Assembly (NCBI GenBank): GCA_017307375.1
Contig: JAFKFH010000012.1
Location: 124,001 to 188,000 of the forward strand
Direction of reading: 5' to 3'
Origin: Alphaproteobacteria bacterium
GTDB lineage: Bacteria; Pseudomonadota; Alphaproteobacteria; Ferrovibrionales; Ferrovibrionaceae
DNA length: 64,000 nucleotides
In this document: piece after piece, positions 1-64,000 of the stretch
How the letters are laid out: each line of letters opens with the position of its first letter
Numbering within the stretch: position 1 is the first letter of the stretch
Position numbers and translations under genes: made by a program
Notes under the pieces: generated by a model
The model's database searches: none
Told to the model about the DNA's origin: nothing
The model's input: the letters and a program-made list of their open reading frames with translations, nothing else

Positions 1-517
1 CCAGGCCGAAGACGTGAAAGCGCAGCAGCAGGTAGACGGCGGCGCAGATCGCCACGGCCACGACCAGCACGAAGATGCGGTTGCCGGTCAGCGCCACGTC
101 GCCGAAACGGTAGACCTGATCCATGAACTGGTAGCCGCGCGCCGAGGCGGTGAAGGCGAGCGAGGCGAGGTTCTGCAGGATCACCGAGATGCCGAAGAAC
201 AGGAGCAGCGAGTTGCCCTCCAGCCGCCGCATCAGCTGCGGCGAGGCGAGCAGGCGCCGGAACAGGCCGAGATAGGTCAGCCAGCCGAGCAAGGCGCCGG
301 CCGCGGCGGCCAGTACCAGCCCGACGACCGGGGACAGGCCGAACAGGGTCAGGCCCCAGAAGGCGACATAGGCGCCGATCATCACCAGGTCGCCATGCGC
401 CACGTTGAGCAGGCGCATGGTGCCATAGACCAGGTTCAGGCCGAGGGCGATGAGGGCGTAGAGCGCGCCGGTGATCAGGGCGGCAAACAGCAATTGTCCG
501 GACAACAGCACGTCCAC
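1..517 (-). CDS. livH: Branched-chain amino acid-type ABC transporter permease LivH (partial, 3' end outside window)
   Basis: Inner-membrane permease of a Liv/HAAT-type importer. About 172 N-terminal residues are visible. The sequence after the start runs GQLLFAALITGALYALIALG and then NLVYGTMRLLNVAHGDLVMIGAY, the usual LivH opening with its first two hydrophobic segments and the conserved N-x-AHGD motif. I chose the GTG at 517 because a GGGAGGG ribosome site sits about 8 bases before it; a second in-frame GTG lies at 511. It follows a Liv-type binding-protein gene by 37 bp at the end of the putative N-heterocycle operon, so the transporter probably imports the aromatic substrate or a product rather than leucine. 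LivM, LivG and LivF would be expected beyond position 1. Confidence 0.88.
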   Translation of the reverse strand, partial: MDVLLSGQLLFAALITGALYALIALGLNLVYGTMRLLNVAHGDLVMIGAYVAFWGLTLFGLSPVVGLVLAAAAGALLGWLTYLGLFRRLLASPQLMRRLEGNSLLLFFGISVILQNLASLAFTASARGYQFMDQVYRFGDVALTGNRIFVLVVAVAICAAVYLLLRFHVFGL

Positions 518-554
518 GTCCTATCCCTCCCCCTCGGCCCTGGAATCCTGCCGG

Positions 555-1739
555 TTACCAGCTCGTCTTCGGGCGGTAGGCCGCGGTGGCGATCGAGGCC
601 GGCCAGACCAGCTCGATCTTGTCGCCCTGGACCTGCAGGAAGGCGGTCGGGGTGGCGACGTTCTCGACGCCCTGGAACTTCACCGGCCCGTTGATCGTGT
701 CGAAGGTGGTGGTCGAGATGACCTCGCGCAGCTTTTCCTTGTCGAGGCCGGCCTTGGCCACCGCCTGCTGCAGGATCTCGCAGGAGATGTAGGCCAGCGC
801 GCTGTCGAGATGGTCGGGGATCTCGTTGAACTTCTTGACATAGGCGTCATAGAACGGCTTCGCCTTGGTCCAGTCGGCGCGATAGGGCGACCAGTGCCCG
901 ACCGTGACGATGTTGTTCGCCGAGGCCCCGACGACCTTCTGGTAGAAATCCATCGTCGGCCCGACCAGCACGAAGTCGAACTGGGATTCGATGCCGATCT
1001 CCTTGGCCTGCTTGGCGAACAGGACCGAGTCGGAGGGATAGGACAAGGCGATCGTCGCGTCGGGCTTCGCCTTCTTGACCGCGGTCAGCATCGCGGTCAT
1101 GTCCTTGGTGGTCGGCGGATACTCCTCGTTGACCTTGACCTCGATGCCTTCCTTCTTCAGGGCCGGCAGCAGGAACGTCTTGATCTCCTTGGAGAACGGC
1201 AGGACGCTCGAGAGGATCGCGACCGAGGTGACCTTGTTGGCCTTCATCATCGCGACCAGTTCGGGCGCGATCTTGTCCGGGATGGCCGAGGTCGGGAACC
1301 AGATATAGCCCGGCTTGATGTCGCGCAGCTGGGCCGAGGCGGCCGAGTTGCCGACCATCGGGAACTTGTACTTCTCCAGGACCGGCGCCAGCGCGAAATG
1401 ATGCGGCGTGCCCCAGGGGGCGAGGATCAGGTCGACCTTGTCGTCGGTGATCAGCTTTTCATAGATGCGAACGGCCTGGCCCGGGTTGGACTGGTCGTCG
1501 TACTGCACGAACTCGACCGGCCGCTTGGTGCCGGCGACGTCCAGGCCGCCGGCCGCGTTGACCTGCTCGCGCCACAGTTCGTAGGCGTTCAGCTGCGAAG
1601 GCGCCGCATCGGCGAACAGCCCGGTCTTGGCGATCGAGAAGCCGATCCTGACCGGATCGGCAGCCCAGGCGGCACCGCCGCCGAGGCCGAAGGACGCTGC
1701 TGCCAGCACCGCGCCGGCAATAAGGTGACGCCTGTTCAT
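555..1739 (-). CDS. Periplasmic substrate-binding protein, Liv/HAAT family
   Basis: A 394-residue Peripla_BP_6-type binding protein. Residues 1-26 form an export signal ending AAWA. The mature part begins DPVRIGFSIAKTG, the typical opening of Liv-type binding proteins, and contains the PVEFVQYDDQSNPGQA region of the first lobe. A GGGAGG ribosome site precedes the ATG. It lies 19 bp after the alpha/beta hydrolase gene and just before livH, in one transcription unit with the molybdenum hydroxylase and NicX-like genes. Members of this family bind many ligands, including aromatic acids and amides. From context I infer an aromatic or N-heterocyclic carboxylate, but nothing in the sequence fixes the ligand. 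Confidence 0.88.
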   Translation of the reverse strand: MNRRHLIAGAVLAAASFGLGGGAAWAADPVRIGFSIAKTGLFADAAPSQLNAYELWREQVNAAGGLDVAGTKRPVEFVQYDDQSNPGQAVRIYEKLITDDKVDLILAPWGTPHHFALAPVLEKYKFPMVGNSAASAQLRDIKPGYIWFPTSAIPDKIAPELVAMMKANKVTSVAILSSVLPFSKEIKTFLLPALKKEGIEVKVNEEYPPTTKDMTAMLTAVKKAKPDATIALSYPSDSVLFAKQAKEIGIESQFDFVLVGPTMDFYQKVVGASANNIVTVGHWSPYRADWTKAKPFYDAYVKKFNEIPDHLDSALAYISCEILQQAVAKAGLDKEKLREVISTTTFDTINGPVKFQGVENVATPTAFLQVQGDKIELVWPASIATAAYRPKTSW

Positions 1740-1758
1740 GCAAACCTCCCGTTATGGA

Positions 1759-2565
1759 TTACTGGCGATACTGGTCGACGAAAGCCTTGGCGGCGGGTAG
1801 CCATATGCCCGCGGGGTCGCCCGCGTGATAGCTGGCGCCGAAATGGTCGCAATCGGGCAGGACGAGGCGGTCCACCGCAATGCCGCGGGTGCGCAGCGCC
1901 CCCTCCATCTCGGCCGCCTGGGTCATCAGATGGGGAAAGTCGCGGTCGCCATGGGCGATCAGGAAGGGCGTGCGGTCGGTGATGGTCAGGACCGGGCTGG
2001 CCGCCGTCTCGGTGCCCGGCGCGCCGAGGAAACGCGGACGCATCGCCATGCCTGCCCCGTCGCCGAAGCGGTAGACGCCGGACACCGGCAGGCAACCCTC
2101 GAGCGGGTTGGCGGCAAGGCCGCGGGCGCGCCACCAGCCATCCTGCACCGCCAGCAGCGCGGCGTAGTGCCCCCCCGCCGAATGCCCGCCGGCAAAGAGC
2201 GGCGCCCCGCCGGTCTCGGCCTTAAGCCGCAACAGACCGTCGGCGCAGTCGTCGAAGCCGGCAGGAAAGACGTGCCCCGGTGCCAGGCGATAGCCGAGCG
2301 AGGCGAAGGTGATACCCGCCGCGGTGACGGCAGGCGCCATGAACGCCATCCATTCCTTGTAGCCGTTGGTCCAGCCGCCGCCATGGATGAAGGCCAGCAC
2401 CGGCGCGTCGGCCGCCACCGCCCGCCAGATCGACAGGCGCTGATAGCGATCGGGGCCGTAGGCGATTTCCTGCCCCGGCGGCACACCTGCACCCAGGGCC
2501 ATGACGCGGTCGTGATAGGCCTGCCCCACGGCCGAGAACGGTTCTTGCGGCGGATAGTCCATCAT
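1759..2565 (-). CDS. Alpha/beta hydrolase, arylformamidase/esterase-like
   Basis: A 268-residue soluble alpha/beta hydrolase. The oxyanion-hole motif HGGGW is at 61-65, the nucleophile elbow GHSAGG at 127-132 (Ser129), a candidate acid Asp207 in HGDRD, and His241 in DCDHFG. This HGGGW plus GHSAGG combination is typical of the hormone-sensitive-lipase/kynurenine-formamidase branch. The start ATG at 2565 overlaps the stop of the molybdenum hydroxylase gene (ATGA), so the two are translationally coupled. In nicotinate degradation the product of NicX, N-formylmaleamate, is deformylated by NicD, an alpha/beta hydrolase of a different branch (GHSMG). I infer this enzyme may play the deformylase role here. 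An ordinary ester hydrolase remains possible. Confidence 0.8.
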   Translation of the reverse strand: MMDYPPQEPFSAVGQAYHDRVMALGAGVPPGQEIAYGPDRYQRLSIWRAVAADAPVLAFIHGGGWTNGYKEWMAFMAPAVTAAGITFASLGYRLAPGHVFPAGFDDCADGLLRLKAETGGAPLFAGGHSAGGHYAALLAVQDGWWRARGLAANPLEGCLPVSGVYRFGDGAGMAMRPRFLGAPGTETAASPVLTITDRTPFLIAHGDRDFPHLMTQAAEMEGALRTRGIAVDRLVLPDCDHFGASYHAGDPAGIWLPAAKAFVDQYRQ

Positions 2566-4883
2566 GCCGCGGCCTCCGCCTCGATCAGCCCATCCAGCAC
2601 GCGTTCCGAGGTCAGCGGCAGGTGGTGGTGGCGATGGCCCGTGCCGGCCGCGACCGCGTTGGCGATGGCCGACGGGATGACGTTGATGCCGATTTCGCCA
2701 GCGCCCTTGGCGCCGAACGGCCCGTCCGGCTCCGGTGCCTCGACGATGATCGAGTGGATCGCATAGGGCGCGTCGCGGCTGGTCGGCACCTTGTAGTCCA
2801 TCAGCGACGGGTTGGCGAGCCGCGGGCCATCCCACACCATCTCCTCGAACAGGGCGAGGCCCATGCCCTGGACGAAGGCGCCTTCGAGCTGGACTTCGAC
2901 CAGCTGCGGATTGATCGCGCGCCCGACATCGGCGGCCGACCAGGCCTCGACCACCCGGGTCTTCCCGGTGACCTCGTCGATCTCGACCTCGACGACCACG
3001 GCGCCGAACGAGAACACGCCGATCCGCGCGAACGGCAGGCCGATGGCCACCGCCCGCTTCGGGTCGTGGGTCATCTGGTCGAAGACCAGCGTGTGCTCGC
3101 CAACAATCGGACCGCCGACAGCCCAATGGGCGCGCCCCGAAATCGCGGCGAACGAGACTTCCGCCCCCGGTACGCCGACGATGCCGACGCGGCCGCCCGC
3201 GCGCAGTTCCAGGTCGCCGACACCGCATTCCAGCATTTCCGAGGCATGCTGCTTCAGCTTGGCTTCGACCGCCCGGGCGGCACCGACGACGGCGCGCCCG
3301 GCGGTATAGGTGACGCGGCTGGCGGTGGTGCCCCAGTTATAGGGCGATCCGTCGGTATCCGGGCTTGCCACCGAGACCTTGTCGACCGGCAGTTGCAGCG
3401 CCTCGGCGCAGATCTGGGTCAGAACCGTGTCCGACCCCTGGCCGATGTCGGTGGCGCCGGTATTGAGCACCACGGTGCCATCCTCCAGCACGCGCACGAT
3501 CGCGCCGGTGCCGAGCAGGCCGGAGATATGCGCGGTAACCGACATGCCCAGCGCCCGGCGCTTGGTGCCATGCCTGGTCGCCTTGGGCCGGTCGCGCCAG
3601 CCGGACGCCTTCTCGACCGCGTCGATGCAGGCGGCAAGGCCGTTGGAGGCGACCTGCTGGCCGACGAACCAGGCGTCGCCTTCGCGCAGCATGTTGCGCC
3701 GGCGCATCTCGATCGGGTCGATCCCCAGCCGCCCGGCGATCTCGTCGATCTGCTGCTCGCCGGCGAACGAGACCTGCGGCTGGCCGAAGCCGCGGAAGGC
3801 ACCGAAGCGCAGCTTGTTCGTGTAGACCAGTTGGCCATGCGCCCGGCGATGCGGAATGCGATAGGGGCCAGGCGACATCAGCAGGCTGTAGCCGAGCACC
3901 CCGGGGCTGTCGTCGGCGAAGGCACCGCAGTCCAGCAGCACCTCGATCTCGCGCGCGACCAGCGTGCCGTCCTTCTTCGCCCCGGTCTTCATCCGGATCC
4001 TGAACGGATGGCGGGCGCGGACGATCTCGAAATCCTCCTCGCGCGTCAGGATCATCCGGACGTTGCGCCGGCATTTCAGCGCCAGCGCGACCACGATCGG
4101 CTGGATATGCGCTTCCATCTTGTTGCCGAACCCGCCGCCCACCCGCGGGGTCAGGCAGCGCAGTTTGGTCATCGGCAGGTTCAGCGATTCACAGACATTG
4201 GCCTGGACGCGGAACACCGACTGGTTGGCCGACCACAGCGTGATGCGGCCGCCCGCCTCGTACTCGGCCAGCGCCCCGCAAGGCTCGATCGCGACATGGG
4301 CCTGGGCCTGGGTGGTGTACTCGCCCTCGACGATCACGTCGCATTCGGTCCAGGCCCGGTCGACGTCGCCTTCCTCGAACCGGGTGCGCGAGGCAACGTT
4401 GCCGCCCGAGCCGGCATCGAACACCTTGACGTAGTCGGCCAGGTGCTCATGCAGGATCGGCGCGCCGGCGGCCAGGCCGTCTTCAGGCGACAGCACGGCC
4501 GGCAATTCGTCGTAATCGACCTCGATCAGCCGGCAGGCGGCGCGCGCCTGCGCCTCGGTCTCGGCCGCCACGGCCGCGACCGGCTCGCCGACATAGAGCA
4601 CCTTGCCCTTGGCCAGCGCATGTTCGTCCTTGATGAAGGCGCCCATCCGGCCGTCGGGCACGTCGTCGCCGGTCAGCACCGCGACGACGCCCGGCGCCGC
4701 CAGCGCCTTGGACACATCGTAACCGCGGATCCGCGCATGCGGCACCGGGCTGCCCAGGATCGCGGCATGCAGCACGTTGGCGCGCTGCAGGTCGGCGATG
4801 TAGCGGGCCTCGCCCAGCACCTTTTCCTGGTTCTCGAACTTCGGGATCGACAGCCCGACCGCGATACCCTTGGGATCGGTCAT
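2562..4883 (-). CDS. Molybdenum hydroxylase large subunit (xanthine dehydrogenase-type)
   Basis: A 773-residue molybdopterin-binding catalytic subunit of the xanthine oxidase family. Visible motifs are AHVAIEPCG (about 195-203), VGGGFGNK (248-255), the substrate-channel loop GAFRGFGQPQ (361-370) and the catalytic Glu730 in GAKGAGE. The GAFRGFG loop is the xanthine dehydrogenase/N-heterocycle type; the AYxCSFR loop of true CO dehydrogenases is absent. The start MTDPKG at 4883 overlaps the stop of the iron-sulfur gene (ATGA); the frame stays open upstream but without family similarity. It acts with the 2Fe-2S and FAD subunits encoded just upstream. In this operon it probably hydroxylates an N-heteroaromatic ring ahead of NicX-type cleavage. 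The substrate is unknown. Confidence 0.92.
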   Translation of the reverse strand: MTDPKGIAVGLSIPKFENQEKVLGEARYIADLQRANVLHAAILGSPVPHARIRGYDVSKALAAPGVVAVLTGDDVPDGRMGAFIKDEHALAKGKVLYVGEPVAAVAAETEAQARAACRLIEVDYDELPAVLSPEDGLAAGAPILHEHLADYVKVFDAGSGGNVASRTRFEEGDVDRAWTECDVIVEGEYTTQAQAHVAIEPCGALAEYEAGGRITLWSANQSVFRVQANVCESLNLPMTKLRCLTPRVGGGFGNKMEAHIQPIVVALALKCRRNVRMILTREEDFEIVRARHPFRIRMKTGAKKDGTLVAREIEVLLDCGAFADDSPGVLGYSLLMSPGPYRIPHRRAHGQLVYTNKLRFGAFRGFGQPQVSFAGEQQIDEIAGRLGIDPIEMRRRNMLREGDAWFVGQQVASNGLAACIDAVEKASGWRDRPKATRHGTKRRALGMSVTAHISGLLGTGAIVRVLEDGTVVLNTGATDIGQGSDTVLTQICAEALQLPVDKVSVASPDTDGSPYNWGTTASRVTYTAGRAVVGAARAVEAKLKQHASEMLECGVGDLELRAGGRVGIVGVPGAEVSFAAISGRAHWAVGGPIVGEHTLVFDQMTHDPKRAVAIGLPFARIGVFSFGAVVVEVEIDEVTGKTRVVEAWSAADVGRAINPQLVEVQLEGAFVQGMGLALFEEMVWDGPRLANPSLMDYKVPTSRDAPYAIHSIIVEAPEPDGPFGAKGAGEIGINVIPSAIANAVAAGTGHRHHHLPLTSERVLDGLIEAEAAA

Positions 4884-5359
4884 TGCGCCAACTCCTCGGC
4901 GGCGGCGAGCACCGCGTCGATGATCTTGCGATAGCCGGTGCAGCGGCAGATGTTGCCGGACAGGGCGGCCTGCACCGCCTCGGCATCGGGGCGTGGCTGA
5001 TCCTGCAGCAGGCGGCGCGCCGAAATCAGCATGCCCGGGGTGCAGAAGCCGCATTGCACCGCGCCACGCACGACGAACTGCCGCTGCAGCACCGCCATCA
5101 CCGGATCGCGGCCTGTGCCTTCGATGGTCACGATCTCGTGGCCTTCGCAGGCGGCGGCGAGCGACAGGCAGCCGCGCACCGGCCAGCCATCGACCTCGAC
5201 CGTGCAGGAACCGCAGACCCCCTGGTTGCAGCCGCGCTTGGCCCCGGTCAGGCCGAGCTGGTCGCGCAGGACGGTCAGCAGCGTGTCGGAGCCTTCGGCC
5301 GAGACGCGGCGGCGCGCACCATTGACCTGGAGCAGAAGATCCTGGCGATCGTCGATCAT
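4880..5359 (-). CDS. Molybdenum hydroxylase [2Fe-2S] subunit
   Basis: A 159-residue electron-transfer subunit with two iron-sulfur clusters. The plant-ferredoxin-type cluster is held by Cys44, Cys49, Cys52 and Cys64 (GCNQGVCGSC motif). The second, alpha-helical cluster is held by Cys103, Cys106, Cys138 and Cys140 (QCGFCTPG and NICRCTGY). All eight ligands are intact and the length is normal for the family. It shuttles electrons from the molybdenum centre to the FAD subunit. Both ends overlap neighbouring genes by ATGA, which implies strict co-translation of the three subunits. Confidence 0.95.
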   Translation of the reverse strand: MIDDRQDLLLQVNGARRRVSAEGSDTLLTVLRDQLGLTGAKRGCNQGVCGSCTVEVDGWPVRGCLSLAAACEGHEIVTIEGTGRDPVMAVLQRQFVVRGAVQCGFCTPGMLISARRLLQDQPRPDAEAVQAALSGNICRCTGYRKIIDAVLAAAEELAQ

Positions 5360-6201
5360 GCCGCCTCCCGCGTGTCGAGCAGTTCGGAAATGGCGGCCTG
5401 CAGCAGCCGCGGAATCAGGCGACGACGATAGTCGGCGCTGCCGCGCACGTCGTCGACCGGATCGGCCGCGGCCGCGAGCAGCGCGGCAGCCTCGGCAACC
5501 GCGTCATGATCGGCCAGCCGCCCGGCCAGTACCGCCTCGGCCGCATCCGAGCGCAGCGGCACCGGGCCGCAGGCGCCGACCGCGACGCGCGCCCCGGCCC
5601 CGTCCAGCACCAGGGCCAGCGAGGCGATCGCGTAATCCCCGGACGTGCGGGCATGCTTGCGATAGATCGACGGCTGCGTGCCGGCCGGGGGCAGATGGAT
5701 CGCGGTGACCATCTCGCCCGGCTCGATCGCGGTCGTGTACCAGTCGACGAAGAATTCGCGCGCGGCCAGGCGACGGGTCGCTGCGGCCGAAGCCAGCTCG
5801 ATCTCGGCATCGGCCGCGACCAGCGCCGGCGGATAGTCGGCGGCCGGATCGAAAAAGGCGATCGACCCGCCCATCGTGCCCATGTTGCGCACCACCGCAT
5901 TGGCGATGACCGAGGCTGCCTGCCGGACCACTGCATGGCCTCCGGCCAGGCGCATGTCGGCGGCGGTTTCGCGATGTCTGGTCATGGCGCCGATCCGCAC
6001 CCGGCCATCGTCGGCAACGGTGATGCCGCGCAGTTCGGCGATACCGTCGAGCGCCACCAGCACGCCGGGCTCGGCAAGGCCGGCATTCATCATCGCCACC
6101 AGCGTCGCGCCACCGGCAAGGCAGCGCGCGTCGGGTTCCTCGGCCAGCACGGCCAGGGCCGCGTCGAGCGTTGCCGGGCGGACCAGCCGCGGGCCGGTCA
6201 C
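5356..6201 (-). CDS. Molybdenum hydroxylase FAD-binding subunit
   Basis: A 281-residue subunit of the CoxM/XdhB type. The FAD-binding motifs are AGGATLVAMM near residue 30 and NMGTMGGS near residue 110, followed by the C-terminal CO-dehydrogenase flavoprotein domain. It takes electrons from the 2Fe-2S subunit and passes them to an acceptor. It overlaps the CoxG-like gene upstream and the iron-sulfur gene downstream by 4 bp each. The presence of an FAD subunit separates this enzyme from two-component nicotinate hydroxylases such as NicAB, which use cytochromes instead. Confidence 0.93.
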   Translation of the reverse strand: MTGPRLVRPATLDAALAVLAEEPDARCLAGGATLVAMMNAGLAEPGVLVALDGIAELRGITVADDGRVRIGAMTRHRETAADMRLAGGHAVVRQAASVIANAVVRNMGTMGGSIAFFDPAADYPPALVAADAEIELASAAATRRLAAREFFVDWYTTAIEPGEMVTAIHLPPAGTQPSIYRKHARTSGDYAIASLALVLDGAGARVAVGACGPVPLRSDAAEAVLAGRLADHDAVAEAAALLAAAADPVDDVRGSADYRRRLIPRLLQAAISELLDTREAA

Positions 6202-6656
6202 GACGCCGTCTCCATCTCGACCTTGGCGCGGAAGTTGCGCACGAATTCTTCCGACAGGCTCTGCGCCTTCTTCTTCATCACACCGAGGCCGAACTTGCCG
6301 AGACGCCCGGTGACCGAAACCTCCGAGGCGTAGACGACTTCGGTCGCGCCGTCCTCCGTCGCCTTCAGCTCCAGGCGGTTTTCGGCCGAGACGACGCTCG
6401 CCCGTGTCCCCTCGTCACCCCGGGTCACCGAGACGACACGCTCCGGCGGCACCTCCTCGGTCACCTCGACGACCAGGTCGAAGCGCGCCGAGATCGGGCC
6501 GACCGCGACCTTGACGCGGGCCTTGTAGGTCTTCGGGTCGACGACCTCGATGGCTTCGCAGCCGGGAATGCAGCCGGCCATCAGCCCGGCATCGGTAATC
6601 TTTTCCCAGACGCGCGCCTGCGGGGCGGCGATGGTGAAACTGCCTTCGATCAGCAT
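6198..6656 (-). CDS. CoxG-like SRPBCC protein (carbon monoxide dehydrogenase subunit G family)
   Basis: A 152-residue protein of the SRPBCC/START-like fold. It opens MLIEGSFTIAAPQARVWEKI and contains the CIPGCEAIE segment typical of CoxG. CoxG proteins occur with molybdenum hydroxylases and help to anchor or mature them; they are not catalytic subunits. The C-terminal hydrophobic anchor seen in long CoxG proteins is absent, so this is the short soluble form. It sits between the nicX-like gene (30 bp gap) and the FAD subunit gene (4 bp overlap). Because the large subunit is not a CO dehydrogenase, I infer an accessory role for an N-heterocycle hydroxylase. Confidence 0.88.
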   Translation of the reverse strand: MLIEGSFTIAAPQARVWEKITDAGLMAGCIPGCEAIEVVDPKTYKARVKVAVGPISARFDLVVEVTEEVPPERVVSVTRGDEGTRASVVSAENRLELKATEDGATEVVYASEVSVTGRLGKFGLGVMKKKAQSLSEEFVRNFRAKVEMETAS

Positions 6657-6686
6657 GGCCTGGCTCCTCCGGCTGGGCCCCGCCGC

Positions 6687-7766
6687 TCAGCGCGGCACGC
6701 GCTTGACGATCATCTTGGGGTCGACGATCCGGCCGGCCTCGACCACGACATTGCCATCGAGGGCGATGGTGCAGTCGCGCATCGGCACGTCATAGTGGCC
6801 GCGCGTCTTGCGCGTGCCGCCGCCTTGCGTGTTCGGACCGGTCGAGAACAGGAAGTTGCCGGGGAACGAACGGGACGCGGCCCGGCTGCGTTCGGGCGCG
6901 TCGCCGTAGAGGGCGAGCGAGTCCCAGCGGCATTGCGGGTTCAGCCCCCAGCCGGCATGCGACACGGCATAGGGATCGCGATCGCCTTCGAATTCCTCAC
7001 CCTCGCGCAGCCACTCGCGCATCAGCGTGGCATCGAGGCCGCCTTCGATCCGGGTGATATGCCCGCCTTCGATCTCCAGCCGGACCTCGTCCTGCACATA
7101 GCGGCAGTAAGGCAGGATGATGATGTCGCCGGGCTGGAAGACGACGCGGCCGCGGGCCGAGCCTTCGTTCGGGAAGGTGTGCAGAAGGCCGACGCCCCAA
7201 TGGTCGAACCGGCCGGGCTCGTCGGCCATGCCGTACTGGCTCATCACCGGGTATTCGCCGCATTCATAGGTCAGGTCGGTACCGGCCTTCGAGGTGACGC
7301 GGACCGACTTGGTCTTTTCGTAAAGGGCATGGGCGTGCAGCACCGCTTCCTTCAGGCCGGGGGGCGACTGCAACTGCTCCAGATCGTCAGGCGCGTCGAT
7401 GATCATCTGCACCCGCACCTTGTTGTTCATCACCTGCTTGAGCCAGGCGGAGAACAGCGGCACGTGGAAGATCAGGACCATGTCGCAGGCCATCAGTGCG
7501 TCGAGCGTGCCCTTGCACTTGCCGATCGTCGGCACGCCGACCTTGGTCCAGCCGGGAATGGCGTTGACGCACATCTCGTAGATGTCGGCGCCGAGTTCGT
7601 CGGCGGCGGCGAAGGCCGACTGGATGTAGTCGCGGCGGGTGCCGAGGTCGGAGACGATGGCGATGGTCTCGCCCGGCTTGATCTTGCAGAGCTGGAATTG
7701 CTGGCGGAACAGCTGGGTCAGCTTGCCCGGATTCACTTCCTGACTGCGAACGGCGGCGTGCAGCAT
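6687..7766 (-). CDS. NicX-like 2,5-dihydroxypyridine 5,6-dioxygenase
   Basis: A 359-residue non-haem iron ring-cleaving enzyme of the NicX (M29 aminopeptidase-like fold) family. The C-terminal half matches NicX closely: ADEPGRFDHW, SHAGWGLNP, GNFLFSTGPNT and the HYDVPMRDC segment. By comparison with Pseudomonas NicX as I recall it, the iron ligands would be His270, Ser308 and Asp326, with Glu183 and His189 at the substrate pocket; all five are present. NicX opens 2,5-dihydroxypyridine to N-formylmaleamate. This is the first gene of a seven-gene or longer operon, behind an operator-bearing promoter, with AGGGAGAAGG upstream of the ATG. The N-terminal half is more divergent than the C-terminal half, so a related dihydroxylated N-heterocycle could be the real substrate. 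Confidence 0.85.
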   Translation of the reverse strand: MLHAAVRSQEVNPGKLTQLFRQQFQLCKIKPGETIAIVSDLGTRRDYIQSAFAAADELGADIYEMCVNAIPGWTKVGVPTIGKCKGTLDALMACDMVLIFHVPLFSAWLKQVMNNKVRVQMIIDAPDDLEQLQSPPGLKEAVLHAHALYEKTKSVRVTSKAGTDLTYECGEYPVMSQYGMADEPGRFDHWGVGLLHTFPNEGSARGRVVFQPGDIIILPYCRYVQDEVRLEIEGGHITRIEGGLDATLMREWLREGEEFEGDRDPYAVSHAGWGLNPQCRWDSLALYGDAPERSRAASRSFPGNFLFSTGPNTQGGGTRKTRGHYDVPMRDCTIALDGNVVVEAGRIVDPKMIVKRVPR

Positions 7767-7810
7767 TGCCTTCTCCCTGCCTGTTCCCTGTTGCGTTGCG
7801 CGTTAAACAG

Positions 7811-7839
7811 ATTAAAACCGAACGATCTTCGTTTTTCAA
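7811..7839 (-). promoter_or_regulatory. Sigma70-like promoter of the nicX-like operon
   Basis: On the minus strand TTGAAA (7839-7834) is followed by a 17-bp spacer and TTTAAT (7816-7811), close to the housekeeping consensus and about 45 bp before the nicX-like ATG. The 17-bp spacer (7833-7817) is exactly one copy of the ACCGAA-N5-TTCGTT repeat described in the next entry, so a bound repressor would block RNA polymerase directly. The call rests on sequence alone. Confidence 0.6.
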
Positions 7840-7857
7840 TACCGAATTTCATTCGTT
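7817..7857. promoter_or_regulatory. Tandem 17-bp operator repeats between nicX-like and tetR genes
   Basis: Two direct copies of the near-palindrome ACCGAA-N5-TTCGTT lie at 7817-7833 and 7841-7857, offset by 24 bp. Both 6-base half-sites are identical in the two copies and only the 5-base centre differs (CGATC and TTTCA). The first fills the spacer of the nicX-like promoter; the second abuts the start region of the divergent tetR gene, with GTTATA at its edge as a possible -10 box. This layout is what an autoregulated TetR repressor controlling both directions would need. Confidence 0.7.
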
Positions 7858-7871
7858 ATAGGAAAAAACCG

Positions 7872-8453
7872 ATGGCGCAGGTCAAGAAGACCGAGGTTCG
7901 CGACCGGATACTGGCCGCGGCCGCTACGCTGTTCGCGGAACTGGGGTATGCGCGGGCGACGGTCAGCCAGATCGCCAAGGCCGCCGGTACGGCCCCGTCG
8001 AACGTCTACGTCTATTTCAAATCGAAGCTCGAGATCGTGTTCGCGATCTACGACCCCTGGCTGAAGGAGCATCTCGACTTGCTGGACGCCGAGATCGCGG
8101 GCCTGGACACGCCCGAGGCGCGCGTCTTCCGCATCGTCGAGAAACTGTGGCGCGATATCCCGGCGGACCGCAACGGCTTCGCCAACAACCTGATCCAGGC
8201 GATCTCGCAGGCGACACCGGAAGATTGCTACGATCCGGCGCTGCTGCGCTGGACCGAGCAGAAGATCGCCGGGCTGCTGACCGCCTCGCTGCCGCCACGG
8301 CGCGCCGCCGAGATCGACGCGCTACGCTTCGCCCATATCCTGATGATGGCCTTCGACGGCTTCGCGGTAAACTACGCGATCAACCGCGCCATCCACTGCG
8401 ACGACGCGATGATCGAGCAGATGTGCGCATCGATTCTGGGGCGCGCGGGTTGA
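7872..8453 (+). CDS. TetR-family transcriptional regulator of the N-heterocycle operon
   Basis: A 193-residue TetR/AcrR-type regulator. The N-terminal helix-turn-helix covers about residues 9-55 and includes FAELGYARATVSQIAKAAG and the NVYVYFKSK recognition region. The rest is a helical ligand-binding domain ending FDGFAVNYAINRAIH. The frame is open far upstream, but the ATG at 7872 begins the conserved part (MAQVKKTEVRDRILAAA) and fits the divergent promoter. It faces away from the nicX-like gene with 105 bp between them, where two operator-like repeats lie. I infer that it represses the catabolic operon until a pathway metabolite binds. Confidence 0.9.
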   Translation: MAQVKKTEVRDRILAAAATLFAELGYARATVSQIAKAAGTAPSNVYVYFKSKLEIVFAIYDPWLKEHLDLLDAEIAGLDTPEARVFRIVEKLWRDIPADRNGFANNLIQAISQATPEDCYDPALLRWTEQKIAGLLTASLPPRRAAEIDALRFAHILMMAFDGFAVNYAINRAIHCDDAMIEQMCASILGRAG

Positions 8454-8508
8454 CCTTGCCGATGAACCGCCCGCCAGCCCTTCAGACCGATGTGAAAAAA
8501 TGCTCCCG

Positions 8509-9180
8509 TTAAGCCTTCGTCGCGTGGATGATCCATTCGCGAACCTGATGGCCGAGGTTATCGTATGAAATCGTCGCCATCTCGGCCTGATCGATGCGGA
8601 AATCGCCGAACAGCGGGGCTATGTCCTCGGCCGCGGTAAACCGTGACGGCCCCTTGCCCTCAAGCGGGCCCTCGCCGCAGACCCATTGCCGCCTGCCCAC
8701 ATTCTCGCCGGTCCCGTCGCCCCACGAGCCGTCGGCAAAGGTACGCGCATAGAGCCTGCCCCCGGGCTTGAGTACCCGATGCGCCTCGGCATAGATCGCC
8801 CGGGATTCGGCAAAGCCGTTGCAGTAGACGCATTCGTTGTCGATCACCGCGTCGAAGCCGGCATCCGCGAACGGCAGGACCGTGACATCACCGACATGCA
8901 GGCTGCCCCGGCTCGACCAGTCGGGGACTTCGGCATCGAGCCGGACACGGGCCTGATCGATCGCCGAGGGCGAGCCATCGACGCCGGCAAAGCCGAAGCC
9001 CTCGCGCGCCACGTACCAGAGATTGGCGCCGGGGCCGCAGCCGATCTCGAGGATCCGGACGGCGGCGCGATCAGGGGTGCGGTAGAAATTGCGCGCAACA
9101 AAGCGGATAAGCTCCTCGCCCGGGTATTTTCCCCAGGGGTGATTGCGAAAGACCTCATCCCAAACCGGATCCCACGTCAT
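8509..9180 (-). CDS. Class I SAM-dependent methyltransferase
   Basis: A 223-residue methyltransferase of the Methyltransf_11/25 type. The SAM-binding motif I is ILEIGCGPG near residue 43, motif II is GVDGSPSAIDQAR, and the motif following the central strand is FDAVIDNECVYC; HRVLKPGGRLYA is the usual post-motif segment. It lies 27 bp after the NeuC-like epimerase gene in the same direction, so the two probably form a pair. With a nucleotide-sugar epimerase as partner, methylation of a glycan or its precursor is a reasonable guess. A small-molecule or quinone substrate cannot be ruled out. Confidence 0.85.
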   Translation of the reverse strand: MTWDPVWDEVFRNHPWGKYPGEELIRFVARNFYRTPDRAAVRILEIGCGPGANLWYVAREGFGFAGVDGSPSAIDQARVRLDAEVPDWSSRGSLHVGDVTVLPFADAGFDAVIDNECVYCNGFAESRAIYAEAHRVLKPGGRLYARTFADGSWGDGTGENVGRRQWVCGEGPLEGKGPSRFTAAEDIAPLFGDFRIDQAEMATISYDNLGHQVREWIIHATKA

Positions 9181-9207
9181 CAGACCGTTCCTCTCACAGA
9201 AACCGTG

Positions 9208-10374
9208 TCAAGCAGATGCCACGTCGTGGAACTTCTTCGCCAGCACAACGGGCAATTCGATGCTGGCAAGAATCGCGTGGATCGCATCCGAGGCGTTGCA
9301 ATCGCCATACAAGGACGAGGCATCTTTGACGGCCTCACGAAACTCGTTCGAGATGGCCTCCTCGATTGCCGACGCGATTTCGTCGGCCGTCTCGCCGCAA
9401 TGCAGAATGGATGCCGAATACAACCGCCCTTTCTGCCGATCACCGATATTGACGGTGGCGACCTTGACGGCTGGCGCCTCAATGATGCCACTCGATGAAT
9501 TGCCGAGGACAAGGTCCGCCTGTCGCATGAGGCTCAGGTAACGGCGCTGACCCAACGAGACGACACAGCGGCTCCGCGCGGCGTTTCGCGCCGACCAATC
9601 TTCAGCCATTGCCGCAATCTCGCGACCACCGGCATCGGCATTCGGTTTCGTCAACACCACGGTCGCCCGCGGAAATCGATCAAGCGCGGCAAGCATTTCG
9701 GCGAAGGCCGCCGCCGGCCTGAGGGCTCCCAAAGTCGCCGGATGATAGGTGGCGAGAAAAAGCGGCGATGCCAGCGACATCCCCAAATCGGCAGCCAGTT
9801 CGTCCCGCGACAGCGGCTCGATCCGCTTGATCGCATCGAGACCGGTATTACCGACATCGAACACACGATTCGGGTCTTCGCCCAACTGAATGACCCGCCG
9901 GCGATACGGTTCGGTAGAGACGAAATGCCACCACGCAGCCTTCGTTATGCTGTGCCGGATCCAGTCGTCGACCGCGCCTTCTGTCACCTCACCGCCGGCA
10001 ATATGCGCAACCGGGATACCGAGCAGCGCGGCAGCCTGCGCGGCGGCAAGGATTTCATAGCGGTCGCCGAGGACCACGACGATATGCGGCGCCAGCCGGC
10101 GCAAAGAATCGGTCATCGAGACGATGCCGAGGCCGAGCGATTTCGCCATGCCGGCGCGGCTGTCGGAAGAGAGCTGGGTTTCGACGCAATCGGCGATGGC
10201 AAAGCCGTCGCGGCGGATATCCTCGACCGTCAGGCCGAACTCGGGGGCGAGATGCATGCCGGTAACAACCAGTTGCAGCTCGAGCGCCGGGTCGGCGTCG
10301 ATCGCCCGCATCAGCCAGTAAAGAAGGCCGTATTCCGCGCGGCTACCGGTGACGACCGCGATGCGTCTGGTCAT
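9208..10374 (-). CDS. UDP-N-acetylglucosamine 2-epimerase, hydrolysing (NeuC/LegG-like)
   Basis: A 388-residue enzyme of the hydrolysing UDP-GlcNAc 2-epimerase family, GT-B fold. It starts MTRRIAVVTGSRAEYGLLYW and carries LGDRYEILAAA, HIAGGEVTEGAVDDWIRHSITK and LGNSSSGIIEAP, all NeuC hallmarks. NeuC-type enzymes release ManNAc or a di-N-acetyl-hexose for sialic or legionaminic acid synthesis. I place the start at 10374, where GGAG stands 7 bases upstream; a GTG 21 bases earlier is open but has no ribosome site. No NeuB or NeuA homologue is in the window. Codon use in parts of this gene (AAG/AAA, TTG, ACG mixtures) looks less GC-biased than its neighbours, which hints at separate acquisition. 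Confidence 0.87.
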   Translation of the reverse strand: MTRRIAVVTGSRAEYGLLYWLMRAIDADPALELQLVVTGMHLAPEFGLTVEDIRRDGFAIADCVETQLSSDSRAGMAKSLGLGIVSMTDSLRRLAPHIVVVLGDRYEILAAAQAAALLGIPVAHIAGGEVTEGAVDDWIRHSITKAAWWHFVSTEPYRRRVIQLGEDPNRVFDVGNTGLDAIKRIEPLSRDELAADLGMSLASPLFLATYHPATLGALRPAAAFAEMLAALDRFPRATVVLTKPNADAGGREIAAMAEDWSARNAARSRCVVSLGQRRYLSLMRQADLVLGNSSSGIIEAPAVKVATVNIGDRQKGRLYSASILHCGETADEIASAIEEAISNEFREAVKDASSLYGDCNASDAIHAILASIELPVVLAKKFHDVASA

Positions 10375-10383
10375 GCAGGGGCT

Positions 10384-10437
10384 CCGATCGGGCACTGGCC
10401 CGGACGATCAAGACATACCGTCCGGCGGCCCGATCGG
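10384..10437 (-). other. Nested hairpin between the binding-protein gene and the neuC-like gene
   Basis: Outer arms CCGATCGGGC (10384-10393) and GCCCGATCGG (10428-10437) are perfectly complementary. Inside them CCGGACG (10400-10406) pairs with CGTCCGG (10419-10425). The structure begins 18 bases after the binding-protein stop and its far arm overlaps the GGAG ribosome site (10382-10385) of the epimerase gene. There is no U-tract, so it could be a stabiliser or partial terminator for the upstream message, or a structure that masks the epimerase ribosome site. Confidence 0.6.
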
Positions 10438-10455
10438 CCACTCAAAATCCCCCGA

Positions 10456-11511
10456 TCAGAACATCCCGGCCTTGTCGACCGGAATCCACGGCGCGGTGGC
10501 GCGGTCGACCTGGTTGAAGGCCGGGAACTTCTCGCGCAGCTGCTTCATGTTCTTGACGCCGCTCGAGATCAGCTCAGCCTGGGTGAACAGGGTCGGCGGG
10601 ATGGTGATCTCGTGGTCCAGCGGTTCCTTGGCGAGCTTCTTGGCGATCGCCCGCACCGAGACCGCGCCGATCGCGGCCGGGTTGGTCGCTGCGGTGGCGG
10701 CCCACGGGCTGCCCGGCTTGGTCATCAGCTGGATGTCCTGAGTCGAGATGTCGGCGGTGTAGACCTTGACCTTGTCGGTCATCGAGGTCTCCTCCAGCGC
10801 CATCACCACGCCCTTGCCGAATTCGTCATAGGGGGCGAAATAAGCATTGATCGTCGGGTTGGCGCGCAGCACCGCCTTCACCTGCTCGGCATTCTTGACC
10901 GAGAACGGCGAGTCGAGCGTGCCGGTACGCGCGATCTCCTTCATGCCGGGGTTGGCACCCTTGATGTCGGTGAAGGCCTTGTCGCGCTTGTCGAGCGGCA
11001 GGATGCCGGCGACGTAGACGTAACCGATGTTCGCCTTGCCCTGGAAATCCTTCAGCATCGCCTCGAGCGCCATGCGGCCGAGCAGCACGTCGTCCTGGGC
11101 GATCTGGTTGATTTCGGGATGCTGCAGGTCGACGTCGAAGGCCACGACCGGGATGCCCTTGGCCACGGCGTCGGCCGCCGGCTTCTTCAGCGTCTCGGTC
11201 AGGCCGTGGTCGATGATGATGCCGTCGACCCCCATGTTGATCGCCTGATAGACGAAATTGGCCTGGGACTGGTTGTCCATGTTCTTGCCGAAGGTGGTCA
11301 GCTTCATGCCGATCAGCTCGGCCTGGCGCTCGGCCCCGGCCCGGTACATCTCCATGAACTCGCCTTCCACCATCTGGCGGATCAGGGCGACATGGACCTG
11401 CTTCTTGCCGTCGAACGGCGCCGGCTTGGCGCCCTGGGCCATGGCGGGCGCAGCCGCCAGCAAGGCGGCGACGCCGACGGCGGTCAGCGCGAGCGACTTG
11501 ATCAGTGACAT
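10456..11511 (-). CDS. Sugar ABC transporter substrate-binding protein (methylthioribose-type, inferred)
   Basis: A 351-residue RbsB/Peripla_BP_4-type periplasmic binding protein. A signal peptide covers about residues 1-26 (ends APAMAQ). The mature protein has the two-lobe pattern with VHVALIRQMVEGEFMEMY at the start, MGVDGIIIDHG and GIPVVAFDVDLQHPE. It is the last transporter gene of a unit read mtnK, ATPase, permease, binding protein. Association with the S-methyl-5-thioribose kinase suggests that the ligand is methylthioribose or a related 5-deoxy sugar; the fold alone says only sugar-like ligand. Confidence 0.88.
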   Translation of the reverse strand: MSLIKSLALTAVGVAALLAAAPAMAQGAKPAPFDGKKQVHVALIRQMVEGEFMEMYRAGAERQAELIGMKLTTFGKNMDNQSQANFVYQAINMGVDGIIIDHGLTETLKKPAADAVAKGIPVVAFDVDLQHPEINQIAQDDVLLGRMALEAMLKDFQGKANIGYVYVAGILPLDKRDKAFTDIKGANPGMKEIARTGTLDSPFSVKNAEQVKAVLRANPTINAYFAPYDEFGKGVVMALEETSMTDKVKVYTADISTQDIQLMTKPGSPWAATAATNPAAIGAVSVRAIAKKLAKEPLDHEITIPPTLFTQAELISSGVKNMKQLREKFPAFNQVDRATAPWIPVDKAGMF

Positions 11512-11549
11512 TCTCGTTTCCTCCTGGTTGTTTCCCTGAACACCGGCGC

Positions 11550-12539
11550 CTACCTCCGCCGGGCGAGGCCGAAAGTGAAGGCGAGCGCCGCGACGAGCAC
11601 GACGCCCTTGATGAAGTCCTGCCAGAAATAAGGCAGGTTCAGCATGGTCAGTCCGTTCAGCAGCATGCCGACGAAGATCGCGCCGACGATGGTGCCGAAG
11701 GCATTGGGGCGCCGGGCGCCCAGCACGGCGAAGCCGATCAGCGCCGCGCCGACCGCATCGAGCAAGAGACCGCCGCCGGACGAGACGTCGCCGCGGCCGA
11801 CGCGCGCGGCCAGGATGATGCCGCCGACAGAGGCGATCAGGCCGGACAGCACATAGGCGACGATCCGGTAGCGGTCGACCTCGGCCCCGACCAGGCGGGC
11901 GGCCTCGGCGTTGCCGCCGATCGCGTAGAACACCCGGCCCCAGCGGGTATGGTCGAGCACGACATAGACGATCACTGCCAGGGCCAGCATGAACAGCACC
12001 GGTGTCGGCACCAGGTCGAACAGCCGCCCCTGGCCGAGAAACAGGAAGCCGTCGGAGAAGCTGCCCGCGGCCTCCTCGCCGTTGGGCAGGATCATCCCGG
12101 TGCCGATCGAGCGTCCGCCCGACGGAATCAGCTGCAGGCCCTGGATCAGGAACATCGTGCCGAGCGTCGCGAGCAGGTCGGGGATGCGCAGCCGCACGAT
12201 CAGGATGCCGTTGACCAGGCCGATCAGGGCGCCCAGCGCCAGGCAGGTCAGCACGGTGGCGGTGCCCGACATTTCGGCCACCACCATGCAGTAGGACGCG
12301 GCCATCACCGTCATCGCCGCGGTCGAGCCGACCGAAAGGTCGAGGCCGTCGATCACCAGGGTGAAGGTCAGGCCGAGCGCCAGGATCGCATAGACGGTGA
12401 CGCCGAGCAGGATCGAGAACTGGTTGGGGCCGGACCAGAACGCCGGCTGGACCAGCCCGAGCCCGACGAACGACACGGCCACGACGATCAGAAAGCCGTA
12501 GCGGATGAAGAAATTAGACATGTCGCCCTTGCGGCTCAT
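11550..12539 (-). CDS. Ribose-type ABC transporter permease
   Basis: A 329-residue inner-membrane permease of the RbsC/BPD_transp_2 family with about eight to ten hydrophobic segments. The conserved cytoplasmic loop includes GRVFYAIGGNAEAARLVG, the EAA-like contact for the ATPase, and GLTFTLVIDGLDLSVGS near the N-terminus, a signature of this family. It overlaps the ATPase gene stop by 4 bp and precedes the binding protein gene by 38 bp. It forms the channel of the inferred methylthioribose importer. Confidence 0.92.
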   Translation of the reverse strand: MSRKGDMSNFFIRYGFLIVVAVSFVGLGLVQPAFWSGPNQFSILLGVTVYAILALGLTFTLVIDGLDLSVGSTAAMTVMAASYCMVVAEMSGTATVLTCLALGALIGLVNGILIVRLRIPDLLATLGTMFLIQGLQLIPSGGRSIGTGMILPNGEEAAGSFSDGFLFLGQGRLFDLVPTPVLFMLALAVIVYVVLDHTRWGRVFYAIGGNAEAARLVGAEVDRYRIVAYVLSGLIASVGGIILAARVGRGDVSSGGGLLLDAVGAALIGFAVLGARRPNAFGTIVGAIFVGMLLNGLTMLNLPYFWQDFIKGVVLVAALAFTFGLARRR

Positions 12540-14077
12540 ACGGCTGCCCTGCCCTTTTCACGCGACTGAGGCGCCTGCGCCGCCCAATGCACCAATTGCC
12601 GCCGGTCGATCGCGCCGACCAGTTGCTGTCCCGCCACCGCGCCGTGGTTCAGCACCACGACCCGGTCGGCCACTTCGAGAATTTCGTCGAGATCGGCGGC
12701 GAAGACGATCACCGCCCGGTCGCGGCAGTTCGCCCGCAGATGCGCGTTGATGTCATGGCGCGAGCGGATGTCGATGCCCTGATAGGGTTCGTCCAGCAAC
12801 AGCACCCGCGACGGCTTGACCAGCCAGCGGGCCACCACGACCTTCTGCTGGTTGCCGCCGGAAAGCGAGCCGATCTCGGCGCTTTCCCCGTCGCATTTCA
12901 CCCCCATCGCCCCGATCATCCGCATCGCCGCGCGCTTCTCGGCATCATGGCGGATCAGGCCCGACCACGAGAACAGGGCGCCGAAGTCGCGCAGGAACGG
13001 CAGGGTGATGTTGTGGCGGATGGTAAATTCCGGGATCACCGCGTTGGCCGCGCGATCCTCGGGCACCAGGAAGATGCCGTTGCCGATCGCCTGCGCGGCC
13101 GAGGCCGAGGCCACCGGGCTGCCATCGACCAGAATCTGGCCCGAGACCGGCTGGCGCAGCCCGAACAGGCATTGCGCCAGTTCGGACTTGCCCGCCCCGA
13201 TCAGCCCGGTGACGCCGACGATCTCGCCGGCACGGGCGACGAGGTTCAGCGGCGGGGCGCCAGGCATCACCACGAGGTCGCGAAGTTCCAGGCGCGGTGC
13301 ACCAGACTGGTCGGGCACGACCGCGACGCGGTCCTCGGCCCGGTCGAGATCGCCGACCATCGCGGTGACGATTTCGGTCACCTTGAACGGCGCCTGAAGC
13401 AGGCCGCCGAAGCGGCCGTCGCGAATGACCCCGACACGGTCGGCGATGCGCTCGATCTCGTGCAGGCGATGGGAGACGTAGAGAATGGCGACGCCTTCGC
13501 GCCGCAGGCGGTCGAGGCGGGAGAACAGCCGGTCGGCCTCGCGTTCCGACAACGACGAGGTCGGCTCGTCGAGGATCAGCAGCTTCGGGTCGGTCGCCAG
13601 CGCCCGGGCAATGGCGATCAGCTGTCGGTCGGACTGCGCCAGGTCGGCCACCTGCATGTCGAGGTCGAGGTGATCGAGCCCCATGCGGGCCGCGATCTCG
13701 GCGGCCCGCCGGGCGATCTGCTGCGGCCGATAGAAGAACGGCGCGCCCTCGCCCACCAGCAACTCGGCCAGCGCCAGGTTCTCGGCGATCGTCATGTTGG
13801 GCACGACGCCCTGGTCGATCAGCTGATGGACCGTGGCGATGCCGTTGCGATAGGCCTCGTGCGGCGATGAAAAGCGCACCGGCTTGCCGTCGACCAGGAT
13901 CTCGCCATCGTAGTCGGGATAATAGCCGCAGATGATCTTGATCAGGGTCGACTTGCCGGCGCCGTTGGCACCGACCAGCGCAAAGATCTCGCCCGGGTTG
14001 AAATCGAACGAGACGCCATGCAGCGCGACCGTCGGGCCGAAGCGCTTGCCGATGTCGCGGACGGAAACGGCGGTCAT
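12536..14077 (-). CDS. Ribose-type ABC transporter ATP-binding protein (double ABC domain)
   Basis: A 513-residue RbsA-type ATPase with two fused nucleotide-binding domains. The first has Walker A GANGAGKST at 36-44 and Walker B LLILDEPTSSL. The second has the degenerate GLIGAGKSEL and the strong signature LSGGNQQKVVVARWL with LLLDEPYQGID. This asymmetry is normal for RbsA. The gene overlaps mtnK upstream and the permease downstream by 4 bp each, which ties transporter and kinase into one co-translated unit. Confidence 0.94.
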   Translation of the reverse strand: MTAVSVRDIGKRFGPTVALHGVSFDFNPGEIFALVGANGAGKSTLIKIICGYYPDYDGEILVDGKPVRFSSPHEAYRNGIATVHQLIDQGVVPNMTIAENLALAELLVGEGAPFFYRPQQIARRAAEIAARMGLDHLDLDMQVADLAQSDRQLIAIARALATDPKLLILDEPTSSLSEREADRLFSRLDRLRREGVAILYVSHRLHEIERIADRVGVIRDGRFGGLLQAPFKVTEIVTAMVGDLDRAEDRVAVVPDQSGAPRLELRDLVVMPGAPPLNLVARAGEIVGVTGLIGAGKSELAQCLFGLRQPVSGQILVDGSPVASASAAQAIGNGIFLVPEDRAANAVIPEFTIRHNITLPFLRDFGALFSWSGLIRHDAEKRAAMRMIGAMGVKCDGESAEIGSLSGGNQQKVVVARWLVKPSRVLLLDEPYQGIDIRSRHDINAHLRANCRDRAVIVFAADLDEILEVADRVVVLNHGAVAGQQLVGAIDRRQLVHWAAQAPQSREKGRAAV

Positions 14078-15327
14078 CGCGCCGACAGCTCGCGGGCCAG
14101 GTCGATGACGTCGCCGATGCCGGCGAAGCCCGCCCGGCCCCGGGCGAGTTCGGCGCCGAGGCGCAAGGCCGCCACCTCGGCCCGCGCACGCTCCTCCAGG
14201 TCGGGAATCGTCGCGATCTCGGCGACCTTGGCCAGGCCGACGATGCGCCGCATCATCTTGACCCCGGCAAAGCCCAGCGTGTCGGCGAACAGCCGCTTCA
14301 TGAACGCCTGGCGGAACGCCTCGGCGCTCTCTCCGTCGAGGTCGCGGCCGATGAACGACGTGCCGCGCTCGGCATCTTCCGCGCGCCAGAGACCCAGGAA
14401 CTTGGCCTCGAACGACGTCCAGACCTCGCGCGTCGCGGCAAGCAGCCAGTCGCGATAGGGCGCAGGGTCGCGGCCGGCCGCGCGCTGCCGGTAATCCTGC
14501 GACAGATAGGCCAGCAGCAGATTGGCGATCAGCGCGCCGGGATCGAACCCCATCGGCCCGTAGAACGAGAATTCGGGGTCGATGACGAAGGTTTCCTCGG
14601 CGTTCGCCATGATCGAGCCGGTATGCAGGTCGCCGTGGATCAGCGCCTCGGCGCGGGTCATGAAGGCGTATTTGATCTCGCCGACCGCGGCGCGCAGGCC
14701 CGGCTCGCGCTGGATCGCGTCGATCGCCGCACGCGGCAGGGCCGGATTATAGGCGTTGGTCTCGTTGTCCTCGTAGGGATGGGTAAGGACAAAATCCTCG
14801 GTGATCTTGCACAGCTCGATGTTGATGGCGCGGCCGACCGCTTCCTTCTTCACGTCATGGCCGAGAAACAGGTCCGACGTGTGGAACAATGTGCGCGCCA
14901 TGAAGGTCGACAGGTGATCGGCCATGCGCGGAAACACCAGGCCTTCCATCAGTTCGTGCCGCAGGATGCGATGGTTGCGCAGGTTGCGCATGACCACGAG
15001 CGACATGTCCGACGACGCGTGATAGACCGCCGGCACGTGCTCGGGGCACAGCGCGCCGAAGCGTTCCAGCGCGGCCACCTCGAAATCCATGCGATGGCGG
15101 GTCAGCGGCCAGGATTCGCCGACGACCCGCAGGAACGGTACCGCCTGCTTGACCACGACCGTCTCGTCGGCATTGCGGCGGTTGGTGACGACGAAGACGA
15201 AGTTCAGGTTGCCGTCGCCGACCTCACGCACGTCGAGATCGTCGAAGCTGGTGAAACGCTCGTGCATCGCCGGCAGGCCGGCAAGATAGGCCGCGATATT
15301 GGCTTCGGTGATCCGTTCAAAGGCCAT
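14074..15327 (-). CDS. mtnK: S-methyl-5-thioribose kinase
   Basis: A 417-residue kinase of the MtnK family (aminoglycoside-phosphotransferase-like fold). It phosphorylates methylthioribose to methylthioribose-1-phosphate in methionine salvage. Diagnostic segments are EVGDGNLNFVF (35-45), catalytic HGDLHTGSIM (231-240) and the metal-binding DPEFSFYGPMGFDPG (250-264). The ATG at 15327 was chosen because GAGAA lies just upstream and similarity starts there, although the frame is open into the gntR gene. It follows gntR by 8 bp and overlaps the importer ATPase, so this branch seems to use imported methylthioribose. The next enzyme, MtnA isomerase, is not in the window. Confidence 0.93.
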   Translation of the reverse strand: MAFERITEANIAAYLAGLPAMHERFTSFDDLDVREVGDGNLNFVFVVTNRRNADETVVVKQAVPFLRVVGESWPLTRHRMDFEVAALERFGALCPEHVPAVYHASSDMSLVVMRNLRNHRILRHELMEGLVFPRMADHLSTFMARTLFHTSDLFLGHDVKKEAVGRAINIELCKITEDFVLTHPYEDNETNAYNPALPRAAIDAIQREPGLRAAVGEIKYAFMTRAEALIHGDLHTGSIMANAEETFVIDPEFSFYGPMGFDPGALIANLLLAYLSQDYRQRAAGRDPAPYRDWLLAATREVWTSFEAKFLGLWRAEDAERGTSFIGRDLDGESAEAFRQAFMKRLFADTLGFAGVKMMRRIVGLAKVAEIATIPDLEERARAEVAALRLGAELARGRAGFAGIGDVIDLARELSAR

Positions 15328-15335
15328 GATCGTTC

Positions 15336-16064
15336 TCACGCATCGGGGCGGCGCCGCCGGATCAGATCGAAGCGGACGACGTCGGTGTTGTAATAATCGT
15401 TCGAGTAGCAGATCGGCATGCCCGCCGCGTCGTAGAAAACTTCCTCGAGCAGCAGGAAAAGCCCGACGCTCTCCGACATTTCCGGCAGATCCCGGCGGGT
15501 CAGCACGGTCGGGGCGATCGCCGTGTGGGTATAGGCCATCGGATGCCCGGCCGCGGCGAACAGTTCGAACAGCGATTCGCCGATCTCGCCCTGGCAGGTA
15601 TCGTAGACGTCCTTGCGGACGATATCGATGCAATAGGCGGCGATCACCGTGCCGGCGCGCCGGACCCGCTCGATGCGGACGCAAGGATCACCCGGCTTAA
15701 GGTCCAGGCGGCGGGCCAGGTCGTCCGGTGCCGCGATGGTCTTGACCTGGACGCGGTCGGTCGACGGCTCCTCCTTAATGCCACGGATCAGTTCGGTCAC
15801 CGATTTCAGGTCGGCCAGGTCATGGTTCAGCACGACCGGCGGGCGCTGCACGAAGGTACCGCGGCCCTGTACCCGATAGAGCAGGCCCTGCGACACGAGG
15901 TTGGCGACCGCCTCGCGCAGGGTCGAGCGTCCGACGCCGAAGGTCGCCGACAATTCGCTTTCGGTCGGCAACTGGTCGCCGGCCTTCAGTCGCTGTTTGC
16001 GGATCAGTTCCAGCACACCGTCCTGGACCTTTTCACGCAGCGGCCGTTCGACCCGAAGCCGCAT
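15336..16064 (-). CDS. GntR-family regulator with UTRA domain (HutC subfamily)
   Basis: A 242-residue regulator. The winged helix covers about residues 5-72 (QLPTESELSATFGVGRSTLREAV, then LLYRVQGRGTFV). A UTRA effector domain follows from about residue 90 to the end, with LARRLDLKPGDPCVRIERVR and the closing segment ICYSNDYYNTDVVRFDL. It is the first gene of the unit containing mtnK and the importer, so a sugar-phosphate such as methylthioribose-1-phosphate is the likely effector. AT-richer sequence and one half of a 10-bp inverted repeat precede the start. Confidence 0.9.
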   Translation of the reverse strand: MRLRVERPLREKVQDGVLELIRKQRLKAGDQLPTESELSATFGVGRSTLREAVANLVSQGLLYRVQGRGTFVQRPPVVLNHDLADLKSVTELIRGIKEEPSTDRVQVKTIAAPDDLARRLDLKPGDPCVRIERVRRAGTVIAAYCIDIVRKDVYDTCQGEIGESLFELFAAAGHPMAYTHTAIAPTVLTRRDLPEMSESVGLFLLLEEVFYDAAGMPICYSNDYYNTDVVRFDLIRRRRPDA

Positions 16065-16088
16065 TTTCCTCCCCCGAGGCAGAATTTA

Positions 16089-16176
16089 TTTGTCTGATGA
16101 CTATCCCTATCAAACGTCGCAGCGCACCGTCAAGCGAGCGTCATTTCGCATGCGCGGGAGAAAAAGATCAGACAAA
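16089..16176. promoter_or_regulatory. Inverted repeat TTTGTCTGAT ... ATCAGACAAA upstream of gntR
   Basis: A perfect 10-bp inverted repeat occurs at 16089-16098 and 16167-16176, flanking the gntR promoter region. The gntR-proximal copy is 25 bp before the start codon. The distal copy overlaps the stop codon of the preceding racemase-like gene. The GTCTGA half-site resembles the GTmTA core of HutC-type operators only loosely. Two separated sites could allow looping by the GntR dimer. Confidence 0.5.
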
Positions 16177-16812
16177 CCGGTGTGAAATGCGCCGCCAGGC
16201 GAGGTCGACCGCCGCCGGCACCGGCTCGATCATCGGAACCGGCACCCGGTGCCGCAGGACCCTGGCCGCCTCGGCCAGCGGGCCGCCGCCGATGATCAGT
16301 GCCTCCGCGCGATACCGGTCCACCGCCTGATGGCAGGCATCGAGCAGCGCAGCCAGCAGCGCCGCGGGGTCGGCCATCAGGCGGCCTGGATCACCCGGCG
16401 TCAGAACCACGGGCAGGTCGTCGTGGCCGTGGCGACGCGCCATCTCCCGGATCGCCGGGGCCAGATCGGGCGTCGTGGTCACCACGGCGGCGCGGCGGCC
16501 CGCAGCCGCCAGGAATGCCGCCTCGCCGATGCCGGTCACCGGTATGGCGAGCCTTGCGCGCAATTCGTCGAGCCCGGGATCGCCGAAGGCAGCCACGATG
16601 ACGCCGTCGGCGGCGATGTCGGGCGCCAGGCTTGCCACCGCACGGCTCGCCTCGGCCAGGCCAGACACGGTCGTGATCAGGTGGCTGCCGAACGGCGCGG
16701 TCAAGCCGACGATCTCGACCCCGCCGGGGGCTGCCCGGCGGGCGATGGCCAGCATCGCCTCGGTCGTGGCAAGCGACGTGTTCGGATTGACCAGCGCGAT
16801 CCGCGCCGTCAT
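16168..16812 (-). CDS. Asp/Glu/hydantoin racemase-family protein lacking both catalytic cysteines
   Basis: A 214-residue protein of the Asp/Glu racemase superfamily, closest in layout to hydantoin/allantoin racemases (IALVNPNTS at 5-13, AAFGDPGL at 74-81, IIGGGPLA at 173-180). Family racemases use two cysteines, one in ACFDDPG and one in LGCAGM. Here these positions are Ala75 and Gly176, and the only cysteine (Cys160) is elsewhere. Racemisation by the usual two-thiol mechanism therefore looks impossible. It overlaps the last ATPase gene of the Dpp-type importer by 4 bp (16809-16812), so it probably processes or senses the imported compound. Confidence 0.8.
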   Translation of the reverse strand: MTARIALVNPNTSLATTEAMLAIARRAAPGGVEIVGLTAPFGSHLITTVSGLAEASRAVASLAPDIAADGVIVAAFGDPGLDELRARLAIPVTGIGEAAFLAAAGRRAAVVTTTPDLAPAIREMARRHGHDDLPVVLTPGDPGRLMADPAALLAALLDACHQAVDRYRAEALIIGGGPLAEAARVLRHRVPVPMIEPVPAAVDLAWRRISHRFV

Positions 16813-17759
16813 GTCAGCAGGCAGGCCGCCCGATGATCGCCGAGCCGCCCGGCCAGCGCCGGCACCTGGTCCTGGCAGGCTGCATGGACCTGGGCGCAGC
16901 GCGCGGCGAAGGCACAGCCCTTCGGCAGGTCAGCGAGGTCGGGCGGCGAGCCCGGAATGGTGACCAGGCGGCTGCCCGGCACCGCTTCGTCGACCCGCGC
17001 GGCAAGCAGGCCACGGGTATAGGGATGCAGCGGATTGCCGATGACGTCGGGCACCGAACCCTGTTCGACGATCCGGCCCGCATACATCACGGCGATGCGA
17101 TCGGCGACCTCGACGGCGACACCGATATCGTGGGTGACGAAGATGACGGTCAGCCCCAGTTCGCGCTGCAACTCGCGCAGCAGCAGCAGGATCTGGATCT
17201 GCACCGTGGCATCGAGCGCCGTGGTCGGTTCGTCGGCCAGCAGCACCTTGGGGTTGCAGGACAGCGCCAGGGCGATCATCGCCCGCTGCCGCATGCCCCC
17301 GGACATCTCGTGCGGATAGGCGTCGAGCCGGCGTTCCGGCGATGGAATGCGCACACGCTCGAACAGCGCCAGCGCCCTTGCCCGTGCCGCCGCCTCCGAA
17401 ATCCCCTCGTGCTTGCGGATCGCCTCGGTGATCTGGCGGCCGACGGTGTAGACGGGATCGAGGGCCAGCATCGGCTCCTGGAACACCATCGAGACGACAC
17501 GGCCCCGCAGGTCGGCCAGCTGGCGGCGGTTCAGGGCCATGACATCCTGCCCGCCGACCCGGATGCTGCCGCCGATCCTCGTCCGCTTCTCCGGATGAAG
17601 GCGCAGCAGCGACCGCAGCGTGACCGACTTGCCGGACCCCGACTCGCCGAGCAGCGCCAGCACGCTGCCCTGCGGCACCGAGAGATCGACGCCATTGACC
17701 GCGCGCACCGGCTTGCGCCCGCCGGTGAAGGTGACTTCGAGCTTTTCGATCTCGATCAT
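16809..17759 (-). CDS. Dipeptide/oligopeptide-type ABC transporter ATP-binding protein (DppD-like)
   Basis: A 316-residue ATPase. Walker A is GESGSGKS near residue 38, the signature is MSGGMRQRAMIALAL and Walker B is LLADEPTTALD. The C-terminal oligopeptide-ABC extension contains GCAFAARCAQVHAAC. The start [11 protein letters not shown] at 17759 overlaps the previous gene by ATGA; longer open frames upstream are not conserved. It pairs with the DppF-like ATPase to power a two-permease peptide/opine-type importer. Confidence 0.92.
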   Translation of the reverse strand: MIEIEKLEVTFTGGRKPVRAVNGVDLSVPQGSVLALLGESGSGKSVTLRSLLRLHPEKRTRIGGSIRVGGQDVMALNRRQLADLRGRVVSMVFQEPMLALDPVYTVGRQITEAIRKHEGISEAAARARALALFERVRIPSPERRLDAYPHEMSGGMRQRAMIALALSCNPKVLLADEPTTALDATVQIQILLLLRELQRELGLTVIFVTHDIGVAVEVADRIAVMYAGRIVEQGSVPDVIGNPLHPYTRGLLAARVDEAVPGSRLVTIPGSPPDLADLPKGCAFAARCAQVHAACQDQVPALAGRLGDHRAACLLT

Positions 17760-18781
17760 GCTGCCGCCGCCCGCGAATGGCCGGAGCCGGGCTGGCCGGC
17801 AAAGCAGGCCGCGACCTGGCCCGGGCGCACCCCGCCCAAGGCGGGAACGTCGGACGCGCATACGGCCTCGGCCATCGCGCAGCGCGGATGGAAACGACAG
17901 CCCGACGGCGGGTTGATCGGATTGGGCGGATCGCCGGACAGCGGTGCCTCCATCGTCCGATGGGCCGGGTCCATCTTCGGCATCGAGGCCAGCAGGGCCG
18001 CGGTGTAGGGATGGCCCGGCGTGGCGAAGATCGCGTCGCGGGCGCCGATTTCGGCGACCTTGCCGAGATACATGACCATCACCCGGTCGACCATGAAGCG
18101 GACGACGTTCAGGTCGTGCGAGATGAAGATGTAGGTCAATCCGAATTCGGCCTTGAGGTCGAGCAGCAGGTTCAGCACCTGGGCCTCGACCGACTTGTCC
18201 AGCGCCGACACGGCCTCGTCGAGGATGACGAGCCGCGGTTCCAGCGCCAGGGCACGGGCGATATTGACGCGCTGGCGTTGACCGCCGGACAGCTCATGCG
18301 GATAGCGCCCGGCAAAACGCGCCGGCTCCAGCCCGACGCGGGCCAGCAGGTCGTGGGCCCGCGCCATCGCCTTGCCCGCCGCGACGCCGTGGACCCGCGG
18401 GCCGAAGGCGATCGAGTCCCCGATGGTCAGCCGCGGATTGAGCGAAGCGTAGGAATCCTGGAACACCATCTGAACCTGGGCGCGATAGCTGCGCAGGTCG
18501 AGGCCGGCGCCCAGCTGTTCGCCGTCGAACACGATCTCGCCCCGATCCGGCCGGATCAGCTGCATCAGCAGCCGCGCGGTGGTCGATTTGCCGCAGCCGC
18601 TTTCGCCGACGACGCCGAGCGTCTCGCCCTTCAGCAGCGTGAAGTCGACGCCGTCGACCGCCCGCACCACCCCGCCGCGGCCGAGCAGGCCGCGGCCCTT
18701 GACCGGGAAATGCTTGACCAGGCCGTTGACCGCCAGCAGCGGCTGGGCCGGTCCGCCACGATCGCGGGGATCGACGCTCAC
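17756..18781 (-). CDS. Dipeptide/oligopeptide-type ABC transporter ATP-binding protein (DppF-like)
   Basis: A 341-residue ATPase. It has Walker [10 protein letters not shown], the Q-loop region [20 protein letters not shown] typical of DppF/OppF, the signature [15 protein letters not shown], and [12 protein letters not shown] as Walker B. The C-terminal [14 protein letters not shown] motif belongs to the oligopeptide-ABC extension. The start is a GTG at 18781 that overlaps the stop of the DppC-like permease (GTGA). Walker B has DEAVS in place of the usual DEPVS, a mild variant found in some homologues. Confidence 0.92.
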
Positions 18782-19662
18782 GATTTCACGTCCATGGCCC
18801 CGCGCAGGCCGTCCGAGAACATGTTGAAGGCGACCGAGGTGATGAAGATCATCACGCCCGGCAGGGCCGCGACCATCGGCTGGGTATAGATCGCCGTCCG
18901 CAGCGTGTTCAGCATCAGGCCCCATTCCGGCTCGGGCGGGCGCACGCCAAGGCCCAGGAAGGACAGTCCCGATGCCAGGATCATCGACACCGACACCAGG
19001 CTGGTGGCGTAGACGAAGACCGGCCCGAGCACGTTGCCCAGCACGTGGACACGCACGATGGTGAAGGCCCCGGCACCGGAAGCGCGTGCCGCATCGACAT
19101 AGTCGAGATTGCGCACCTGGGTCGTGACGCTCTCCGCGACCCGCGCGATCGGCGGCACGAAGACCAGCGTCAGCGAGACCAGCGCGTTGGTCAGCCCGGC
19201 CCCCAGCGCGCCGGACAGCGCCACGGCCAGCAGCACCGACGGGAAGGCATAAAAAATGTCGACGGTGCGCATGATCAGCGTATTGGGCAGCCCGCCGACA
19301 TAACCGGCGGTGATGCCGATCGCCGCGCCGATCACGAAGGCGATCGGCACCGGCGTCACCCCCATCAGCAGCGACAGCCGCGCGCCGTAGATCAGGCGGG
19401 ACAGCATGTCGCGCCCCAGTTCGTCGGTGCCGAGGGGGAAGCCGGCAAAGCCGATCGGCTTCAGCCGGCGCAGCATCATCCCCTTGGACGGATCGTTGGG
19501 CGCCAGATACGGTGCCAGGATCGCCATCAGTACCAGGGCGACGATGACGGCCAGCGCCGCCATCGCCACGGGATCGCGCATCAGCCGCCGGGCGACGCCC
19601 GACCAGTAGCCGGGCGAGCGCGCGACGGCGGCGGCCGGCAAGGTCACGGTTGCCGCGGTCAT
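18778..19662 (-). CDS. Dipeptide-type ABC transporter permease (DppC-like)
   Basis: A 294-residue inner-membrane permease. It has an N-terminal OppC_N transmembrane segment, then [21 protein letters not shown]-like sequence (here [16 protein letters not shown]), four to five further membrane segments, and the EAA loop around [20 protein letters not shown]. The start at 19662 overlaps the DppB-like stop by 4 bp. It forms the translocation pore together with the DppB-like protein. Confidence 0.93.
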
Positions 19663-20612
19663 GCGCGCTGCATCCGCGGATCGACCGAGGTCTGGACGAT
19701 GTCGACCACCAGGTTCACCCCCACGAAGAACAGTGCCAGGACCAGGATCGTGCCCTGCAGCAGCGGCAGGTCGCGCTGGAAGATCGCGGCATTCAGCAGA
19801 AAGCCGGTACCGGGCCAGGCGAAGACCGTCTCGATCAGGATCGAGCCGCCCAGCAGATAACCGAGCTGCAGGCCCATCACCGCGAAGGCGGTGGGTGCCG
19901 CGTTCTTGACGACATGGCGGAAGATGCCGCGATGCTCGAGGCCCTTCGCGCCCAGAGCGTTGATGAACTCCTGGTTCAGGATGTCGCCGACCAGCGCCCG
20001 CAGGGTGCGGGCGACGATGCCCATCGGAATGACCGACATGGTGATCGCCGGCAACAGCAGGTATTGCAGATAGGCCCAGTCGAACGACCGGCCGGCCGAC
20101 CCGCCCGGTCCGCCGCCGGTCGCGGGCAGCCAGCCCAGTTCGACCGAGAAGACGATCACCAGCACCATGCCCAGCCAGTAATGCGGCACGCTGACCCCCA
20201 GCACCGACAGCGTCGAGCACAGGCGATCGATCAGCGAGCCGCGGAAATAGCCGGCGACGACGCCGAACAGCGTACCGAAGAAGAACCCGATGCACGTCGC
20301 CACCGCCGCCAGAATCAGCGAGTTGACGACGGCGTTGGCCAGTTCTGTCGCCACCGGCCGGCCGGTGGCGATCGAGGCACCGAAATCGCCGTGCAGCACC
20401 CGCCAGGCCCACAGGCCGTATTGCACCGGCAACGGCCGGTCGAAACCGTAGACTGCCCGCATCTGGGCCTGTAGTTCGGCGGAAGCGTCGGACGGCAGCA
20501 CCGCGGTCAGCGGATCGCCCGGGGCGATATGGACCAGCAGGAAACAGACGATGCTGACCCCCACCGCCACCGGCAGCATGTAGACGAGGCGTTTGACGGC
20601 GTAGATCAGCAT
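19659..20612 (-). CDS. Dipeptide-type ABC transporter permease (DppB-like)
   Basis: A 317-residue permease with about six transmembrane segments. It opens MLIYAVKRLVYMLPVAVGVS and has the DppB markers HIAPGDPLTAVLP, YGFDRPLPVQYGLW and the EAA loop EFINALGAKGLEHRGIFRHV. It lies 11 bp after the binding-protein gene and overlaps the DppC-like gene. Gene order binding protein, DppB, DppC, DppD, DppF is the standard one for this transporter class. Confidence 0.93.
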   Translation of the reverse strand: MLIYAVKRLVYMLPVAVGVSIVCFLLVHIAPGDPLTAVLPSDASAELQAQMRAVYGFDRPLPVQYGLWAWRVLHGDFGASIATGRPVATELANAVVNSLILAAVATCIGFFFGTLFGVVAGYFRGSLIDRLCSTLSVLGVSVPHYWLGMVLVIVFSVELGWLPATGGGPGGSAGRSFDWAYLQYLLLPAITMSVIPMGIVARTLRALVGDILNQEFINALGAKGLEHRGIFRHVVKNAAPTAFAVMGLQLGYLLGGSILIETVFAWPGTGFLLNAAIFQRDLPLLQGTILVLALFFVGVNLVVDIVQTSVDPRMQRA

Positions 20613-20623
20613 CGTTGGCTCGT

Positions 20624-22228
20624 TCAGGGCGCCATGGTGATCGGCGAGAAGTCCTGGAACCAGTTCTGGGCCTGGACGAAGCCCTGGACCTTCTTGGTCA
20701 TCGCCCGCGGGTTGACATCGTGGGTGACCATCAGGAACAGCGCATCGTCGACGTATTTCTCATGGACCTTCTGCAGCACCTTGGTCTGCGCGTCCTTGTC
20801 GAAGGTATTGCGGACCTCGTCGAACAGCTTGTCCATCGCCGGGTCGCAGTAATAACCCCAGTTCGTGCCGGCCGGCGGTGCCAGGTTGCATTGCAGGTGA
20901 CGGATGAAGCCGGTGAACGGGTCCTGGATGAAATAGGAATAGTTCATGCCGGTGCCGCCGCGCGCGCTTTCATGCTTGGCGCCGGCGCGCCAGATGTTGA
21001 TCAGCGTGTTCCATTCCACGACCTCGAACTCGACTTGCAGGCCGATCTCGGCCAATTGCTGCTGCAGGAACTCGTTCATCGGCAGCGGCTGCATCTGGCC
21101 GGAACCCGAGGCCGAGATCAGGATCTTGGTCTTCAGCGGCTTGTCCGGGCCGTACCCGGCCTCGGCCATCAGCTTCTTGGCGGCGGGCAGATCGTAGGTG
21201 ACCTTGAAGGTCGGGTTGCCGAACCACTGGTGGCCCGGCGGGAAGAAGCCTTCGGCCGGAATCATCAGGCCGCCCAGCAATTCCTTCAGCCCCTGGCGGT
21301 CGATCGCTAGGTTGGCCGCCTTGCGGATGCGAATGTCGTTCCAGGGCGAGCCTTCGACCCGCGACAGATGCCACGTCCAGTTATGCGGATAGCTGTTGGT
21401 GACAAGGTTGAAGCCCGCCTGCTTCAGCGACGGCACGGCGTCGGGCGGCGGCGCCTCGATCCAGTCGACCTGGCCCGAGCGGAGCGCGGCCACGCGGGCG
21501 TTCGCCTCGGGCAGCGGCACCAGGACCAGGCGGTCCAGCTTCGGCACCCGCGCCTTGTCCCAGTAGTCCTTGTTCGGCACCATCTCGACCCGCTCACGCG
21601 GCACGAAATTGACAATCTTCCACGGACCGGTGCCGGCCGGCGTCTTGGCGAAGGCATCCCAGGACTTGCCGACCTTCTCCCACTGGCTGGGCGAGGACAT
21701 CATGATCCAGGCGAGCTGATAGGGCAGCGTCGCATCGGGAACATTGGTGATGATCTCGAGCGTCAGCGGATCGACCGCCCGGTACTTGGCCACGGCGGGA
21801 ATGCGCGAACGGCCCTGGGCCGACTGGCGCGGATCGAACTGCGGCGATTCCTTGACCAGCAGCTTGTCGAAATTCCAGACCACGGCATCGGCGGTGAACG
21901 GCCCGCCATCGTGGAAGGTCACCCCTTCGCGCAGCTTGAACGTCCACTTGGTCTTGTCGTTCGGGTCGACCGACCAGGAGGTGGCGAGGCCCGGCACCAG
22001 GTCCGACGGCTTGTCCGCCTTCGACAGGTCCCAGTTTACCAGCGCGTCATAAGCGGTGAAGCCGAGAAAGCGCTGCCCCTCGCCGCCATTGTCGGTCTGG
22101 CCGGTGGTCAGCGGAATGTCCGAGGCGGTCATGCCGATGCGCAGCGTGCCCTGCGCCATTGCCGCCTGGCCGGTCCACAACGCGCCGAGCGCGATACCCG
22201 CCGCCAGTGCCAGATGCCTGAAACCCAT
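20624..22228 (-). CDS. Peptide/opine-type ABC transporter substrate-binding protein (SBP_bac_5)
   Basis: A 534-residue periplasmic binding protein of the DppA/OppA class. The ATG at 22228 (MGFRHLALAAGIALG) gives a clean signal peptide ending QAAMAQ, with GGGGG about 8 bases upstream; the frame is open 54 bases further but that part is not signal-like. Conserved stretches include LVPGLATSWSVD, FKLREGVTFHDG and the late KAANLAIDRQGLKELL. The ligand is unknown. The terminal racemase-family gene suggests an amino-acid-derived compound such as a D-amino acid conjugate or cyclic ureide. Confidence 0.9.
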   Translation of the reverse strand: MGFRHLALAAGIALGALWTGQAAMAQGTLRIGMTASDIPLTTGQTDNGGEGQRFLGFTAYDALVNWDLSKADKPSDLVPGLATSWSVDPNDKTKWTFKLREGVTFHDGGPFTADAVVWNFDKLLVKESPQFDPRQSAQGRSRIPAVAKYRAVDPLTLEIITNVPDATLPYQLAWIMMSSPSQWEKVGKSWDAFAKTPAGTGPWKIVNFVPRERVEMVPNKDYWDKARVPKLDRLVLVPLPEANARVAALRSGQVDWIEAPPPDAVPSLKQAGFNLVTNSYPHNWTWHLSRVEGSPWNDIRIRKAANLAIDRQGLKELLGGLMIPAEGFFPPGHQWFGNPTFKVTYDLPAAKKLMAEAGYGPDKPLKTKILISASGSGQMQPLPMNEFLQQQLAEIGLQVEFEVVEWNTLINIWRAGAKHESARGGTGMNYSYFIQDPFTGFIRHLQCNLAPPAGTNWGYYCDPAMDKLFDEVRNTFDKDAQTKVLQKVHEKYVDDALFLMVTHDVNPRAMTKKVQGFVQAQNWFQDFSPITMAP

Positions 22229-22242
22229 GGAAAAGCCCCCGA

Positions 22243-22339
22243 TGTCATTTTTCTGACAGTGAAGAGGCAATTCCCGTGCCATGGAGCGGACGAGGATTAT
22301 TCCACCGAACTACACCGGTCTGCCGGATTTTCAGACCGG
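22243..22339. promoter_or_regulatory. Two inverted repeats in the divergent promoter region before the Dpp-type operon and groES
   Basis: TGTCA-N6-TGACA lies at 22243-22258, only 15 bp before the start codon of the binding-protein gene. CCGGTCTG-N9-CAGACCGG (perfect 8-bp arms) lies at 22315-22339. Both sit on the transporter side of the 271-bp gap that separates it from groES. They are candidate operators; no regulator gene is adjacent. The second could also form an RNA hairpin in a long leader. Confidence 0.45.
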
Positions 22340-22411
22340 CGCTGCACAAAAAATATGCAAGCAGTCGAGGCGCCTACCGCGAAGCCAGGCGAAAAAATGT
22401 CTTTGTCCGGT

Positions 22412-22443
22412 CTTGAAGGGCAAAACGGCCTCGCCTACCTCGG
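22412..22443 (+). promoter_or_regulatory. RpoH (sigma32)-type heat-shock promoter of groESL
   Basis: CTTGAA (22412-22417) and CCTACCTCGG (22434-22443) match the alphaproteobacterial heat-shock promoter pattern CTTG-N17/18-CYTATNTNNG, with one mismatch in the -10 element and 18 bp after CTTG. The groES start is 57 bp downstream. No CIRCE inverted repeat (TTAGCACTC type) for HrcA is visible in the gap, so regulation is probably by RpoH alone. Confidence 0.6.
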
Positions 22444-22499
22444 TGTCGCCCAACCCGCTTGGGTTCATGACATAGCTGCCCTGCAACAGGAGGAACTGC

Positions 22500-22814
22500 A
22501 TGCAATTCCGCCCGCTGCACGACCGCGTCGTCGTGCGCCGCATCGAAGCCGACCAGAAGACCGCTGGCGGCATCATCATTCCCGACACCGCGAAGGAAAA
22601 GCCGCAGGAAGGCGAAGTGCTGGCCGTGGGCCCGGGCACCCGCGACGAGAGCGGCAGGCTGGTGCCGCTCGACCTCAAGGCCGGCGACCGCGTCCTGTTC
22701 GGCAAATGGTCGGGGACCGAGGTCAAGATCGATGGCGAAGACCTGCTGATCATGAAGGAGAGCGACGTCCTGGGCGTGATCCAGGCCGGCGCCCCCGTGC
22801 GCAAGGCCGCGTAA
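22500..22814 (+). CDS. groS: Co-chaperonin GroES
   Basis: A 104-residue Hsp10 subunit that caps the GroEL barrel. It begins [18 protein letters not shown] and has the mobile loop ([16 protein letters not shown], about 20-35) that contacts GroEL. An AGGAGG ribosome site lies 6 bases before the ATG. It is co-transcribed with groEL, 25 bp downstream. Confidence 0.98.
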
Positions 22815-22827
22815 GGCTGAATTCTGA

Positions 22828-24465
<1,638 letters not shown>

Positions 24466-24510
24466 TCGGCCAGACCCGCCGGCTGCCTGATGCAGGGGCC
24501 GGCATCGTCC

Positions 24511-24539
24511 GGGCGGCGCCGGGAGGGACGGCGCCGCCC
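24511..24539 (+). terminator. Stem-loop after groEL
   Basis: Perfect 11-bp arms GGGCGGCGCCG (24511-24521) and CGGCGCCGCCC (24529-24539) enclose a 7-base loop, 45 bp after the groEL stop. No T-tract follows, so it may be a partial terminator or an mRNA processing site between groEL and the small heat-shock gene. Confidence 0.55.
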
Positions 24540-24575
24540 CCCACGTTTCCATGTTGCTCCAAGGAGGATATGGCA

Positions 24576-25034
24576 ATGTCCACGATCGATTTTGCGCCGT
24601 TGTTCCGTTCCACGATCGGTTTCGACCGGATCGCCGGCATGCTGGAAAACAGCCGCCGCCTCGCCGCGCTCGACGCCTGGCCGCCTTACGACATCGCGCG
24701 GGTCGGCGAGAACGACTACCGCATCACCGTCGTGACCGCGGGCTTCGCGCCCGAGGACCTCAGTGTGACGCAGGAGGCGAATGCCCTGGTCGTCAGCGGC
24801 ACCAGGAAGGCCGAGACCGGCGGCGAGTATCTGCATCGCGGCATCGTCGATCGCGGCTTCCAGCGCCGGTTCGACCTGGCCGACCATGTACGCGTGACCG
24901 GCGCACGGCTCGAACATGGCCTTCTGACCATCGAACTCCATCGCGACCTGCCCGAAGCGCTGAAGCCGCGCCAGATCGAGATTGCGCGCAGTCCCGCGCC
25001 GCGCCAGATCGAGGCCGACAGGCGCGCCGCCTGA
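24576..25034 (+). CDS. Small heat-shock protein, Hsp20/IbpA family
   Basis: A 152-residue alpha-crystallin-domain holdase. It begins MSTIDFAPLFRSTIGFDRI, the usual alphaproteobacterial IbpA opening, followed by PPYDIARVGENDYRITVVTAGF (start of the crystallin domain, about 38-59) and ending in the RQIEI-type C-terminal anchor. I prefer the ATG at 24576, 8 bases after GGAGG, over the ATG at 24570, which is only 2 bases from it. It prevents aggregation of unfolded proteins and hands them to other chaperones, which fits its place behind groESL. Confidence 0.94.
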   Translation: MSTIDFAPLFRSTIGFDRIAGMLENSRRLAALDAWPPYDIARVGENDYRITVVTAGFAPEDLSVTQEANALVVSGTRKAETGGEYLHRGIVDRGFQRRFDLADHVRVTGARLEHGLLTIELHRDLPEALKPRQIEIARSPAPRQIEADRRAA

Positions 25035-25040
25035 CGGCCA

Positions 25041-25073
25041 GGGCGGGGCCGGATACGAGATCCGGCCCCGCCC
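25041..25073. terminator. Strong stem-loop shared by convergent hsp20 and DUF1445 genes
   Basis: Perfect 14-bp arms GGGCGGGGCCGGAT (25041-25054) and ATCCGGCCCCGCCC (25060-25073) enclose ACGAG. It lies between the hsp20 stop (25034) and the end of the opposite-strand gene (25079), so it can terminate both. It lacks a long T-run. Confidence 0.7.
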
Positions 25074-25078
25074 GCTTG

Positions 25079-25861
25079 TCAAAGCGCAGCCAGGCGTGTG
25101 TTCAGCAGGTCGGTGATCAGCATCGTGCCGGGGCTGTGGGTGATCGCGATCGGCGGCCGGGCATTGCGGATCGCGACCTGCGGGGTGACGCCGCAGGCCC
25201 AGAAGACCGGCAGCTCTCCGTCGCCGATTTCCACCGCATCGCCGTAGTCAGGCCGGTCGATGTCGGCGATGCCGATCCGCTCGGGCGCGCCGAGATGGAC
25301 CGGGGCGCCATGCACCGACGGAAAGCGTGAGGTGATCTGCACCGCCCGGATGGCATCGGCCGGGGCGAGCGGTCGCATCGACACGACGAGGTCGCCCCGG
25401 AACCGCCCCGCCGGCACGCAGGGCAGCGACGTGCGATACATCGGCACGTTGCGGTGCATCTGGATATGGCGGACCGGCACGCCGGCGGCGAGCAGTGCTT
25501 CCTCGAACGAGAACGAGCAGCCGATGACGAAGGTGACGAAATCGTCGCGCCACAGCGCGGCGATCTCCGTCGGCTCGGCCGCCAGTTCGCCGTCGCGATA
25601 GACCCGATAGCGCGGCACGTCGGTCCGGATGTCGATATCGGCCCCGAGGGTCGGCAGCATCGGATCGCCGACCTCCGATACGGCCAGCAGCGGGCAGGGC
25701 TTCGGATTGGCCTGGCAGAAGCGCAGGAACTCGTTGGCCCAGTCCTGGGGCAGGATGACCAAGTTGCCCTGGACATGGCCGGGGGCGAGACCGGCGGTCG
25801 GGCCAGCGTGAAGGCCGGCGCGGATGGCGGCACGGTCGGCAGCGGCATTGGCGTGGATCAT
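25079..25861 (-). CDS. DUF1445 / D-glutamate cyclase-family putative hydro-lyase
   Basis: A 260-residue protein of the PF07286 family. The hallmark segments are [17 protein letters not shown] near 34, [16 protein letters not shown] near 112-127, [10 protein letters not shown], and the C-terminal CGVTPQ followed by [12 protein letters not shown]. The mammalian relative hydrates 5-oxo-D-proline to D-glutamate; bacterial members are otherwise uncharacterised and often called hydro-lyases. It is the last gene of the Liv-type operon, 13 bp after livF, so it probably acts on the imported compound or a derivative such as a lactam. Confidence 0.87.
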
Positions 25862-25873
25862 CGCGGCGTTCCC

Positions 25874-26583
<710 letters not shown>

Positions 26584-26587
<4 letters not shown>

Positions 26588-27300
26588 TCCCCCAGATAGG
26601 CTGCGATGACGGCCGGGTCCCGGGCGATCTCGGCCGGGGTGCCGTCGGCGATTTTTGCCCCGTAGTCCAGCACCAGGATGCGGTCGGCGATCGGCATGAT
26701 GCCCTCCATCACATGCTCGACGATGATCGAGGCGATGCCCCGCTCCCGGATGCGGCGCACGAGGCCCGAGGCCTCGCGCACCTCGGTCTGATTGAGCCCG
26801 GCCATCACCTCGTCGAGCAGGATCAGCTTGGGGCCGGATGCGAGGGCGCGGGCCACCTCGAGCCGCTTCTGTTCGGACACCGTCAGTTCGCCCGCGGCCG
26901 CCGCGGCGCGATGACCCAGCCCGACGAAATCGAGTTCGCGCCGCGCCACCTCGCGGGCGTGGCCGACGCGCTTGTGATGCAGCATCGCCCCGACCATCAC
27001 GTTCTCCAGCGCCGTCATCGAATGGAACACACGCACGATCTGGAAGGTGCGGGCAATGCCGAGCGCCGCGGCCTCGTCGGGCTCGACGCCGGTGATATCC
27101 TGGCCATCGAACACCACCTGGCCCGCCGTCGGCCGATGGAACCCGGCAAGGCAGTTGAACAAGGTCGTCTTGCCCGCCCCGTTCGGCCCGATCAGGCCGA
27201 CGATCTCGCCAACCCCGACCGCAAAGCCGATGTCGCGGTTCGCCACCAGGCCGTCGAACGCCTTGGTCAGCGCCGACACGCTCAGCAAGGCGCCGCTCAT
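26584..27300 (-). CDS. livG: Branched-chain amino acid-type ABC transporter ATP-binding protein LivG
   Basis: A 238-residue ATPase with Walker A GPNGAGKTT, the LivG-type stretch GIARTFQIVRVFHSMTALEN, Walker B LILLDEVMAGLN and the C-terminal AEIARDPAVIAAYLGE. The signature position reads LTVSEQKRLEVARAL, where the usual LSxGxQ is replaced by a T-V-S-E-Q form seen in many LivG proteins. It overlaps livF and livM by 4 bp each. Confidence 0.95.
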
Positions 27301-28286
27301 GGCCGTACCTCCGCGGCGGTGCGCCCCGGCACGAAGCGCCGCTTCAGATCGCGGGCCAGGCCCATCACGCCGGTCGGGCTGTAGACCGCAACCAGGATGA
27401 TCAGCACGGCATAGACGATCATGTCGGTGCCGGCCCCCGTCGAGCCGAAGATGACCCGGCTGTATTCCTCGACCGCGACCAGGATCACGGCCCCGACGAC
27501 CGGCCCGAACAGCGAGCCGACGCCCCCCAGGATGGTGATCAGCGCGATCTTGATCGAGATCGAGGTCGACAGCACCGAGCCGGGATCGATGAACAGTTCC
27601 TTCTGCGCGTAGAACGTGCCGCCCAGCGCCGTCAGGAAGGCCGATACAGCGATGGCCACGAGCTTGTAGCGGGTAAGGTTCACGCCGAGGGCGCGCGCCG
27701 CCTCCGGCTCATCCTTGATCGCGCGGAAATAGTAGCCGATGAAGCTGCGCTCGATCGCCCAGCCGGCGGCAAGCGACAGGGTGAGCAGGCCGAGGATCAG
27801 ATAGTAGTAGGGAACCTTCGAGGTCCCGAAGACCATCGCGCCGAAGCCGGTCGGTGACATCGGCGGATAAAGCCCTACCGCGCCTTCCAGCCAGTCCGAC
27901 CCGGTGACCAGCACCTGCACGATCTCGGCCACCGCGATCGTCGCCATCGCAAAATAGTGCCCCTTCAGCCGGAAACAGGGCCAGCCCATCGCCAGGGCGA
28001 AGGCGACGGCGACCACCCCGCCGGCCAGCATGCCGAGCCAGGGCGACAGCCCCAGCTTCAGCGACAGCATCGTCGAGGCGTAGGCACCGATGCCGTAGAA
28101 TACGGTATGGCCGAGCGAGACCTGGCCGGCATAGCCGCCCAGCACATTCCAGGCGACGCCTAGCTGCGCGCCCATCAGGATCAGGATCAGGAAGTTCAGT
28201 CGCGCCGGATCGGTCACGACCAGCGGCAACGCCAGCGCCACCGCGAAGAACAGGGCCGGTCCGGCGGCCTTGCGAAGATCGGTCAT
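27297..28286 (-). CDS. livM: Branched-chain amino acid-type ABC transporter permease LivM
   Basis: A 329-residue inner-membrane permease of the BPD_transp_2 family with about eight to ten membrane segments. GGYAGQVSLGHTVFYGIGAY is the characteristic LivM motif, and YYFRAIKDEPEAARALGVN is the ATPase-contact loop. It overlaps livG and starts 4 bp downstream of the livH stop. Confidence 0.95.
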   Translation of the reverse strand: MTDLRKAAGPALFFAVALALPLVVTDPARLNFLILILMGAQLGVAWNVLGGYAGQVSLGHTVFYGIGAYASTMLSLKLGLSPWLGMLAGGVVAVAFALAMGWPCFRLKGHYFAMATIAVAEIVQVLVTGSDWLEGAVGLYPPMSPTGFGAMVFGTSKVPYYYLILGLLTLSLAAGWAIERSFIGYYFRAIKDEPEAARALGVNLTRYKLVAIAVSAFLTALGGTFYAQKELFIDPGSVLSTSISIKIALITILGGVGSLFGPVVGAVILVAVEEYSRVIFGSTGAGTDMIVYAVLIILVAVYSPTGVMGLARDLKRRFVPGRTAAEVRP

Positions 28287-28290
28287 CGGA

Positions 28291-29157
28291 TCACGCCTTT
28301 CCCATCAGGCCGCGGGGACGGACCAGCAGCACGAGCAGCATCAGCGACAGGACGATCGCCACCTTGTATTCGGGGCCGACGAAGAAACCGCCGGCGACTT
28401 CGACCAGGCCGACGATGATGCCGGCCCAGAAGGCCCCGGCGATGCTGCCGAAGCCGCCGAGGACGACGACCACGAAGGCCGTCAGGCTGAAATTGGCGCC
28501 GACCTCGGGGAAGATCGGGAAGAAGGTCGAGAGCAGCCCGCCGGCGACGCCGGCGCAGGCCGCGCCGATGCCCCAGGCCAGGGCGAACATCCTCTGGGCA
28601 TCGATGCCCATCAGGGTCGCGGCTTCCTTGTCGATCGCGGTCGCCTCCAGCGCGGTGCCGAGCCGGGTACGGTTCAGGAAGAACCAGAGGCCGCCGGTGA
28701 TCAGCACCGCGCCGAGGGCGGCGACGGTCTGCGGCAGGCCGAATTGAACCGGGCCAAGCGCGATCCGGCCGTCGACGATCGAATGGCCGACCAGCCGGTG
28801 ATCGGGCTTCCAGAAGAATTGCGCCAGGCCGCGCAGCAGGATCATCAGCCCGAAGGTCGCAAAGATCTGCGACAGCATCGGCGCCTTGATGATGCGCCGG
28901 ATCACCGTCTGGTAGATCGCGACGCCGACCCCGAACAGCAGCAGCGCGGTCAGCGGCAAGGTGAAGATCGGGTCGAACGCCCACAGCGCGAAGGCCCAGA
29001 AGCAGGCGTACATGCCAAGCATCAGGAATTCGCCATGGGCGAAGTTGACGATGTCCATCACGCCGAAGATCAGGGTCAGGCCGATGGCGACGAGGGCGTA
29101 GATCAGGCCGATCAGCAGTCCGGAGACCGCGATCTGCAGCAGGATGTCGATATGCAT
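28291..29157 (-). CDS. livH: Branched-chain amino acid-type ABC transporter permease LivH
   Basis: A 288-residue permease. It begins MHIDILLQIAVSGLLIGLIY and shows the LivH motif VNFAHGEFLMLGMY and the cytoplasmic loop LEATAIDKEAATLMGID. I placed the start at the ATG at 29157 because upstream open codons are not hydrophobic or conserved. It pairs with LivM to form the pore and follows the binding-protein gene by 58 bp. Confidence 0.94.
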   Translation of the reverse strand: MHIDILLQIAVSGLLIGLIYALVAIGLTLIFGVMDIVNFAHGEFLMLGMYACFWAFALWAFDPIFTLPLTALLLFGVGVAIYQTVIRRIIKAPMLSQIFATFGLMILLRGLAQFFWKPDHRLVGHSIVDGRIALGPVQFGLPQTVAALGAVLITGGLWFFLNRTRLGTALEATAIDKEAATLMGIDAQRMFALAWGIGAACAGVAGGLLSTFFPIFPEVGANFSLTAFVVVVLGGFGSIAGAFWAGIIVGLVEVAGGFFVGPEYKVAIVLSLMLLVLLVRPRGLMGKA

Positions 29158-29215
29158 GATGTCCCCATCCGAGAAGCGCCGCGCCCGTTGCCGGGCGCGG
29201 CGAGGTGTTCCTGGA

Positions 29216-30481
29216 TCAGCGTGCGTTCCAGGCGGGGATGGGGAAGACGATGTCCTTGGTGGCGACGTCGAACGGCCAGACCGTGACGTACTGGCCACCC
29301 TGGACCTGGACAATGATGCCCTGGCCCAGTTCGTTCTGGCCGGACTGGTCGAACCTGATGCCCTTCCACGGCATGATGATCCGGTCCGACCCGATATCGG
29401 TCGCGGCCAGCGCCTTGCGGATATCCTCGGGGCTGGTCGACCCGGCCCGGTTGATGGCATCGGCCAGCACGGCCATGCCGGTGAAGGCGCGGGCCGAGTT
29501 GCCGTTGAAGTTGACCTTGGCACGTTCGAGCATCAGCGCGTTGACCGCCTTGATCAGCGGGTTGCGGTCGGCCTGGTCCAGCGCCCAGACCTCGCGGCTG
29601 ATGACGAACTCGCCATCCTTGCCGAGCGTCTTGAGGAATTCGGAATCGTTGAAGCCGGCATCGTTGGCCAGCAGCATCTGGGGCATGAACCCCAGTTCCT
29701 TGTAGGTCTTCATCGACAGGATCGCATCGCCGAGATAGGACGACTGCATGATCACGGCGGGGTTCGCCGCCTTGAGCCGCTGGACCTCGGAGGTCATCTG
29801 GGCGGTCTTAGCCGGGTAATGCAGCTTTTCAACGACCTTGAATTCCTGCTGATCGGCCAGCTTCAGTTCGAGCCGCGTGGTCTCGTTGCCCCACAGCGTG
29901 TTCTCGTTGAAGAGCGCGATGTCGCGCAGGCGAACGTTCTTCTTCTTCTCGAAATCCTGCAGGAAGGTGAAGAAGTTGGTGACGAACAGGTCGTCATGCG
30001 GCGTCGTGCGGAAGAACCACTTGAAATTGCGCTGGGTCAGCGTGACCGACGACGAGTCCGCATTCATGAACGGAATGCCGTAGCGTTCCGCCGCCTGGCT
30101 CGCCGTCGCGGTGACGTTGGAGAAATAGGCGCCCATCACGGCCACCACCTTCTCCTGGGTGATCAGCCGTTCGGTCTCGGTGGCGCCGACCTGCGGGTTG
30201 CCCTGGTGGTCGCCGAAGATCAGCTTGATCTTGGCACCCTTCAGATTGGGCATGCCGACGGCGGCCAGCAGTTTGTCCGGGGCCGGTATCTCCTTGTTGG
30301 TGATCGCCGCGGCCAGTTCGGCGGCAGCCTTCAGCTCGACCCCCGTCGAGGCGGCCGCACCGGTCAGCGGATAGACCACACCGATCCGGATCTCTTCCTG
30401 CGCGCGGGCGGCGCCCCCTGCCCCGACGACCAGCGCCGTCAACGCGACGCCCGCAGTCAACCCTTTGAGCCACATACCCAT
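29216..30481 (-). CDS. Periplasmic substrate-binding protein, Liv/HAAT family
   Basis: A 421-residue Peripla_BP_6 protein. Starting at 30481 (MGMWLKGLTAG), where AGGAGG stands 6 bases upstream, gives a signal peptide ending GGAARAQ; the GTG at 30496 overlaps that ribosome site and is unlikely. The mature protein opens EEIRIGVVYPLTGAAASTG. It feeds the LivHMGF importer. It differs clearly from the other Liv-type binding protein at 555-1739, so the two importers have different ligands. The terminal DUF1445 gene is the only clue to the ligand here. Confidence 0.9.
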   Translation of the reverse strand: MGMWLKGLTAGVALTALVVGAGGAARAQEEIRIGVVYPLTGAAASTGVELKAAAELAAAITNKEIPAPDKLLAAVGMPNLKGAKIKLIFGDHQGNPQVGATETERLITQEKVVAVMGAYFSNVTATASQAAERYGIPFMNADSSSVTLTQRNFKWFFRTTPHDDLFVTNFFTFLQDFEKKKNVRLRDIALFNENTLWGNETTRLELKLADQQEFKVVEKLHYPAKTAQMTSEVQRLKAANPAVIMQSSYLGDAILSMKTYKELGFMPQMLLANDAGFNDSEFLKTLGKDGEFVISREVWALDQADRNPLIKAVNALMLERAKVNFNGNSARAFTGMAVLADAINRAGSTSPEDIRKALAATDIGSDRIIMPWKGIRFDQSGQNELGQGIIVQVQGGQYVTVWPFDVATKDIVFPIPAWNAR

Positions 30482-30590
30482 TTTCAGCCTCCTCACGTGA
30501 TGCCCTGTGATGGTCTTCTGGATTTCCGGGCGCCGCTTTGCGACTGCCCGCCCTGTTGGCCATCATGTGACGTCAGGTTGGCTGAACGCG

Positions 30591-30608
30591 TCCAATCGTA
30601 TGTTTGGA
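30591..30608. promoter_or_regulatory. Candidate LysR operator upstream of the Liv-type operon
   Basis: TCCAA-N8-TTGGA forms an inverted repeat at 30591-30608, in the 150-bp gap between the lysR stop and the binding-protein start, about 110 bp before that start. Size and position fit the recognition site of a LysR-type activator. This is assigned by pattern only. Confidence 0.45.
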
Positions 30609-30631
30609 TGCAGATTGATAGAAATTCGTGA

Positions 30632-31525
30632 TCAGGGAAGCTGATGCTCGGCCGCCACCGTGACCGCCAGGCTCGCCACCGCCGCGGCCATGTGACTGTC
30701 CGGGGTGGCCGGATAGGCGACGACAAAATCGAGATCGGGCAGCGGGTGGTCCACCCGGACGCGACGCAGATGGCCTTCGGCCAGCTCACGCTCGATGATC
30801 GCCGGCGGGATGACGCTGACGCCGACACCGTCGCGCGCCATCCGGGTGACGGTGGCCAGCGAGGAATTGCCGAAGATCCGCACCTGGCTCAGACCGGCCT
30901 GACCGAACAGGTCGCGGATTACGCCGTAGGGTTGTGTGGTGCGGGAGAAGGTGATGATCGGCCAGCGCACCAGTTCGGCAAGCCCGACGGGCTCGCCCGG
31001 CAGGGGCAGCGCGGGGCTGGCCACCCAGTCGAGCGGATAGCTGCACAGCGGCGCCACCTGGAACCGGCTGTCGGTGTAGCCGCGCAGCAGAAAGGCGATA
31101 TCGAGTTCGTGCCGCAGCAGCGCGTCGCGCATCGCCGGCGACGTATCGACCTCGACTTCCAGCGACAGCGCCGGATAGCTCTGGTTGAGCCGGTCGATCA
31201 GGGTGGCGAGCCAGGTATGCACCATGGTCTCGGCAACGCCGAGGCGGATGGTGCCGCGAATGGCCGAACGGTCGGCCATGGCGGTCAGCAGTTCCGCTCG
31301 CAACGCGAGCATCTTCTCGGCATAACCGAGCAGGGTGAAGGCATGGTTGGTCGGTGCGACCCGGCGGCCGAAACGGTCGAACAGGCTGACCCCCAGTTCG
31401 TCCTCCAGCTGCGAGACCCGGGCCGAAATCGCCGGCTGGGTGGTGTTCAGCCGTTCCGCCGCCTTGCGGAACCCGCCCAGCCGCAAGACCCAGACGAAGG
31501 TTTCCAGGCTTTTCAGATCCAGCAT
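30632..31525 (-). CDS. LysR-family transcriptional regulator
   Basis: A 297-residue LysR-type regulator. The winged helix spans about residues 1-60 (MLDLKSLETFVWVLRLGGFRKAAERLNTTQPAISARVSQLE, cited in part: AAERLNTTQPAISARV), followed by the effector-binding domain with two lobes. The ATG at 31525 starts the conserved region. It lies immediately upstream of, and in the same direction as, the Liv-type operon, unlike the usual divergent layout, but an operator-like repeat lies between them. It most likely activates import of the ligand. Confidence 0.9.
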   Translation of the reverse strand: MLDLKSLETFVWVLRLGGFRKAAERLNTTQPAISARVSQLEDELGVSLFDRFGRRVAPTNHAFTLLGYAEKMLALRAELLTAMADRSAIRGTIRLGVAETMVHTWLATLIDRLNQSYPALSLEVEVDTSPAMRDALLRHELDIAFLLRGYTDSRFQVAPLCSYPLDWVASPALPLPGEPVGLAELVRWPIITFSRTTQPYGVIRDLFGQAGLSQVRIFGNSSLATVTRMARDGVGVSVIPPAIIERELAEGHLRRVRVDHPLPDLDFVVAYPATPDSHMAAAVASLAVTVAAEHQLP

Positions 31526-31634
31526 GCGTGACGGATGCCCTTCCCGCCCCGGGCTATCGCCGCCATGACGACAGTGTCCCGGGGGTTCGTCCGGCATCGT
31601 AACAGCACCGCCGGGGCATAAATCAACGCCGTGG

Positions 31635-31663
31635 GCCAGGATTGCCGCAGCGGCAATCCTGGC
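31635..31663. terminator. Stem-loop after the pentapeptide-repeat gene
   Basis: Perfect 13-bp arms GCCAGGATTGCCG (31635-31647) and CGGCAATCCTGGC (31651-31663) with a 3-base loop, 27 bp past the end of the pentapeptide-repeat gene. It lacks a T-run on the minus strand but is strong enough to insulate that gene from lysR. Confidence 0.6.
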
Positions 31664-31690
31664 TCTGTCGACGGCAACGATCAGTTAAGG

Positions 31691-32935
31691 TTAACGCCGG
31701 GCGTTCTGATCGAACTCGGCCCCGTCGAGCTGGCAGCCGACCATGTCGGTGCCGGCCAGGTTGGCGCGCAGGAAGCGGGCGCGGACGCAATTCGCCTCGC
31801 GCAGGAAGCTGCCGGCCAGGCTCGCCTCGGTGAAGTCGGCTTCGGCCAGCGTGGCCGGCCAGCGCCGCCCCGTGGCCTCGCCCCCGGCGTTGCGCAGCGC
31901 GACCGAGCCGAGCTGCGCCCGGTCGAGGACCGCCCGCACGAACTGTGCCTTGGCAAAGTTCGAACCGGAGAGATCGGCATAGGCCAGGCGCGCGTCGTTG
32001 AGGCTGGCGCCGGTGAAATCGGCCAGCATCACGCGGCTTTCGCGCATGATCACGCCTTCGAGCTTGGCGCCGCGGAACGACGCCCCGGAAAGATCGAGGC
32101 AGGAAAGGTCGAGGCCGGACAGATCGGCGCCATCGAACACGGCACGGGCGCCGGCCCGACCGTCGGTGGCGATCCACTCGGCATGCAGCCTGATCCGGTC
32201 GTTGATCGTCGGCGGCAGGTTGCGTTCGCCGCGCAGGCAGACGGCGCCGGTCAGGTCGGCGCCGGTGAGGTCGACCTTGGTCAGGTCGACGTTGCGCAGC
32301 GAGGCATCGCGCAGCTGGGCCTGGACCAGCTTGGCGCCGGTCAGATCGGCACCGTCGAGGGTCGCGCGGTTCAGGCGCGCCCCGGTCAGGTTGGCGCCGG
32401 TCAGGATCGCGCCGGACAGGTTGGTGCCGCCGAGCGAGGCTTCGGTCAGATCGGCCTTCTTCATCGCCGCGCGCACCATCGAGGCGCCATCGAGCTTCGA
32501 TTGCGTCAGGTCGGCACCGTCGAGGCTGGCGTCATCGAAATTGGTCGCGCGCTCGTCGCCGTCCTCCTTGTTGCGGGCGGTCGCGGTCATGATCCGGCCG
32601 GGCCGGAGATCGGCCCCGGTGAAGCGGGCACCGGCCAGCCGCGCGAGCTGGAAGCTGGCCCCGCGCAGATCGGCCTTGTTGAAGTTGCCGCGGTCGATCA
32701 GCGCCTTGGTGAAATCGGCGCCGAACAGGTCGGCCATCTGAAACGAGGCAGCGGTGAGCGAAGAGCCGGTGAAGCGCGAACCGGCCAGCACGGCATCGTC
32801 GAGCACGACGTTGTTCAGCATGAGACTCGAGAAATCGGCATCGCGTGCAACAAACCGCCGGCCGGTACGCGCACGCACGAATTTCACGTGCTCCATCATC
32901 TCGCGCGCCAGGGCAGTGGGGACCTGCCGATACAT
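31691..32935 (-). CDS. Pentapeptide-repeat protein
   Basis: A 414-residue protein made mostly of A(D/N)Lxx-type pentapeptides, expected to fold as a right-handed quadrilateral beta-helix. Repeats run from about residue 35 to 225 (for example LDGADLTGAKL and VDLTGADLTGA). They are broken around 226-256 by a non-repeat insert INDRIRLHAEWIATDG leading into GRAGARAVFDGADLSGLDL, then resume to the C-terminus. The H-x-x-W plus G-x-x-G-x-A insert recurs in other pentapeptide proteins. A helical head (about 1-30, REMMEHVKFVRARTGRR) precedes the helix. AGGAGG lies upstream of the ATG. There is no signal peptide. Some family members mimic DNA and protect gyrase, but nothing here identifies a target. 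Confidence 0.9.
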   Translation of the reverse strand: MYRQVPTALAREMMEHVKFVRARTGRRFVARDADFSSLMLNNVVLDDAVLAGSRFTGSSLTAASFQMADLFGADFTKALIDRGNFNKADLRGASFQLARLAGARFTGADLRPGRIMTATARNKEDGDERATNFDDASLDGADLTQSKLDGASMVRAAMKKADLTEASLGGTNLSGAILTGANLTGARLNRATLDGADLTGAKLVQAQLRDASLRNVDLTKVDLTGADLTGAVCLRGERNLPPTINDRIRLHAEWIATDGRAGARAVFDGADLSGLDLSCLDLSGASFRGAKLEGVIMRESRVMLADFTGASLNDARLAYADLSGSNFAKAQFVRAVLDRAQLGSVALRNAGGEATGRRWPATLAEADFTEASLAGSFLREANCVRARFLRANLAGTDMVGCQLDGAEFDQNARR

Positions 32936-33325
32936 TAACCGTGACCTCCTGTCGTCGTTCGCGGATGCCGTTCTGGATACCGCGTCGCCTGTTGCGCGGG
33001 ATCATATCGTCACCCGCATTCACGCCATGTCATAATTTGTCAAAGTCACCAGCGGTCGGACAAGCAACGCATTGGAACAAGCTCGTTCCTTAGGTAACAA
33101 CATACGTCCAAAGTCGAGGTTTTCCGCGTTTATAGGTTGTCGAAATTGTTTATGGGGCAGTTATTTGGGGAATAACGTTAACTGTAATGTTGCTGTTCCC
33201 CCCTGGATCGGTCGACAACCGAGCCATGTGAGTCGCCAGGGCCGAATCAGCCCGGCCGGCCGGCGCATGCGAACGCCGGCCCCTCCAGGAATAAATGCGG
33301 ATCTCGCGACGGCTGCCGCGCCCCC
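32936..33325. other. 390-bp non-coding gap, AT-richer than its surroundings
   Basis: No credible gene is seen in this stretch. It is noticeably AT-richer between about 33020 and 33200 than the rest of the window. It contains the 16-base imperfect palindrome GGAACAAGCTCGTTCC (33074-33089), TTATT-N5-AATAA (33161-33175) inside a wider CAGTTA/TAACTG pair, and a hairpin at 33258-33281. It must contain the promoter of the pentapeptide-repeat gene and the end of the esterase transcript. Confidence 0.6.
33258..33281. terminator. Stem-loop after the carboxylesterase gene
   Basis: Perfect 8-bp arms GGCCGGCG (33258-33265) and CGCCGGCC (33274-33281), 45 bp after the esterase stop on the minus strand. 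No T-tract is present, so this is a weak call. Confidence 0.4.
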
Positions 33326-35056
33326 CTAGTTGGCGTATGGCGGCAGGTACTGCCACAAGCCCGGGCAATTGGCGGCAGTGGCGAGGCTCGATGGCGCGGC
33401 GCCTGAGCCGAACGTCCGAATCGCCGGGGCGGCCGGCGAATAGGTCGTCCACCCCGGGGCCTGCAGCGTGCTGGCAAATGTGGTCCACGCATTGCCCATG
33501 GTCTGGGCCAGCGCCGCGTCGGCTGCAGGCACGGGATTGACGTTGTTGGCGAGGGTGTTGAACACGTAGGGCAGTTCGTTGCCGTGGCAGACATTGCCGC
33601 TGGCCGCCGTGCAGGCCGGCACGCTTGCGCCATAGGTGTCGTAGACCGGCGGCTGGGTGAAGAGGTAGGCGTAGGTCGGCGGCACCGATGTCTGGAACTT
33701 CTGCTGGTAATAGACCGCCTGGGCCGCCATCAGATTGCCGCAGCGGAAGGCGAAGTCGTTGATCAGCGTCGACAGGGCCTGCGCCGCCGGGCTGAAATAG
33801 GCGGGCACCCCACTCTGGTCATAGGCCGAATAGGGCCGCACCGGCTTCAGGAAGGTCCCGCTGTTGTAGAGGCCGATCCGCGTCGAGTAGGCGACGCCGA
33901 ACAGGGCGTCGCGCAGGGCGCCGTATTTGTCCGCCGACAGGCTGTTGCCGCTCTCGATGTAGACGAGGTCGGAGAACAGCGCGCCTTCATTGGCATTGAC
34001 GCCGAAGATCAGCGGCTTGGGCGATGCGCCGGAGACATAGCCCTTGTAGGGCTGATCCATCACCGTGACGCCGTCGACCACGGGCGTCCAGGGCAAGGCT
34101 TCGGAAAGCCCGCCATTGGTCACGATGCGGTCGAGCGTGCGCAGCAGGCTGGAATAGGCCCCCTGGGCCGCCATGACGGTCGCGAGCGGCAGCGACTGCA
34201 GCCAGGCCAGCGACGGCGTCTTCGGGCAGGTCTGGCCCGGCAGGCCGCAGATCGAATTGTAGAAGCTGCGCCAGTTTGTGTTGAACTGGCTGACCGAGGA
34301 CGGGTATTCGACCGCCATCGGGTTGCTTTCCATGATGGCGGCGCGGAACAGGCCGGTCGATCCCGGCGCGGCGAACAGATGCAGCCCGACCGACATCGCC
34401 CCCGCGCTCTCGCCGAAGATCGTCACCTTGGTCGGATCGCCACCGAAGGCGGAAATGTTCGCCTGCACCCAGGACAGCGCCGCCCGCTGATCGAGCAGGC
34501 CCAGGTTGCCGGGGATCGTCACGCCGTAGTCGCTGTCCTGGGCCGTAAGGAAGCCGAGCGATCCCAGCCGGTAGTTGAGCGTCACCACGACGACATTGCC
34601 GGTGGCCGACAGCGAACTGCCGTCATAGACCGGCAGCGAGCCGGCGCCCTCGATGAACGCGCCGCCATGGATGAACACCATGACCGGGCGCCTGGTCGGG
34701 CTGCCGGCCGTGGTCTGCGGCGTCCAGACATTGAGGAACAGGCAATCCTCCGCTCCCACCACGGCCTTGTTCTGGGTCTGCGGGCAGATGCTGCCGAAGG
34801 CGGTCGCCTGGCGCACGCCGGACCACGCCGGGGCCGCGGCGGGCGGCTGCCAGCGCCGGCTTCCGGTCGGCGCCGCCGCGTAGGGGATGCCACGATAGCT
34901 GACGAGCGGGGTGCTGCCGGTGGTCACGCCCATGCCACAGACGCTGCCGCCCGCCGTCGCCACCGTCGTCACGCAGGACGGTGCCTGGGCCGCTGCCGGC
35001 ATCGTCCAGCCGGTCGCCAACAGCAAGCCGGCCGCGATCATCTGCCACGTCTTCAT
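33326..35056 (-). CDS. Secreted type B carboxylesterase
   Basis: A 576-residue carboxylesterase of the cholinesterase/para-nitrobenzyl esterase family. A signal peptide covers about 1-24 (ends PAAAQA). Landmarks are EDCLFLNVWTP (103-113), the oxyanion-hole HGGAF (130-134) and the nucleophile GESAGAMS (Ser217). Glu357 in NANEGALF and His491 in CHGNELPYVF complete a Ser-Glu-His triad. Several cysteines in the mature part suggest disulfides and periplasmic or extracellular location. It stands alone, with no operon partners. Substrate is open; the family hydrolyses diverse esters. Confidence 0.92.
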   Translation of the reverse strand: MKTWQMIAAGLLLATGWTMPAAAQAPSCVTTVATAGGSVCGMGVTTGSTPLVSYRGIPYAAAPTGSRRWQPPAAAPAWSGVRQATAFGSICPQTQNKAVVGAEDCLFLNVWTPQTTAGSPTRRPVMVFIHGGAFIEGAGSLPVYDGSSLSATGNVVVVTLNYRLGSLGFLTAQDSDYGVTIPGNLGLLDQRAALSWVQANISAFGGDPTKVTIFGESAGAMSVGLHLFAAPGSTGLFRAAIMESNPMAVEYPSSVSQFNTNWRSFYNSICGLPGQTCPKTPSLAWLQSLPLATVMAAQGAYSSLLRTLDRIVTNGGLSEALPWTPVVDGVTVMDQPYKGYVSGASPKPLIFGVNANEGALFSDLVYIESGNSLSADKYGALRDALFGVAYSTRIGLYNSGTFLKPVRPYSAYDQSGVPAYFSPAAQALSTLINDFAFRCGNLMAAQAVYYQQKFQTSVPPTYAYLFTQPPVYDTYGASVPACTAASGNVCHGNELPYVFNTLANNVNPVPAADAALAQTMGNAWTTFASTLQAPGWTTYSPAAPAIRTFGSGAAPSSLATAANCPGLWQYLPPYAN

Positions 35057-35117
35057 CGTGCATCCCCCCTGTCGGTTTCACGCTACAGCCGAAAGTCGCA
35101 TGAACAGCCGGGCGAGG

Positions 35118-35202
35118 AAAAGCGACAGCATGGAACAGCTTGGAACTTACAAGAGCGCAATGTCGCCTCGATACCGGAGGCGGCGGGCAGAGTGTCGCTT
35201 TT
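35118..35202. repeat. Inverted repeat AAAAGCGACA ... TGTCGCTTTT upstream of soxB
   Basis: A perfect 10-bp inverted repeat (35118-35127 and 35193-35202) lies in the 237-bp gap between the divergent esterase and sox operons. The soxB start is 91 bp after the second copy. It may be a regulatory site pair; the function is not known. Confidence 0.4.
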
Positions 35203-35293
35203 GTGCAAATGCGTTGCCGGCTACATTCTCGCCGGCCCGGGCGGGTGGCGCCCAGGATGACAGGGTAGCAGTGGGGGTCGAAAGACAAAGATC

Positions 35294-36547
35294 ATGCAGC
35301 GGTTTTCCGGCTTAGACCTGTTCCTGCGCGCCCTGGGTCGGCACCAGACCTGGAAGCCGCAATGGCGCGAACCCGAGCCGAAGGCCGCCTACGACGCGGT
35401 CATCGTCGGCGGCGGCGGGCACGGCCTGGGCGCTGCCTACTACCTCGCCAAGGAATTCGGCCTGCGCAATATCGCGGTCCTGGAAAAGGGCTGGATCGGC
35501 GGCGGCAACACCGGCCGCAACACCACGATCATCCGCTCGAACTACCTGTTCGACGAAAGCGCCGCGCTCTACGACCACGCCGTCAAGCTGTGGGAGGGGC
35601 TGTCGCAGGAACTGAACTACAACGTGATGTTCTCGCAGCGCGGCGTGCTGATGCTGGCGCACAACATCCACGACATCCAGTCGTTCAAGCGCCATGTCCA
35701 TGCCAACCGGGTCAACGGCGTCGACAACGAGTGGCTGACGCCCGAACAGGTCAAGGAATTCTGCCCGGCGCTGAACGTCGGCCCCAACATGCGCTATCCG
35801 ATCCTGGGCGGCGCGCTGCAGCGGCGCGGCGGCACCGCGCGGCATGACGCGGTGGCCTGGGGCTATGCCCGGGCGGCCGACGCGCTCGGCGTCGACATCA
35901 TCCAGAATTGCGAGGTCACCGCGATCAATCGCGACGCCCAGGGCCGCGTCTCGGGGGTCGAGACCACGCGCGGCCCGATCCGCACGACCAAGGTCGGTGT
36001 CTCGGCGGCCGGCCATACCAGCGTGCTGATGCAGATGGCCGGGCTGCGCATGCCGCTGGAAAGCTATCCGCTGCAGGCGCTGGTGTCGGAACCGGTCAAG
36101 CCGGCCTTCAACTGCGTCGTCATGTCGAATACCATCCATGCCTATATCAGCCAGTCCGACAAGGGCGAGATGGTGATCGGCGCCGGCACCGACGCCTACA
36201 CCTCCTACAGCCAGCGCGGCGCCCTGCACATCGCCACCCATACGCTGGATGCCATCTGCGAACTGGTGCCGATGTTCCGCCGGCTGCGCATGCTGCGCAA
36301 ATGGGGCGGCATCGTCGACGTCACCCCGGACCGGTCGCCGATCCTGGCCAAGCTGCCGGTGCCGGGCCTCTACGTGAACTGCGGCTGGGGCACCGGCGGG
36401 TTCAAGGCGACGCCGGGCGCCGGCCACCTGCTGGCCTGGACCATGGCCAAGGACGAACCGCACCCGATCAACGCGCCCTTCACCCTCGAACGCTTCCGCG
36501 ACGGCCGGCTGATCGACGAAGCCGCCGCCGCCGCCGTCGCCCATTGA
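35294..36547 (+). CDS. soxB: Sarcosine oxidase beta subunit
   Basis: A 417-residue FAD-dependent subunit of heterotetrameric sarcosine oxidase. It begins [14 protein letters not shown] and has the dinucleotide-binding motif [21 protein letters not shown] (cited [14 protein letters not shown]) near residue 37, and the C-terminal [16 protein letters not shown] that closes the flavin site. It oxidises sarcosine to glycine, passing the methyl group to tetrahydrofolate with the alpha subunit. It is first of four tightly spaced sox genes. Confidence 0.96.
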
Positions 36548-36557
36548 GGTCGCCCCG

Positions 36558-36854
36558 ATGCTTCTGATCCCCTGCCCCCATTGCGGCGAACGGCCCGAGA
36601 TCGAATTCCGCTACGGCGGCGAGGCCCATGTCGCCCGGCCCGCCGATCCCTCGGCGCTCGATGACGAGGCCTGGGCCGCCTATCTCTACCTGCGCAACAA
36701 CCCCAAGGGCCTGCACGCCGAGCGCTGGCGCCACATCCACGGCTGCGGCCGCTATTTCAACGTCCTGCGCGACACGGTTTCGGACAAGATCACCGCCACC
36801 TACAAGGCCGGCGAACCGCGACCCGACCTGCCCGCCACGGAGGCTGCGGAATGA
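36558..36854 (+). CDS. soxD: Sarcosine oxidase delta subunit
   Basis: A 98-residue zinc-binding subunit. The ligands are visible as CPHC (6-9) and, later, HIHGCGRYFNVLRDT, which is characteristic of SoxD. It stabilises the sarcosine oxidase heterotetramer. It starts 10 bp after soxB and overlaps soxA by 4 bp. Confidence 0.96.
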   Translation: MLLIPCPHCGERPEIEFRYGGEAHVARPADPSALDDEAWAAYLYLRNNPKGLHAERWRHIHGCGRYFNVLRDTVSDKITATYKAGEPRPDLPATEAAE

Positions 36855-39800
36855 GCGCGCCGTTCCGCCTCGCCCAGGGTGGCCGCATCGATCGCGCCCG
36901 CCCGCTCGGCTTCACCTTCGACGGCAAGTCCTATTCCGGCTTTGCCGGCGACACGCTCGCCTCGGCGCTGCTGTCCCATGGCGTGCATCTGACGGGCCGG
37001 TCGTTCAAGTACCATCGCCCGCGCGGCATCCTGTCGGCCGGTGCCGACGAGCCGAACGCACTGGTCGGCGTCGGCCGCGACCAGACGCGCTATACCCCGA
37101 ACCTGCGCGCGCCCCAGGTCGAGCTTTACGACGGGCTGGTGGCCGAAAGCCAGAACCGCTGGCCGTCGCTGTCCTTCGACATCGGCGCAGTCAACGACCT
37201 GTTCGGCCGCTTCCTGCCGGCCGGGTTCTACTACAAGACCTTCATGTGGCCGCGGAAGGCGTGGGACCACGTCTACGAACCGAAGATCCGCGCCATGGCG
37301 GGGCTGGGCCGCGCCCCGACGGCGGCCGATGCCGACCGCTACACCCAGCGCTATGCCCATTGCGACGTGCTGGTGGTCGGCGCCGGGCCGGCGGGCCTTG
37401 CCGCGGCGCTGGCGGCATCGGCCGGCGGGGCCAGCGTCATGCTGTGCGACGACCAGGCCGAGTTCGGCGGCTCGCTGCTGTCGGAGACGACCGCGACGAT
37501 CGACGGCAAGCCGGCCGCCCAGTGGATCGCCGACACCGTCGCGACGTTGCGTGGCCGGGCGAACGTCATGCTGCTCGGCCGCACCCAGGCCTTCGGCTAT
37601 TACCCGCACAACTCGATCGGCCTGGTCGAGCGCCTGACCGACCACCTGGCGACCCCGCATCCGGACATGCCGCGCGAGCGGCTGTGGACCCTGCGTGCCC
37701 GCGAGGTCGTCATCTGCGCCGGCGCGCTGGAACGCCCGATGGTGTTTCCGGAAAACGACCGCCCCGGCATCATGCTGGCCGGCGCCGCCCGTACCTACGC
37801 CAATCGCTACGGCGTCAAGGCCGGCAGCCGCGCCGTGCTGTTCACCGCCCAGGACGAAGGCTATCGCGCGGCGCTCGACCTGGCCCGGGCCGGTGTCCAT
37901 GTCGCGGCCATCGCCGACCTGCGCCCGAATCCCGACGGCGAGTTGCCCGCGGCGGCGCGCGCCGCCGGCCTCAACATCATGGCGGGCACGACCGTCACCG
38001 GCACGCGCGGCCGCCTGCGCGTCAGCGGGGCGACGCTCGGCCGCCTCGGCCTCGACGGCCAGGTCGGGCAAAGCCAGACGATCGCCTGCGACCTGTTGCT
38101 GATGTCGGGCGGCATGACGCCGTCGGTGCATCTGTTCTCGCAATCGAAGGGCAAGCTGCGCTTCGACGAGACGATCAAGGCCTATGTGCCCGGGCAATCG
38201 GCCGAGCGCGAGCGGTCGGCCGGCGCCTGCCGTGGCATCTTCGGGCTGGCGGCGGCGATCGAGGACGGCTTCGCCCGCGGCGAGGAAGTCGCCCAGGCCG
38301 TCGGCCGCGCCGGCGGGGCCGTCACCCGCGTGGCGGTGACCACGCTTGCCGCGGCACCAGGTGTCCATCTCGGGGCCGCGCCGCATGACCGCGACGCGGC
38401 AACCGTGAAGGCGTTCGTCGATTACCAGAACGACGTCACCGCCAAGGACCTGGCGCTGGCAACCCGCGAGGGTTTCCGCTCGATCGAGCATATCAAGCGC
38501 TACACCACGACCGGCATGGCGACCGACCAGGGCAAGATGTCGAACATGAACGCGCTGGGCATCGTCGCCGATGCGTTGCGCCGCGACATTCCCGAAATCG
38601 GCCTGACCACCTTCCGCCCGCCCTACACCCCCGTGACCTTCGGCGCCTTCGCCGGCACCTCGCGCGGCCAGCTGTTCGATCCGGTCCGCCAGACCGCGAT
38701 CCATGGCTGGGCCGCCGATCACGGTGCCGCGTTCGAGGATGTCGGGCTGTGGAAACGCGCCCACTACTTCCCGCAGGGCGGCGAGGACATGCATGCGGCG
38801 GTGGCCCGCGAATGCAAGGCCGTGCGCGCCGCGGTCGGCATCTTCGACGCCTCGACGCTCGGCAAGATCGAGATCGTCGGGCCGGACGCGGCCGAGTTCA
38901 TGAACCGCATGTACACCAACGCCTGGACCAAGCTGGAATCCGGGCGCTGCCGCTATGGCGTCATGCTGCGCGAAGACGGCTTCGTGATGGACGACGGCGT
39001 CGTCGGCCGCATGGCCCACGACCGCTTCCACGTCACCACCACAACCGGCGGGGCGCCGCGGGTGCTGGCCCATATGGAAGACTACCTGCAGACCGAGTGG
39101 CCCGACCTCGACGTCTGGCTGACCTCGACGACCGAGCAGTGGGCGGTCATCGCGGTGCAGGGCCCGAACGCGCGCAAGGTGCTGGAGCCGCTGGTCGAGG
39201 ACATCGACATCTCGGCGGCGGCGATGCCGCATATGAGCGTCAGGCAGGGCCGCATCTGCGGCGTGCCGACCCGGCTGTTCCGCGTCTCCTTCACCGGCGA
39301 GCTCGGCTTCGAGGTCAACGTGCCGGCCGATTACGGCCGCGCGGTGTGGGAAGCGATCTACCAGGCCGGCCTGGCCCACGGCATCACCCCCTACGGCACC
39401 GAGACGATGCACGTGCTGCGCGCCGAGAAGGGCTACATCATCGTCGGCCAGGAAACCGACGGCACCGCGGTGCCCGACGATGTCGGGCTCGGCTGGGCGG
39501 TCGGCAAGGCGAAGAAGGATTTTGTCGGCAAGCGCTCGCTGGCCCGCGCGGAATTCTCGAAGCCTGACCGCAAGCAGATGGTCGGCCTGCGCACCCGCGA
39601 CCCGCATGACGTGCTGGAGGAAGGCGCCCAGATCGTCGCCAATCCCAACCAGCCGGTGCCGATGACGGTGCTGGGCCAGGTCACCTCGTCCTATTTCAGC
39701 GCGGTGCTCGACCATTCGATCGCCATCGCCATGGTGCGCGGCGGCCGCGCGCGCATCGGCGAGACGCTCTATGTGCCGATGCCCGACCGCGTCATCGCCG

Positions 39801-39856
39801 TCACCGTCGTCGATCCCGTCTTCTTCGACCGCGAGGGGGTTCGCCTCGATGCCTGA
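36851..39856 (+). CDS. soxA: Sarcosine oxidase alpha subunit
   Basis: A 1001-residue subunit. The N-terminal 2Fe-2S-like/ferredoxin-type region carries TFDGKSYSGFAGDTLASAL. It is followed by an NAD-binding domain (VLVVGAGPAGLAAALAASAGG, cited GAGPAGLAAALAA, near 175) and a C-terminal aminomethyltransferase/GcvT-like folate domain from about residue 610 (RRGQLFDP-like GQLFDPVRQTAIHGWAADHGA in part, then FDASTLGKIEIVGPDA). It channels the formaldehyde-level carbon to tetrahydrofolate, yielding 5,10-methylene-THF. The length is normal for the family. Confidence 0.96.
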   Translation: MSAPFRLAQGGRIDRARPLGFTFDGKSYSGFAGDTLASALLSHGVHLTGRSFKYHRPRGILSAGADEPNALVGVGRDQTRYTPNLRAPQVELYDGLVAESQNRWPSLSFDIGAVNDLFGRFLPAGFYYKTFMWPRKAWDHVYEPKIRAMAGLGRAPTAADADRYTQRYAHCDVLVVGAGPAGLAAALAASAGGASVMLCDDQAEFGGSLLSETTATIDGKPAAQWIADTVATLRGRANVMLLGRTQAFGYYPHNSIGLVERLTDHLATPHPDMPRERLWTLRAREVVICAGALERPMVFPENDRPGIMLAGAARTYANRYGVKAGSRAVLFTAQDEGYRAALDLARAGVHVAAIADLRPNPDGELPAAARAAGLNIMAGTTVTGTRGRLRVSGATLGRLGLDGQVGQSQTIACDLLLMSGGMTPSVHLFSQSKGKLRFDETIKAYVPGQSAERERSAGACRGIFGLAAAIEDGFARGEEVAQAVGRAGGAVTRVAVTTLAAAPGVHLGAAPHDRDAATVKAFVDYQNDVTAKDLALATREGFRSIEHIKRYTTTGMATDQGKMSNMNALGIVADALRRDIPEIGLTTFRPPYTPVTFGAFAGTSRGQLFDPVRQTAIHGWAADHGAAFEDVGLWKRAHYFPQGGEDMHAAVARECKAVRAAVGIFDASTLGKIEIVGPDAAEFMNRMYTNAWTKLESGRCRYGVMLREDGFVMDDGVVGRMAHDRFHVTTTTGGAPRVLAHMEDYLQTEWPDLDVWLTSTTEQWAVIAVQGPNARKVLEPLVEDIDISAAAMPHMSVRQGRICGVPTRLFRVSFTGELGFEVNVPADYGRAVWEAIYQAGLAHGITPYGTETMHVLRAEKGYIIVGQETDGTAVPDDVGLGWAVGKAKKDFVGKRSLARAEFSKPDRKQMVGLRTRDPHDVLEEGAQIVANPNQPVPMTVLGQVTSSYFSAVLDHSIAIAMVRGGRARIGETLYVPMPDRVIAVTVVDPVFFDREGVRLDA

Positions 39857-40412
39857 GACCGCCGCCATCCGCCAGGGCGCCTTCGACCAGCTGGCCGCCC
39901 GTGCCGCCGCCGTCACCTTCACCCCCTGCCCGCCCGCCGCGCGCTTCGTGTTCCGCGGCCGGCCGGCCGGGTTCGCGGCCGCCGGCGATGCCTTCGGCGT
40001 CGCCCTGCCCCAGACCGCCTGCCGTGCGGCCACGACCGGCAGCCGCAGCGCCCTGTGGCTCGGCCCCGACGAATGGCTGCTGCTGGCCGAGGACGGCGCG
40101 GTCGCGGCGATCGAGGCGGCCTTTGCCGACAGGCTCGGCCAGCAGCCGCATTCGCTGGTCGATGTCAGCCATCGCAACACCGCCGTCGAGATCGCCGGGC
40201 CGGCAGCGGCCGACGTGCTCAATGCCGGCTGCCCGCTGGACCTGCGGCTCGAGGCGTTCCCGGTCGGCATGTGCACGCGCACCCTGTTCGCCAAGGCCGA
40301 GATCGTGCTGTGGCGGACCGACGCCCAGCGTTTCCGCGTCGAGGTCTGGCGCTCGTTCGCCGGCTATCTCTGGGGTCTCCTCGACGAGATCCGCCGCGAA
40401 CACGCGGCCTGA
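39849..40412 (+). CDS. soxG: Sarcosine oxidase gamma subunit
   Basis: A 187-residue subunit. The SoxG-type core includes LWLGPDEWLLLAEDG, SLVDVSHRNTAVEIAGPAA and the C-terminal VEVWRSFAGYLWGLL. The ATG at 39849 overlaps the last codons of soxA by 8 bp; the open frame upstream is a shadow of soxA. It completes the heterotetramer. Confidence 0.94.
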   Translation: MPETAAIRQGAFDQLAARAAAVTFTPCPPAARFVFRGRPAGFAAAGDAFGVALPQTACRAATTGSRSALWLGPDEWLLLAEDGAVAAIEAAFADRLGQQPHSLVDVSHRNTAVEIAGPAAADVLNAGCPLDLRLEAFPVGMCTRTLFAKAEIVLWRTDAQRFRVEVWRSFAGYLWGLLDEIRREHAA

Positions 40413-40427
40413 CGGGCGGCGGGCGCG

Positions 40428-41786
40428 ATGATCAGCATCTTCGAACTGTTCAAGATCGGCATCGGCCCGTCCTCCTCCCACACCGTCGGGCCGATGAAGG
40501 CCGCCGGCGCGTTCGTCGCGGGCCTGGGCGACGGCATCGCCGACGTGGCGCGGCTGCGCGTCACCCTCTACGGCTCGCTCGCCTGGACCGGCAAGGGCCA
40601 CGGCACCGACAAGGCGGTGCTGCTGGGCCTGGCCGGCGAACGGCCCGACACCGTCGATCCCGACCAGGCCGAGGCGCTGGTCGCCGCGGCCGGCCGGCAC
40701 CTGCTGCTCGGCGGCCGGCATCCCATCGCCTTCGACCAGGCAGCCGACATCGTCTTCGACGGCACCGGCGAGACGCCGGCGCACCCGAACACCCTGGCCT
40801 TCGCGGCCTTCGCCGCCGACGGCCGGGTCATCGCCGAGGAACGCTGGTGTTCGGTCGGCGGCGGCTTCGTCGTGCCCGAAGCCGAGGTCGATGCCCCGAC
40901 CGCGGCGGCCCCCGCCGTGCCCCATCCCTATCGCACCGCCGCGGGCCTGCTGGCGCTGTGCCGCGCCCACGGCCTGCCGATCGCCGAGATCGTCCGCCGC
41001 AACGAACTGTCGCTACGCACGGCCGACGAGGTCGACGGCCATATCGCGGCGGTCGCCGACGCGATGATGCGCTGCATCGATCGCGGCATGGCGCGCGACG
41101 GCGTGCTGCCCGGCGGGCTGAAGGTCAAGCGCCGCGCCAAGTCGATCCACGACCGGCTGCAGGCCGACCGGCTGAACAACAGCCATGCCCAGCACGAGGT
41201 GATGGACTGGGTGAGCCTCTATGCCATCGCCGTCAACGAGGAGAACGCGGCCGGTGGCCGCGTCGTCACCGCGCCGACCAACGGCGCCGCGGGGGTCGTG
41301 CCGGCGGTGCTGCGCTATTACCGCGACCACTGCCACGGCGCCTCCGCCGCCGGCATCGCCGACTTTCTGCTGACCGCGACCGCGATCGGCGGGCTGTGCA
41401 AGATGAACGCCTCGATCTCGGGGGCGGAGGTCGGCTGCCAGGGCGAGGTCGGCTCGGCCTGTTCGATGGCCGCCGCCGGCCTGGCCGCCGCCTTGGGCGG
41501 CAGCCCCGCCCAGGTCGAGAATGCCGCCGAGATCGGCATGGAACATCATCTCGGCCTGACCTGCGATCCGATCGGCGGGCTGGTGCAGGTGCCCTGCATC
41601 GAGCGCAACGCCTTCGGCGCGGTCAAGGCGATCACCGCCGCCTCGCTGGCGCTGCGCGGCGACGGCACGCATCTCGTAACCCTCGACCAGGTGATAGCCA
41701 CGATGCGCGAAACCGGTGCCGACATGCAGTCGAAATACCGCGAGACGTCGCTGGGCGGCCTCGCCGTGAATTTTGTCGAATGCTGA
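40428..41786 (+). CDS. sdaA: L-serine ammonia-lyase, iron-sulfur type, single chain
   Basis: A 452-residue serine dehydratase converting L-serine to pyruvate and ammonia. The N-terminal domain has [19 protein letters not shown]. The C-terminal domain has [19 protein letters not shown] and the cysteines expected to bind the 4Fe-4S cluster in [20 protein letters not shown] and [18 protein letters not shown]. It starts 15 bp after soxG. In this locus it takes the serine made from glycine and methylene-THF by GlyA to central metabolism, completing sarcosine use as a carbon source. Confidence 0.95.
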
Positions 41787-41830
41787 AGAGCGTTTCCTGG
41801 CAATATGGCGGCGGCAGCGAGGTGCCGCCG

Positions 41831-42892
41831 ATGAACCAGGACCCCAATCTGCACAAGGATCGCGGCCAGTGCCGCAGCCGCCCGCTGTCGGTCGGCTTCA
41901 TCCTGGCCAAGAACTTCACGCTGTCGGCGTTCTCGCTGTTCGTCGACCATCTGCGGCTGGCCGCCGACGAGGGCGATTTGAGCCGGCCGATCCTGGCCCG
42001 CTGGTCGATCATGAATTCGACGCCCGATCCGGTACGCGCCTCCTGCGGCACCACGATCAGCCAGAATTCCGGCCTGACCGATCCGACCGAGTTCGACTAC
42101 ATCGTCGTCGTCGGCGGGGTGCTGCACCAGGGCAAGCAGCTCGACGAGGAATCGATCGCCTATCTGCGCCAGGCCGCCGCGGCCGGGGTGACGCTGGTCG
42201 GCGTTTGCACCGGGTCGTTCATCCTGTGCCGCGCCGGGCTGATGGACGGCCGCCGGGTCTGCGTCTCCTGGTATCACTACCAGGACTTCATCGAGGAATT
42301 CCCCGACCATACCGCGGTGGCCGATCGCCTCTACCTGATCGACGGCAAGCGCATCACCTGTTCGGGCGGCGGCGGCTCGGCCGATCTCGCCGCCTATCTG
42401 GTCGAACGCCATATCGGCCGCGCCGTCTCGCAGAAGGCGCGGCACGTTCTGCTGCTCGACAAGGCGCGCACCGGCAACGAGGCCCAGCCGCATCCGCCGG
42501 TGGCCGTCGCCGTCTCCAACAAGCATGTGCGCCGGGCGCTGCTGATGATGGAGCAGCACATCACCGACCCCTTGCCGATCGCCGACATCGCCGACCGGCT
42601 GCATCTGTCGACCCGCCAGCTCGAACGCGTGTTCCTCAGCGTGATGGGGGTACGGCCGGCGATCTTCTACCGCACCCTGCGGCTGCGCTATGCCGCCTGG
42701 CTGCTCGACAAGACCCCGCGCTCGATCACCGATATCGCGCTCGAGGCCGGCTTCTCCGACGGCGCGCATTTCTCGCGCCAGTTCCGCGAACTCTACGGCA
42801 AGACGCCGTCGGAGGCACGTGCCGAGGCGATCCGCCACCTGCCGGAAATGACGGCGCCGGCCTCGCTCGCGGCCAGCCGGCTGTTCGACTGA
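41831..42892 (+). CDS. gbdR: GlxA/GbdR-like AraC-family regulator
   Basis: A 353-residue regulator with an N-terminal DJ-1/PfpI (glutamine amidotransferase-like) domain (SVGFILAKNFTLSAFSLFVD, then VVVGGVLHQGKQLDEES and VCTGSFILCRAGLMDGRR). The C-terminal AraC double helix-turn-helix includes LPIADIADRLHLSTRQLERV and SITDIALEAGFSDGAHFSRQF. This architecture is that of GbdR, which senses glycine betaine and dimethylglycine and activates gbc, dgc and sox genes. I chose the ATG at 41831 (GAGG 8 bases upstream); another in-frame ATG at 41780 overlaps sdaA but has no ribosome site. The location between the sox and betaine transporter genes supports the GbdR role. Confidence 0.85.
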   Translation: MNQDPNLHKDRGQCRSRPLSVGFILAKNFTLSAFSLFVDHLRLAADEGDLSRPILARWSIMNSTPDPVRASCGTTISQNSGLTDPTEFDYIVVVGGVLHQGKQLDEESIAYLRQAAAAGVTLVGVCTGSFILCRAGLMDGRRVCVSWYHYQDFIEEFPDHTAVADRLYLIDGKRITCSGGGGSADLAAYLVERHIGRAVSQKARHVLLLDKARTGNEAQPHPPVAVAVSNKHVRRALLMMEQHITDPLPIADIADRLHLSTRQLERVFLSVMGVRPAIFYRTLRLRYAAWLLDKTPRSITDIALEAGFSDGAHFSRQFRELYGKTPSEARAEAIRHLPEMTAPASLAASRLFD

Positions 42893-42895
42893 AGC

Positions 42896-42920
42896 GGGCG
42901 CGGCGACGCGGTTCGCGCCC
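42896..42920 (+). terminator. Stem-loop after the gbdR-like gene
   Basis: Perfect 7-bp arms GGGCGCG (42896-42902) and CGCGCCC (42914-42920) begin 4 bases after the regulator stop. No T-run follows; a weak call. Confidence 0.35.
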
Positions 42921-42962
42921 CCGCCTTCCGTATCATCGATGTGTCGCAAATCGCCGGGTCGT

Positions 42963-43026
42963 TTGTCCGTTTCGGACAAGTTCGGCGCGGCAATTCGCCG
43001 CAAGCTGTTTTCGAAAAATCGAAAAC
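42963..43026. promoter_or_regulatory. Two palindromic operator candidates upstream of proV
   Basis: TTGTCCG-TTT-CGGACAA (42963-42979, perfect 7-bp arms) and GTTTTCGA-AAAA-TCGAAAAC (43007-43026, perfect 8-bp arms) lie 44 bp apart in the gap between the gbdR-like gene and the proV start (43078). They are the only strong palindromes in the gap and are candidate regulator sites for the betaine importer. Confidence 0.55.
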
Positions 43027-43077
43027 GAACAGGCTTGCAGGGGCAGATGGCGATCACCGGGGGGATAGGTAGGGGCA

Positions 43078-44340
43078 TTGGCATCGCAGGCTGAGCCGCA
43101 GGCCCGGACGCGCATCGCGGTCCAGGCGGTTTCGAAGGTCTTTTCCGACCAGCCGCAGAAGGCGCTGGCCATGCTCGAGGCCGGCGAGACCAAGGACGTC
43201 ATCCTGGAAAGGCTCGGCACCGTCGTCGGGCTCAACCGCGTCTCGTTCGACGTGGCCGAGGGCGAGATCCTCGTGGTCATGGGGCTGTCGGGTTCGGGCA
43301 AGTCGACGATGCTGCGCTGCATCAACCGGCTGGTCGAACCGTCGGCCGGGGCGATCGTGGTCGACGGCACCGACGTCACCCGGCTGAACCAGAAGGACCT
43401 GCTGGAATTCCGCCGCCACAAGTTCGGCATGGTGTTCCAGCATTTCGCGCTGTTCCCCAACCGCACGATCCAGGGCAATGTCGAATACGGGCTGGAAATC
43501 CAGAACGTGCCCAAGGCCCAGCGGGCGGAAAAGGCGCTCGCCGCCATCGAGGTGGTCGGGCTGAAGGGCTGGGAGGCGAAATACCCCAACCAGCTTTCCG
43601 GCGGCATGCAGCAGCGCGCCGGGCTTGCCCGCGCGCTGGCCGTCGATGCCGACATCCTGCTGATGGACGAGGCGTTCTCGGCCCTGGACCCGCTGATCCG
43701 GCGCGACATGCAGGGCGAGCTGCGCCAGCTGCAGCGCAAGCTCGGCAAGACCATCGTCTTCGTCAGCCACGATCTCGACGAAGCGATCGCGCTGGGCGGT
43801 CGCATCGTGCTGATGAAGGACGGCGCGATCGTCCAGATCGGCAACCCCGAGGAAATCCTGCTGGCCCCGGCCACCGACTATGTCCGCCGCTTCGTCGAGC
43901 ATATCGACGTCTCCTCCGTGCTGACCGCCGAGCGGCTGGCCGATCGCGGCGTCGCGGTGCTGCGCGCCGGCCATACGGCGGCCGAAGCGCGGCTGGCCAT
44001 CGCATCCTGCCAGCAGACCAGCTGGTACGTGACCGACGAGGGCGGGCGGCTGGTCGGCCGGGCGACGCGCGAGCAGGTCGAGCGCTGCACCGGCACCATC
44101 GGCGCGGTGATGGAGGCCGGCTGCGACCGCGTCGAGGCATCGGCCACGCTGCGCCAGGCCTTCGCCCGTCTGGCGGCAAACCGCGACGGCGTCGCCGTCG
44201 TCGACGACCGGGGCCATCTGATCGGCACCGTCACCCATCGCGGCGCGGCGCGCGCGCTCGCCCGCGACACCGCCGGCACGGCGGCGGCATCGGCAGAGGA
44301 GGCCCGGCATGGACTGGTCCATCCCAAAATTTCCGCTTGA
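43078..44340 (+). CDS. proV: Glycine betaine/proline-type ABC transporter ATP-binding protein with CBS domains (ProV/OpuAA)
   Basis: A 420-residue quaternary-amine importer ATPase. It has the leader region VSKVFSDQPQKALAMLEAG, Walker A GLSGSGKST, the signature LSGGMQQRAGLARAL and Walker B ILLMDEAFSALD, followed by a CBS pair from about 300 to 405 (AVVDDRGHLIGTV-type; here VAVVDDRGHLIGTVTH). The start is a TTG at 43078 with GGTAGGGG just upstream; an ATG at 43047 is out of frame. The CBS domains usually sense ionic strength. It overlaps proW by 32 bp. Confidence 0.92.
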   Translation: MASQAEPQARTRIAVQAVSKVFSDQPQKALAMLEAGETKDVILERLGTVVGLNRVSFDVAEGEILVVMGLSGSGKSTMLRCINRLVEPSAGAIVVDGTDVTRLNQKDLLEFRRHKFGMVFQHFALFPNRTIQGNVEYGLEIQNVPKAQRAEKALAAIEVVGLKGWEAKYPNQLSGGMQQRAGLARALAVDADILLMDEAFSALDPLIRRDMQGELRQLQRKLGKTIVFVSHDLDEAIALGGRIVLMKDGAIVQIGNPEEILLAPATDYVRRFVEHIDVSSVLTAERLADRGVAVLRAGHTAAEARLAIASCQQTSWYVTDEGGRLVGRATREQVERCTGTIGAVMEAGCDRVEASATLRQAFARLAANRDGVAVVDDRGHLIGTVTHRGAARALARDTAGTAAASAEEARHGLVHPKISA

Positions 44341-45166
44341 TACGCTCTGCGACCAGGCGCTGACCTGGCTGACGGTGCATCTGTCGGGCGTGACGCTCGC
44401 GGTCGCCGGGGTGATCGCCAACTGGATCGAGGTGTCGACGGCCGCGCTGTCGGCGGTGCCGCCGCCGATCACCATCGTCGTGCTGGCCGCGATCTGCTGG
44501 CGCATCGCCGGCATCCGCCCGGGCATCATGGCCGCCGCCGGCCTCGCCTTCCTGTGGAACCTGCGGCTGTGGGTGCCGACGGTCGAGACGATGATCCTGG
44601 TGACGCTGGCGACCTCGGCCGCGCTGGTCATCGGCGTGCCGCTCGGCATCGCCTGCGCGCTGTCCCGGCGGGTCTGGCGCACCGTCGGCCCGTTTCTCGA
44701 CATGATGCAGACGATGCCGAGCTTCATCTACCTGATCCCGGCCATCCCGTTCTTCGGCCTCGGCCCGGTCTCGGCCTGCTTTGCCACCATCATCTTCTCG
44801 ATGCCGCCGGTGATCCGCCTGACCGCGCTCGGCATCATGCAGGTGCCGCGCGAACTGATCGAGGCATCCGAGGCCTTCGGGTCGACGCCGATGCAGAAGC
44901 TGTTCAAGGTCCAGCTGCCGCTGGCGGTGCCGACCATCATGGCCGGCGTCAACCAGACGATCATGCTGGCCCTGTCGATGGTGGTGATCGCCGCGATGAT
45001 CGGCGCCGGCGGCCTGGGCCGCGAAGTCTGGCGCTCGATCCAGCGGCTGGAGGCCGGCGCCGGCTTCGAGGCCGGCATCGCCATCGTCATCGTCGCCGTC
45101 ATCCTCGACCGCGTCACCCAGAAGCTTGCCCTGCGGCTGCGGCCGACGGGCCAGGCCGCACATTGA
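44309..45166 (+). CDS. proW: Glycine betaine/proline-type ABC transporter permease (ProW/OpuAB)
   Basis: A 285-residue permease with about seven membrane segments. Landmarks are FLDMMQTMPSFIYLIPAIPF, the EAA loop REVPRELIEASEAFGSTP-like (here VPRELIEASEAFGSTPMQKL) and MLALSMVVIAAMIGAGGLG. AGAGGAGG precedes the ATG, inside the 3' end of proV. Confidence 0.95.
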   Translation: MDWSIPKFPLDTLCDQALTWLTVHLSGVTLAVAGVIANWIEVSTAALSAVPPPITIVVLAAICWRIAGIRPGIMAAAGLAFLWNLRLWVPTVETMILVTLATSAALVIGVPLGIACALSRRVWRTVGPFLDMMQTMPSFIYLIPAIPFFGLGPVSACFATIIFSMPPVIRLTALGIMQVPRELIEASEAFGSTPMQKLFKVQLPLAVPTIMAGVNQTIMLALSMVVIAAMIGAGGLGREVWRSIQRLEAGAGFEAGIAIVIVAVILDRVTQKLALRLRPTGQAAH

Positions 45167-45200
45167 CCATCCAAGCAACGTCAAACAGAGGGGCTCAATC

Positions 45201-46052
45201 ATGATGTATCGCAGGTTCTTCCTGGGCGCGATGGCCGCCGTCGCCGCCGTCGCGCTCACCGCCGGCAATGCCGAGGCGCAGGGCAAGAAGGTCAAGCTGG
45301 CCTATGTCGAATGGTCGGACGCCGTCGTCGCGACCAACGTGCTGAAGATCGCGCTGGAGAAGAAGGGCTACGAGGTCACCATCACCCCGCTCGCCGCCGC
45401 GGCGATGTGGCAGGCGGTGGCGACCAACCAGGCCGACGCGATGGTCGCCGCCTGGCTGCCGGCGACCCATGCCTCCTACTACGAGCGCCTGAAGGACCAG
45501 GTCGACCTGATCGGCCCGAACGTCACCGGCGCCAAGATCGGCTGGGCGGTGCCCAAGACCTCGCCGCTGACCTCGATCGAGGACCTGAAGACCAAGGGCG
45601 GCCTGGTCAACAACAAGATCATCGGCATCGACCCCGGCGCCGGCCTGATGAAGGCATCGGACAAGGCGATCCAGGCCTATGGCCTGCCGGTGCGCCTGGT
45701 CGACGGCACCGATGCGACGATGACGGCGGCGCTGAAGGACGCGATGGACAAGAAGCAGGACATCGTCGTCACCACCTGGACCCCGCACTGGATGTTCGGC
45801 CGGTGGGAGCTGAAGTACCTCGAAGATCCGAAGGGCGTGTTCGGCGGCGAGGAAACCGTCAACACCGTCGCCCGCAAGGGCCTGAAGGCCGACATGCCGG
45901 AGGTGCATGCGATCCTCTCCAAGTTCAAGCTGTCGCTCGACGACGAGCAGAAGGTGATGCTGTGGAACGAGGAAAAGGGCGCCAAGCCGGCCGAGACCGC
46001 GGCCAAGTGGGTGGCCGAGAACCCGGCCAAAGTCGACGCCTGGATCAAGTGA
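45201..46052 (+). CDS. Glycine betaine-type substrate-binding protein (ProX/OpuAC)
   Basis: A 283-residue periplasmic binding protein. The ATG at 45201 follows AGAGGGG and gives a signal peptide ending AGNAEAQ. The mature start KVKLAYVEWSDAVVATNVLK and the WLPATHASYYERLKD and TTWTPHWMFGRWELKYLEDP regions supply the tryptophans typical of the aromatic cage that binds a quaternary ammonium head. It is last in the ProVWX operon. Confidence 0.93.
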   Translation: MMYRRFFLGAMAAVAAVALTAGNAEAQGKKVKLAYVEWSDAVVATNVLKIALEKKGYEVTITPLAAAAMWQAVATNQADAMVAAWLPATHASYYERLKDQVDLIGPNVTGAKIGWAVPKTSPLTSIEDLKTKGGLVNNKIIGIDPGAGLMKASDKAIQAYGLPVRLVDGTDATMTAALKDAMDKKQDIVVTTWTPHWMFGRWELKYLEDPKGVFGGEETVNTVARKGLKADMPEVHAILSKFKLSLDDEQKVMLWNEEKGAKPAETAAKWVAENPAKVDAWIK

Positions 46053-46073
46053 CAGGCATTTAGTCTTATCATC

Positions 46074-46099
46074 GGGCGGCGCCGGCCACGGCGCCGCCC
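46074..46099 (+). terminator. Terminator after the ProVWX-type operon
   Basis: Perfect 11-bp arms GGGCGGCGCCG (46074-46084) and CGGCGCCGCCC (46089-46099) with loop GCCA, then TTT, 21 bp after the binding-protein stop. The arms are identical to those of the stem-loop after groEL at 24511-24539. Confidence 0.7.
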
Positions 46100-46218
46100 T
46101 TTGCATGTCCAGCCGTCGCATTCGCGCAAATCGCTTGTCGTTTGCCGCCAAGATCGCCGGCGCCCCCCGATGGCAGGATGGCTGCCATCAGAGAATCCCG
46201 AGGGGGGAGGCCACGCCC

Positions 46219-47082
46219 ATGAAACTCCAGGACCCGCGCTTCATCCTGAAGCTGTCCTGCGTCGACACCATCGGCATCGTCAATGCGGTGTCGGGCTTCC
46301 TGACCCAGAACGGCGCCAACATCATCGATTCCGCGCAGTTCGGCGACCGCGAGACCGAGCGTTTCTTCATGCGCGTCTCGTTCACCCCGATCGACGGGAC
46401 GATCGAGCGCGAGGGGCTGGAGGCGGTGTTCCGCCCGATCGCCGAGCGCTACAAGATGCAATGGAGCATCCACGACGCCACCGCCCGCGCCAAGGTGCTG
46501 ATCATGGTCTCGAAATTCGGCCATTGCCTGAACGACCTGCTCTATCGCCAGCGCATCGGCGCGCTGCCGATGGATATCGTCGGCGTCGGCTCCAACCACC
46601 GCGATTTCGAGGACCTGGTGGCGTCGAGCCGCATTCCCTTCCACTACCTGCCGATCACCGCAGCGACCAAGCCGCAGCAGGAAGGCCAGCTGAAGGAACT
46701 GATCGCGGCGACCGGAGCCGATCTCGTCGTGCTGGCCCGCTACATGCAGGTCTTGTCCGACGACATGTGCCGGCATCTGGCCGGCCGTGCGATCAACATC
46801 CACCACTCGTTCCTGCCGTCGTTCAAGGGGGCCAAGCCCTATCACCAGGCCCATGCGCGCGGCGTCAAGCTGATCGGCGCCACCGCCCATTTCGTCACCC
46901 CCGACCTCGACGAAGGCCCGATCATCGAGCAGGAGACGCAGCGCGTCGACCATGCCCACACCGCCGAGGACATGGCCGCGATCGGCCGCGACATCGAAAG
47001 CGTCGTGCTGGCCCGCGCGGTCAAGTACCAGATCGAGCATCGCGTGCTGCTGAACGGCAGCCGGACCGTCGTCTTCAAGTAG
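46219..47082 (+). CDS. purU: Formyltetrahydrofolate deformylase
   Basis: A 287-residue enzyme releasing formate and THF from 10-formyl-THF. It has an N-terminal ACT domain (ILKLSCVDTIGIVNAVSGFL) and a C-terminal formyl-transferase-like domain with VLIMVSKFGHCLNDLLYR, VGVGSNHRDF and INIHHSFLPSFKGAKPYHQA, whose Asn-His-Asp set is typical. The ATG at 46219 follows GGGGGGAGG. Linked to sox and gly genes, it recycles THF when sarcosine demethylation floods the C1 pool. Confidence 0.95.
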   Translation: MKLQDPRFILKLSCVDTIGIVNAVSGFLTQNGANIIDSAQFGDRETERFFMRVSFTPIDGTIEREGLEAVFRPIAERYKMQWSIHDATARAKVLIMVSKFGHCLNDLLYRQRIGALPMDIVGVGSNHRDFEDLVASSRIPFHYLPITAATKPQQEGQLKELIAATGADLVVLARYMQVLSDDMCRHLAGRAINIHHSFLPSFKGAKPYHQAHARGVKLIGATAHFVTPDLDEGPIIEQETQRVDHAHTAEDMAAIGRDIESVVLARAVKYQIEHRVLLNGSRTVVFK

Positions 47083-47094
47083 CCGACGCCCATG

Positions 47095-47130
47095 AAAAAG
47101 CCCGCCGCGATCACCCGCGGCGGGCTTTTT
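47095..47130. terminator. Bidirectional rho-independent terminator between purU and gbcB
   Basis: Perfect 15-base arms AAAAAGCCCGCCGCG (47095-47109) and CGCGGCGGGCTTTTT (47116-47130), loop ATCACC. Both strands end in a T-run, and the two convergent genes stop at 47082 and 47150. Confidence 0.93.
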
Positions 47131-47149
47131 GTCGTGCCCCGCGGGCCGA

Positions 47150-48244
47150 TCAGCGTTCGATCACGAGGTCCGAGCGCGGCTTGGCGCAGCAGATCAGCAC
47201 CATGCCCTGGTCGATCTCGCGCTGGCGGATCCCGCCCTGGTGCGTCATCTCGACCTCGCCGGCCAGCTTGCGGCTCTTGCAGGTGCCGCACAGCCCCTTG
47301 GTGCAGGACGACGGCAGGCGCATCCCGGCCTTGCGCGCGGCATCGAGCACGTTGGTATCGGGCCCGCATTCGATGACCCGGCGGCTCTTGGTGAATTCGA
47401 CCTTGAAGACCTGCTCGCCCGGCACCGCTGGCGCGGCGGCCTCGGCCGCCTCCTCGGCCATCAGCGTGCCGAAATCGAAGCTTTCCTCGTGATAGCGCGC
47501 CATGTCGTAGCCGGCCTGGGCCAGCATCGCGCGCACCGCGGCCATGAACGGCGCCGGGCCGCAGGTGAAGACCTCGCGCTCGAGGAAATCGGGCGCGATC
47601 AGCTGCAGCATCGACAGGCTGAGCCGCCCGCGGAACCCGCCCCAGACCTCGCCGGGCGAATCCGCCTCGCAGACCGCCACGGCGCGGAAATGCGGATTGG
47701 TATGGCTCATCATCGCCTGTTCGTGGCGATAGATGATGTCGGCCGGGCTGCGCGCGGCATGGACGAAGACGATGTCGCGCGCCTCGGCCAGGTCGTGATA
47801 GGTGCGGGCCATCGACATCAGCGGGGTGATGCCGCTGCCGCCCGACAGGAACAGGTATTTCGACGCGTGGTGGCGGAACGAGGTGAAGTCGCCCAGCGGC
47901 CCCACCGCCCTGATCCGGCTGCCCGCCCTGACGTTCTGATGCAGCCAGGGCGAGACCACGCCGCCCGGGATGCGCTTGACCGTGATCGAGATCAGATGCG
48001 GCCGGGTCGGCGCCGACGAGATGGTGTAGCAGCGGTTGACCGTGCGGCCGTCGATCTCCAGCTCCAGCGTCAGGAACTGGCCCGGCTCGTAGTGGAAGCG
48101 CGCCGGCTGCTCGGATTCGAACAGGAAGGTGCGGACATCGTGGGTTTCGTCGCGCACGCCGCGGCAGACCAGGATATCCGACGCCTCGGGGTCCCACGGG
48201 CCCCGGCCGGGCTCGAGAAGGCGGGCAACCGGCTCGATCGACAT
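47150..48244 (-). CDS. gbcB: Glycine betaine monooxygenase reductase component
   Basis: A 364-residue FAD/NADH reductase with a C-terminal 2Fe-2S ferredoxin domain. The FAD motif is RCYTISSAPTRP, the NAD motif GGSGITPLMSMARTY and TCGPAPFMAAVRAML. The plant-type cluster has CTKGLCGTCKSR plus a later CC. It feeds electrons to GbcA to demethylate glycine betaine to dimethylglycine. I start it at the ATG at 48244; a TTG at 48250 is also possible. The gap to gbcA is only 7 bp. Confidence 0.93.
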   Translation of the reverse strand: MSIEPVARLLEPGRGPWDPEASDILVCRGVRDETHDVRTFLFESEQPARFHYEPGQFLTLELEIDGRTVNRCYTISSAPTRPHLISITVKRIPGGVVSPWLHQNVRAGSRIRAVGPLGDFTSFRHHASKYLFLSGGSGITPLMSMARTYHDLAEARDIVFVHAARSPADIIYRHEQAMMSHTNPHFRAVAVCEADSPGEVWGGFRGRLSLSMLQLIAPDFLEREVFTCGPAPFMAAVRAMLAQAGYDMARYHEESFDFGTLMAEEAAEAAAPAVPGEQVFKVEFTKSRRVIECGPDTNVLDAARKAGMRLPSSCTKGLCGTCKSRKLAGEVEMTHQGGIRQREIDQGMVLICCAKPRSDLVIER

Positions 48245-48251
48245 GCTCAAC

Positions 48252-49514
48252 TCAGGCCTTCACGTGTTCCGACATGCGGTCGACATACCAGGCGATGAAC
48301 TTTTCGACCAGATACTCGGTATTCGGCGAATAGGGGCCGGGCTCGTAGGCCGGGCTGACCACGCCGAGCTGGCCCAGGCCCACCAGGTCGGAATCCTGCT
48401 GGTTGGTCGCCTTCCACACCGTCGTCAGGTTCTCGACATCGTAATCCTCGCCTTCGACCGCATCCTTGTGGACCAGCCACTTGGTGCGCACCAGCGTGCG
48501 CCCGGCATCGAGCGGCAGGGCCGAGAAGGTGACGATATGGTCGCTCATGAAATGGTGCCAGGAATTGGGCTGGGTCCAGAACGACAGCCCGCCCAGCGCC
48601 GGATCGTTGAAACCGCCGAGCAGCTTGCGGCAGGCGACCAAGGTATCCATCGTCTGCGACTGGCCGGTGCCGTCGAGCGGCATGCGCTGGGTGCGGAAGC
48701 CAGTGACGCGGTCGGCCAGATGATCGACCTCGCGCGACGGCAGGCCGCGGCCCTCCCAGCTCGCCGTGCGCTCGGCCACCATCTCGTCATAGCGCCTGGC
48801 CTGCTCGATCCCCAGCTCGTCGCCCGGCACGAAGCCGTAGGAGTTGGCGAACAGCGGGATGGTCAGCTCAGGGTGATTGACGCTGCAGTGATAGCACTCG
48901 CGGTTGTTCTCCATCGTCAGCTTCCAGTTGCCCGGCTCGATCAGATCGGCCTGGTAGGCGATCTTGGTGTTGGCAACCTGGTGCGGCGCGATATAGGGCG
49001 TCATCACCGCCGCCATGTCGTCGATGTCGGCGGGCGGGTTCTCGGCCAGGCAGATGAACAGCAGGCCGGCGATGTTCTTCAGGTGGACGGGCTTCAGGCC
49101 CCGGCAGCTCTTGTCGAAGCCGTCGCCCATATGCTCGGCATAGAGCAGATCGCCGGTCAGGCCATAGGTCCACTGGTGGTACTTGCAGACCAGATTGCCG
49201 ACCGACGTCCGCTCGTCGGTGACAAGCCGCGCGCCGCGATGGCGGCAGACATTGTGGAAGGCGCGGACGGCCATGTCGTCGTCGCGCACGATCAGCACCG
49301 AGGTATCACCGACGCTGACCGTGACCACGTCGCCCGGCTCCGGCACGTCGGGCTCGATGCCGACATAGATCCAGTGGCGGTGGAAGATGATGTCGATATC
49401 GGCCTTGAAGATCTCCGGCGACGTGTAGAACGACGCCTCCAGGCTGAAATTGGGCCGGCGGCGGGCCAGCAACTGGTGCAGCGAGGGGGTGGAGATCGGA
49501 CCTGCGTCGTTCAT
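48252..49514 (-). CDS. gbcA: Glycine betaine monooxygenase, Rieske oxygenase component
   Basis: A 420-residue Rieske non-haem iron oxygenase. The Rieske cluster ligands are Cys90, His92, Cys110 and His113 (CRHRG ... CKYHQW). The mononuclear iron site includes His209 and His214 in ECYHCSVNHPEL. The length and the closing DSDLVGLGQLGVVSPAYEPG region match the GbcA group. It removes the first methyl group of glycine betaine as formaldehyde. It is co-transcribed with gbcB and stands next to glyA. Confidence 0.93.
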   Translation of the reverse strand: MNDAGPISTPSLHQLLARRRPNFSLEASFYTSPEIFKADIDIIFHRHWIYVGIEPDVPEPGDVVTVSVGDTSVLIVRDDDMAVRAFHNVCRHRGARLVTDERTSVGNLVCKYHQWTYGLTGDLLYAEHMGDGFDKSCRGLKPVHLKNIAGLLFICLAENPPADIDDMAAVMTPYIAPHQVANTKIAYQADLIEPGNWKLTMENNRECYHCSVNHPELTIPLFANSYGFVPGDELGIEQARRYDEMVAERTASWEGRGLPSREVDHLADRVTGFRTQRMPLDGTGQSQTMDTLVACRKLLGGFNDPALGGLSFWTQPNSWHHFMSDHIVTFSALPLDAGRTLVRTKWLVHKDAVEGEDYDVENLTTVWKATNQQDSDLVGLGQLGVVSPAYEPGPYSPNTEYLVEKFIAWYVDRMSEHVKA

Positions 49515-49548
49515 GATGGCTACCGGTATGACTGGTTGGCTGGCCCGA

Positions 49549-49574
49549 GTGATATCAGAGACGTGATATCAGAG
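49549..49574. repeat. 12-bp direct repeat GTGATATCAGAG at the end of glyA
   Basis: Two perfect copies (49549-49560 and 49563-49574) are separated by 2 bases. The second copy contains the glyA stop codon; the first lies upstream of gbcA. Each has a central GATATC palindrome. It could be a small duplication or a tandem regulator site for gbcA. Confidence 0.7.
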
Positions 49575-50852
49575 CCCGGGATAGATGGGGAAGCGCCGGC
49601 AGAGTTGGGCGACACCCTGCCGCACGGCATCATAGCTCGGCCCCTCCTCCTCGCCACGCGCCAGCGCATCGAGCACGTCGCCGATCAGGTCGGCGACGAC
49701 GGTGAATTCGGCCGGGCCGAAGCCGCGGGTAGTCAGCGCCGGGGTGCCGAGCCGAATCCCCGAGGTGACTGCCGGCTTCTCCGGGTCGAACGGGATGCCG
49801 TTCTTGTTGCAGGTGATCGAAGCGCGGTCCAGCGCATGCTCGGCCGCCTTGCCGGTCAGGCCCTTGGGCCGCAGGTCGACCAGCATCAGATGGGTATCGG
49901 TGCCGCCCGAGACGATGGCGCAGCCGCGGCGGACCAGCCCGGCGGCCAGGGTGCGGGCATTCTCGACCACGGTTTCGGCATAGGCCGTGAACTCGGGCTT
50001 CAGCGCCTCGCCGAACGCCACCGCCTTGGCGGCGATGACATGCTCCAGCGGCCCGCCCTGGATGCCGGGGAACACGGCCGAATTGATCTTCTTGGCGATG
50101 TCGGGATCGTTGGTCAGGACGAGCCCGCCGCGCGGGCCGCGCAGGGTCTTGTGGGTGGTCGAGGTCACCACATGGGCATGCGGCAGCGGGCTCGGATGGA
50201 CGCCGCCGACGACGAGGCCGGCGAAATGCGCCATGTCGACCATCAGCCAAGCCCCGACCGCGTCGGCGATGGCGCGGAAGCGCGGGAAATCGATCAGCCG
50301 GGGATAGGCCGACCCGCCGGCGATGATCAGCTTCGGCTTGTGCTCGCGCGCCAGCGCCTCGACCTGGTCGTAGTCGATCAGATGGGTCTGCTCGTCGACG
50401 CCGTAGGAAACCGCCTTGAACCAGCGCCCCGACACGGTCGGCGCCGCGCCATGGGTCAGATGGCCGCCATGGGGCAGGCTCAGCCCCAGGATCGTATCGC
50501 CGGGCTGCAGCAGGGCGAACAGCACGGTCATGTTGGCCTGGGCGCCGGAATGGGGCTGGACGTTGGCGAACTCGGCCCCAAACAGCGCCTTGGCCCGGTC
50601 GATGGCCAATTGCTCGGTGACGTCGACATGCTCGCAGCCGCCGTAATAGCGCCGGCCGGGGTAACCCTCGGCATATTTGTTGGTCAGAACCGACCCCTGC
50701 GCCTCCAGCACCGCCCGGCTGACGATGTTCTCCGAGGCGATCAGCTCCAGCTTGTCGCGCTGGCGGCCAAGCTCCGCCTGGATACCGTCGAAAACCGCCC
50801 GATCCGCCTGGGATAGTGGGGCTTCAAAGAAAGTGGAGATCGTCCCGCTCAT
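49569..50852 (-). CDS. glyA: Serine hydroxymethyltransferase
   Basis: A 427-residue PLP enzyme interconverting glycine and serine with methylene-THF. Conserved segments are [34 protein letters not shown], the PLP lysine motif [16 protein letters not shown] and [17 protein letters not shown] precedes the ATG. In this locus it couples glycine from sarcosine to serine, which SdaA then deaminates. It may be a second, catabolic copy of glyA; the rest of the genome is not visible. Confidence 0.96.
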
Positions 50853-50975
50853 CGGCGCCTCGCCCTGCTGGTTTGCCGATCATGCTCAGGCCGAACGAGG
50901 GGCGGAAGCGAGCATCCGGACGCCTTGGTGGTTGAACGGATGCGACATTGAGTTCGGCCACATCGCGCAAGCGGT

Positions 50976-51323
50976 TCAGGCGGCCTTGGCCGCCCTGGAA
51001 CGCCGAGTTGTCCGGCGCGGCGCCTTGGCCGGCCGGGGCGCTGGCGCGGGGGCAGCCTGCAACTGGATGCCGAGCGCCTGCACAACCTTGAGAATGGTGT
51101 CGAGCGCCGGATTCCCCCCCTCGCCCAGCGCACGGTACAGGCTTTGGCGCGAGAGCCCGGCCTGGCGGGCCACGTCGGCCATCCCCCGCGACCGGGCGAC
51201 AACACCGAGGGCGTGGGCGACATAGGCCGGATTTCCCGTCGCCAGCGCCTCGGACAGGAAACCGGACCGCGCCTCGTCATCGGCAAGATGCGCCGCGGCA
51301 TCGAAATCGGTCAGCTTGACCAT
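50976..51323 (-). CDS. HigA-like antitoxin (addiction-module HTH protein)
   Basis: A 115-residue Xre-type protein of the addiction-module antidote group. It opens with the conserved MVKLTDFDAAAHLADDEA, followed by a helix-turn-helix around residues 45-85 (MADVARQAGLSRQSLYRAL). A basic Ala/Pro/Arg-rich tail follows. It overlaps the upstream toxin gene by 13 bp. The toxin-first order is that of HigBA systems. It should neutralise the toxin and repress the pair. Confidence 0.88.
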   Translation of the reverse strand: MVKLTDFDAAAHLADDEARSGFLSEALATGNPAYVAHALGVVARSRGMADVARQAGLSRQSLYRALGEGGNPALDTILKVVQALGIQLQAAPAPAPRPAKAPRRTTRRSRAAKAA

Positions 51324-51628
51324 CCGTTCTTCTCCCTGATCTCGCCGGCCAACGCGCGCGCGGCCTTGATATCGCGACGCTGCGTTCGCTTGGTGCCGGC
51401 AGCGAGCACAATCACCAGCACCTTGCCGCGCTGCATGACATAGACCCGGTAACCGGGCCCGACATGGATCCGAAGCTCGCTCAAACCCTCGCCGATCGGC
51501 TCGACGTCACCGAACAGCCCGAAGCTGAGCCGATCCAGGCGCGACACGATCGCGAGCTTGCCGACCTTGTCGTCAAGCGCGGCGAGCCACTCCCTGAACG
51601 CTTCCGTCTGCTTGACTTCGAGCCTCAT
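51311..51628 (-). CDS. RelE/HigB-family toxin
   Basis: A 105-residue RelE/ParE-superfamily toxin of the phage-derived Gp49-like/HigB group. It opens RLEVKQTEAFREWLAALDD and has the core SELRIHVGPGYRVYVMQRG and VLAAGTKRTQRRDIKAARAL. Such toxins cleave mRNA at the ribosome. The ATG at 51628 begins the similarity; the longer open frame upstream is a shadow of choV. It lies 44 bp after the natural end of the choV reading frame. Confidence 0.88.
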   Translation of the reverse strand: MRLEVKQTEAFREWLAALDDKVGKLAIVSRLDRLSFGLFGDVEPIGEGLSELRIHVGPGYRVYVMQRGKVLVIVLAAGTKRTQRRDIKAARALAGEIREKNGWSS

Positions 51629-51672
51629 GGCACGCCGATTGTCGCCTAAAAGCGACAGAAAGGCAAGGTGGT

Positions 51673-51780
51673 CTAGGCCGGCACCCTGCCCCTTAGCAAC
51701 CCTCGATAAATCTCCTCGTCCCCGCACAGCCCGGCCATCCGCCCGAGCTGATCGACCAGCACGATCGGGCAGCCCGCCTG
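51673..51780 (-). other. In-frame 3' extension of choV beyond a premature amber codon
   Basis: Directly after the TAG at 51783-51781 the choV frame continues for 35 sense codons before a second TAG at 51675-51673. The translation includes GCPIVLVDQLGRMAGL followed by an acidic CGDEEIYRGLL stretch. That is a typical last strand-helix unit of a CBS domain and aligns with VAVVDDRGHLIGTV at the end of the other ProV in this window. I read it as the lost C-terminus of ChoV. Confidence 0.8.
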
Positions 51781-52860
51781 CTAGCGCAGCGCGATCGCCG
51801 CGCGCAGCTTGAGGTCGACCGGGGCCAGCACGATGTCGTAGCCGGCGCCGGGCACCGCGCCGGTGTCGGCGTCGGCACGGGCGAACTGGCCGGTGCGGCC
51901 GTTGATCGTCACCGCCACCGGGCGGTCGTCGCCGTCGAGGGTGACGCGCAGCGCGCCGGCGGGGTCGAGGGCCACCACCGCGCCGTCGCGGCGCAGCGCG
52001 GCGGCGGGCGTCATCACCGCGTCGCCGCGCAGCACGTTGAGCGGGTTCACGTGCTTGACGAATTCGGCGACATAACCGTCGGAGGGGCGCAGCAGGATAT
52101 CCTCTGATGTACCGGCCTGGACGATCCGCCCCTCCTCCATGATCGCGATGGTATTGCCGAGCTTCATCGCCTCGTCGAGATCGTGGCTGACGAAGATGAT
52201 GGTCTTCTGCAGCCGTTCCTGCAGTTCGAGGAGTTCGTCCTGGAGCTTGTCGCGGATCAGCGGGTCGAGGGCCGAGAACGGTTCGTCCATCAGCAGGATG
52301 TCGGCATCGGTGGCGAAGGCGCGGGCGAGGCCGACGCGCTGCTGCATGCCGCCCGACAGTTCGTGGGCGTATTTGTCGCCCCATTTGGCCAGGCCGACCA
52401 TGGCAAGCTTTTCCTCGACGATGCGGGCGCGGTCGGCCTTGGCCATGCCGCGCAGTTCGAGGCCGAAGCCGACATTCTCGCGCACCGTGCGCCAGGGCAG
52501 CAGGCCGAACTGCTGGAACACCATGGCGACGGTGCGCGTGCGCAGGTCGCGCAGCGTCTCGTCGTCGCAGGTCGCCACGTCGACGGACTTGTCGCCATGG
52601 GCGACCAGGATCTGGCCGCGCGAGACCTTGTTCAGCCGGTTGACGGCGCGCAGCAGCGTCGATTTGCCCGAGCCCGACAGGCCCATCAGCACGCAGATCT
52701 CGCCGCGGCGCACCGTGAGGTTGACGCCGGCGGCGCCGAGCACCGAGCCGGTTTCGGCGAGGATCTGTTCGCGGGTGCCGCCGCGATCGAGCAGCGCCAG
52801 CGCTTCCTTCTCGCGGCCGAAGATGATGTCGACGTTGCGGAATTCGACGGCCGTGGTCAT
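51781..52860 (-). CDS. choV: Choline ABC transporter ATP-binding protein, truncated by an in-frame amber codon
   Basis: A 359-residue (as read) quaternary-amine ATPase. Walker A is GLSGSGKST, the signature LSGGMQQRVGLARAF and Walker B ILLMDEPFSALD; the leader FGREKEALALLDRGGTREQI matches ChoV. The C-terminal accessory part begins near residue 290 but stops at TAG 51783-51781 in the middle of a predicted CBS-like unit, while coding sequence continues in frame for 35 codons to 51673. The ATPase core is complete, so a shortened protein could still drive transport. Start MTTAVEFRNVDIIFG at 52860, 1 bp after the choW stop. Confidence 0.9.
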   Translation of the reverse strand: MTTAVEFRNVDIIFGREKEALALLDRGGTREQILAETGSVLGAAGVNLTVRRGEICVLMGLSGSGKSTLLRAVNRLNKVSRGQILVAHGDKSVDVATCDDETLRDLRTRTVAMVFQQFGLLPWRTVRENVGFGLELRGMAKADRARIVEEKLAMVGLAKWGDKYAHELSGGMQQRVGLARAFATDADILLMDEPFSALDPLIRDKLQDELLELQERLQKTIIFVSHDLDEAMKLGNTIAIMEEGRIVQAGTSEDILLRPSDGYVAEFVKHVNPLNVLRGDAVMTPAAALRRDGAVVALDPAGALRVTLDGDDRPVAVTINGRTGQFARADADTGAVPGAGYDIVLAPVDLKLRAAIALR

Positions 52861-52861
52861 C

Positions 52862-53719
52862 TCAATGCCCTCCCCGCGGCGCCTTGTGCTCGGGCCGCTT
52901 GCACAGCCGGTCGAGGACGATGGCGAGCACGACGATGGCAAGCCCCGCCTCAAACCCCATCGAGATGTTGACGGTGTTGAGCGCGCGCACCACCGGCTTG
53001 CCCAGGCCGTCGGCGCCGACCAGGGCGGCGATCACCACCATCGACAGGCTGAGCATGATGCACTGGGTGATACCGGCCATGATGGTCGGCAACGCATGCG
53101 GCAGCTCGATCTTGAACAGGAGCTGCAGGCGCGTCGCGCCGAAGGCGGTGCCGGCCTCGTAGAGGGGCTTGGGCACCGAGGAAATGCCCAGATGGGTCAG
53201 GCGGATGGCGGCGGGAATGGCGAAGATCACCGTCGAGATCAGGCCGGGCACCGCGCCCAGCCCGAACAGGACCAGCGTCGGGATCAGGTAGACGAAGGTC
53301 GGGATGGTCTGCATCAGGTCGAGCACCGGGCGCAAGGCCACGTAGAGCCAGGGGCGGTGCGCCGCCATGATGCCGACCGGCACGCCGACCACGACGCAGA
53401 CGATGGTCGAGCAGAAGACGAGCGACAGGGTCTGGATCGCGGCTTCCCAGTAGCCGAGATTGGCGATCAGCAGGAGCGAGAGCAGCACGAAGACGACCAG
53501 CGCGATCGAGCGGTGCAGGAACCAGGCGAAGGCGCCGATCGCGGCGATCAGCAGCAGCGGCGGCACCCAGAGCAGCACGTCGGTCAGCCCGTCGATCAGC
53601 CCGCCCAGCACGACCGAGACGAAGTCGAAGAACGGCCGGCCGTTGTCGGTCAGGAAATCGACGAAATCCTTCAGCCAGGATCCGAGCGTCAGCTTGTGCT
53701 CGGTCAACCACTCATACAT
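52862..53719 (-). CDS. choW: Choline ABC transporter permease
   Basis: A 285-residue permease with about seven membrane segments. Landmarks are LDLMQTIPTFVYLIPTLVLFG, the EAA loop KPLYEAGTAFGATRLQLL and LSLSMVVIAALVGADGLGKP, very like the ProW at 44309-45166. It lies between choX and choV in the standard choXWV order. Confidence 0.94.
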   Translation of the reverse strand: MYEWLTEHKLTLGSWLKDFVDFLTDNGRPFFDFVSVVLGGLIDGLTDVLLWVPPLLLIAAIGAFAWFLHRSIALVVFVLLSLLLIANLGYWEAAIQTLSLVFCSTIVCVVVGVPVGIMAAHRPWLYVALRPVLDLMQTIPTFVYLIPTLVLFGLGAVPGLISTVIFAIPAAIRLTHLGISSVPKPLYEAGTAFGATRLQLLFKIELPHALPTIMAGITQCIMLSLSMVVIAALVGADGLGKPVVRALNTVNISMGFEAGLAIVVLAIVLDRLCKRPEHKAPRGGH

Positions 53720-53771
53720 CGCCGGCGCCCTCCCCCGAGGCTGATGGGGCGCTTGCGCGCCCCATGGATGA

Positions 53772-54716
53772 TCAGATGCCGAGGCTCTTCTTCACCGCGT
53801 CGAGGCCGGGCTTGCCGTCGATCGTGGTCACGTCCTTCAGCCACGGGTTGATCGCCGCCGGATTGGCCTTCAGCCACTTCTGCGCCGCCTTTTCCGGATC
53901 CATGCCGTCGAACAGGATCGAGCCCATGATCTGGTTCTCGAGCTTCAGGTTGAAGGTCATGTTCTTGATCAGCTTGCCGGCATTGGGGCATTCGGCGAGA
54001 TAGCCGGCGCGGACGTTGGTATAGACGGTGGCGCCGCCGAAATCGGGGCCGAACACGTCGTCGCCGCCCGACAGGTATTTCAGCTTGAACTTGGTGTTCA
54101 TCGGGTGCGGTTCCCACCCCAGGAACACGATCGGCTCCTTGCGGCGCGCTGATCGGTCGACCTGGGCCAGCATGCCCTGTTCGGAGGATTCGACGACCTC
54201 GAAGCCGGTCAGGCCGAACTTGCCTTCCTTGATCATGCCGAGGATCAGGCGGTTGCCGTCGTTGCCCGGCTCGATCCCGTAGATCTTGCCCTTCAGCTTG
54301 TCCTTGAACTTGGCGATGTCGGCAAACGACTTCAGCCCGGCGTCGTAGAGATAGTCGGGCACGGCCAGCGTGTACTTGGCCCCGGTCAGGTTGACGCCGA
54401 CCACCTCGACCGACTTGTCGTCGACATAGGGCTTGATGTCGGCTTCCATCGTCGGCATCCAGTTGCCGAGGAAGACGTCGATATCCTTGTTCTTCAGCGA
54501 CGTGTAGGTCACCGGCACCGACAGCACGGTCGATTTCGGGGTATAGCCCAGCCCCTTCAGCAGCACCGAGGACAGCGCCGTCGTCGCGGTGATGTCGGTC
54601 CAGCCGACATCGGCGAAGCGCACCGTCTTGCAGGATGCCGGGTCGGCGGCCTGGGCGGCGGAGGCGACCAGCAGGCCGAGCAGCGCCGATGTCGTGAGAA
54701 TGGCTTTTCGCATCAT
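53772..54716 (-). CDS. choX: Choline-binding periplasmic protein
   Basis: A 314-residue binding protein with a signal peptide ending AAQAAD. The mature part reads TVRFADVGWTDITATTALSS, VPVTYTSLKNKDIDVFLGNW and GKIYGIEPGNDGNRLI, near-identical to rhizobial ChoX, whose aromatic box includes Trp residues in GWTDI and GNWMP. It delivers choline to ChoWV. Its promoter region is shared with the divergent betI-betB frame and contains two BetI-type palindromes, so choline import is probably derepressed together with its oxidation. Confidence 0.94.
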   Translation of the reverse strand: MMRKAILTTSALLGLLVASAAQAADPASCKTVRFADVGWTDITATTALSSVLLKGLGYTPKSTVLSVPVTYTSLKNKDIDVFLGNWMPTMEADIKPYVDDKSVEVVGVNLTGAKYTLAVPDYLYDAGLKSFADIAKFKDKLKGKIYGIEPGNDGNRLILGMIKEGKFGLTGFEVVESSEQGMLAQVDRSARRKEPIVFLGWEPHPMNTKFKLKYLSGGDDVFGPDFGGATVYTNVRAGYLAECPNAGKLIKNMTFNLKLENQIMGSILFDGMDPEKAAQKWLKANPAAINPWLKDVTTIDGKPGLDAVKKSLGI

Positions 54717-54741
54717 CGTCTCTCCGTTTCGAAGTTCCCTG

Positions 54742-54757
54742 TTGAATGATCATTCAA
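54742..54757. promoter_or_regulatory. BetI-type operator, choX side
   Basis: The perfect 16-bp palindrome TTGAATGATCATTCAA lies 25 bp upstream of the choX start codon. An identical copy is found at 54906-54921. TTGA-bounded palindromes of this kind are typical of BetI-controlled bet promoters. Its position suits repression of choX. Confidence 0.75.
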
Positions 54758-54903
54758 AGCCAGCTTTCGCTGGATGTCACGCAATTTTTCGGATTCCGAC
54801 AAGCGAACAATGGCGGATTTCCGGGCATTTTGCGCCGAAACGACAGTGGGCAAGCATCGATGCGACATTGTCGGGTTTTCAGCCTTCCGGGGTCGGCCAG
54901 TCG

Positions 54904-54923
54904 CGTTGAATGATCATTCAACG
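54904..54923. promoter_or_regulatory. BetI-type operator, betI-betB side
   Basis: The 20-bp perfect palindrome CGTTGAATGATCATTCAACG lies 38 bp before the start of the betI-betB frame and contains the same 16-bp core as the choX-side site, 164 bp away. It probably mediates autoregulation by the BetI domain; two sites allow looping across the divergent promoter region. Confidence 0.78.
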
Positions 54924-54961
54924 ACTGTTAGACTGGCCGGCCAGACGAGGGCCGCAGGGAT

Positions 54962-57043
<2,082 letters not shown>

Positions 57044-57050
57044 GGACGAA

Positions 57051-57078
57051 CGTCATCCCGGCGCAGGCCGGAATGACG
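57051..57078. repeat. REP-like palindrome between betB and betA
   Basis: CGTCATCCCGG (57051-57061) and CCGGAATGACG (57068-57078) form an 11-bp inverted repeat with one mismatch and a 6-base loop. CGTCAT-CC-CGG ... palindromes are common dispersed intergenic repeats in GC-rich proteobacteria. It starts 7 bp after the betB stop and could form an mRNA hairpin before betA. Confidence 0.6.
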
Positions 57079-57101
57079 ATGGAAATGCCGAGGCACCAGC
57101 C

Positions 57102-58757
57102 ATGGAAACCTTCGACTACATCATCGTCGGCGCCGGCTCGGCCGGCTGCGTGCTGGCCGACCGGCTGTCGGCCGACGGCAGGAATACCGTCCTGGTCCTG
57201 GAATACGGCGGGTCGGACAAGTCGGTGTTCATCCAGATGCCGTCGGCCCTGTCGATCCCGATGAACATGCCGAAATACAACTGGTTCTACGAGACCGAGC
57301 CCGAGCCGGGCCTGGGCGGGCGGCGGATGCACTGCCCGCGCGGCAAGGTGCTGGGCGGCTCGTCGTCGATCAACGGGCTGGTCTATATCCGCGGCAATCC
57401 GTTCGATTTCGACCGCTGGCAGGAGGAAGGCGCCACCGGCTGGTCCTACCAGGACGTCCTGCCCTATTTCCGCCGGGCCGAAACGCGCGACGAAGGGGGC
57501 GACCAGTATCGCGGCGACCGCGGGCCGCTCGGCACCCGCTATGGCCGGCTGGACAATCCGCTCTACGACGTCTTCGTCGAGGCGGCGCGGCAGGCCGGCT
57601 ATCCGGCGACGCCGGATGTCAACGGCCAGCAGCAGGAAGGCTTCGGCCGGATGGACATGACCGTGAAGAACGGGCGGCGGTGGAGTGCGGCCAACGCCTA
57701 TCTGAAACCGGCGATGTCGCGCCCGAACCTGACCGTGCGCACCCATTGCCTGGTGGGCCTTGTGACGACCGAGGGGCGGCGGGCGACCGGCGTGCGCTAC
57801 GAACAGGGCGGCACGGTCCATCAGGTCGCGGCGCGGCGCGAGGTGATCCTGTCGGGCGGGCCGATCAATTCGCCGCAGCTGCTGAAGCTTTCCGGTATCG
57901 GGCCGGCGGCCGAACTGCAGGCGCACGGCATACCCGTCGTCCACGACCTGCCAGGCGTCGGCGAAAACCTCCAGGACCATCTGGAATTCTATTTCCAGGT
58001 CGCCTGCACCCAGCCAATCACGCTCTACTCCAAGATGGGGCTGGTCTCGCGCGGGCTGATCGGCGCGCGCTGGCTGCTGGCCAAGGATGGCCTGGGCGCC
58101 ACCAACCATTTCGAATCCTGCGGCTTCATCCGCTCGCGCCCCGGCATCCGCTATCCCGACATCCAGTACCATTTCCTGCCGATCGCGGTGACCTATGACG
58201 GCCAGTCGATGGCGACCGAGCATGGCTTCCAGGCCCATGTCGGGCCGATGCGCACGAAAAGCCGCGGCTGGGTGCGGCTCGCCTCGCCCGACCCGAAGGT
58301 CAAGCCGAAGGTGTTCTTCAACTATCTCGGCCATCCCGACGACATGGTCGAGATGCGCGCCTGCGTGCGGCTGACCCGCGAGATCTTCGCCCAGAAGGCG
58401 TTCGATCCCTATCGCGGCCGCGAGATCCAGCCCGGCCCCGGCGTGGTCAGCGATGCCGAGATCGACGATTTCGTGCGGGCCAAGGTGGAAAGCGCCTATC
58501 ACCCGTCCTGCTCGTGCAGGATGGGCCGCCCGGACGATCCGATGGCGGTGGTCGACCCGGAAACCCGGGTGATCGGCATGGAAGGCTTGCGCGTCGTCGA
58601 TTCTTCGATCATGCCTTCGGTGACGACCGGCAACCTCAACGCCCCCACGATCATGATCGGCGAAAAAGCGTCTGACATCATTCTCGGCAAGCCGCCGCTG
58701 GCGCGCTCGAACGCACCGGTCTACCAGGCCGAAAACTGGCAGACGGCGCAGCGCTGA
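57102..58757 (+). CDS. betA: Choline dehydrogenase (GMC oxidoreductase)
   Basis: A 551-residue FAD-dependent enzyme oxidising choline to betaine aldehyde. It opens METFDYIIVGAGSAGCVLAD (FAD motif), has GKVLGGSSSINGLVYIRGN (GMC signature 1), ILSGGPINSPQLLKLSGIGP (signature 2), and the C-terminal AYHPSCSCRMG that supplies the catalytic histidine, with VTTGNLNAPTIMIGEKASD. Length and motifs are normal for BetA. It lies 58 bp after betB and overlaps the HAD phosphatase gene by one base. Confidence 0.94.
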   Translation: METFDYIIVGAGSAGCVLADRLSADGRNTVLVLEYGGSDKSVFIQMPSALSIPMNMPKYNWFYETEPEPGLGGRRMHCPRGKVLGGSSSINGLVYIRGNPFDFDRWQEEGATGWSYQDVLPYFRRAETRDEGGDQYRGDRGPLGTRYGRLDNPLYDVFVEAARQAGYPATPDVNGQQQEGFGRMDMTVKNGRRWSAANAYLKPAMSRPNLTVRTHCLVGLVTTEGRRATGVRYEQGGTVHQVAARREVILSGGPINSPQLLKLSGIGPAAELQAHGIPVVHDLPGVGENLQDHLEFYFQVACTQPITLYSKMGLVSRGLIGARWLLAKDGLGATNHFESCGFIRSRPGIRYPDIQYHFLPIAVTYDGQSMATEHGFQAHVGPMRTKSRGWVRLASPDPKVKPKVFFNYLGHPDDMVEMRACVRLTREIFAQKAFDPYRGREIQPGPGVVSDAEIDDFVRAKVESAYHPSCSCRMGRPDDPMAVVDPETRVIGMEGLRVVDSSIMPSVTTGNLNAPTIMIGEKASDIILGKPPLARSNAPVYQAENWQTAQR

Positions 58758-59503
58758 TGGCTGATATCCGCGGCCTGCTGTTCGACAAGGACGGCACGCT
58801 TCTCGACTATGCGGCAAGCTGGGCGCCGATCAACCGCCAGGCCGCGCGGCTGGCCGCCGCCGGCGACCTGGTGCTGACCGAGCGGCTGCTGATCGCCGCC
58901 GGCGTCGACCCGGCGACCGACCTTGCCGCCGCCGACAGCCTGCTGGCCGCCGGCAATACCGCCGAGATCGCGACCGCCTGGGCCGAAGGCGGCAGCCCCT
59001 ACGACGCCGAGCGGCTGACCCGCGACCTCGATGCGCTGTTCCACAGCGCGGCGACGTCGGTGGTGCCGGTCACCGACCTGGCCGCGCTGTTCCGCCGCTA
59101 CAAGGCGCGCGGGCTGAAGCTCGGCATCGCCTCGTCCGACAATGCGGCGTCGATCGCGGCAACGGCCCGGCATTTCGGCATCGACGGCATGCTCGACTTC
59201 ATCGCCGGCTACGACAGCGGCCACGGCGTCAAGCCCGAGCCGGGCATGGTCGCGGCATTCTGCCGGGCGACCGGGCTGCCCCCGGCCGAGGTCGCGATGA
59301 TCGGCGACAACACCCACGATCTCGCGATGGGCCGGGCGGCCGGGGCCGGGCTGACGATCGGGGTGCTGACCGGCACCGGATCGCGCGCGACGCTGTCGCC
59401 GCTGGCCGATCTCTGCCTCGGCTCGATCCTGGAAATCGAAGCGGCGCTGTGGGGGTCAGAGGACGTGGACGCGCACATGCGCAGCGGCGAGGATCGCGCC
59501 TAG
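58757..59503 (+). CDS. HAD-superfamily phosphatase (phosphoglycolate phosphatase-like)
   Basis: A 248-residue HAD hydrolase. Motif I is FDKDGTLLDY (Asp nucleophile near residue 10), motif II is LGIASSDN, motif III the Lys in HGVKPEPG, and motif IV IGDNTHDLAMGRAAG. The helical cap between motifs I and II is of the C1 type. Its start overlaps the betA stop (TGATG), so it is translated with betA, and its last 48 bp overlap the convergent deoR-like gene. The substrate is unknown. A phosphocholine- or phosphoglycolate-type ester is possible, but known phosphocholine phosphatases belong to a different HAD branch. Confidence 0.88.
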   Translation: MADIRGLLFDKDGTLLDYAASWAPINRQAARLAAAGDLVLTERLLIAAGVDPATDLAAADSLLAAGNTAEIATAWAEGGSPYDAERLTRDLDALFHSAATSVVPVTDLAALFRRYKARGLKLGIASSDNAASIAATARHFGIDGMLDFIAGYDSGHGVKPEPGMVAAFCRATGLPPAEVAMIGDNTHDLAMGRAAGAGLTIGVLTGTGSRATLSPLADLCLGSILEIEAALWGSEDVDAHMRSGEDRA

Positions 59504-60235
59504 CGCCGGGCCGGGTTCGGCATCGGTCACCAGCGTCGCGACATCGCCGATCGGGCCGAGATTGACCGCCGCCGTGCGGCCGAACTTGGTGGCGTCGGCC
59601 GCCAGGATCACGGTGCGAGCCCGGGCCACCGCCGCGCGGACCAGGGCGACTTCCTCGAAATCGTCGTCGCTCATCATGCCCTGGTCGTCGATCCCGCTGG
59701 CCCCGATGACCGCGACATCGAGCTGGAAACGACGCAGGAAGGCCGCGGCCCCGTCGCCGAAGACCGCGCCGTCGGCATTGCGGACCTGGCCGCCCGGCAT
59801 CGACAAGGCAAAGTCGGTATTCTCGGACAGGTAATTGGCGACGCGCAGCGAATAGGTGACGATGCGCAGGCAGCGCCGCGCGACCAGCGCCTCGGCCACC
59901 GCCTCGAGCGTCGTGCCGGTATCGAGGAAGACGGTGGCGCCGTCCGGGATCATGCCGGCGATGCAGCGGCCCATGCGCCGCTTGGCCTCGGCCTGCTCCT
60001 CCTTGCGCCGGCGGTAGTTCGCCTGGTCGACCTCGCCCGACAGCCCGACGCCGCCGTGATAGCGGCGCAACAGGCCGCTGGCCGACAATTCGGTCAGGTC
60101 GCGCCGGATCGTCTGGGTGGTCACGGCCAGGCTGGCCGCCAGTTCCTCGACCGACGAAAACCCCCTGCGGCCGACGATCTCGATGATGCGCCGATGGCGC
60201 AGCGCCTTCTTCGCGGCTGCGATCTCGTCGGTCAT
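59456..60235 (-). CDS. DeoR-family regulator, GlpR-like
   Basis: A 259-residue DeoR-type repressor. The helix-turn-helix (about 14-58) has FSSVEELAASLAVTTQTIRRDL and LLRRYHGG. The sugar-phosphate-sensing domain has FLDTGTTLEAVAEAL, MPGGQVRNADGAVFG, AVIGASGIDDQGMM and AADATKFGRTAAV. The order and wording match GlpR best. The ATG at 60235 (MTDEIAAAKKALRHRR) is chosen; upstream ATGs extend the frame without similarity. The effector is probably a phosphorylated sugar or polyol. Its 3' end overlaps the HAD gene by 48 bp. TTGTCA and CTATTT, 17 bp apart on the minus strand near 60250-60290, could be its promoter. Confidence 0.87.
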   Translation of the reverse strand: MTDEIAAAKKALRHRRIIEIVGRRGFSSVEELAASLAVTTQTIRRDLTELSASGLLRRYHGGVGLSGEVDQANYRRRKEEQAEAKRRMGRCIAGMIPDGATVFLDTGTTLEAVAEALVARRCLRIVTYSLRVANYLSENTDFALSMPGGQVRNADGAVFGDGAAAFLRRFQLDVAVIGASGIDDQGMMSDDDFEEVALVRAAVARARTVILAADATKFGRTAAVNLGPIGDVATLVTDAEPGPALGAILAAAHVRVHVL

Positions 60236-60347
60236 CCTGGATGGGCCCCCTGTCATCCTTCGGAAATAGGACATTCCCTGGCGGGTTGACAAGCCTTGGC
60301 CAAGCGCCGACAACTATGGAAACGAAATGAGAACAGCGAGGGCGAGG

Positions 60348-61142
60348 ATGGGCACGATCAGGTCGGGCATCGGCGGCTGGGTCTTCGCGCCGTGGCGCGA
60401 CAACTTCTATCCCAAGGGGCTGGCCCAGGCGCGCGAGCTGCACCATGCCAGCCGCCACGTCACCGCGATCGAGATCAACGGCACGTTCTACGGCTCGCAG
60501 AAACCGGCGACGTTCCGGAAATGGCATGACGAGGCACCGGACGACTTCGTCTTCTCGATGAAGGCGCCGCGCATCGCCGTCCAGCGCAAGGACCTGACCC
60601 AGGCCGAGGGGTCGGTCGCCCGCTTCCTGGAATCGGGCATCACCGAGCTGGGCGCCAAGCTTGGCCCGATCCTGTGGCAGCTGGCCGCCACCAAACAGTT
60701 CAACCCGGACGAAATGGCGGCCTTCCTGGGCTTCCTGCCCGACGAAATCGACGGCCACCGGCTGCGGCATGTGATCGAGGTCCGCCACCCGACGTTCCTG
60801 GTGCCGGCGTTCGTCGAACTGGCTCGCCGGCACAAGGTCGCGATCTGCCTGGTCGACGGCGAGGATCACCCGATGATCGCCGACGTCACCGCCGATTTTG
60901 TCTATGCCCGGCTGCGCCGCACCCGGCCGGAGGTGGCGACCGGCTACACGCCGCAGGATATCGACCTCTGGGCCGACCGCTTCCGGACCTGGGCGGCCGG
61001 CGGCGAGCCCGAGGGGCTGCCCCGCCTGCACGAGAAGAAGGCGCCCAAAAAGAAGCGCGACTGCTTTGCCTTTTTCATCGCCGGCGCCAAGGAACGCAAC
61101 CCGGCGGCGGCCCAGGCCTTCATCGCCCGGCTGAAGGCCTGA
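60348..61142 (+). CDS. DUF72 family protein
   Basis: A 264-residue DUF72 (TIM-barrel-like) protein. It opens MGTIRSGIGGWVFAPWRDNF and has the family segments EINGTFYGSQKPATFRKWHD, FVFSMKAPR and the LGPILWQLAATKQFN strand. The C-terminus has CFAFFIAGAKERNPAAA. The biochemical role of DUF72 is unknown. I prefer the ATG at 60348 since homologues start MGTIR; an in-frame ATG at 60327 adds seven residues. It is divergent from the deoR-like gene and convergent with the DUF2252 gene, so it stands alone. Confidence 0.88.
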   Translation: MGTIRSGIGGWVFAPWRDNFYPKGLAQARELHHASRHVTAIEINGTFYGSQKPATFRKWHDEAPDDFVFSMKAPRIAVQRKDLTQAEGSVARFLESGITELGAKLGPILWQLAATKQFNPDEMAAFLGFLPDEIDGHRLRHVIEVRHPTFLVPAFVELARRHKVAICLVDGEDHPMIADVTADFVYARLRRTRPEVATGYTPQDIDLWADRFRTWAAGGEPEGLPRLHEKKAPKKKRDCFAFFIAGAKERNPAAAQAFIARLKA

Positions 61143-61145
61143 GCG

Positions 61146-62549
61146 TCAGCGCAACTGCTGTTCCAGGTCCGACGGCGTCGGGCCGCCGGGCAGCCGGCCG
61201 GCGCGCACCGCCAGGCGGAAGGCTTCGTAATCCTGCTCGACCTGATCGGCATAGCCCAGCGCATAGCGGGTCAGCGCAGCGATGAACGACTGGCCGCTGC
61301 CGATATAGCCCGAGATCGCCGCCGCCGCGCCGGCCTTGGCATGGGCGCGGGCCAGCGCCCGGCCGCACAGCCCGGCATAGAGGCATAGCCCGTCGGCGGC
61401 AAGCTCGGTCACCTCGACGGCGATCTTCATGTCGCGCAGCTGGCGGATGTAGAAGTCGCGGCCGCCCGGCCCCCGGGTCCAGCCGAGGAAGATGTCGCTT
61501 GCCGCCTGCATCAGGCGCTGGCCGGTGACGATGCGCTCGCCATGATGCCGCGGTCCCTTCTGCCCGACATAGCCTGCCAGGACCGACGGCCGTGCCTCCT
61601 TGACCTGCAGGAACAGCGGGTGACCGGTGCGGTCCATCATCAGCGCCACGAAGCAGCGCGTACCGACCGATCCGACGCCGACGACCTTGATGGCGGCGTC
61701 GACGAACTCGAAGCGCTCGAACAGCGCGCGGTGGTCGTCGCGCAGCGTCTGGCCGTAATCGCCCAGGAATTTCGGGACCACCTTGTCGATGTCGACTTTC
61801 AGCCCGGGAAAGCTGTGGAACAGCAGCGGCGGCTCGTCGACGATACGCGGCCGGCCGCCGACATCCCGGGTGATGCGGTGGAAGACATGCTCGGACGTCC
61901 GCGTCCGCGCCTTGTCGATATAGGCTTCGATACGGCTGGTCGCGCGCTTGGTCTTGGCGCTTTTGCGCAGGTCGTCCCAGGTGATGCGGGCATACCAGGT
62001 ATCGAGCGTGGAATCCCCGGCATGGCTGGCGATCCAGTCGCGATAGGCCGCGACCGCGGTGCCTACGGCTTCCTCGGCCGTCGCCTTGTCGAAGCTGCGC
62101 CAGCGCGCGGCCAGGACCAGGCTGGCAACAAGGCGTTTCAGGTCCCATTCCCACGGCCCGGGATGGGTCTCGTCGAAATCGTTCAGGTCGAAGATCAGGT
62201 TGCGCTCGGGCGTCGCGAAGCCGCCGAAGTTCAGCAGATGGCAATCGCCGCAAGCCTGCACCGTGATGCCGGAGGACGGCGTGCCGGCAAGGTCATGCGC
62301 CTGGATCAGCGCCGTGCCCCGGTAGAAGGCGAACGGCGATTCCATCATGCGGGTATGGCGCATCGGCACCAGGTTTTCGAGCCGATCCCGGTTCGACTGT
62401 TCGATCAGCGCGACGGGATCGCGCTTTTCCGGGCGGACACCCAGCGCCGCGTGCGACGAACGCGGACAGGCGGCCCGGGCCGCCTTGCCGAAATCCCTGC
62501 TCCAGGCGGGTGCCGCCGCCGGGGCTTCGCCGGCCTTCTTGCGTGCCAT
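61146..62549 (-). CDS. DUF2252 family protein
   Basis: A 467-residue DUF2252 protein. Family landmarks include MRHTRMMESPFAFYRGTALI, VQACGDCHLLNFGGFATPER and NLIFDLNDFDETHPGPWEWDLKRL, followed later by KVVGVGSVGTRCFVALM and QVKEARPS. The H-L-N-F and D-F-D-E pattern recalls the catalytic loop of aminoglycoside-kinase-like folds, so phosphotransfer is possible, but no function is established. It ends 3 bp from the DUF72 gene on the other strand. Confidence 0.87.
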   Translation of the reverse strand: MARKKAGEAPAAAPAWSRDFGKAARAACPRSSHAALGVRPEKRDPVALIEQSNRDRLENLVPMRHTRMMESPFAFYRGTALIQAHDLAGTPSSGITVQACGDCHLLNFGGFATPERNLIFDLNDFDETHPGPWEWDLKRLVASLVLAARWRSFDKATAEEAVGTAVAAYRDWIASHAGDSTLDTWYARITWDDLRKSAKTKRATSRIEAYIDKARTRTSEHVFHRITRDVGGRPRIVDEPPLLFHSFPGLKVDIDKVVPKFLGDYGQTLRDDHRALFERFEFVDAAIKVVGVGSVGTRCFVALMMDRTGHPLFLQVKEARPSVLAGYVGQKGPRHHGERIVTGQRLMQAASDIFLGWTRGPGGRDFYIRQLRDMKIAVEVTELAADGLCLYAGLCGRALARAHAKAGAAAAISGYIGSGQSFIAALTRYALGYADQVEQDYEAFRLAVRAGRLPGGPTPSDLEQQLR

Positions 62550-62570
62550 TGCCGTTTCCTCCCCTCGACG

Positions 62571-62603
62571 AAAATCGGGGCGGCCGGCATGGCCGCCGCC
62601 CCC
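62571..62603 (-). terminator. Terminator of the SHOCT lipoprotein gene
   Basis: On the minus strand an imperfect GGGGCGG ... CCGCCCC stem with loop ATGCC is followed by GATTTT (to 62571), a few bases after the small lipoprotein stop. It separates that gene from the DUF2252 gene. Confidence 0.55.
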
Positions 62604-62609
62604 GTTCCA

Positions 62610-62813
62610 TCACTGATTGAGGATCTTCCGGCGCTGCGTCTCGTATTCGGACTGGCTGATGGCGCCGGCATCCAGCGCCTTCTTCAGGTCGGTCAGCTGC
62701 TGGCCGACCGTGGTCGTGGTCACCGTCGTGCTCGAATCCGCCCCGCCGCCGCCGCAGGCGCCGAGCCCCGCGACCAGCAGCAGCATCGCCGCGAGGCTGC
62801 CCAGTTTCTTCAT
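62610..62813 (-). CDS. Small SHOCT-domain lipoprotein
   Basis: A 67-residue predicted lipoprotein. The lipobox LGAC ends at Cys20 after a KKLGSLAAMLLLVAG signal. A Gly/Ser/Thr-rich spacer leads to a C-terminal SHOCT motif (QQLTDLKKALDAGAISQSEY, about 38-57, then ETQRRKILNQ). SHOCT motifs are short helical modules found at protein termini and thought to mediate oligomerisation. The ATG at 62813 has GGAG 7 bases upstream; the ATG at 62819 is too close to it. No partner gene is obvious. Confidence 0.85.
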   Translation of the reverse strand: MKKLGSLAAMLLLVAGLGACGGGGADSSTTVTTTTVGQQLTDLKKALDAGAISQSEYETQRRKILNQ

Positions 62814-62992
62814 CGTCATGCTCCGTTCCTTGCACAAAAATCCGAGAACGAAGGCGCGATTAAGGCTGTCGACTTCGATCGCGTCTCCCCCTTCGGAGGG
62901 AGACTGCCACCGTAGCCGCCCGGCTGCAACGTTGCTGAATGCCGGTCGATCGACGGATCGGAAACCCGGAAAAATCCTGTACCGTCCCGGCC

Positions 62993-64000
62993 ATGACGCC
63001 CCTGTTCCGCATCGCGATAGACCGCAAGGCGAAAGCCTCGCTTGCCAGCCAGATCCACGCCGCCCTGCGCGACGCGATCGGCGATGGGCGCCTGGCGCCG
63101 CAGGCACGATTGCCGTCGTGGCGCGACCTGGCCGCCCAGCTCGGGGTTGCCCGCGGCACGGTGCGCGCGGCCTATGAACGGCTGATCGACGAGCAGCTGA
63201 TCGTCGCGATGGGGGCGGCGGGCACCCGGGTCGCCGCGCGCGGCCCGATCCCGCTGCCCGCCGGGCAGACGCCCGACCGGGGACCGATGCCTGACTTCTA
63301 TCCTGGCTTCGGCAGGCAGCCGGTCGCCTTCCAGATGGGCGTTCCGGCCCAGGACGCCTTTCCCATGACGCTATGGTCGCGGATCGTGGCGCGGGCGGCG
63401 CGCGCCACGGCCGCCGCCCCGGTCGCCTATCCCGATCCGCGTGGAGAGCCCGAACTGCGGCGCGAGATCGCCGGCTATCTGGCGATCGCCCGCGGCATCA
63501 GTTGCACGGCCGGGCAGATCCTGGTGACCGCCGGGGTTGCCGGCGCCCTCGGCCTCGTCACCCAGGCGCTGGGCCTGCGCGGGGCGCGGGGCTGGTTCGA
63601 GGATCCGGGATTTCCCCTCACGCGCCAGGCGCTGCAATTTGCCGGCGTCGAGACCCTGCCGGTGCCGGTCGACCAGGCCGGCATCGATGTCGCCGAGGGC
63701 ATCCGCCGCGCCCCGGCAGCGAGGCTCGCGGTGGTCACGCCGGGCCAGCAGGCGCCGACCGGGGTGACGATGTCGCTGGCGCGCCGCCACGCCCTGCTCG
63801 AATGGGCAGGCGCGGCCGGGGCCTGGATCATCGAGGATGACTATCTCGGCGAATTGCAGCTGAAGGGCCGGGCGGCGCCGGCGCTCGCCTCGCTCGACCG
63901 CGATGGCCGGGTGCTCCATGCCGGGACATTCTCCAAGACCATCTCCCCGGCCCTGCGACTCGGCTTCCTGGTCGTGCCGCCGCAACTGGCCGCACTGTTC
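62993..64000 (+). CDS. MocR/PdxR-type GntR regulator with aminotransferase-like domain (partial, 3' end outside window)
   Basis: A chimeric regulator; 336 codons are visible. The GntR winged helix (about 15-75) reads LPSWRDLAAQLGVARGTVRA, followed by a linker and a fold-type I aminotransferase-like domain with VAYPDPRGEPELRREIAGYL, WIIEDDYLGEL and the PLP-lysine segment HAGTFSKTISPALRLGF. The ATG at 62993 begins MTPLFRIAIDRKAKASLA. Members (PdxR, TauR, GabR) sense PLP or amines. It is divergent from the lipoprotein gene; its target presumably lies beyond the window. Confidence 0.92.
   Translation, partial: MTPLFRIAIDRKAKASLASQIHAALRDAIGDGRLAPQARLPSWRDLAAQLGVARGTVRAAYERLIDEQLIVAMGAAGTRVAARGPIPLPAGQTPDRGPMPDFYPGFGRQPVAFQMGVPAQDAFPMTLWSRIVARAARATAAAPVAYPDPRGEPELRREIAGYLAIARGISCTAGQILVTAGVAGALGLVTQALGLRGARGWFEDPGFPLTRQALQFAGVETLPVPVDQAGIDVAEGIRRAPAARLAVVTPGQQAPTGVTMSLARRHALLEWAGAAGAWIIEDDYLGELQLKGRAAPALASLDRDGRVLHAGTFSKTISPALRLGFLVVPPQLAALF

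Follow-up and report, generated by a model that had tools for sequence, protein, structure and literature searches.

The stretch of DNA analyzed here (the window) comprises 64,000 nt from an Alphaproteobacteria bacterium of the Ferrovibrionaceae (assembly GCA_017307375.1, contig JAFKFH010000012.1, positions 124,001-188,000 of the forward strand). Its positions 1-7766 hold, on the minus strand, a tight operon encoding a NicX-like protein, CoxG, CoxM, CoxS, CoxL, an HGGGW hydrolase, a Liv-type binding protein and LivH, next to a divergent regulator gene:

7872..8453, plus strand: TetR-family regulator, 193 aa, divergent (PF00440, E = 3e-14)
6687..7766, minus strand: NicX-like, putative non-heme Fe(II) ring-cleavage dioxygenase of the Q177 clade, 359 aa (similarity to 7cn3, AF2 fold)
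6198..6656, minus strand: CoxG-like SRPBCC protein, 152 aa (PF06240, E = 9e-21)
5356..6201, minus strand: FAD subunit, CoxM-type, 281 aa (PF00941, E = 7.5e-45; PF03450)
4880..5359, minus strand: 2x[2Fe-2S] subunit, CoxS-type, 159 aa (PF01799, E = 9e-28; PF00111)
2562..4883, minus strand: molybdopterin-binding catalytic subunit of the xanthine dehydrogenase family (CoxL), 773 aa (PF02738, PF20256, PF01315)
1759..2565, minus strand: HGGGW alpha/beta hydrolase, 268 aa (PF20434/PF07859)
555..1739, minus strand: Liv/HAAT-type periplasmic substrate-binding protein, 394 aa (PF13458, E = 7e-58)
1..517, minus strand: LivH permease, cut by the window edge

The original prediction had placed these genes correctly and on the right strand. 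It had also proposed that they are co-transcribed, and the intergenic gaps of only -4 to +37 bp make a single transcript likely. Past position 1, the operon runs on with LivM, LivG, LivF and a second alpha/beta hydrolase (Abhydrolase_1). A consensus scan of the region between the TetR and NicX-like genes found no promoter; a TetR relative lies near the NicX-like gene in 42 of 80 loci.

The Pfam scan assigned no family to the NicX-like protein, and its phmmer match to the solved NicX of P. putida KT2440 (7cn3) had an E-value of 2e-67 at ~36% identity. An AF2 model (pLDDT 85), predicted from an alignment without plasmid rows, superimposed on 7cn3_C with TM scores of 0.89/0.92 and an rmsd of 2.1, so that the protein is predicted to have the NicX fold. 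The iron ligands His265, Ser302, His318 and Asp320 (NicX numbering), which are H270, S308, H324 and D326 in the window protein, were invariant in all 84 aligned sequences. Two acidic residues of the NicX pocket are replaced by their amides: Glu177 is Gln177, and Glu308 is Gln314 in the window protein. Position 177 is Gln in 81 of 81 members of the clade to which the protein belongs (the Q177 clade), and position 308 is Gln in 77 of the 81, while all NicE-linked NicX sampled carry Glu at both positions (Glu177 in 15 of 15). The NicX substrate contacts His189 and Leu104 are both kept in the window protein; across the Q177 clade, position 104 is always Leu and position 189 mostly His. In NicX, Glu177 contacts N1 and O1 of 2,5-dihydroxypyridine (2,5-DHP), the E177A variant has 2.7% of the activity left and E308A about half, and H105F is still active; the same paper describes NicX as 2,5-DHP-selective, with other substrates not reported (PMC7910607).

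The tree separated the Q177 clade (support 100/99) from the E177 clade (support 99/95), and the window protein fell outside the clade of NicE-linked NicX/Hpo-type enzymes. By its sequence, the protein is thus placed within the NicX superfamily, in a separate, fully supported clade; the original prediction, which was to be given up if the phylogeny put the protein outside NicX, holds at the level of the superfamily and does not hold for the NicE-linked enzymes, from which the Glu177 to Gln exchange also sets it apart. To our knowledge, no enzyme of the Q177 clade has been assayed. The clade occurs in Variovorax, Ruegeria, Pusillimonas, Bradyrhizobium and many metagenome-assembled genomes. No member was found on plasmids, where NicX matches were at or below 38% among those listed, and viral contigs gave 0 matches.

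The operon is conserved across proteobacteria. In 24 loci from other genomes, the genes NicX-(CoxG)-CoxM-CoxS-CoxL-hydrolase are contiguous on one strand, mostly with CoxG between the NicX-like and CoxM genes, and 18 of these loci extend through the binding protein and LivHMGF; because this order is kept in 24 loci, the arrangement is not due to chance. Co-divergence of the NicX-like gene with its partners showed moderate correlations only (rho 0.31-0.63). The HGGGW hydrolase gene is found near the NicX-like gene in 44 of 80 loci, many of them without the Mo hydroxylase. The latter is not universal in the Q177 clade: some loci have a different Mo enzyme, or only the NicX-like gene and the hydrolase, which follows the NicX-like gene without Mo genes in L024, L028, L030, L031, L034 and L082-L084.

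The Mo, FAD and 2x[2Fe-2S] subunits, together with the glutamate of the GAKGAGE motif, which the Mo subunit holds in addition to GAFRGFG, place the CoxMSL enzyme in the xanthine dehydrogenase family. Xanthine dehydrogenase-type Mo hydroxylases are typical for N-heterocycles. Among solved structures, the Mo subunit is closest to 1rm6, followed by xanthine oxidase and quinoline 2-oxidoreductase, and it scores under every NCBIfam equivalog cut-off. Two identities were rejected in this way, namely CO dehydrogenase and 4-hydroxybenzoyl-CoA reductase, for the latter of which the subunits reached 562, 101 and 154 bits against cut-offs of 995, 405 and 258 bits. The closest paralogue of the Mo subunit in its own genome (55%) adjoins hydantoinase/oxoprolinase and isochorismatase-family genes. 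The CoxG-like SRPBCC protein is a probable accessory or anchoring part of the Mo hydroxylase.

In the HGGGW hydrolase, H61-GGGW, GHSAG, D209 and H241 are invariant. Its AF2 model (pLDDT 91) had a Foldseek TM score of 0.79 to 4e15, tied with 9n8r, and a VIA Z of 24.1, vs. 26.6 for 2pbl. The nearest folds include kynurenine formamidase and HSL-type esterases, which resemble the hydrolase in fold and catalytic motifs and differ from it in sequence (16-26% identity); the fold comparison does not separate the two groups. We propose that the hydrolase acts on the ring-opened product.

The original prediction had noted that NicE- and NicF-type functions lie outside the window, which is correct, and had suggested that maleamate amidase and maleate isomerase genes be sought past position 1. 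The transporter genes and the second hydrolase are found there instead, and the genome as a whole has no orthologues of the two enzymes: the NicE search gave only 28% identity over 121 aa, and the best-scoring NicF match was at 34%. The best-scoring match to NicD had 37% over 106 aa, and the second alpha/beta hydrolase, also considered as a NicD orthologue, was rejected at only 33% over 105 aa. The genome contains 13 weak isochorismatase-type matches. Among 18 other genomes with the operon, 9 lack a NicE above 32% identity, and 5 have a separate ordinary NicX (36-38%) that adjoins NicE, with the Q177 operon located elsewhere.

We consider it a shade better than even that these genes make up a 12-gene, substrate-inducible operon that breaks down a small N-heteroaromatic compound by import, Mo hydroxylation, ring opening and hydrolysis in turn, with the TetR-family protein as the putative regulator. 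The Liv-type ABC transporter would import the compound, and CoxMSL, assisted or held at the membrane by CoxG, would hydroxylate a ring carbon beside the nitrogen with oxygen from water. The NicX-like Fe(II) dioxygenase could then open the hydroxylated ring by a NicX-type mechanism, with O2 insertion at a His2-Asp-Ser iron site and cleavage of the bond joining the hydroxylated carbon and the adjacent ring carbon, and the HGGGW hydrolase would hydrolyse the ring-opened product, most simply an N-formyl amide. The ring is probably a differently substituted or different aza-ring and not plain 2,5-DHP, because both acidic residues of the NicX pocket are amides clade-wide and NicD, NicE and NicF are not used. 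Nitrogen release would fit the amidohydrolase and arginine-deiminase-family genes inside the operon of one relative (L067) and the amidase in that of another (L022). The original prediction of an N-heterocycle-type operon, with a NicX-fold dioxygenase, a three-subunit Mo hydroxylase and plausibly a different substrate, is thus retained. The separate clade and the change of Glu177 to Gln shift the balance away from its other suggestion, a convergent route, where this leads to plain 2,5-DHP, and towards a different substrate.

Several observations speak against the preferred reading. Given that the E177A and E308A variants of NicX keep some activity, an enzyme with the Glu to Gln exchanges might still accept 2,5-DHP. 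The operon could then be of the 3-hydroxypyridine type, with CoxG and CoxMSL making 2,5-DHP, the NicX-like enzyme making N-formylmaleamate, the HGGGW hydrolase acting as a non-orthologous NicD, and maleamate and maleate being handled by unrelated enzymes encoded elsewhere. The conversion of 3-hydroxypyridine to 2,5-DHP and on to N-formylmaleamate is documented in Agrobacterium DW-1 (PMC6525221), the four components with a separate CoxG match those of HpdA as cited in PMC11962113, and both the active H105F variant and the weak isochorismatase-type matches agree with such a route. It is nevertheless unlikely in our judgement, with both Glu to Gln exchanges found throughout the clade, orthologues of NicE and NicF lacking from the genome, NicE above 32% missing from half of the 18 sampled operon genomes, and a normal NicX beside NicE also present in five.

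That the hydrolase's predicted fold does not point to a formamidase in particular, and that some relatives lie near gentisate-type genes, also weakens the preferred reading. Cupin (gentisate-dioxygenase-like) and FAD-monooxygenase genes are close to the NicX-like gene in L024, L026, L040 and L051, and FAA-hydrolase and GST genes come next in L026, in gentisate-pathway fashion. The Q177 enzymes could accordingly cleave a 2,5-diol with a carbocyclic ring, similar to gentisate or hydroquinone, or could work next to a gentisate-type pathway, with Gln177 in place of the Glu that recognises the pyridine N-H, in keeping with the contact of Glu177 to N1 and O1. This is improbable: two ring-cleavage enzymes for one ring would be redundant, such loci are a minority while the common partner is a Mo hydroxylase of the type expected for N-heterocycles, and other members carry amidase, amidohydrolase and deiminase-family genes. 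Since some loci of the clade lack this Mo hydroxylase, it and the NicX-like enzyme may also serve separate steps: the Mo enzyme, as an oxidoreductase of the aldehyde or acyl type, would catalyse an earlier or separate reaction, and only the NicX-like enzyme and the hydrolase would be a functional pair. The loci with the hydrolase and without Mo genes, and the closeness of the Mo subunit to 4-hydroxybenzoyl-CoA reductase among solved structures, favor such a bundle, which we rate as very improbable against the same tight gene order in 24 loci and a Mo-subunit score far under the cut-off for that reductase.

It seems to us evenly balanced whether the enzymes of the Q177 clade are a separate, widely distributed type of ring-cleavage dioxygenase for a substrate other than 2,5-DHP and the operon is a complete, so far undescribed route ending without the NicDFE steps. 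With the same iron site and a changed substrate pocket, this neighboring clade allows a direct test of the substrate range of the dioxygenase family. It could also lead to corrected automatic labels on NicX-family genes ("2,5-dihydroxypyridine 5,6-dioxygenase" or "leucyl aminopeptidase"), and may reveal the removal of a so far unrecognised N-heterocycle by common soil and marine bacteria.

The pairing of a Mo hydroxylase with a NicX-type enzyme, regarded as possibly new in the original prediction, has precedents. In nicotine degradation by P. putida S16, a molybdopterin enzyme of three subunits, SpmABC, supplies a route via the NicX-type dioxygenase Hpo (PMC5500553, PMC6122326), and the pic cluster for picolinate combines picA1A2A3 with the 2,5-DHP dioxygenase gene picD (PMC10142695). 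Like the window operon, both have a three-gene dehydrogenase feeding a NicX-type dioxygenase route, but they also include a flavin monooxygenase or decarboxylase and the conserved deformylase/amidase/isomerase set, which are missing from the window operon. A further precedent is HpdA of Ensifer adhaerens HP1, a four-component 3-hydroxypyridine dehydrogenase as cited in PMC11962113; its Mo-hydroxylase gene set with a separate CoxG gene is like that of the window operon by composition. Membership in the Ensifer plasmid Mo-hydroxylase clusters was rejected, as their Mo enzymes are only 38% identical to that of the window and the clusters have UbiD/amidohydrolase neighbors and no NicX annotation. 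The NicX-like protein shares with NicX and Hpo of P. putida KT2440 and S16 the fold, ~36% identity, the four iron ligands, Arg293, Leu104 and His189, and differs from them in the Gln residues that replace Glu177 and Glu308 across a separate clade and in an operon without NicD, NicE or NicF beside it. What is new is therefore not the enzyme pairing but the Q177 clade with its altered substrate contacts.

The window (G000:C28:124001-188000) belongs to a genome of 7.5 Mb. All the genes of the original prediction were found on its minus strand with intergenic gaps of -4 to +37 bp, and they belong to the predicted families. Past position 1, where genes for maleamate amidase and maleate isomerase had been proposed to be sought, are the genes for LivM, LivG, LivF and a second alpha/beta hydrolase (hydrolase 2), each of which overlaps the previous gene or is at most about 12 bp away. 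The operon is therefore longer than the window and consists of 12 genes:

Minus strand, from 7766 to past position 1: nicX-like gene (6687-7766), coxG, coxM, coxS, coxL, HGGGW hydrolase gene (1759-2565), binding protein gene, livH, livM, livG, livF, hydrolase 2 gene
7872-8453, divergent from the operon: TetR gene
L003:11714-14346 (own genome), operon's strand, ~130 bp past the operon end: genes for an IorAB-type Mo enzyme of two subunits, a small one with FeS and a large one with Mo, without FAD partner

A short inverted repeat with 5-bp arms, AACGATCTTCGTT, was spotted by eye at 7821-7833 between the TetR and nicX-like genes and is a possible operator. Elsewhere in the window, the genes at 35294-50852 (sarcosine oxidase-type, formyl transferase with ACT domain, Rieske oxygenase, serine hydroxymethyltransferase-like and glycine-betaine-type ABC) look like a catabolic island from betaine via glycine to serine, and a single open frame of 693 aa at 54962-57043 encodes a TetR/BetI-type regulator and a complete aldehyde dehydrogenase as one fused protein.

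In a sequence search, the 359-residue NicX-like protein matches the solved P. putida KT2440 NicX (7cn3) with E = 2e-67, and its AF2 model (pLDDT 85) aligns to the same structure with TM 0.89/0.92; the next-closest folds are the bacterial aminopeptidases PepS and AmpT. In NicX, the iron ligands are His265, Ser302, His318 and Asp320, the substrate is contacted by Glu177, His189, Leu104 and His105, and Glu308 is near His105 (PMC7910607). Neither Arg293 nor any of the four iron ligands varies in the pairwise alignment with 7cn3 or in an 84-sequence alignment, in which Leu104 is also kept and His189 nearly always. His105 is replaced by Phe, as in many NicE-linked NicX proteins, and NicX with this Phe is active (PMC7910607). 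Glu177 is replaced by Gln in 81/81 members of the protein's clade (the Q177 clade) and Glu308 by Gln in 77/81, where sampling bias is possible because the set was gathered by similarity search with the window protein. Every sampled NicE-linked NicX has Glu at both positions. In the maximum-likelihood tree, the Q177 clade, the E177 clade holding the NicE-linked NicX and the remaining sequences form three groups of one branch each (support 100/99, 99/95 and 100/100). It had been asked whether phylogeny would place the protein outside NicX; the tree and the two Gln residues thus make it a NicX-superfamily dioxygenase that is outside the NicE-linked clade. A second NicX paralogue of the same genome (L004:10489-19999; G000:C20, about 194-204 kb) is 40% identical to the first, has Gly at the Glu177 position and is the first gene of its own operon, followed by genes for an alpha/beta hydrolase, an acyl-CoA dehydrogenase, an AMP-binding ligase and then a Liv transporter. 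In three relatives' loci (L051, L060 and L072), an operon of this type adjoins the Q177 nicX gene.

The known route requires NicD, NicF and NicE. Searches of the own genome returned only a 28% partial match for NicE, a best-scoring match of 34% identity for NicF and one of 37% over 106 residues for NicD. A gene of the Asp/Glu/hydantoin racemase family, the NicE superfamily, ends a peptide-type ABC operon at 16168-16812 and was not picked up by the NicE search. A survey of 398 genomes from the phylum found NicX homologues in 34, of which 15 have NicE close by on the same contig. Five of the 18 genomes with the Q177 operon carry at another locus a second NicX (36-38% identical) directly beside a 77-83% NicE, and NicE above 32% identity is absent from nine. 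It follows that the Q177 enzyme is not just a redundant copy of NicX and is not tied to the isomerisation of maleate.

We fetched 80 loci with NicX-like relatives of 64-84% identity to the window protein. The order nicX-(coxG)-coxM-coxS-coxL-hydrolase is contiguous on one strand in 24 of them, including loci of Variovorax strains, of one MAG each from Rubrivivax and Aestuariivita, and of MAGs assigned to other groups; 18 of the 24 run on through binding protein-livHMGF, and hydrolase 2 ends the operon in nine. The importers, mostly Liv, are elsewhere of the double-cassette ABC, DctM, TctC or NMT1 type, consistent with a single substrate class taken up by interchangeable systems. The HGGGW hydrolase gene is near nicX in 44/80 loci, also without Mo genes (Pusillimonas, Neopusillimonas and Bradyrhizobium). 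In a fold comparison with the hydrolase's AF2 model (pLDDT 91), Drosophila kynurenine formamidase reaches TM 0.79, level with the best other match, but several esterases score slightly higher in VIA-align (Z 26.6 vs 24.1). A formamidase role would be chemically attractive because NicX chemistry yields an N-formyl amide.

Judged from gene families and order, the pathway would proceed from uptake through Mo hydroxylation and ring opening to hydrolysis. Since Gln177 has no carboxylate to offer the ring N1-H, the ring bound by the Q177 enzyme likely differs from that of NicX. The amidase, amidohydrolase and deiminase-family genes among the Q177-clade neighbors favor a nitrogenous substrate; the gentisate-type genes near nicX in a few loci could point to a carbocyclic one. 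Two further neighbors may be a clue to the pathway:

L051:12115-14385 and L060:12157-14427: proteins encoded close to NicX that fuse an FAD monooxygenase to an old yellow enzyme (domain evidence from L051)

This domain pairing resembles that of 2-aminobenzoyl-CoA monooxygenase.

CoxL carries XDH-family motifs and is below every equivalog cut-off; among solved structures it is closest to 4-hydroxybenzoyl-CoA reductase, followed by xanthine oxidase and quinoline 2-oxidoreductase. The most similar CoxL paralogue of the own genome (55% identity) is in a cluster that resembles a further pathway for a lactam or an N-heterocycle:

L133:3132-12845 (G000:C37): second CoxMSL set, isochorismatase-family hydrolase gene, hydantoinase A and B genes

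One cluster on a plasmid of Rhodococcus pyridinivorans YF3 (L126), from a quinoline-degrading bioreactor, holds a NicX homologue, a three-subunit Mo enzyme, molybdopterin synthesis genes and a Rieske oxygenase. The combination of a Mo hydroxylase with a NicX-type enzyme was originally proposed as new, a claim that fails as stated because there are precedents in which a multi-subunit Mo-type enzyme precedes a 2,5-DHP-type route or shares a cluster with one: SpmABC/Hpo (PMC5500553, PMC6122326), the pic cluster (PMC10142695) and HpdA (as cited in PMC11962113). The separate Q177 clade and its conserved operon have no prior description in the literature searched.
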